DNA of 22,358 nucleotides from IMG/VR virus record IMGVR_UViG_3300048102_000044, positions 1 to 22,358 of that record; one strand, 5' to 3'. A program made the translations under genes and the position numbers. This document shows positions 1-22,358 of the stretch, in pieces (the stretch's first letter is position 1; each line of letters starts with the position of its first letter). Source of the DNA: a virus. The notes under the pieces are model-generated. The model was not told the origin of the DNA, searched no databases, and was given only the letters and a program-made list of their open reading frames with translations.

Positions 1-81
1 GAGTTATCTAAATGTGAAGTTTTATGTGCTATATGTCACAGAATAAAAACATTTGAAGGTCAGCACTGGAAAGGTAAATAA
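1..81 (+). CDS. C-terminal end of a probable HNH-type endonuclease (partial)
   Basis: Only the last 26 codons are inside the window, read in frame from base 1 to the TAA at 79-81. The end contains a KCEVLCAICHRI stretch, a C-x2-C-H arrangement typical of the last zinc-binding half of small phage HNH (His-Me finger) endonucleases. No catalytic core can be seen because the start lies upstream, so nuclease activity is inferred from this tail alone. The stop directly abuts the next start at 82, so the gene belongs to the same + strand operon. It could instead be a non-catalytic zinc protein. Confidence 0.55.
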   Translation, partial: ELSKCEVLCAICHRIKTFEGQHWKGK

Positions 82-174
82 ATGATTGAAGCGGTAACAG
101 GTGCATCTATACTTGCATTCTTGATTATTGGTTTTATATGTATCATATTAAGTGAGGTAAATAAATGATTGAAG
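72..174. repeat. Duplicated translation-initiation region upstream of and at the thyX start
   Basis: An identical 20-bp sequence occurs at 72-91 and 155-174, 83 bp apart in direct orientation. Each copy contains a purine-rich ribosome-binding site (AGGT), a short A/T spacer, the ATG and the first three codons (M-I-E) of the gene it starts. The first copy starts the 28-aa membrane ORF at 82, the second starts thyX at 165. The likeness continues weakly in protein: MIEAVTGAS against MIEVTYKGS. Confidence 0.85.
82..168 (+). CDS. 28-aa single-span membrane peptide overlapping thyX
   Basis: ATG at 82 directly follows the preceding stop, and TGA at 166-168 overlaps the thyX ATG as ATGA. The product is 28 residues with one hydrophobic stretch (about residues 8-24, including ILAFLIIGFICIIL) ended by SEVNK, so a single-pass inner-membrane peptide is likely. 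The start is supported by an AAAGGT purine box 6 nt upstream. Its first nine residues mirror the start of ThyX because the initiation region is duplicated. Function is unknown. It may serve mainly to couple translation into thyX, or it may be a real host-membrane peptide such as phages often express early. Expression is not proven. Confidence 0.6.
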   Translation: MIEAVTGASILAFLIIGFICIILSEVNK

Positions 175-836
175 TAACTTACAAAGGTAGTATGGGTAAT
201 GATCTTACAGTCTGTAACGCTGCGAGAGTTTCATTCGGAAAAGAAACTGAGTGGGATTATGAAGAGTCAGATGCTTACAGCTTTAAGCAACACCTTAAAA
301 AGAAAGATGAGAAGCTTATACAATACCTAGCCAAGCACAAACACATCAGCCCATTCGGGCATTGTTTTGCTAGTTTCCATATAAAGGCTCCAGTCTTTGT
401 AGCTAGACAGTTAGTCAAGCATAAGTTCCTACGATGGAATGAGATTAGCCGTAGGTATGTGGACAGTGAGCCTGAGTTCTATGAGCCTAGATCTTGGCGT
501 GGACGCAGTGAGGATAAGAAACAAGGTAGTACTGGCGAGTGGTATGATGACGATCTAGATTTTGTAGTTAAGGAAAGTCACACAGCTTGCTTTAACGCCT
601 ATAAAGAGTTGCTTGAGAATGATGTATGTCCAGAGCAAGCACGTATGGTACTACCACAGTCTATGATGACTGAGTGGTACTGGTCAGGTAGCTTGGATGC
701 GTTTGCTGATATGTGCAAGCTACGTTGTGCGTCTGACACACAGGCCGAGACACAAGAGGTAGCCAAACAGATTAGCGTCAATATGCACAAGTTGTTTCCT
801 GTTTCTTGGATGGCATTAGCAAAGGATAAAAGATAA
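165..836 (+). CDS. thyX: Flavin-dependent thymidylate synthase ThyX
   Basis: ThyX makes dTMP from dUMP using methylene-tetrahydrofolate, FAD and NADPH. It releases tetrahydrofolate, so no dihydrofolate reductase is needed. The 223-aa length fits the family (about 210-250 aa). The signature RHR-x7-S appears as K85-H86-K87 then x7 then S95, within KHKFLRWNEISRRY. Upstream are the HISPFGH segment (60-66) and R81-Q82, and downstream an ARMVLP segment typical of the C-terminal half. Both signature arginines are lysine, and R90 sits where the Thermotoga enzyme has a serine; the N-E and the later serine are kept. GAGGT lies 6 nt before the ATG. It overlaps the upstream 28-aa ORF by ATGA and the next gene by TAATG. 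It supplies dTTP together with the reductase at 8837. Confidence 0.95.
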   Translation: MIEVTYKGSMGNDLTVCNAARVSFGKETEWDYEESDAYSFKQHLKKKDEKLIQYLAKHKHISPFGHCFASFHIKAPVFVARQLVKHKFLRWNEISRRYVDSEPEFYEPRSWRGRSEDKKQGSTGEWYDDDLDFVVKESHTACFNAYKELLENDVCPEQARMVLPQSMMTEWYWSGSLDAFADMCKLRCASDTQAETQEVAKQISVNMHKLFPVSWMALAKDKR

Positions 837-991
837 TGGCAGGTAACATTAAAGGTGCAATCAAGGCATCAGCTATAGTCGCATTTATAATAGCTGGTCT
901 ACCTATACTGATTGCTATGACGTATGACGAGTTTCCTCGCTACTGTAAGCAAACTATTCTACTACCTTGTATAGGAGTAAGTGATGAATAA
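836..991 (+). CDS. 51-aa small membrane protein
   Basis: ATG at 836 overlaps the thyX stop (TAATG), and TAA is at 989-991. The product begins with a short basic, Ala-rich segment (MAGNIKGAIKASA), then one hydrophobic span of about 18 residues (roughly 13-28), then a polar tail with two cysteines (C37 and C45) separated by seven residues. One transmembrane helix with a short C-terminal domain is the simplest reading. I do not recognise a family. Coupling to thyX and the next ORF (8-bp overlap) supports a real gene. Confidence 0.65.
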   Translation: MAGNIKGAIKASAIVAFIIAGLPILIAMTYDEFPRYCKQTILLPCIGVSDE

Positions 992-1142
992 ACGTATACC
1001 AATGAAGGGCGGTGATGAGTATGATGGTCTTACTAAGGGGCGCAGATTTCTACACTGGAAGACAGGTCAACTAAAGAAGATCAAACGTGCCTACAACAAA
1101 AGGTTCCGTAAGTATAACAAAAAGGTAATAATAGATGAGTGA
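984..1142 (+). CDS. 52-aa highly basic small protein
   Basis: ATG at 984 lies inside the end of the previous ORF and TGA is at 1140-1142. The product is very basic: the middle (TKGRRFLHWKTGQLKKIKR) and the end (KRFRKYNKK) are dense in Lys and Arg, while the start carries an acidic GGDEYDGLTK stretch. Small basic proteins with such a GGDEYD start occur in other marine phage genomes from memory, but I know no assigned function. Nucleic-acid binding is a reasonable guess from charge alone. It overlaps both neighbours by 8 bp. Confidence 0.65.
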   Translation: MNKRIPMKGGDEYDGLTKGRRFLHWKTGQLKKIKRAYNKRFRKYNKKVIIDE

Positions 1143-1365
1143 ATACATAAACAAACCAGTAAAAGTAACAGAGGTAGAAGAACACGAGGATGGTAGTGCC
1201 ACATTACAAGTGGAGTGTGACCCTGAGACATTCGCAGCTATTTTTAACGTAGGGTTTGTAACACTAATAAAAAGAGGTTTAGAAAATGAAAAGTGGCAGA
1301 CTTGTGTAAGCTGCGGTGGCCCTGCAATGAATAAGATGTGCGGGTTTTGTTTAGAGGAAGAGTGA
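1135..1365 (+). CDS. 76-aa protein with C-terminal four-cysteine zinc ribbon
   Basis: The N-terminal 50 residues are acidic and predicted beta-rich (MSEYINKPVKVTEVEEHEDG, then a segment ending in LIKRG). The C-terminus holds two C-x2-C pairs, CVSCGG and CGFC, spaced to bind one zinc ion, followed by LEEE. No enzyme motif is visible. Such small zinc ribbons in early phage operons often contact nucleic acids or host proteins, but nothing here identifies a partner. ATG at 1135 overlaps the previous stop by 8 bp. Confidence 0.75.
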   Translation: MSEYINKPVKVTEVEEHEDGSATLQVECDPETFAAIFNVGFVTLIKRGLENEKWQTCVSCGGPAMNKMCGFCLEEE

Positions 1366-1366
1366 T

Positions 1367-1492
1367 ATGAACCTATCAGAATGGATTCCATACTTAATAG
1401 CCTTGTCAGTAATACTAATGAGCATTGGATTTATTCCCGGGGTTCTGTTATACCTTGTCGTAATGAGATTGAAGAGGATGTTTAAGAAATGA
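1367..1492 (+). CDS. 41-aa small membrane protein
   Basis: The gene starts 1 nt after the previous stop and its TGA (1490-1492) overlaps the next ATG. The product has a continuous hydrophobic stretch from about residue 7 to 33 (IPYLIALSVILMSIGF, then a Pro-Gly break, then VLLYLVV), followed by the basic tail MRLKRMFKK. This fits one long or two short membrane helices with the C-terminus in the cytoplasm by the positive-inside rule. Family not recognised. Tight packing between two other ORFs supports it as a gene. Confidence 0.6.
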   Translation: MNLSEWIPYLIALSVILMSIGFIPGVLLYLVVMRLKRMFKK

Positions 1493-1653
1493 GTATGGCT
1501 GGAACGATAGAAGATATGCGTTGGCAAATAAAGCAACAACAGAAAGAGATAGATACACTCAGAAGGTTCCTAACTAAGAATAAACTTATTAGAGAGTTTG
1601 ATGATGAAGAACGTAAGAGAGCATTAGAGAGATACGAGGCTAATCAAATATGA
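1489..1653 (+). CDS. 54-aa charged helical protein before the primase gene
   Basis: ATG at 1489 overlaps the previous stop, and TGA at 1651-1653 overlaps the primase-helicase ATG as ATGA. The peptide is mostly charged with heptad-like spacing of hydrophobics (MRWQIKQQQKEIDTLRRFL, later REFDDEERKRALERY), so a short coiled coil or single amphipathic helix is likely. No catalytic motif. A regulatory or scaffolding role for the replication proteins is possible only by position. Confidence 0.65.
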   Translation: MSMAGTIEDMRWQIKQQQKEIDTLRRFLTKNKLIREFDDEERKRALERYEANQI

Positions 1654-3224
1654 CACAAGAGATAGCGCATCAGCCTTGCCCATACGTAGAGTGTGGGTCT
1701 TCTGATGCATTTAGTTTCAACACGAGTGGGTTTGGCAAGTGTCACGCTTGTGACAGATCTTACCCATCTAAGTACCAGAAATTTGAGTGGGCAGCTGAGA
1801 AGTACCCCTTACCACAAGGATCTACTATGACATCTAATGTAAGAAGCCTACCCCAAAGATCAGAAAATACCCAAACGGGTAGTTATATAGCTATGAGGGG
1901 TATAACTCAGAAAACTATGGAAGACTACGGTGTTCTTACCTATCCTGATCGACAAGAGTATGTCTATCCTAGTGGTGGTAAGAAAGTTCGCAGACTAGAA
2001 GATAAAGTTTTCTACACAAAAGATAACTTCAAAGGTGATGAACTGTTTGGTATGAACCTATTTACGGCTGGGTCATCTAAGATGGTCACGATCACTGAGG
2101 GTGAGCTTGATGCATTATCAGTGGCTCAGATGCTTAAGAGTAACTACACTAACCCTGTGGTGTCTCTGCCCAGCGCAACACCTTCTAAGAAACTGTGGGA
2201 GAACTGTTCAGACTGGTTAAATAGTTTTGAGAAGATTGTTCTATCAGTTGACAATGATGAAGCTGGTAATGCAGTAGCTGATAAGATAGCAAAGCTATTC
2301 CCTAACAAAGTCTACCGTGTTCCTCACGATAAGTTTAAGGACGCAAACGAGTTCTTAACTAATAGGGCTAGTAACGAGTTTAAGACTGCTTGGTGGAATG
2401 CTAAGAAGTACACACCAGAGAATGTTCTTAACAGTACACAAGACTTTATATCTCTGTACAAAGATACGCCAGAGCATCAGTATATCCCTACAGGTATTCA
2501 AGCACTGGATGATAAGATCCTTGGCTTAATGCAAGGTCACTTTACAGTTATCAAGGCTCCGACTGGCATTGGTAAGACAGAAATAATGCGGTTCTTAGAA
2601 TACAATATGCTACAGCATAAGGTTCCATTCGCAGCTTGGCACTTGGAAGAGACTAAGCTACGATCACTGCTTGGTCTTGTGTCTTATGAGCTAGGTGATA
2701 ACTTGACACGCCGGGATCTGATTGCTGAGAAGAATGCTGATGATGCGGTGATGGATGCTATTGAGCGTATCACTAAGGATGAACTGTTTTATCAGTTTTA
2801 TTTAAGTGACGGTCAGGGTGCTGATGCATTGTGTGACCAGATACGTTACTTTAGTCAGGCGTGTGGCTGTAAGTTTGTCTTCTTTGAACCTATCCAAGAT
2901 GTTGTTTCTGGCTCATCTGAGGAAGGGAAGGAGCAGATGTTAGCTGATCTATCAGTACGTCTGTCTAAGTTATCCGCTGAGTTAAACGTAGGTATTGTTA
3001 CTATTGCTCACACTAATGACAATGGTGACCCCAAGTACTGTAAGATGATTGGTCAACGTGCCTCTGTTATTATTGATCTCAGTCGTGACAAGGAAGCCTC
3101 TGACTTTGATGAGCGTAACACTACACACATATCTGTACAGAAGAATAGACCCTGCTCAGAAGAAGGCTTTGCTGGTATGATGCGGTTCAATACAGAAACG
3201 TTTACCCTTAGAGAGGTTATCTGA
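1650..3224 (+). CDS. T7 gp4-like bifunctional DNA primase-helicase
   Basis: It unwinds the replication fork 5'-3' as a hexamer and makes RNA primers for the lagging strand. The 524-aa product (T7 gp4A is 566) has the expected order. An N-terminal zinc finger has C10, C15, C31 and C34; the first pair is spaced x4 rather than x2. The TOPRIM primase core has E150 in TITEGELDA and the DND at 201-203. The RecA-like helicase has Walker A APTGIGKT (303-310), a Walker B-like hydrophobic strand in KFVFFEPIQDV, and an AHTNDNG segment followed by RASVIIDLSRD near the C-terminus, matching the T7 arrangement. The zinc finger implies recognition of a specific priming site. It is coupled to the 54-aa ORF upstream and the endonuclease downstream, and pairs with the polymerase at 3652. 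Confidence 0.95.
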   Translation: MTQEIAHQPCPYVECGSSDAFSFNTSGFGKCHACDRSYPSKYQKFEWAAEKYPLPQGSTMTSNVRSLPQRSENTQTGSYIAMRGITQKTMEDYGVLTYPDRQEYVYPSGGKKVRRLEDKVFYTKDNFKGDELFGMNLFTAGSSKMVTITEGELDALSVAQMLKSNYTNPVVSLPSATPSKKLWENCSDWLNSFEKIVLSVDNDEAGNAVADKIAKLFPNKVYRVPHDKFKDANEFLTNRASNEFKTAWWNAKKYTPENVLNSTQDFISLYKDTPEHQYIPTGIQALDDKILGLMQGHFTVIKAPTGIGKTEIMRFLEYNMLQHKVPFAAWHLEETKLRSLLGLVSYELGDNLTRRDLIAEKNADDAVMDAIERITKDELFYQFYLSDGQGADALCDQIRYFSQACGCKFVFFEPIQDVVSGSSEEGKEQMLADLSVRLSKLSAELNVGIVTIAHTNDNGDPKYCKMIGQRASVIIDLSRDKEASDFDERNTTHISVQKNRPCSEEGFAGMMRFNTETFTLREVI

Positions 3225-3652
3225 TGCAGGAATCTTTGTGGAATGATCTACCAGTACATATTAAAGATGTTGAAGATAACAATTCTTATAAAGGTAGTGG
3301 TCAAACTAAGGTTTGTAAGATTTGTAATATAGAAAAACCTATAGAAAACTTTGACTCTCAGTATTTTAAAAAGGATGGTAGCAAAAGCCACAGAGGTGAT
3401 TGTAGATCTTGTACACAGTTCAATCAAAGAATAGTAAGAAATTTGAGAGAAATACACGGCCCACCACCTGATCTATGTGAGTGTTGCGGTAAACCACCCA
3501 ATGGTGTTACAGGTCTTGTAACTGACCACTGTCACACCACTTATAAGTTTAGAGGCTGGTTATGTACCAGTTGCAATCTAGCTAATGGGCATTTAGGAGA
3601 TAAGCCCGAAACAATAATGAAATTATATAAATATATGACAAAGGAAAAGTAA
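3224..3652 (+). CDS. Recombination endonuclease VII-like (His-Me finger) nuclease
   Basis: Endonuclease VII enzymes cut branched DNA such as Holliday junctions. The C-terminal half of this 142-aa protein has the family core: CECCG (85-89), LVTDHCHTT (98-106, metal-binding D101, H102 and H104), RGWLC..C (110-117), then N118, G122 and D126. The N-terminal half has a separate C31-x2-C34 and C60-x2-C63 zinc site around a FDSQYFKKDGS loop, an extra domain common in phage versions. T4 endonuclease VII is 157 aa. The gene sits between primase and polymerase with 1-nt overlaps on both sides. Its first 180 bases are clearly more A+T-rich (31% G+C by hand count) than the adjacent primase end, hinting at later acquisition. 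It could act as a homing-type HNH nuclease rather than a resolvase. Confidence 0.88.
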   Translation: MQESLWNDLPVHIKDVEDNNSYKGSGQTKVCKICNIEKPIENFDSQYFKKDGSKSHRGDCRSCTQFNQRIVRNLREIHGPPPDLCECCGKPPNGVTGLVTDHCHTTYKFRGWLCTSCNLANGHLGDKPETIMKLYKYMTKEK

Positions 3653-5484
3653 TGCCAGTTTTTGATATTGAAACTGATGGCTTGGATGCCACAAAAATAC
3701 ACGTACTGTCTTGGGAAGATGACTCTGGTAAGATTAAGAGTACTCACGACTATAATACTATGCGTACATTCTTTGAACAATCCGATACACTTATTGGTCA
3801 CAACATTATCAGGTTTGATATACCTGTGGTTAATAAAGTATTAGGTATAAAGGTTAAAGCTAAGTTAGTTGATACCTTAGCCCTATCTTGGTACGTTAAT
3901 CACACTAAGCCAAAGCACGGCCTAGAGACTTATGGAGAGTATTACAATGTAAAGAAACCAGAGGTTACGGACTGGGTAAACTTAACTCAGGAAGAGTATG
4001 CTCATAGGTGTAATGAGGATGTAAAGATTAACTCTCGTTTATGGCGTGACTTGGATATCAAGCTTTCAAAGCTGTACCCTAACGATCAAGACAAGTGGCA
4101 GTTTATAAAGTACCTATCATTCAAGATGGAATGTGCTGCGGAGCAAGAAGCCTTGAAGTGGAAGGTTGATATTGAGTCTGCAAAAGGTTACCTGTACGTG
4201 TGGGAAGCTAAGAAAGAGTTAAAGATAGTTGAGCTTGCGGAAGCTATGCCAAAGCAGATCTTGACTAAGGTACAGCAACGTCCAAAGGTTATGTACAAGA
4301 AAGATGGCGAACTGTCTTCTCACGGGGAAAAGTTTGAAGAACTGCGTAAACAGTACAAACAACCAGACAGTGTTCAGTCTTTTGTTGTTAAGACAGGTGA
4401 ACGTCAGGGTAACCCTAACTCACCAGAGCAAGTAAAAGAATGGCTCTACTCTATTGGCTGGGTTCCTCGAACATTTAAGTTTGTACGAGGGCCAGACGGT
4501 GTTGAGCGTCAGGTTCCACAAGTACGTAAGGATGGAGAGCTTTGCCCCTCTGTAACTAAACTTATCTCTGAAGACCCTGCAGTCGCTATCCTAGATGGAC
4601 TGTCTGTCCTTAGCCACCGTATCGCTGTGCTTAAAGGTATCATAGACTGTGAGTCTGATGGTTATGTACAGGCTACGATTGCGGGAATGACAAACACCTT
4701 ACGGTTCAAACACGCAAAGCCTTTAGTTAACCTTCCCTCAGTAGAGAAGCCCTACGGTAAAGAGATACGTGGACTACTTACTGCGCCAGAGGGTTACGTT
4801 CTATGTGGGGCTGATATGACTAGCCTAGAGGACACGACTAAACGTCACTATATGAAGCCTCTTGACCCTAACTATGTAGCTGAAATGTCTAGGGATGGCT
4901 TTGATCCTCACCTTGACCTAGCTAAACACGCCGGGATAATTAGCCAAGAGGATATTGACAAACATAACTCAGGTGAAAAGTCTCTTAAAGATCTACGAAA
5001 GAATTACAAGGTAGTAAACTACTCAGCTACCTATGGCGTAGGAGCCGCTAAACTGGCTCGTGAGACAGGTATGTCAAAGAAGGAAGCTCAGAAGCTACTA
5101 GATGCATTCTGGTCACGTAACTGGTCAGTACAGAAGGTGGCATCAACACTACGTAAGCGTGAACTGTTTGGCGGTATGTGGGTTCAGAACCCTGTATCAA
5201 AGTTCTGGCATAGCCTACGCAGCGAGAAGGATCGTTTCTCTACACTAAACCAAAGCACTGGAGTTTATTGCTTCGATGTTTGGGTTAAGAAATGTCGTGA
5301 CAAGGACGTTAGGACTGTAGGTCAGTTTCACGATGAAATAATAGCACTTGTAAAAGAAGGAAAGCAGATAGAAACAGCAATGAATATGAACTACTCTATA
5401 GAAGAAGTTAACAGACAGCTACGACTGAATGTTGATCTTGGCGTTGATGCACAGTTTGGAAAAACTTACGCAGACATACACTAA
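3652..5484 (+). CDS. Family A (T7-like) replicative DNA polymerase with 3'-5' exonuclease
   Basis: This is the phage replicase. The 610-aa protein starts with a proofreading domain: Exo I at DIETDG (5-10), Exo II at GHNIIRFD (49-56) and Exo III ending at D123. At Exo III the usual Tyr of Y-x3-D is R119. The polymerase domain has motif A GADMTSLE (386-393, D388 and E393), motif B with R449, K453, Y457 and Y461-G462 spaced as in E. coli R754/K758/F762/Y766, and motif C QFHDE (558-562). Tyr at the 762-equivalent position is what T7 has and is associated with virulent phages. T7 polymerase is 704 aa; the shorter length may mean a reduced thumb or no thioredoxin-binding loop. It overlaps the preceding gene by TAATG and is the last gene before the promoter gap. 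Confidence 0.96.
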   Translation: MPVFDIETDGLDATKIHVLSWEDDSGKIKSTHDYNTMRTFFEQSDTLIGHNIIRFDIPVVNKVLGIKVKAKLVDTLALSWYVNHTKPKHGLETYGEYYNVKKPEVTDWVNLTQEEYAHRCNEDVKINSRLWRDLDIKLSKLYPNDQDKWQFIKYLSFKMECAAEQEALKWKVDIESAKGYLYVWEAKKELKIVELAEAMPKQILTKVQQRPKVMYKKDGELSSHGEKFEELRKQYKQPDSVQSFVVKTGERQGNPNSPEQVKEWLYSIGWVPRTFKFVRGPDGVERQVPQVRKDGELCPSVTKLISEDPAVAILDGLSVLSHRIAVLKGIIDCESDGYVQATIAGMTNTLRFKHAKPLVNLPSVEKPYGKEIRGLLTAPEGYVLCGADMTSLEDTTKRHYMKPLDPNYVAEMSRDGFDPHLDLAKHAGIISQEDIDKHNSGEKSLKDLRKNYKVVNYSATYGVGAAKLARETGMSKKEAQKLLDAFWSRNWSVQKVASTLRKRELFGGMWVQNPVSKFWHSLRSEKDRFSTLNQSTGVYCFDVWVKKCRDKDVRTVGQFHDEIIALVKEGKQIETAMNMNYSIEEVNRQLRLNVDLGVDAQFGKTYADIH

Positions 5485-5489
5485 TTTAC

Positions 5490-5518
5490 TTGACACTACT
5501 TAGCTAATAAGCTATAAC
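5490..5518 (+). promoter_or_regulatory. Sigma-70-type promoter with inverted repeat in the spacer
   Basis: The 69-bp gap between polymerase and the next gene contains TTGACA (5490-5495), exactly 17 bp of spacer, and TATAAC (5513-5518). That is a perfect -35 and a 5/6 match to the -10. Transcription should start near 5525, leaving a leader of about 29 nt before ATG 5554 with AAAGGG (5541-5546) as ribosome-binding site. The spacer holds an inverted repeat, TAGCT-4-AGCTA (5501-5514), running into the -10, which could be an operator. It implies use of host RNA polymerase for the second replication block. Confidence 0.8.
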
Positions 5519-5553
5519 TAAGTTTCTTTTTAACGCTCAGAAAGGGCATAAGT

Positions 5554-6378
5554 ATGAATACGGAATTAGCAACTTTTGGTGATGATCTTGAAGCAATGAT
5601 GGGGATCATCCCGGCTAGTACAGACCAATCGTCTACACCAAGTATAACTAGGGTTACTCAGATCCATAAAGCTATTATGGGTATGCAAGATGTGGGCGGT
5701 AAGCAAATAAAAGCAGAGATCCTACCTGTTGGAACATATCAAATCACACAGGGTGATGAGGTTGTGTACGCACAACAAGTTACTGTACGAATTATGGCTA
5801 TTCGTATGCAATGGGTACGGTGGAATAATAACACCGAACAGTTTGAGAAGTCAGTTATGGCACCCACTTTAAAGGGTGACTTAAAGGATAACATTGGTAG
5901 CTACAATATTGGGCGTCCTTCTGGTGGTTTTGTAGAGGATTATGACAGCTTGTCTGATGCTATGAAAGAGCATATGAAGTCTGTCAAAAGGGTTAAGGTT
6001 CTTATGGGCCACCTGTCTGTAGACTCCCCTGTAGATGAAGAAGGTAACTCTGTAAGCACTACTATCCAAGATATTCCATTTATTATGGACGTTAAGAATC
6101 GAGACAGTTTAAAATCTATTGATTCAGTCTTAGCTAGAAAACGTCCTATAGAAGTTCTCACTCAGGAGATTAACTTAACAGGTGACAGTCAGTCTATTCC
6201 TAACGGGCCTGATTATGGTGTTATAGTTGCCTCCCCGGGATCAAAGGTTGACATTCAGCCTACTGATAAGGAAAACATCCAAAACTTTCAAGACTATATT
6301 GACTACGTAAATAATATGATTTTGGAAAAGTATAATGAGAACTGTGAAGATAATACTATTGAAGGAGAGGTGTTCTAA
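5554..6378 (+). CDS. 274-aa DNA-metabolism protein, possible ssDNA-binding protein
   Basis: I do not recognise a catalytic domain. The protein is predicted to be mixed beta (segments such as YAQQVTVRIMAIRMQWVRW and KRVKVLMGHLSV) and contains a GDLKDNIGSYNIGRPSG segment. The C-terminus is acidic and ends in an aromatic residue (ENCEDNTIEGEVF), the arrangement by which phage and bacterial SSBs recruit partners; T7 gp2.5 also ends in an acidic tail with Phe. Being the first gene of the promoter-driven block, directly before the nuclease genes, is where T7 has gp2.5 (ahead of gp3). SSB function is therefore an inference from tail and position only. ATG chosen because AAAGGG lies 7 nt upstream. 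Confidence 0.6.
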   Translation: MNTELATFGDDLEAMMGIIPASTDQSSTPSITRVTQIHKAIMGMQDVGGKQIKAEILPVGTYQITQGDEVVYAQQVTVRIMAIRMQWVRWNNNTEQFEKSVMAPTLKGDLKDNIGSYNIGRPSGGFVEDYDSLSDAMKEHMKSVKRVKVLMGHLSVDSPVDEEGNSVSTTIQDIPFIMDVKNRDSLKSIDSVLARKRPIEVLTQEINLTGDSQSIPNGPDYGVIVASPGSKVDIQPTDKENIQNFQDYIDYVNNMILEKYNENCEDNTIEGEVF

Positions 6379-7232
6379 TGAACCACCCTGCAGAGTTATC
6401 TGTCTACACGTACTTGCAGAAAGCTATGGCGGGTGAAGTTGCAATGGCAGAGGGGGTGATTGATAAAGTCGCCTCTGATGTCAAGGCAGCTATGCTAAAG
6501 CAGTTTGCTAGTGGGCCTCGTGATAGTTTTAGGTTACGTATGTCTAACATAGGTAAGCCTAAGTGTCAGCTATGGTTTGAGAAGAATGATCCAGAAGGTA
6601 AGGAACCTTTTCCACCTCACTTCCTTATGAATATGATTCTTGGTGATATTGTCGAGGCTGTATTCAAAGGCTTGCTTACCGCCGCTGATGTTAGCTTCAA
6701 AGATAATGATAAAGTTGTCCTAAAACTCCCTAATGGTCAAGAGATTAAGGGGGAGTATGATATGGAAATGGATGGAAGGATTGACGATGTTAAGTCTGCA
6801 TCTTGGTATTCATACAACAACAAGTTTGACTCTATTGAAGAGATGCAAAAGAGTGACGGGTTTGGATATGTATCTCAGTTAGTTGGTTATTCAGAGGGCG
6901 CTGGTAAGGATGTAGGTGGCTGGTGGGTTATCAATAAGAACAATGGTGAGTTCAAATATGTTGATGCTTCCGAGGTAGATAAAGAGAAAGTTCTTAAGGA
7001 TATTCAAGACACTGTTGATTATATTGACAATGATGAACCTTTTGAACGTTGCTTTCAACCTGTTCCAGAGACTTATCGCAAGGTGCCTAGTGGTAATATT
7101 GTGTTAAATGATGGGTGTAATTTCTGTCAGTTTAAACATAAGTGTTTCCCTAATCTAAAAGTACTACCCTCAAAAGTGTACAAGGGTAAACTAACGCCAC
7201 CCCTAGTTAATTATGTCGAAGTTAATGGCTAA
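6378..7232 (+). CDS. Cas4/RecB-family PD-(D/E)XK exonuclease, probable Fe-S protein
   Basis: The nuclease core is visible as G-E-Y-D128, then D137-x-K139 in IDDVKS (the D-x-K catalytic pair), then Q167-x3-Y171 (the RecB-type QxxxY motif). One cysteine before the core (C63) and three after it (C247, C250, C256) match the Cas4/AddB pattern in which four cysteines hold a [4Fe-4S] cluster. Length is 284 aa. The likely role is a DNA exonuclease acting in replication, recombination or host DNA breakdown, taking the place of T7 gp6, which is unrelated in sequence. TAATG overlap with the upstream gene; its end overlaps the endonuclease I gene. A CRISPR adaptation role is not suggested, as there is no array or cas1. 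Confidence 0.82.
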   Translation: MNHPAELSVYTYLQKAMAGEVAMAEGVIDKVASDVKAAMLKQFASGPRDSFRLRMSNIGKPKCQLWFEKNDPEGKEPFPPHFLMNMILGDIVEAVFKGLLTAADVSFKDNDKVVLKLPNGQEIKGEYDMEMDGRIDDVKSASWYSYNNKFDSIEEMQKSDGFGYVSQLVGYSEGAGKDVGGWWVINKNNGEFKYVDASEVDKEKVLKDIQDTVDYIDNDEPFERCFQPVPETYRKVPSGNIVLNDGCNFCQFKHKCFPNLKVLPSKVYKGKLTPPLVNYVEVNG

Positions 7233-7659
7233 GAGAAGACATAACACTAGGTTATATCGCAGTGGTCTTGAAGTTGAGGCCGCTGCTTTTTTATCGGAGC
7301 ATCAAAAAGAAGTTCGATACGAGAAGTTAAAGATAGAGTGGGAAGATCTAAAATACCGCACATATACACCAGACTTTGAACTGGACAACGGTATTATTAT
7401 AGAAACCAAAGGTATCTTTAGCGCAGCTGACAGAAGAAAGCATCTTGAAATACAAAGACAACACCCTAAGTTAGATATAAGGTTTGTCTTTAGTAATGCT
7501 AACTCTAGACTGTACAAAGGTGCAAAGTCTCGTTATTCAGATTGGTGTAATAAGTATGGTTTCAAATGGTCACATAGACTAATACCAAAGGATTGGTTGA
7601 CAGAGCGTGGAAAACCTTGTAAAGAAGTTAGAATAACTGTAAAAAGAAGGAAAGCCTAA
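7213..7659 (+). CDS. T7 endonuclease I-like Holliday junction resolvase
   Basis: T7 gp3-type endonucleases resolve four-way junctions and help degrade host DNA. All four catalytic residues are present with almost the same spacing as T7 (E20, D55, E65, K67): here E20 in RSGLE, D54 in YTPDF, E64 and K66 in IIETKG. Downstream LDIRFVFSNA and a final Lys-rich tail also fit the family. Length 148 aa (T7 149). The first ATG (7213) overlaps the previous gene by 20 bp and has no clear ribosome-binding site. An in-frame ATG at 7225 (M5) has GAAG close upstream and may be the true start. It ends in TAATG with the next gene. Confidence 0.94.
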   Translation: MSKLMAKRRHNTRLYRSGLEVEAAAFLSEHQKEVRYEKLKIEWEDLKYRTYTPDFELDNGIIIETKGIFSAADRRKHLEIQRQHPKLDIRFVFSNANSRLYKGAKSRYSDWCNKYGFKWSHRLIPKDWLTERGKPCKEVRITVKRRKA

Positions 7660-7991
7660 TGGCTCGTTATGAAGTTAAAGAAGATGAAGCGGCATTAGTT
7701 GTTAAGCCTGTTATAGAAGAAGATGGAAGTTGGTCAGGAGATATTGCTACTGGTATATATGTTTCTCCACATCTTGACACTGATACACAAGCTCACTTAG
7801 TACACGTTATAACACTTATGTCAGCCTTTCTAGATTGGGTTGAAGGATACCCAGAGATCTTAGATGAGATTGAAGATCATCGTAATATGTTAATGGAAGA
7901 TTATATGGAAGAGAAGAAGAAACCAGAGATAACTAGAGAAGGTAATGTTCTTCGCCTTACTAGATGGACAAAGACAGAGGGAAGTGCATAA
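7659..7991 (+). CDS. 110-aa acidic protein of unknown function
   Basis: No family recognised. The product is strongly acidic with a beta-rich start (MARYEVKEDEAALVVKP), a central hydrophobic helix (AHLVHVITLMSAFLDWVEGY, about residues 46-65), a Glu- and Lys-rich helix (MEDYMEEKKK), and a short final segment REGNVLRLTRWTK. The hydrophobic stretch is too polar at its ends for a confident membrane span. It overlaps both neighbours by 1 nt (TAATG), so it is co-translated with endonuclease I and the DUF3310 protein. Conserved position would be the main clue to its role. Confidence 0.75.
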   Translation: MARYEVKEDEAALVVKPVIEEDGSWSGDIATGIYVSPHLDTDTQAHLVHVITLMSAFLDWVEGYPEILDEIEDHRNMLMEDYMEEKKKPEITREGNVLRLTRWTKTEGSA

Positions 7992-8293
7992 TGACAGACT
8001 TTGCTATAGAAGAACTCTTTGAAGGTATGGAAGAAGAGTTTACTAAGAAAGAGCCACCAGTAACGGGTCACAACCCAGTAAGTAAGCCAGTTCATTACAA
8101 TCAGGCAGGTATAGAGTGTATCGAAGCTATACGCGCAATGACTTGTAAGATGGATGGTACTAGTGCTTATATGGCTGGCAATGTACTGAAATACGTTTGG
8201 CGTCACGAGTATAAAAATGGTTTAGAAGATTTAGAAAAGGCTCAAGTGTATCTTGGTTGGTTAATTGAAAACTATAAAGGAAAACATAAATGA
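7991..8293 (+). CDS. DUF3310 / T7 gp1.7-like nucleotide kinase domain protein
   Basis: The 100-aa protein has the DUF3310 pattern: V-S-K-P-x-H-Y (about 32-38), then I-E-C-I-E-A-I, A-G-N-V-L-K-Y-V-W-R-H, and D-L-E-K-A-x-x-Y. The same pattern forms the C-terminal domain of T7 gp1.7, reported to phosphorylate dTMP and dGMP. A role in raising dTTP and dGTP pools fits the neighbouring MazG, NrdJ and ThyX. The T7 protein has a longer N-terminal zinc-binding part that is absent here; instead there is an acidic lead (EELFEGMEEE). The reading frame is open to 7964, but ATG 7991 was chosen because it overlaps the previous stop as TAATG like its neighbours. Kinase activity is inferred from the family. 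Confidence 0.82.
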   Translation: MTDFAIEELFEGMEEEFTKKEPPVTGHNPVSKPVHYNQAGIECIEAIRAMTCKMDGTSAYMAGNVLKYVWRHEYKNGLEDLEKAQVYLGWLIENYKGKHK

Positions 8294-8457
8294 GAAAGTT
8301 TAGTATAACTTTTCTTCTTAAACTTGATGAAGACAATCACATCCTGTCCTCTGTAGAGGAAGCTCACGAGGAAGATGTTTATGATTACATCAAAGACTTG
8401 TTCTATGACTCAGAGGCAATTAAATTAGAAAACTTAAATATAAAGGAACGGCAATGA
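8290..8457 (+). CDS. 55-aa acidic small protein
   Basis: ATG 8290 overlaps the DUF3310 stop (ATGA), and TGA 8455-8457 overlaps the mazG-like ATG. The product starts with a beta strand (MRKFSITFLLKLD) and continues with an acidic helix (SSVEEAHEEDVYDYIKDLF) and a second strand (AIKLENLNIKER). The beta-alpha-beta outline resembles many small phage proteins of unknown role. No motif recognised. Four-base overlaps at both ends make it a convincing gene despite its size. Confidence 0.7.
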   Translation: MRKFSITFLLKLDEDNHILSSVEEAHEEDVYDYIKDLFYDSEAIKLENLNIKERQ

Positions 8458-8840
8458 TTAACGAGACAGATCTAGAAGCATTTGGGTATTTTGATATGTT
8501 TCAGAATAGTCCTGACTATAGTAAAGACCCTGTTAGGTTTTACAGTCAGTTTGTTGAAGACAAGGTTTTCACTAAAGGTAGAGAGCGTTTATTAGAAAAC
8601 ACTCTAGGTCTATGCGGTGAAGCAGGAGAGGTGGCTGAAAAGATCAAGAAGGTCTTTAGAGATAAAAATAAATTTAGTGATGAAGATATCTTGAAAGAAT
8701 TAGGGGATGTCTTATTTTATGTAACAGCCCTATCAAATATCTTTGGGGGTAATCTACAAAAGACTATGGAAATGAATATGGCAAAGCTTGACGATAGAGA
8801 GCAGCGTGGTGTTTTAAAGGGATCAGGAGACAATAGATGA
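8454..8840 (+). CDS. MazG-like nucleotide pyrophosphohydrolase
   Basis: MazG-type enzymes cleave NTPs or dNTPs to monophosphates, and in phages are thought to adjust nucleotide pools. The metal-binding pattern is clear: GEAGEVAEKIKK gives E56, E59 and E62, and ELGDVLFYV gives E82 and D85 (the E-x-x-D of the family). The protein is 128 aa, a single MazG domain. The preceding 45 residues (FQNSPDYSKDPVRFYSQF) are a phage-specific lead. It lies between the gp1.7-like gene and nrdJ with ATGA overlaps, so it is made together with the reductase. Substrate cannot be told from sequence; dUTP, ppGpp and damaged nucleotides have all been proposed for relatives. Confidence 0.9.
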   Translation: MINETDLEAFGYFDMFQNSPDYSKDPVRFYSQFVEDKVFTKGRERLLENTLGLCGEAGEVAEKIKKVFRDKNKFSDEDILKELGDVLFYVTALSNIFGGNLQKTMEMNMAKLDDREQRGVLKGSGDNR

Positions 8841-10735
8841 ATAACTACCTACCAACAGACTACCAGAGCTTTATTGCTCTGTCACGATACGCCAAGTACT
8901 ATGACGGTCAGGGGCGTGAGACTTGGGGTGACACAGTTCAGCGATATGTTGATAACGTAGTACACCCTAAGACGGGTAAAGATAGCTATGTTAAGCGTAT
9001 TAGTGAAGCTATTATGAACCTAGAAGTTATGCCATCTATGCGAGCTATTATGACTGCAGGGCCAGCACTTGACAGAGACAACACTGCCGGGTATAACTGT
9101 AGTTACTTACCCGTAGATGACCCTAAGTCCTTCGATGAGGCTATGTACATTCTCTTGTGTGGTACTGGTGTCGGATTCTCCGTCGAGAGGCAGTATATCA
9201 GTAAACTCCCAGAAGTTCCTGAGTTGTTCGATAGCGATACTGTTGTCGTTGTCAAGGACAGTAAAGAGGGTTGGGCTAAGGCGTTCCGTCAAGTTCTTGC
9301 ACTCCTCTGGGCTGGTGAGATCCCTAAGTGGGATGTTTCTCGTGTACGTCCTGCAGGTGCTAGGCTTAAGACGTTTGGTGGTAGAGCTAGTGGCCCAGCG
9401 CCTCTAGTAGAACTATTTAACTTTGCTATCACTACGTTTAAGAACTCACAGGGACGTAAGCTATCCAGCGTTGAGTGTCACGATCTTATGTGCTTCATTG
9501 GTCAGATAGTCGTAGTTGGTGGTGTACGCCGTAGTGCTATGATTTCTCTGTCTAACCTGAGTGATGATCGTATGCGTCACGCTAAGTCAGGTCAGTGGTG
9601 GGAGACTGCTAGTTGGAGAGCCTTAGCTAATAATAGCGTTAGTTACACTGAAAAGCCTGATATGGAAACGTTTATGCGTGAGTGGATGGCATTAGTTGAG
9701 TCTAAGTCAGGTGAGCGTGGAATCTTTAATCGCCAAGCAAGTAAGAAACAGGCTGAGAAATATAACCGAAGGGATAGTAATTACGACTTTGGTACTAACC
9801 CCTGCAGCGAAATAATTTTGCGCCCATATCAATTCTGCAACTTAACAGAGGTAGTTGTACGTGCTACAGATACTATTACAGATCTGGAAAGAAAGGTTCG
9901 TATGGCTACGATTCTGGGAACCATTCAGTCATCCTACACAAAGTTTCCCTACTTGCGAAAGGTGTGGGCAAACAACACAGAAGAAGAGCGGTTGCTTGGT
10001 GTGTCACTTACGGGAATAATGGACAACCCTCTTATGACATCAGCAAACGCTGGATTGGAGAAAACTCTTGACCACCTTAGAAATGTGGCTGTTGCTACTA
10101 ATGCTGAATGGGCTGACCGCCTTGGTATACCTCATAGCACTGCAATTAGCTGCGTCAAACCATCGGGAACGGTCTCCCAGTTGGTGGATTCAGCCTCTGG
10201 GATTCACGCTCGCCATAGTGCCTATTATATCCGTACTGTGCGTGGTGATAATAAAGATCCCTTGACGCAGTTTATGAAAGATAAGGGTGTTCCTAATGAA
10301 CCTTGTGTGATGAAGGGTGACACTACTACAGTGTTTAGCTTCCCAGTTAAGTCACCAGAGGGTGCTGTTACTCGTAATGATATGACTGCCATTGAGCAAC
10401 TAGAGACTTGGCTAACGTATCAGCGTCATTGGTGTGAGCATAAGCCAAGTGTGACTATATCGGTACGTGACTCTGAGTGGATGGATGTGGGTGCATTTGT
10501 GTATAAGCACTTTGATGAAATGTCAGGTGTGTCTTTCTTGCCACACACAGATCATACTTATCAGCAAGCTCCGTATCAGGACTGCACTAAGGAAGAGTAT
10601 GAAGAGTTGCTATCAGCTATGCCAAAAGATATTAACTGGTCAGAACTTTCAGAGTATGAGAACGAAGATAATACTGCAGGAAGTCAAACTATGGCTTGTA
10701 CAGGTGACTCTTGCGAAATAGTGGATATAACCTAA
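8837..10735 (+). CDS. nrdJ: Adenosylcobalamin-dependent (class II, monomeric) ribonucleotide reductase
   Basis: This enzyme reduces ribonucleotides to deoxyribonucleotides using adenosylcobalamin to make a thiyl radical, so it needs no oxygen and no second subunit. The 632-aa sequence has all the key residues of the Lactobacillus leichmannii type: C88 (YNCSY), the thiyl C323 and E325 in NPCSEIILRP, C334 (QFCNLTE), and the C-terminal reducing pair C621-x4-C626 (CTGDSC), the same spacing as C731-x4-C736 there. LLCGTGVGFSVER (107-119) is also typical. It is shorter than the 739-aa reference. It overlaps mazG by ATGA and the glutaredoxin by TAATG. There is no leader, so no cobalamin riboswitch controls it locally. 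The host must supply B12. Confidence 0.96.
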   Translation: MNNYLPTDYQSFIALSRYAKYYDGQGRETWGDTVQRYVDNVVHPKTGKDSYVKRISEAIMNLEVMPSMRAIMTAGPALDRDNTAGYNCSYLPVDDPKSFDEAMYILLCGTGVGFSVERQYISKLPEVPELFDSDTVVVVKDSKEGWAKAFRQVLALLWAGEIPKWDVSRVRPAGARLKTFGGRASGPAPLVELFNFAITTFKNSQGRKLSSVECHDLMCFIGQIVVVGGVRRSAMISLSNLSDDRMRHAKSGQWWETASWRALANNSVSYTEKPDMETFMREWMALVESKSGERGIFNRQASKKQAEKYNRRDSNYDFGTNPCSEIILRPYQFCNLTEVVVRATDTITDLERKVRMATILGTIQSSYTKFPYLRKVWANNTEEERLLGVSLTGIMDNPLMTSANAGLEKTLDHLRNVAVATNAEWADRLGIPHSTAISCVKPSGTVSQLVDSASGIHARHSAYYIRTVRGDNKDPLTQFMKDKGVPNEPCVMKGDTTTVFSFPVKSPEGAVTRNDMTAIEQLETWLTYQRHWCEHKPSVTISVRDSEWMDVGAFVYKHFDEMSGVSFLPHTDHTYQQAPYQDCTKEEYEELLSAMPKDINWSELSEYENEDNTAGSQTMACTGDSCEIVDIT

Positions 10736-10971
10736 TGGCAAACGGTATTTACACTCTAGTGGGGCGGGTAGACTGCCCTCACTGTTCAAAGGCTATGGGT
10801 CTGTTGAGAGATAATGGTTACACAGTTAACTACTATTCTCTCAATGACTCTAAATGGGTACTTGACTTATTCAAAAAGTCTGGTATAAAGACGGTTCCAC
10901 AAATTTGGGATCAAGATGGTAACTGCATAGGTGGTTATCAGGAACTAAAACAACTCCTTGAAAGGGAATAA
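10735..10971 (+). CDS. Glutaredoxin
   Basis: A 78-aa thioredoxin-fold protein with active site C14-P-H-C17, the cis-proline in KTVPQ (P55) and the GGY motif at 66-68, all in glutaredoxin positions. It most likely re-reduces the C-terminal cysteine pair of the reductase encoded just upstream; the genes share TAATG. The open frame reaches back to 10711, but ATG 10735 is the supported start because the extra eight residues lie inside the reductase gene and the family begins at this point. Confidence 0.94.
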   Translation: MANGIYTLVGRVDCPHCSKAMGLLRDNGYTVNYYSLNDSKWVLDLFKKSGIKTVPQIWDQDGNCIGGYQELKQLLERE

Positions 10972-10972
10972 A

Positions 10973-11092
10973 ATGACAGGTATTGAATTTATGGCAGTCG
11001 CAACTATCGGTATGGTGGTTGTTGGTGAAGTGGTTAACTTAGCAGCTGAGTATGTTCCACCTCTTGTAGATCAAGTAATGGGCTGGTTCTAA
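10973..11092 (+). CDS. 39-aa small hydrophobic protein
   Basis: It starts 1 nt after the glutaredoxin stop, whose last codons supply an AAAGGGA ribosome-binding box, and ends in TAATG with the next gene. The sequence has a hydrophobic run (FMAVATIGMVVVGEVVNLAA) interrupted by a glutamate, then EYVPPLVDQVMGWF. It may be a membrane peptide or an amphipathic helix. Family not recognised. Confidence 0.6.
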   Translation: MTGIEFMAVATIGMVVVGEVVNLAAEYVPPLVDQVMGWF

Positions 11093-11280
11093 TGTATGCT
11101 TTGCTGTTAGTTATGATGTTTGAAGGGAAGGTACAAGTACACGCCTTTAATGGTTTGTTTATGGATCGTGCGTCTTGTAGTGAGGTAGGTTCTAAAATGG
11201 AAACTCGCTTAGAAGATTCAAAACCGGGGCCATCAGCTACAGCTAAAACGTATTGTTTCCAAGTACCAGAAAGTGCATAA
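11092..11280 (+). CDS. 62-aa protein with possible export signal and two cysteines
   Basis: The start is hydrophobic (MYALLLVMMF) and the remainder is soluble with C29 and C55, spaced as for one disulfide bond, and a segment rich in Pro and Ser (SKPGPSATA). A short secreted or periplasm-facing peptide is possible, but the hydrophobic part is shorter than a normal signal peptide and lacks a basic N-region. No family recognised. TAATG overlap upstream, 2-nt gap downstream. Confidence 0.65.
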   Translation: MYALLLVMMFEGKVQVHAFNGLFMDRASCSEVGSKMETRLEDSKPGPSATAKTYCFQVPESA

Positions 11281-11282
11281 GT

Positions 11283-11486
11283 ATGGGTATAGAAGAAGAA
11301 GCCAAAAGGCTCACAAAGGCCAAGCAGGAAAAGTTTTATGATGAATTAGTTACCTTGTTACTACCTGCTAAACGTCATATAGAAAGTCATCTCTATGATT
11401 CACGCCCAAGAGAGAGGGCATTAGAGAGGCTTGATGACGTTGCTACTATATCACGGTTTGCTGCAGAACTATTTAAACTAAAATAA
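11283..11486 (+). CDS. 67-aa charged helical protein, last gene of the + arm
   Basis: The frame is open from 11253, but ATG 11283 is preferred because it follows the previous stop by 2 nt. The product is charged and probably all helix (IEEEAKRLTKAKQEKFYDEL, later RPRERALERLDDVATISRF), with conserved-looking hydrophobic spacing typical of a small helical bundle. Function unknown. The TAA is followed at once by the convergent terminator. Confidence 0.7.
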   Translation: MGIEEEAKRLTKAKQEKFYDELVTLLLPAKRHIESHLYDSRPRERALERLDDVATISRFAAELFKLK

Positions 11487-11514
11487 AAGGGGGCCGAAAA
11501 GCCCCCTCTTTTTA
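11487..11514. terminator. Bidirectional intrinsic terminator between convergent operons
   Basis: A G+C-rich hairpin has stem AGGGGGC (11488-11494) pairing with GCCCCCT (11501-11507), loop CGAAAA, followed on the + strand by CTTTTT (11508-11513). On the - strand the same stem is followed by TTTT. It lies in the 28-bp space between the stop of the last + gene (11486) and the stop of the 1188-aa - strand gene (11515), so it can end transcription from both sides. Confidence 0.93.
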
Positions 11515-14500
11515 TTATCTTTTGTTTTCTTTACGGTAAACACTTATAAAAGAAAAATATGTTTGTAGTATCTCTAGGGATTCTGGATCATTCCCTAGTT
11601 CACCTATATTACCATCCCATCCAAATCGTTCCTTCAAGAACTTCCTAGCCTCTGCTCTCTCTTCACGAGAACCAGTAACTGTAGCCTTTCTTCGTAGGGC
11701 ATTTATAGAACCCTCTGGAAGATCCGTTGTGAGCAAGTGTTTCCTTACCTGAGACTTAACATCATTTTTTATACTATTTAATTGAACTCTTCTTGTATTG
11801 ACACTAGCGTTCTTCCAGCTATCACTTCCTATAACGTCTAGTACCCTTTCCTCAAATAGTGGAACAACAACCTCATTTAAGATTTTATCGTATGCAGGTA
11901 TCTGGCTTCTTTCGTTAGCCTTCCAAGGATGTGCCTCTGCCATAGAGTAAGCTTTCTCTACACCCGTCCTAGTAGGAACCTGAGTTATACCCATAATTCT
12001 TAGGATAGGGTTAGCATCTTTAATCTTTCCCTCTCTTGTAGCTACTCTAAGTTCCTCACCAGTAATCCCATCAATCTTATCACTAAAGATTTCCAGTAAG
12101 TTATCTACATACTTTGATGCCCCTACAGTGAAGGTAGAGAAGCCTTTCTCTTGCCTAACATCCTTAGCTGTATCTGAGTCGTTTATAAACCCAACCATCT
12201 TATTCAGAGCATCTAATGGGCGTGTAAAGCCAGCTAAGATATTACCACCCTGTTTATACAGAGCATTGAATGAAGCCTGTCTAGCCCCCTCTTCTTGGTT
12301 ATACAGAACGTCAAACATATTGTACAAATCATTACCAAACTGTAGATCTCTAGCGAACTGGCCTACAGCTAACTGTGCAGTAACATCTTCGATAAGATCC
12401 CTTGGTACAGTCTCACCATTCTTAGATAAGTTACCAGCGCGTCCTACAGCAAGCCACAGAGATACCGGGAACATATTCTTAGCGTCAATAACCTTACCGC
12501 CACCAGTATCCATATGATGCCAAGCATAACCCTTCTCACGCTTTCTCTCATCGTATTCCATCGCTAACTTTAAAGACGAGAAACCAACCAAACTCCTAGA
12601 GAAAGCCTCTACTGTTTTGATGTTACGTTTCTCTTTCTTCATAATAGCTGATGCACCCTCAACCATACCACCTACACTCCACTGGTAGGCCGTAGCTAGG
12701 GTGTTATTAAAGAACCGACCAAAGGGTAAGATCGTACCAATGACAGGTATGTTAGAGAAGTTCTCCACCTGTTTAGCCGCTGCATTAAGCAACTGGTCTT
12801 CTGTGGTGTAGTCCTTAGCAAAAACTGACTTCATAGTCGTATCTAGAGCGCCACCAATCACATCATCATCAATGACTGACAGATCACCTTTCTTTAGTGT
12901 TTCCTCTAGGGTAACGCCCTTGTTAAGTCTTAACCACTTGTCCATCTCAGTGATGTACATCTGTGACTTAGTAAATGTATCCTGTAGCTTAACACCAGTA
13001 AGCCTATTAGACCCATCTGCTAAAGCCTCTGCCCTCTTAAACCAAGCACTGTCAGGGTCAATCCCATACCGTTTACCACTACGTTCAACACCACCAGTAT
13101 AGCTCTCAAACAGAATGCTTCTAAGGTCTTTATTCTCATTCAGAAACTGCATATATGTGTCGTGAGTTGTGTAGGGGTCTAGTAAGTTACGAATCTTCTG
13201 AGACTGTATCTGCATATAGATCTTAGCCACACGTAAAGATTCTCTACCAGCCTCAGTTCTAGTTCCACCCTTAGCAAGTCCATACATTGTACTTCCTGTA
13301 GCGGAGAAAAGGTCTGCTAATGACTGACCAACATAAAACTGACCAAAGCCTAGAACGTTTACTGCAGTAGTAGCAGGTGATGATACAAGCATCCTACGCC
13401 ATAGGTTCTGTCCATACTGACCTACCCTAGCTTTCTTAGCCTTCTTAGCTTCATCATCTAATGCTTTGATAGTTCCAGCCTGACCTTCAATTAACTGATG
13501 ACCGTGTAAATTAGCTGCATCTAAAGTCTTACGAACCTGAGACATTACATTTAGAACCTGACCACCCTTACGGATTTCAATAGCTAGTAAGTCACCTAAG
13601 CTTGTAGCTAACTCCGTAGTCTGACCAAGAGTAAAACCTTTAGGTTCTAAGGATCTGTTAATCTTCTTTAGTTCTTCCTGAGACATTGACTGTACAACAG
13701 AAGTCATTACATCAGAGACAGTAAAACCTTTGGGTAACTTTAGACCCTGATCTTTAAATAGCTTTACAAGACCACCCTTACCATCACCATCAGGGCCAAG
13801 CATCATATCTTTTATGAAATCTACAGATGTAGGAACATCATCGAAGCTATCCTTGCCAGCCTCTACCTTTACATCCCAAGCCCTAGCTTTCTCCATAATG
13901 ATTGCTGCAGCATCCTTTGCCGCTTCCTCACTAAGTTTTATCTGTTTAGCTGCTTGTCTTGCTGATAGCTGTCTTGCTGCCTCATCAATACCTTCCCGGG
14001 ATTCAGTTCTAGCTCTAGCTGACTCAACTAATATATCAGAATCAGATAACCCAGACTTACCAGCCGCTCGACCAAATAGTAACTGAGTAGCACCACCTAT
14101 CCCACCAAGAACAGAACTAAACCCTGTCTGAACTAGGTTATAGTCTTGCTGTGCCCCAGCCTTTAGTAGGGTGTTTTGTAGAGTAACATCGTGCATAACA
14201 GCAAAGGTAGAGTCTAGGGCAGTTGTTCCCATTAAGACTTTCTTGTTGTCTTTTGCAGCTTGCTTCTTTAGAACCTCTTTTCTGGCTCTCTTCTTAGCTT
14301 CTAACAAAAAGATCTCACGCTCTCTACGTGCGGCCTGTCTACGGATCTTAGCAGACACTGGGTTCTTAACGCCCTCTGCAGCAAATCGTTTAGCCGCCAT
14401 CTTAGCGGCCTCTTCACCAGCTTCCTTTGCAGCTTGCTGTGTTGCACCACTAGCTAAAGCTTTCTTACCAGCCTCAACAGCGGCCCTCTTAGTTGCCATA

Positions 14501-15081
14501 CGTCCAGCCTGAGTAAGCCCTACACCAGATGCTTTAGCAATACCACCTGTAAGTAGACCAGCATAAGTAGAGGGGTCTTTTATAGTAGCCATAAAGTAGT
14601 CTTTCATACCATCTACAGCACCCATAAAGCCATCATTAGTAAACACGCTACCTAGCTTATCATAGAGTTCGTAGGCTCTCGCAGCTGTAGCTTTCTTAGT
14701 ATCATCAGCATCACGAATATAACGAACTTCCCCGGCTGTGGTTACAATGTTACTATTGAAGTACCTCATATGATCTACAAAGTCTTCTACAACATCCTCA
14801 TCAGACTTGCCCTGATCCTTACGGTAGTCTACACCAAACCTTTGTGACATATAATCACGAATTTCTCTAGCATTTCTACCTGACTTTAGGTCTTTCTTCT
14901 TAAGCTTTGTGTCATCATCAAACGGATACTCATCCTCTTCTTGACCTCTATTACGTATCTCAGCAAGAGTTATTGTCTTCATAGGACTTGGTAAGGCGCT
15001 GGGCGTCTGTACATCAAGAGGACTTGGAGCAGAAGGTAGATTTCTTCGCTTACGAATCTCTTCTAACGTTATAGTCTTCAT
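11515..15081 (-). CDS. 1188-aa internal virion / DNA-ejection protein (T7 gp16-like by size and position)
   Basis: The largest protein of the - arm and the last one transcribed. It begins with two copies of MKTITLxEIRxR (residues 1-12 and 34-45) joined by a Pro/Ser-rich linker. Next comes an acidic stretch (DEYPFDDD), then a long Ala/Lys/Arg/Glu helix region (about 185-285), a mixed Gly-containing region with two weak hydrophobic segments (near VNVLGFGQFYVGQSLADLF and GTILPFGRFFNNTLATAYQW), and a charged C-terminus. No transglycosylase or polymerase motif is visible. Large helical proteins at this place in podovirus virion operons usually form the ejection tube and enter the host; T7 gp16 is 1318 aa. 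That role is inferred. AGAGG precedes the ATG; two tandem TAG codons of the upstream gene end just before it. Confidence 0.75.
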   Translation of the reverse strand: MKTITLEEIRKRRNLPSAPSPLDVQTPSALPSPMKTITLAEIRNRGQEEDEYPFDDDTKLKKKDLKSGRNAREIRDYMSQRFGVDYRKDQGKSDEDVVEDFVDHMRYFNSNIVTTAGEVRYIRDADDTKKATAARAYELYDKLGSVFTNDGFMGAVDGMKDYFMATIKDPSTYAGLLTGGIAKASGVGLTQAGRMATKRAAVEAGKKALASGATQQAAKEAGEEAAKMAAKRFAAEGVKNPVSAKIRRQAARREREIFLLEAKKRARKEVLKKQAAKDNKKVLMGTTALDSTFAVMHDVTLQNTLLKAGAQQDYNLVQTGFSSVLGGIGGATQLLFGRAAGKSGLSDSDILVESARARTESREGIDEAARQLSARQAAKQIKLSEEAAKDAAAIIMEKARAWDVKVEAGKDSFDDVPTSVDFIKDMMLGPDGDGKGGLVKLFKDQGLKLPKGFTVSDVMTSVVQSMSQEELKKINRSLEPKGFTLGQTTELATSLGDLLAIEIRKGGQVLNVMSQVRKTLDAANLHGHQLIEGQAGTIKALDDEAKKAKKARVGQYGQNLWRRMLVSSPATTAVNVLGFGQFYVGQSLADLFSATGSTMYGLAKGGTRTEAGRESLRVAKIYMQIQSQKIRNLLDPYTTHDTYMQFLNENKDLRSILFESYTGGVERSGKRYGIDPDSAWFKRAEALADGSNRLTGVKLQDTFTKSQMYITEMDKWLRLNKGVTLEETLKKGDLSVIDDDVIGGALDTTMKSVFAKDYTTEDQLLNAAAKQVENFSNIPVIGTILPFGRFFNNTLATAYQWSVGGMVEGASAIMKKEKRNIKTVEAFSRSLVGFSSLKLAMEYDERKREKGYAWHHMDTGGGKVIDAKNMFPVSLWLAVGRAGNLSKNGETVPRDLIEDVTAQLAVGQFARDLQFGNDLYNMFDVLYNQEEGARQASFNALYKQGGNILAGFTRPLDALNKMVGFINDSDTAKDVRQEKGFSTFTVGASKYVDNLLEIFSDKIDGITGEELRVATREGKIKDANPILRIMGITQVPTRTGVEKAYSMAEAHPWKANERSQIPAYDKILNEVVVPLFEERVLDVIGSDSWKNASVNTRRVQLNSIKNDVKSQVRKHLLTTDLPEGSINALRRKATVTGSREERAEARKFLKERFGWDGNIGELGNDPESLEILQTYFSFISVYRKENKR
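14947..15081 (-). repeat. Duplicated 12-residue N-terminal peptide motif in the 1188-aa protein
   Basis: Residues 1-12 (codons 15081-15046) and 34-45 (14982-14947) read MKTITLEEIRKR and MKTITLAEIRNR, 10 of 12 identical. Five of the ten identical residues use different codons in the two copies. Each copy is followed or preceded by a PSP tripeptide linker. The second copy also contains a Met that could serve as an internal start, but no good ribosome-binding site precedes it. Confidence 0.85.
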
Positions 15082-15084
15082 CTA

Positions 15085-16851
15085 CTAAACCTCTGGGTTA
15101 TCTGATAGGTCAGGCTGTACTCTCTGCAAGGCTTGCTTCATAAGAAAGATTAGACCGTTTACATCTTCATTTAGTAAGAGAGGGGATTTAGCTGCATTTT
15201 CGTTAAACCACATAGCTAAACCTTCCCTAAGCTCCTCATCCCCATCATCCATAGCGTAACCGTTATCGACAAGATATGTCACTACATCTCTACCATAATT
15301 TTGTACGAAGTTTTCTAGGGGCTTACTGGCTTTAACAACTTCCTGTGCTGCCTCATCTGCAACCGCTTCTTGCTGTTGTACTTCGTCTTTACTTAGAGGG
15401 CCAGTTCTAGCTTTATTTCTACCAGAAAGATTAGATTGTATGGGTTGCATACTCACATCCACACTTCTTCGCTCTCTTCGACTACCTCTTAGGGTTGGGT
15501 CTACTTCTTCTTCAACAGGGTCTGGCATAGTTAAACTAGCTTCCCTAGCCTCTACCGCATCATCCTCTATAGACGTACCCATCTCGTACAGTTCCATAAC
15601 GTCATCTGGGCCTTTAATCTTATAAGGTTCTCCATCCAAAGTTACTGTAGCTGTCTTTGGTTTTCCGTTTTCATCAAGCTCAAACGTTACTCTATTACCT
15701 TCAGATAACCCTTCAAATACATCACCCTCAAACGTTTGGCTGTTTTCACCCTGCTCTACAACAACAACATTCTTAGTTTCAGATTTAACTGCACCACTAG
15801 CGGGTGGAGTTTTACCATCACCACTAACCTCGTCTTCATCTAGTGCAGCAAAGTTATAGATCTCTTCATTAAGAGCATCAATATCTAGGTTATAAGGTTC
15901 TAAAAAGGGTTTCATAGCTTCTAGGTAACCACCCCCAGTAAAGGCAGAAGCCCTATTGGAAACAATTCTCTTAGCTATAACACTTTCAACAGCCCTTTGT
16001 TGCACCCTTAAAGCATTAAGATCTCTCTGATATGCATCAAAAGCTTCGTTATTCGATGCTGGGTGTGTTACACCCTTAAGATCTTTGTAATAACCGGGGC
16101 CGTCTTTAAACCTACTATTTACACCCTTAATCTTAGTTTCTAAGGCATCCCAAGAGCTATCAATCTCAAAAGAGTCTTCTAAAATAGCTAAGAGACTCCT
16201 TGATTCAGAACTAGAATCGTCTAAATCAAAGTATTTCAACGGGGTAAAGTTAACGTAAGATCCCTGAGTAAGTGCCTCATACTCTGACTGTGCGGAAAGC
16301 TCATTCAAGTCAAGCATACTGTAACCACCTACGCCAAGCTCTGAGTCTAGATTTACTCTAGCATTTTCACGAGCATTAAACCCAAACAGGTTACCTATCA
16401 TACCGTAGTCTTTTGCCTTATAGTCTCCTACTGTGGGATCTGACAACCCGACTGTAGATTGAATACGCTTTGTCATCCAGTCAGGCTCAAACTTCATTAC
16501 GCCGTATGCTTCTGGTATATCAAAGTTGTTCTGTGCAGCTTCTGGTGTCCATCTAGCACCAAGAGAGATCTTTAATTCACTTAGGTTCTTAGTAAGATCC
16601 ACTAACCCTGTAGGCCCAGCATCAATAGCTGCAGCAACCATAGCGTCTGTAGCGCCCAAAGACTTAGCCTTAGATCCAAGACCACCTAAAGTCTGAGCTA
16701 AACCTGTTCTCTTTTTAAACTCCGCTCGACCAGTTGTTCTAGCTAGTTCACGTTGACGCTCTTCATAGCTCTTTGCGTCAGCGGTTCTTTCTCTTATACC
16801 TTCTGCAGTACGATTAAGAAAAGTCTCTGCGAATGCTTCCCAGTCAGCCAT
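15085..16851 (-). CDS. 588-aa probable internal virion protein
   Basis: No enzymatic motif recognised. The N-terminus is a charged helix (FLNRTAEGIRERTADAKSY), followed by a Gly/Ala region (LAQTLGGLGSKAKSLGAT) and a mixed domain to about residue 340. A low-complexity acidic linker comes next, then a beta-rich patch (GNRVTFELDENGKPKTATVTLDGEPYKI), and a helical Gln/Ala/Glu-rich C-terminus. Its place between the 184-aa and 1188-aa genes matches T7 gp15 (747 aa) between gp14 and gp16. A virion component entering the cell with DNA is the best guess, from position and composition. It shares TAATG with the upstream gene. Confidence 0.7.
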   Translation of the reverse strand: MADWEAFAETFLNRTAEGIRERTADAKSYEERQRELARTTGRAEFKKRTGLAQTLGGLGSKAKSLGATDAMVAAAIDAGPTGLVDLTKNLSELKISLGARWTPEAAQNNFDIPEAYGVMKFEPDWMTKRIQSTVGLSDPTVGDYKAKDYGMIGNLFGFNARENARVNLDSELGVGGYSMLDLNELSAQSEYEALTQGSYVNFTPLKYFDLDDSSSESRSLLAILEDSFEIDSSWDALETKIKGVNSRFKDGPGYYKDLKGVTHPASNNEAFDAYQRDLNALRVQQRAVESVIAKRIVSNRASAFTGGGYLEAMKPFLEPYNLDIDALNEEIYNFAALDEDEVSGDGKTPPASGAVKSETKNVVVVEQGENSQTFEGDVFEGLSEGNRVTFELDENGKPKTATVTLDGEPYKIKGPDDVMELYEMGTSIEDDAVEAREASLTMPDPVEEEVDPTLRGSRRERRSVDVSMQPIQSNLSGRNKARTGPLSKDEVQQQEAVADEAAQEVVKASKPLENFVQNYGRDVVTYLVDNGYAMDDGDEELREGLAMWFNENAAKSPLLLNEDVNGLIFLMKQALQRVQPDLSDNPEV

Positions 16852-17405
16852 TATACTGCACCCCTCGACATAATACCTTTAGGTTGTTCTTGTGGTTGTT
16901 CTTGCTGTGGAGCTTCTTCCATAGGTTCTTCCGCTTCTGGTTCAATGTTCTCACGTATCTCTTGTAGGATACCAGAGGTTGGCCCTTCCTGTTGAGCTTC
17001 TTTTTCCATAGCTGCCATAACCAGAGTTTTAAGACGCTCTTTCTCTTTCATAGTCTGAGCCTTCTCAGCATCAAAGCTTGTCTCTCTTACCTCTATCCCA
17101 TACTCAGACATAGCGGCCTTTATAAAAGAAGCTATAACAGGTGCAGCTAGAATACCAGCCTCAACAGTGTGTAAGCCTTTCATAGCTCCAGTCGATGTAA
17201 TAGTCTTAACTATTCCACGTAGATCACCACCAATCTCAAATAAAACAGCTAAGTCTTCCATCTTCTCATTGTCAGCTAAACTACTGATGTAGAAGTCTAC
17301 TATCTCTGGAACCTTAACCATCTCTGGCGGTCTTTCCCAAGGAGAGTTCTTTGGTGTGTCTGTTAGAGATTGGCCGGGAATAGCGGCTACCATTAAGTCT
17401 ACCAT
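16851..17405 (-). CDS. 184-aa probable virion protein ending in a PKGIM motif
   Basis: It starts with a Pro-rich segment (IPGQSLTDTPKNSPWERPPE), then a largely helical core with a Gly/Ala-rich stretch (GILAAPVIASFIKAAM), a charged helix, and a Pro/Gln/Glu-rich C-terminus ending PKGIMSRGAV. The IPGQSL...PWERPP opening is familiar from hypothetical structural proteins of other marine phages (recall, not a search). Size and place match T7 gp14 (196 aa), the first of the three ejection proteins. The same PKGIM peptide occurs in the lysozyme-domain protein. It starts 12 nt after the upstream stop. Confidence 0.7.
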   Translation of the reverse strand: MVDLMVAAIPGQSLTDTPKNSPWERPPEMVKVPEIVDFYISSLADNEKMEDLAVLFEIGGDLRGIVKTITSTGAMKGLHTVEAGILAAPVIASFIKAAMSEYGIEVRETSFDAEKAQTMKEKERLKTLVMAAMEKEAQQEGPTSGILQEIRENIEPEAEEPMEEAPQQEQPQEQPKGIMSRGAV

Positions 17406-17417
17406 TTTTATTGTACC

Positions 17418-17840
17418 TTATTTAGTAAATCCAGCGCCAAAGTAAAGTCCTACAATGGCTGATACGATGTGTGTGTCTAGGGGTGTAATAACAAAGCCTC
17501 GTGCGGATACCCACATAGTGCTTTCAGCGGGGCCAAACAACCAGTTCCAAAACCCACCATTCATTTCAGTGTACCCTACTATGACAGTAACTTCAGGATA
17601 CCACACTGCTACTAGCTTTGGCAAGACAATAATTGCGAAAACTGCAGATAATGCGATTATTCTTCTAGTCCAAGCAAAGTGTTTGTCTGTCTTACCGTGT
17701 TCACGAGCCTGACTTGCTGCACCTATCAATGCTCTCTGTTGTTCAGCCTTCTGTTTATTAGACTGACCCCAGATAGACATTACTCCCCCCAACACCGTTG
17801 AGAAGAGCATAGTGATAAGTTCTAGGGGTAATCCGAACAT
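17418..17840 (-). CDS. Three-transmembrane holin-like protein
   Basis: The 140-aa protein has hydrophobic segments at about residues 5-24 (LELITMLFSTVLGGVMSIWG), 60-80 (RIIALSAVFAIIVLPKLVAVW) and 117-137 (ending IVSAIVGLYFGAGF). A charged Gln/Lys/Arg-rich loop lies between the first two and a Trp/Gly-rich loop between the last two. The last helix, with its AIVGLYFGA, resembles the end of the 3-TM holin family found in alphaproteobacterial gene-transfer agents. It lies next to the lysozyme-domain gene, as expected for lysis. Holin function is inferred; a virion-linked membrane protein for DNA entry is the alternative. Start 4 nt after the previous stop. Confidence 0.65.
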   Translation of the reverse strand: MFGLPLELITMLFSTVLGGVMSIWGQSNKQKAEQQRALIGAASQAREHGKTDKHFAWTRRIIALSAVFAIIVLPKLVAVWYPEVTVIVGYTEMNGGFWNWLFGPAESTMWVSARGFVITPLDTHIVSAIVGLYFGAGFTK

Positions 17841-17844
17841 TACC

Positions 17845-19152
17845 CTACCCTACTGAAATAGAACGCATACTATTAGAAGAGTCTAACCCAGAATAAGTTT
17901 TTTCTGGGTCACTAATAGAAGGTTTATATCTATGTACTTCTTCTCCGTCAGAGTCTAACCACACAAAAACAGGTTCTTTCTTTGTACCCTCAACCGAGAC
18001 TGTAGAAACTTCCTTAAACCCTTCTTGGCCTTTCATTAAATCATTATATTCCTTAGCGCGTCTTTTCGATAAACCCTTACTAGATGTATATATAACTCTA
18101 CCATTTTTATCTCTCATACGGTTTTCATTTTTATCTCTAGGTGACGCTAAGACAACAGAGGCTAATGATCGCTTAGCAGCATCGAAATCTGGAGTATCTT
18201 GTGAGAGAGCATTTACAACACCTTCTGGTAAAGATCCTATATTTATATAAAGGGATAACACCCCAAACCTTTGATCTTCATTTAGACCTTCAAATACCTC
18301 TGAATATTGTTCCTTAGCGTTCTCATACAACCTGCTGTACACAGCTTTAGCTAAAACTCTACGATCTTGGTATTTCTCATCGTCTGGATTAAACCCTAAG
18401 CTTCTCGCTGTTTCTGGTAATACGCCAAAACCCAAAGTGTTAATACCTAAAGGATCTCTATGATCTTCTTCACCCTCTAATCCACCTATCTTATCAACAA
18501 AGAAGTTTGTAAAAGATAGGTTTTCTTCCGTGTCAGATCTACTTTCTGGCAAACCCATATCATCATCTGTCAGAGCTTCCGCTACAGGTCTATTCATAAT
18601 ACCTTTAGGCTTCTCTAGCATCTCATTACTACGAGCATCTATACTAGGTGCATCAACAAGCGCTGGGCTGTCTGCCATATCTGGCTGTTTACCTCTAGAG
18701 ACAGGTGTGACCATAGGCTGAACTACATTCCGAGCTTCCCTAGCGTTATCTCTCATAGTCAGATCAGCACCCTGCATATCAGCACCACTGAACATAGCAG
18801 TCCTAGCCGTCTCTGATAGTTGCCCTATAGGGGGTCTAGTTGCTTCCATCAGAGCGCTATTGATAGCTTCATTCATCTGCTCATCTTTGTAGAACATATC
18901 CAAGTTATCTAAGTAGTCTTGAATAAGGTTAGATTTTACAGGTGGGGCTTTCTTCATACTCTTCAAGTCATACTGGTCAGCCTGTAGGCGAGCAAAGTCT
19001 TGTAGCATTGTTTGGTTTTCATCTTTAGCTTCTACAGGTTTAGGCTCTGTAGGTCTACTAATTATGGACTCTGTGGGTGTAGTCTCTTCTTGCTCTGGAA
19101 GAACTTCTTGCAGAAAGCTTAGGGCATCAAAGGAAAATTGTACTTCGCTCAT
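17845..19152 (-). CDS. 435-aa virion-type protein with C-terminal GH24 (T4-lysozyme-like) muramidase domain
   Basis: Residues 1-210 are low-complexity, Asp/Glu/Pro/Gln-rich and probably helical or unstructured; they include KPKGIMNRP (181-189). Residues about 213-376 form a GH24 lysozyme domain. E226 (GGLEG), D233 (RDPLG) and T239 (INTLGFG) match T4 lysozyme E11, D20 and T26; YINIGS (302-307) and RRAKEYNDLM (364-373) match its later conserved blocks. Such enzymes cleave the MurNAc-GlcNAc bond of peptidoglycan. The long N-terminal extension and lack of a signal or SAR helix suggest a virion-carried enzyme opening the wall during infection, though an endolysin exported through a holin remains possible. 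The frame is open to 19368, but MSEV at 19152 is the start, 1 nt after the upstream stop. Confidence 0.85.
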   Translation of the reverse strand: MSEVQFSFDALSFLQEVLPEQEETTPTESIISRPTEPKPVEAKDENQTMLQDFARLQADQYDLKSMKKAPPVKSNLIQDYLDNLDMFYKDEQMNEAINSALMEATRPPIGQLSETARTAMFSGADMQGADLTMRDNAREARNVVQPMVTPVSRGKQPDMADSPALVDAPSIDARSNEMLEKPKGIMNRPVAEALTDDDMGLPESRSDTEENLSFTNFFVDKIGGLEGEEDHRDPLGINTLGFGVLPETARSLGFNPDDEKYQDRRVLAKAVYSRLYENAKEQYSEVFEGLNEDQRFGVLSLYINIGSLPEGVVNALSQDTPDFDAAKRSLASVVLASPRDKNENRMRDKNGRVIYTSSKGLSKRRAKEYNDLMKGQEGFKEVSTVSVEGTKKEPVFVWLDSDGEEVHRYKPSISDPEKTYSGLDSSNSMRSISVG

Positions 19153-19153
19153 T

Positions 19154-21262
19154 TTATCTATCGTCCTTTTCACCAGTGATGGGGTTCCTACCTCTGAACT
19201 TATTACCCAAATAACCTTCGATAACGGCACTACCAAAATTACCCATAGCGCCCCAAAAACCAGAAGATTTAGCAGCACTTGCTGCCTGTTTAGCATCCTC
19301 TGATGATAGCTGTGCAATAGCAAGCTGGGTTGCTCTATCGGCATCATTGTTAGCAGACTGCCAAGCATAACTCATCATATCCCTAGTCTCTTGCATCATA
19401 GCACTAAACGCTAAGGCTGTCATATTAGTTGCAGCCGCCGCATCCGCACGATTAGCTTCATTGGTTGCTGCAGTATCTATAGTGGCAACTGTTTGATACC
19501 ACGACGCATTAGCTTGCTCAATTATAAGCTGGTTACTAGCATTGAATCTTTCACGCTCATCTACCATCTTCTTATTGAACTGCTCAATAGCGTTTGTTTC
19601 ACCAGCATTAAACCTATTCTGAGCATTAGCTTGTTCAGAGTTAAACATACTAAGTGATGAACTTAGATTATCATAGAACTGGTCAACCTGTATCTGATTA
19701 GATGCGTTAAACTGTTTAGCCGCATTTTCAGCCGCTTGGTCAGACAACAAAGCATTAGCACGTTGTTGGGCCTTAAATACATTAGTCTGTTGCTCATTCT
19801 CTAAGTTCTGCATATCCATTTGTAGAAATGCATTAGCTTGCTGTATAGCCGCCTGTTGACGGTTGTTTAAATTAGCTGTGTCCATCTGAGTCATTGCTGC
19901 AGCATCAGACAACACCTTAGCATTAGCTGCATTTAAGTTAGCTAGATCTACTGACTGAGCTAAACGAGCATTCTCTAAAGCAATCTGTTGCTCTGCAGTA
20001 AAGTTCATATTAGCTATATCAGAGATCTTAGCTGCATTAGCTACACGAGTCTGAAACTCTTGGTTAAACTCTAGGTTGAGGAACTCAGCACGTTGCTGTG
20101 CAGCAAACATAGCAGACTGTTGCTTGTTAGATAAATTCTGTAACTCAAAGCTTGCTGCAGTCTTAGCATCCTGAGAAGCTATAGGAATAGCGCTCTCCAT
20201 TGCCGCCTGTACAACAGCCATACCCGCCATACTAGAGGAGCTAAGACCTCTAGCCGCTAGTGCCGCTGATGCCGCTCTCATAGCCCCCGCAGCCCAAGCT
20301 GGTGGGTTCTTACCTTCAAAGTCTTCCATAAGACCGCTTAACTGGCCTTGGACTGTAGCATCAGAAGAGGGTGCGCCTGTAGCCGCTTCAAAGCTTGTCT
20401 CTTCCTTTACACGATCCATATCGACAGAAGACCCTGAGATCATCTCACCGTCTTCTACCTTACGCTTATCGGGAGCTTTAACTGTTTGTGCGGCTGTAAT
20501 CTGTGCTGCAGTTAAACCTAGTTGAGCTAACTCATCAGGGTTCATAGTCGCAGCTTTAGCTAGAGCCTCGTCACTAGGTAGCCCAGTTGCTGCAGTTAAG
20601 GAATCTAAAGTTTTCTGAACCTCATCTGTAACTGTAACGGCTTCAACTGTAGGGGCGGGTTTCTTTTCTGGGGCTACTACGTCTGCTTCTGTTTCTGCAG
20701 TTGTTGCAGTTGCCTTCTCAGCATCTCCAACCTCACCAGTGCCCTCAGCAATGGTTTGTTTATCATCTGTAGCTATCTTCTCTACGTCTGTTTTAGTAGT
20801 TAAAGACTCAGGATCATTTATGGCTGCAGATGTCATCTCCACATTAGAGGGCATCTCAGTAGTTTTAAATGAAGTCTCTGCACCTTGAAGAGCTTCTTGG
20901 GCATTTCTTAACCTAGTCTCAGCCTCAGTAACCTTTGTTACTAGAGATGCATCGTCTGGGTTAGCTGATTGAGCATCTCTAGCGGCCTGTAAAGCTTCTT
21001 GAGCATCAGCTACACGTTTCTGTGCGGCATCTAGTTTAGCTTGTCCACCCTCATTGAAACCTTTTACGTACATACCATTATTAGCTTTTACTGGTTGAGG
21101 GTTTAAAACACGCATAGCTTGCTCTGTTGCGTTACCTAGTTTAGCTTGATAAGCAGGATTAGATGCAATAACTCTACGTTGTTCATCACCTTGCATACCA
21201 GCTAACTCAGGCACAATCTTGCCTCTCTGCTCTGGTGTAAATCCTAAGAAACGTTTTGCCAT
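19154..21262 (-). CDS. 702-aa rod-like virion protein with 22-residue (2 x 11) helical repeats
   Basis: Four regions can be seen. Residues 1-60 form a compact start (FLGFTPEQRGKIVPEL). Residues 75-132 are an Ala/Gln coiled coil (KLDAAQKRVADAQEAL). About 135-345 is Thr/Ala/Glu/Pro-rich, low complexity. Then about 357-598 hold a regular repeat of 22 residues that resolves into 11-residue units. The C-terminus is Gly/Phe-rich (SSGFWGAMGNFGSAVIEGYLG) and could be membrane-active. No enzyme motif. The gene sits between the adhesin/DUF6127 genes and the lysozyme-domain gene. A fibre-like, ejected or connector component is likely; Ala- and Gln-rich repeat proteins of this look occur in other marine podovirus virion operons from memory. 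Ten nt separate it from the upstream stop. Confidence 0.75.
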   Translation of the reverse strand: MAKRFLGFTPEQRGKIVPELAGMQGDEQRRVIASNPAYQAKLGNATEQAMRVLNPQPVKANNGMYVKGFNEGGQAKLDAAQKRVADAQEALQAARDAQSANPDDASLVTKVTEAETRLRNAQEALQGAETSFKTTEMPSNVEMTSAAINDPESLTTKTDVEKIATDDKQTIAEGTGEVGDAEKATATTAETEADVVAPEKKPAPTVEAVTVTDEVQKTLDSLTAATGLPSDEALAKAATMNPDELAQLGLTAAQITAAQTVKAPDKRKVEDGEMISGSSVDMDRVKEETSFEAATGAPSSDATVQGQLSGLMEDFEGKNPPAWAAGAMRAASAALAARGLSSSSMAGMAVVQAAMESAIPIASQDAKTAASFELQNLSNKQQSAMFAAQQRAEFLNLEFNQEFQTRVANAAKISDIANMNFTAEQQIALENARLAQSVDLANLNAANAKVLSDAAAMTQMDTANLNNRQQAAIQQANAFLQMDMQNLENEQQTNVFKAQQRANALLSDQAAENAAKQFNASNQIQVDQFYDNLSSSLSMFNSEQANAQNRFNAGETNAIEQFNKKMVDERERFNASNQLIIEQANASWYQTVATIDTAATNEANRADAAAATNMTALAFSAMMQETRDMMSYAWQSANNDADRATQLAIAQLSSEDAKQAASAAKSSGFWGAMGNFGSAVIEGYLGNKFRGRNPITGEKDDR
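19469..20194 (-). repeat. Array of 22-residue (66-bp) degenerate coding repeats
   Basis: Within the 702-aa protein, residues 357-532 divide without gaps into eight 22-residue units, several starting N-x-Q-Q and ending with a Leu-Asn or Leu-Gln-Asn-Leu type pattern, for example 423-444, 445-466 and 467-488. The phase then continues to about 598. In 518-573 a Phe recurs every 11 residues (518, 529, 540, 551, 562, 573), usually followed by Asn. DNA copies are too diverged to be a nucleotide-level tandem repeat. Confidence 0.85.
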
Positions 21263-21272
21263 CTATTTTTCC

Positions 21273-21521
21273 TTACTTGCCTACTTGCATCCATACGGCA
21301 GTAGCTATGAATGTCAGTACTGCAACTGTTCCTAATTGTACTAGAGTTTTCCAAATACTTTTCTTTGTGTCTCTCCAAGAGTCCAACAAACTACGTAGCT
21401 CTTTAATGTCAGTAGCTGCATCCATATCTGATAAACCTAAGTCACACAGAGCTTGTTTAGCACCTTTTTTAGCGGCCCTATCAAGCATCTTTTCTAACTG
21501 TTCTGGTGTAAAGTCAGACAT
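21273..21521 (-). CDS. 82-aa DUF6127-like protein with C-terminal membrane helix
   Basis: The N-terminal two thirds are helical and charged (QLEKMLDRAAKKGAKQAL, then DLGLSDMDAATDIKELRSLL), followed by a single membrane helix at about 60-80 (LVQLGTVAVLTFIATAVWM) with a two-residue tail. The AAKKGA...LGL.D.DA..DI.ELR.LL..WR..K pattern matches DUF6127-type small proteins I recall from alphaproteobacteria and their phages, which supports the host guess. Function is not known; a pinholin, antiholin or tail-membrane adaptor is possible. It overlaps the adhesin stop by 1 nt (TAATG). Confidence 0.78.
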   Translation of the reverse strand: MSDFTPEQLEKMLDRAAKKGAKQALCDLGLSDMDAATDIKELRSLLDSWRDTKKSIWKTLVQLGTVAVLTFIATAVWMQVGK

Positions 21522-22282
21522 TATAAGTTTACCGTATATGTTCCGGGGTTAGTGTAAATATAGGATGATCCTAGTACAGTAATGGAAACTCTTCCACCAG
21601 CACCATTAGCACCAGTTGTACCACCGTTGGGATCAACACCACCAGTACCTTTAGCGCCTACTACAATAGTCAACACAGACCCTGTGTAGATATTAACCGA
21701 CGAATTACTGAGAATTTGCGACGATGCAGTACCACCAGCACCAGCGGGGTCTGTGTTGTAGACGCCGCCAAAGGTATTGGTTTGCCTACGCCCACCACCG
21801 CCACCGCCACCTGCGCCATACGATGTTGCAGGAGCAGCAAATCCGTCTTGTTCCTTATTGGAGTCAGCGCCACCAGCACCAAATACACTAGCCTCACCAC
21901 TACTATCACCGCTATGGTTGAGAGAGCTTGCAGCGCCACCTGTACCCCCAGTAGAGGTTCTTGTTAAAAGAGTGGTACCTGAGTGAGTAATAGTAAAACT
22001 ACTGTTACCGCCATTACCACCGTCAACTAGACCCCCAGTGTTGCCGCCGTTATGCATACCGCCACCGCCGCCGCCGCCACCGCCGATCAGATCAAAAGAA
22101 ACAGACTCAACTGAGTTACTACCATACCATTCAGCAAAGTTCATACCTGTTGCAGAACCTTTATTAATTAAACCCCTTATATCAGAGTCATTAAGAGAAA
22201 CAGAAGTTTCACTTGCGCCCGATCCAGCTGCCTCTACGTGCATCTGGTTAAGAGAGATAGCTCCTGATGAAGGTAATGCCAT
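21521..22282 (-). CDS. Glycine-rich tail adhesin / receptor-binding protein
   Basis: The 253-aa protein opens with a conserved-looking anchor (MALPSSGAISLNQMHVEAAG, then SLNDSDIRGLI and FAEWYGS to about 55), seen at the start of many phage tail proteins. The rest is dominated by glycine, including nine in a row (67-75) and seven in a row (158-164), separated by short Ser/Thr/Asn loops, and ends in a beta-strand (GTYTVNL). This composition matches polyglycine-type adhesins such as those of Salmonella phage S16 gp38, where Gly runs form a sandwich and the loops between them bind the receptor. Host-range determination is inferred. AAAGGA lies upstream of the ATG. The gene follows the end of another tail protein. 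Confidence 0.8.
   Translation of the reverse strand: MALPSSGAISLNQMHVEAAGSGASETSVSLNDSDIRGLINKGSATGMNFAEWYGSNSVESVSFDLIGGGGGGGGGMHNGGNTGGLVDGGNGGNSSFTITHSGTTLLTRTSTGGTGGAASSLNHSGDSSGEASVFGAGGADSNKEQDGFAAPATSYGAGGGGGGGRRQTNTFGGVYNTDPAGAGGTASSQILSNSSVNIYTGSVLTIVVGAKGTGGVDPNGGTTGANGAGGRVSITVLGSSYIYTNPGTYTVNL
21791..22084 (-). repeat. Two in-frame polyglycine codon tracts in the adhesin gene
   Basis: At 22058-22084 nine consecutive Gly codons occur (only GGT and GGC, shown as ACC and GCC on the + strand), with four identical GGC codons in a row. A second tract of seven Gly codons lies at 21791-21811. They form the most G+C-rich patches of the gene. Copy-number change by slippage would stay in frame. 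Confidence 0.8.
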
Positions 22283-22293
22283 TACTTAGTCCT

Positions 22294-22358
22294 TTAAGGT
22301 GTTAGAGCGCCATAAGCAGTTATATTACCTTCTACAGTAAGGTTACCATTAGAATCTA
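22294..22358 (-). CDS. C-terminal end of a probable tail-fibre or structural protein (partial)
   Basis: Only 20 codons and the TAA (+ strand TTA at 22294-22296) lie in the window. The peptide ends DSNGNLTVEGNITAYGALTP. Repeating strand-and-turn sequence of this kind (NGNLTVEGN) is typical of the end of phage tail-fibre shafts or proteins carrying beta-helical fibre repeats. The start is outside the window. It precedes the adhesin by 11 nt on the same strand, so the two are probably parts of one receptor-recognition unit. Confidence 0.55.
   Translation of the reverse strand, partial: DSNGNLTVEGNITAYGALTP

Follow-up and report, generated by a model that had tools for sequence, protein, structure and literature searches.

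A conserved promoter, probably read by host sigma70, at a mosaic junction between replication and recombination genes of a marine phage

In a phage gene block where nearly every gene touches or overlaps the next, a lone intergenic gap raises the question of whether it holds a promoter and, if so, what reads it. The window, which is the whole stretch of 22,358 nucleotides analysed here, poses this question at 5485-5553, a gap of 69 bp between the polymerase stop codon at 5484 and an ATG at 5554. Elsewhere in 1-11486 the plus-strand genes overlap or lie within about 2 bp of one another, and therefore no other real gap precedes the terminator at 11488-11507. The initial annotation had described the gap in these terms and had placed in it a host-type promoter with an inverted repeat as a possible operator; the gene layout bore out the first claim and, on re-reading the window sequence, the positions given for the gap, both hexamers and the repeat were all correct. 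The features are as follows.

3652..5484, plus strand: DNA polymerase A (PHROG 17), last gene of the upstream block
5490..5495, plus strand: -35 element TTGACA, from sequence (of 55 distinct upstream sequences, 54 have TTGACA and one has TTGACG)
5496..5512, plus strand: 17-bp spacer, its length (16 or 17) kept across lineages, its sequence not
5501..5514, no strand: inverted repeat TAGCT-AATA-AGCTA, claimed as an operator, judged a chance match (shuffles; not conserved)
5513..5518, plus strand: -10 element TATAAC with C at position -7, with TA after it in every relative (TATAACTA in all 55 distinct sequences)
5523..5527, plus strand: predicted transcription start, about 6-7 nt past the -10 element, placed from the usual spacing
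5539..5546, plus strand: ribosome-binding site AGAAAGGG, from sequence, an A/G-rich AAAGG-type site being kept in relatives
5554..6378, plus strand: first gene of the downstream block, with a beta-rich product
6378..11486, plus strand: remaining genes of the downstream block (Cas4-type exonuclease, endonuclease I, DUF3310-type protein, MazG, ribonucleotide reductase, glutaredoxin-like protein)
11485..11510 (core 11488-11507), no strand: bidirectional terminator-like hairpin at the block end, ahead of minus-strand genes

The product of 5554-6378 received no Pfam or PHROG assignment, and a fold search returned weak matches only, some of them to viral single-stranded-DNA-binding proteins. Because the matches are weak, this function is tentative, and the product is possibly a single-stranded-DNA-binding protein. 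Beyond the terminator, the minus strand carries very long genes at 11515-21262, the products of which (1188, 588, 507 and 702 amino acids) had no PHROG match; the 1188-residue product resembles a CRP-207 protein (45%), and the 702-residue product resembles proteins of CRP-2 and HMO-2011 (43-46%).

Constraint on the gap promoter and on the inverted repeat

The pattern TTGACA-N16..18-TATAAY was expected 0.04 times per window (100 shuffles) and was found twice. The second occurrence, TTGACA-17-TATAAC at 9069-9097, lies inside the ribonucleotide reductase gene and is also present in the related contig L010 (at 8773); coding constraint is perhaps its only cause. Since this second pair is inside a gene, the hexamers alone prove little and it is conservation that carries the weight. 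An automated promoter scan, which demands T at the last -10 position, did not call the site at 5490-5518, and a scan of IMG/VR for exact TTGACA-N17-TATAACTAAG was left out of the evidence, the pattern being too short for specificity.

For the comparison of relatives, IMG/VR contigs with the same polymerase were used, plus loci with a homologue of the 5554-6378 gene. The latter numbered 93 (87 IMG/VR contigs and 6 isolates), of which 90 cover the upstream site and three are contigs that end within it. TTGAC(A/G)-16/17-TATAACTA stands ahead of the homologue in 90 of the 90 covering loci, which comprise 55 distinct sequences, although the compared phages are related, so that the counts are of non-independent events and 55 overstates their number. 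The spacer is 16 bp long in 38 of these sequences and 17 bp in 17. The isolates that share the promoter are HMO-2011 and the five roseophages CRP-1, CRP-2, CRP-207, CRP-345 and CRP-603. Closer to the window, L007 and L008 (96% polymerase identity) keep both hexamers, and in L009-L015 (82-83% polymerase identity) the left half of the spacer reads differently, while TTGACA-17-TATAAC and the leader are kept. The -35 and -10 elements are therefore kept, with their spacing, in close relatives, a loss of which would have spoken against the initial annotation.

The position of the -35 element provides a further line of evidence. In HMO-2011-type phages it falls inside the last polymerase codons (N-W-L-D-T), and its codons Leu CTT and Asp GAC were invariant in 59 of 59 distinct sequences, six of these rows being from the window-like lineage, in which the stretch is non-coding. 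Directly beside them synonymous sites vary: the next Asp is GAT in 34 and GAC in 19, and the preceding Asn is AAT in 32 and AAC in 27. In the lineage of the window the same -35 element is kept although it lies outside the polymerase gene. The invariance of CTT-GAC next to varying synonymous sites, together with the survival of the -35 element outside the gene, therefore shows selection on the DNA itself.

Two explanations other than a promoter have to be weighed against this conservation. That an AT-rich gap contains the two hexamers by chance could draw on the second match within a coding region, but with 55 distinct sequences conserved at the junction and with the constraint at synonymous sites it is barely credible. 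Very unlikely, too, is that the conserved block is an RNA leader element acting in translation control: the segment from the -10 element to the start codon is also fairly conserved, but the strongest constraint falls on the two promoter elements, which keep a fixed distance across a spacer of variable sequence, and the search for a leader structure found no consensus over 37 distinct leaders (RNAalifold, 0.0 kcal/mol).

The inverted repeat behaves differently from the hexamers. Its arms, TAGCT at 5501-5505 and AGCTA at 5510-5514, are separated by a 4-nt loop, and the right arm, which reaches the first two -10 bases, is the upstream edge of the -10 element itself (GCTATAAC). The left arm, which lies in the freely diverging part of the spacer, is changed to TATCT in L007 and L008, and the repeat is lost in L009-L015 because the left half of their spacer differs; it is absent also from every HMO-2011-type phage examined. 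In IMG/VR, the exact 18-mer of repeat plus -10 element was found in 9 contigs only, all of the same lineage and at this junction, once in each, and no second copy of the repeat was found in the window or in lineage contigs of up to 15 kb. The initial annotation had proposed that a phage DNA-binding protein on TAGCT-AATA-AGCTA would block the -10 element and thereby switch the downstream block. The repeat is real and overlaps the -10 element, and when the spacer is shuffled with the promoter elements kept in place, just 9.5% of the shuffles yield such a repeat, but a repeat of at least 5 bp with a loop of 3-6 arises in 39% of dinucleotide shuffles of the gap and in 20% of all 69-mers of the window, and profile searches recognised no regulator among the small genes of the window. 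An operator at 5501-5514 is quite improbable on these grounds, and we rejected it on conservation and shuffles. The idea of an operator in the gap can thus be dropped, and 5490-5518 is a conserved predicted promoter under constraint, within which the inverted repeat is not under constraint. As such it ranks among the better-supported regulatory sites of a dominant, little-studied group of marine phages.

The mosaic junction and the reader of its promoter

The genes on the two sides of the gap resemble those of different phages. By tblastn, the primase/helicase and polymerase of the window match CRP-6 at 74% and 66% and match nothing in HMO-2011 or CRP-2. The 5554 gene, the exonuclease and endonuclease I match CRP-207 at 45%, 73% and 75%, whereas of these three only endonuclease I has a match in CRP-6, at 48%; among phage isolates, homologues of the 5554-6378 gene were found in HMO-2011-type phages only. 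Judged from these similarities, the gap is a mosaic junction, with CRP-6-like replication genes upstream and HMO-2011-like recombination genes plus the promoter downstream, and, in line with the initial annotation, it parts a replication block from a block for recombination and nucleotide metabolism. The promoter would have come with the HMO-2011-like block when this was joined to the CRP-6-like one.

It has been reported that more than 60% of alphaproteobacterial sigma70 promoters lack T at -7, that 17 bp is their commonest spacing and that the usual distance from the -10 element to the transcription start is 6 bp (PMC8407463). Set against the features of such promoters, the gap has a TTG(ACA) -35, a TATAA-type -10 and a spacing within 16-18 bp. 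The isolates with this junction infect SAR116 and RCA Roseobacter strains and, by analogy with these relatives, the host of the window phage would be an alphaproteobacterium. In HMO-2011, further sigma70-like sites lie ahead of other genes, and a paper on HMO-2011-type phages mentions neither an RNA polymerase nor a sigma factor nor promoters. Because of the -10 element that ends in C, the spacing, the hosts, the sigma70-like sites of HMO-2011 and the sigma-free paper, host sigma70 is the likely reader of the window promoter, helped perhaps by CarD. The conserved -35, -10 and spacing likewise favour the host sigma70-type promoter that the initial annotation had read in the gap. The sigma70-like sites elsewhere (37617 minus, 31754 minus and 4491 plus in HMO-2011; 4397 minus in the locus L294) stand before a coat protein gene, a structural gene, an early gene and a leftward early block.

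The gap would then work as the promoter of the second half of an early/middle operon. Alphaproteobacterial RNA polymerase with housekeeping sigma70 would bind TTGACA (5490-5495) and TATAAC (5513-5518), and transcription would start near 5525 and cover the gene for the single-stranded-DNA-binding-like protein, the exonuclease, endonuclease I, MazG and ribonucleotide reductase as far as the terminator at 11488-11507; the same block may also be reached by read-through from upstream. The use of host sigma70, the start site and any timing are what we infer for a promoter whose sequence and conservation are directly observed. We regard it as highly probable that the gap is a host sigma70-read promoter of the second operon half, that it arrived with the HMO-2011-like block and that the repeat is no operator.

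Sigma factors and promoters of the CRP-6-like sister phages

Polymerase relatives without the 5554 family (L016-L080 and CRP-6) have a different promoter-like element in the same gap. It is made up of a -35 block, A, and of a block B directly ahead of a TATA-like core. With the gap element of a genome as the scoring model for that genome, further copies were found before the primase and before the structural operon, in addition to the one after the polymerase (the gap). Copies in three genomes are listed here.

CRP-6 (L084): 4091, plus strand; 8030, plus strand; 42213, minus strand
L051 contig (G011): 33088, plus strand; 37081, plus strand; 26131, minus strand
L049 contig (G010): 8332, minus strand; 4340, minus strand; 14520, plus strand

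Blocks A and B are alike within a genome and different between genomes. When gap sites were compared with primase sites in 19 distinct pairs, A agreed at 8.16 of 11 positions versus 5.20 when shuffled, and B at 5.74 of 6 versus 2.80, agreements that none of 20,000 shuffles reached for either block, whereas the bases between A and B showed little agreement (5.11 of 9 versus 4.50 when shuffled). Within one close subclade the agreement of B was still significant (p 0.0007), as was that of A in another (p 0.005). A non-coding end region of CRP-6, 44333-44927, contains many TTGCAAAAATGTCAC-type and CCCTCCGATGGAAAA-type repeats and is possibly an origin or control region.

These phages encode a small protein that could read such elements. 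In CRP-6 it is gp14 (3586-4101), annotated as hypothetical, with its gene end inside the primase-site promoter; homologues lie at 7318-7869 in L051, 167-712 in L063 and 7367-7936 in L018. The proteins are 163-202 amino acids long and have regions 2 and 4 without the other sigma70 regions. CRP-6 gp14 matches PHROG 1740 (E 1.3e-7) and, weakly and below the cut-off, Pfam sigma70 r2/r4, and a profile search matches it to sigma structures (8x6g, 1.6e-9). An AlphaFold2 model of the L051 homologue (mean pLDDT 78, with a low pTM of 0.36, the relative placement of its two domains being not fixed) has a fold that matches sigma factors, among them the ECF sigmas SigL, AlgU and sigmaE. By profile and model, CRP-6 gp14 is a predicted small ECF-like sigma factor. 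A single-subunit phage RNA polymerase had been considered as the reader of the sister elements and was dropped once the sigma factor was found; none is annotated in CRP-6.

The promoters of the sister phages change together with this sigma factor. In 55 distinct sigma-promoter pairs, the type of a four-residue recognition helix fixes the -35 type with no exception: NKMW goes with TTAC, NQVW with TATA, NQKW or HQKW with TCTA, TKQA with TTGA and NQST with CATA. The mutual information between helix and -35 is 1.971 bits, equal to the entropy of A; 5000 permutations within backbone clusters gave 0.51 on average and 0.99 at most. The same pairing occurs on different backbones, NKMW/TTAC in 5 of 6 backbone clusters and NQVW/TATA in two. 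Among the sigma columns, residue 166 in the helix is the strongest for A and residues 49-70 in region 2 are the strongest for B; of the region-2 types, HNVARR types go with AT-CCC (17 of 17) and SWTARD types with GT-CCC (7 of 7). In L048, L036 and L032 the gap promoter disagrees with the primase site while their own sigma matches the latter, which would be expected of recombinants or of chimeric assemblies, which metagenomic contigs can be.

A homologue of this sigma factor was not found in L001, a longer neighbour of the window, in the 24-kb L010 contig, in the complete HMO-2011 and CRP-2 genomes or in the window, where the search covered a fragment (22 kb of a genome of probably 45-55 kb). 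With no such sigma found there and one present in the sisters, the junction has two solutions, which would be a host promoter in phages that lack the factor and a phage-sigma promoter in those that encode it. One could suppose instead that the window promoter, as in the CRP-6-like sisters, needs a phage-encoded sigma or activator and not host sigma70 alone, given that the corresponding position in sisters with a homologous polymerase holds a promoter that looks sigma-dependent and that the invariant TATAACTA is longer than a plain -10 element. This is unlikely in view of the lack of a sister-type sigma in the sequences just named, of a -35 element that is the sigma70 consensus, and of a full element of which the window, the first 50 kb of HMO-2011 and the first 50 kb of CRP-2 each contain a single copy, as opposed to two or three copies of the sister elements.

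With host sigma70 as the preferred reader in the window, the sequence patterns make it probable that the junction is a regulatory swap point in abundant marine phages: sister phages would have an ECF-like sigma with -35 and -10 specificities that switch as discrete alleles in step with their promoters, and the window and the HMO-2011 types, in which no such sigma was found, a host sigma70 promoter. If so, the sister phages would together provide orthogonal sigma-promoter pairs as a natural collection, the diversity of which is kept perhaps to avoid cross-talk between co-infecting phages. Their sigma factors and promoters would be readable as a code, in which the -35 can be predicted from a few residues of the recognition helix, and the bases before the -10 from residues of region 2. 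Two questions thereby become directly testable, namely how changes of sigma specificity arise in nature and what makes phages diversify this specificity.

Comparison with known promoters and sigma factors

The alphaproteobacterial sigma70 promoters described by Myers, Noguera and Donohue in 2021 (PMC8407463) share with the window gap a TTG-type -35, 17-bp spacing and a -10 without T at -7, whereas the window site is a phage promoter and the spacing is 16 in most of its HMO-2011-type relatives. The HMO-2011-type phages themselves (HMO-2011, CRP-1, CRP-2, CRP-207, CRP-345 and CRP-603) have the same promoter at the same place and a homologous downstream block, but the window differs from them in having a primase/helicase and polymerase of the CRP-6 kind and its -35 element outside the polymerase gene. 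The Roseobacter phage CRP-6 group (PMC6918029) has a primase/helicase and polymerase homologous to those of the window and a promoter-like element at the same junction; unlike the window, CRP-6 encodes the ECF-like sigma gp14 and has three copies of its own promoter element and different downstream recombination genes.

Phage sigma factors with their own promoters are already known (PMC8948821, PMC9429907). Essential ones occur in T4 and SPO1 (PMC9429907), and phage 7-11 has a sigma factor with the bipartite promoter GTAAtg-16-aCTA (PMC8948821). It has also been shown that the -35- and -10-binding domains of ECF sigmas can be recombined in the laboratory (PMC3817407), and in the literature searched we found no report of natural allele switching in phages of the kind seen for the sister sigma. 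The closest likeness, to the sister phages and not to the window, is that of the phiEco32-like phages 7-11 and phiEco32 (PMC8948821), which have a small phage sigma and in which the genome positions of the promoters are kept while their sequences differ. In contrast to these, the specificity in the sister phages appears to switch between close relatives, in step with the recognition helix.
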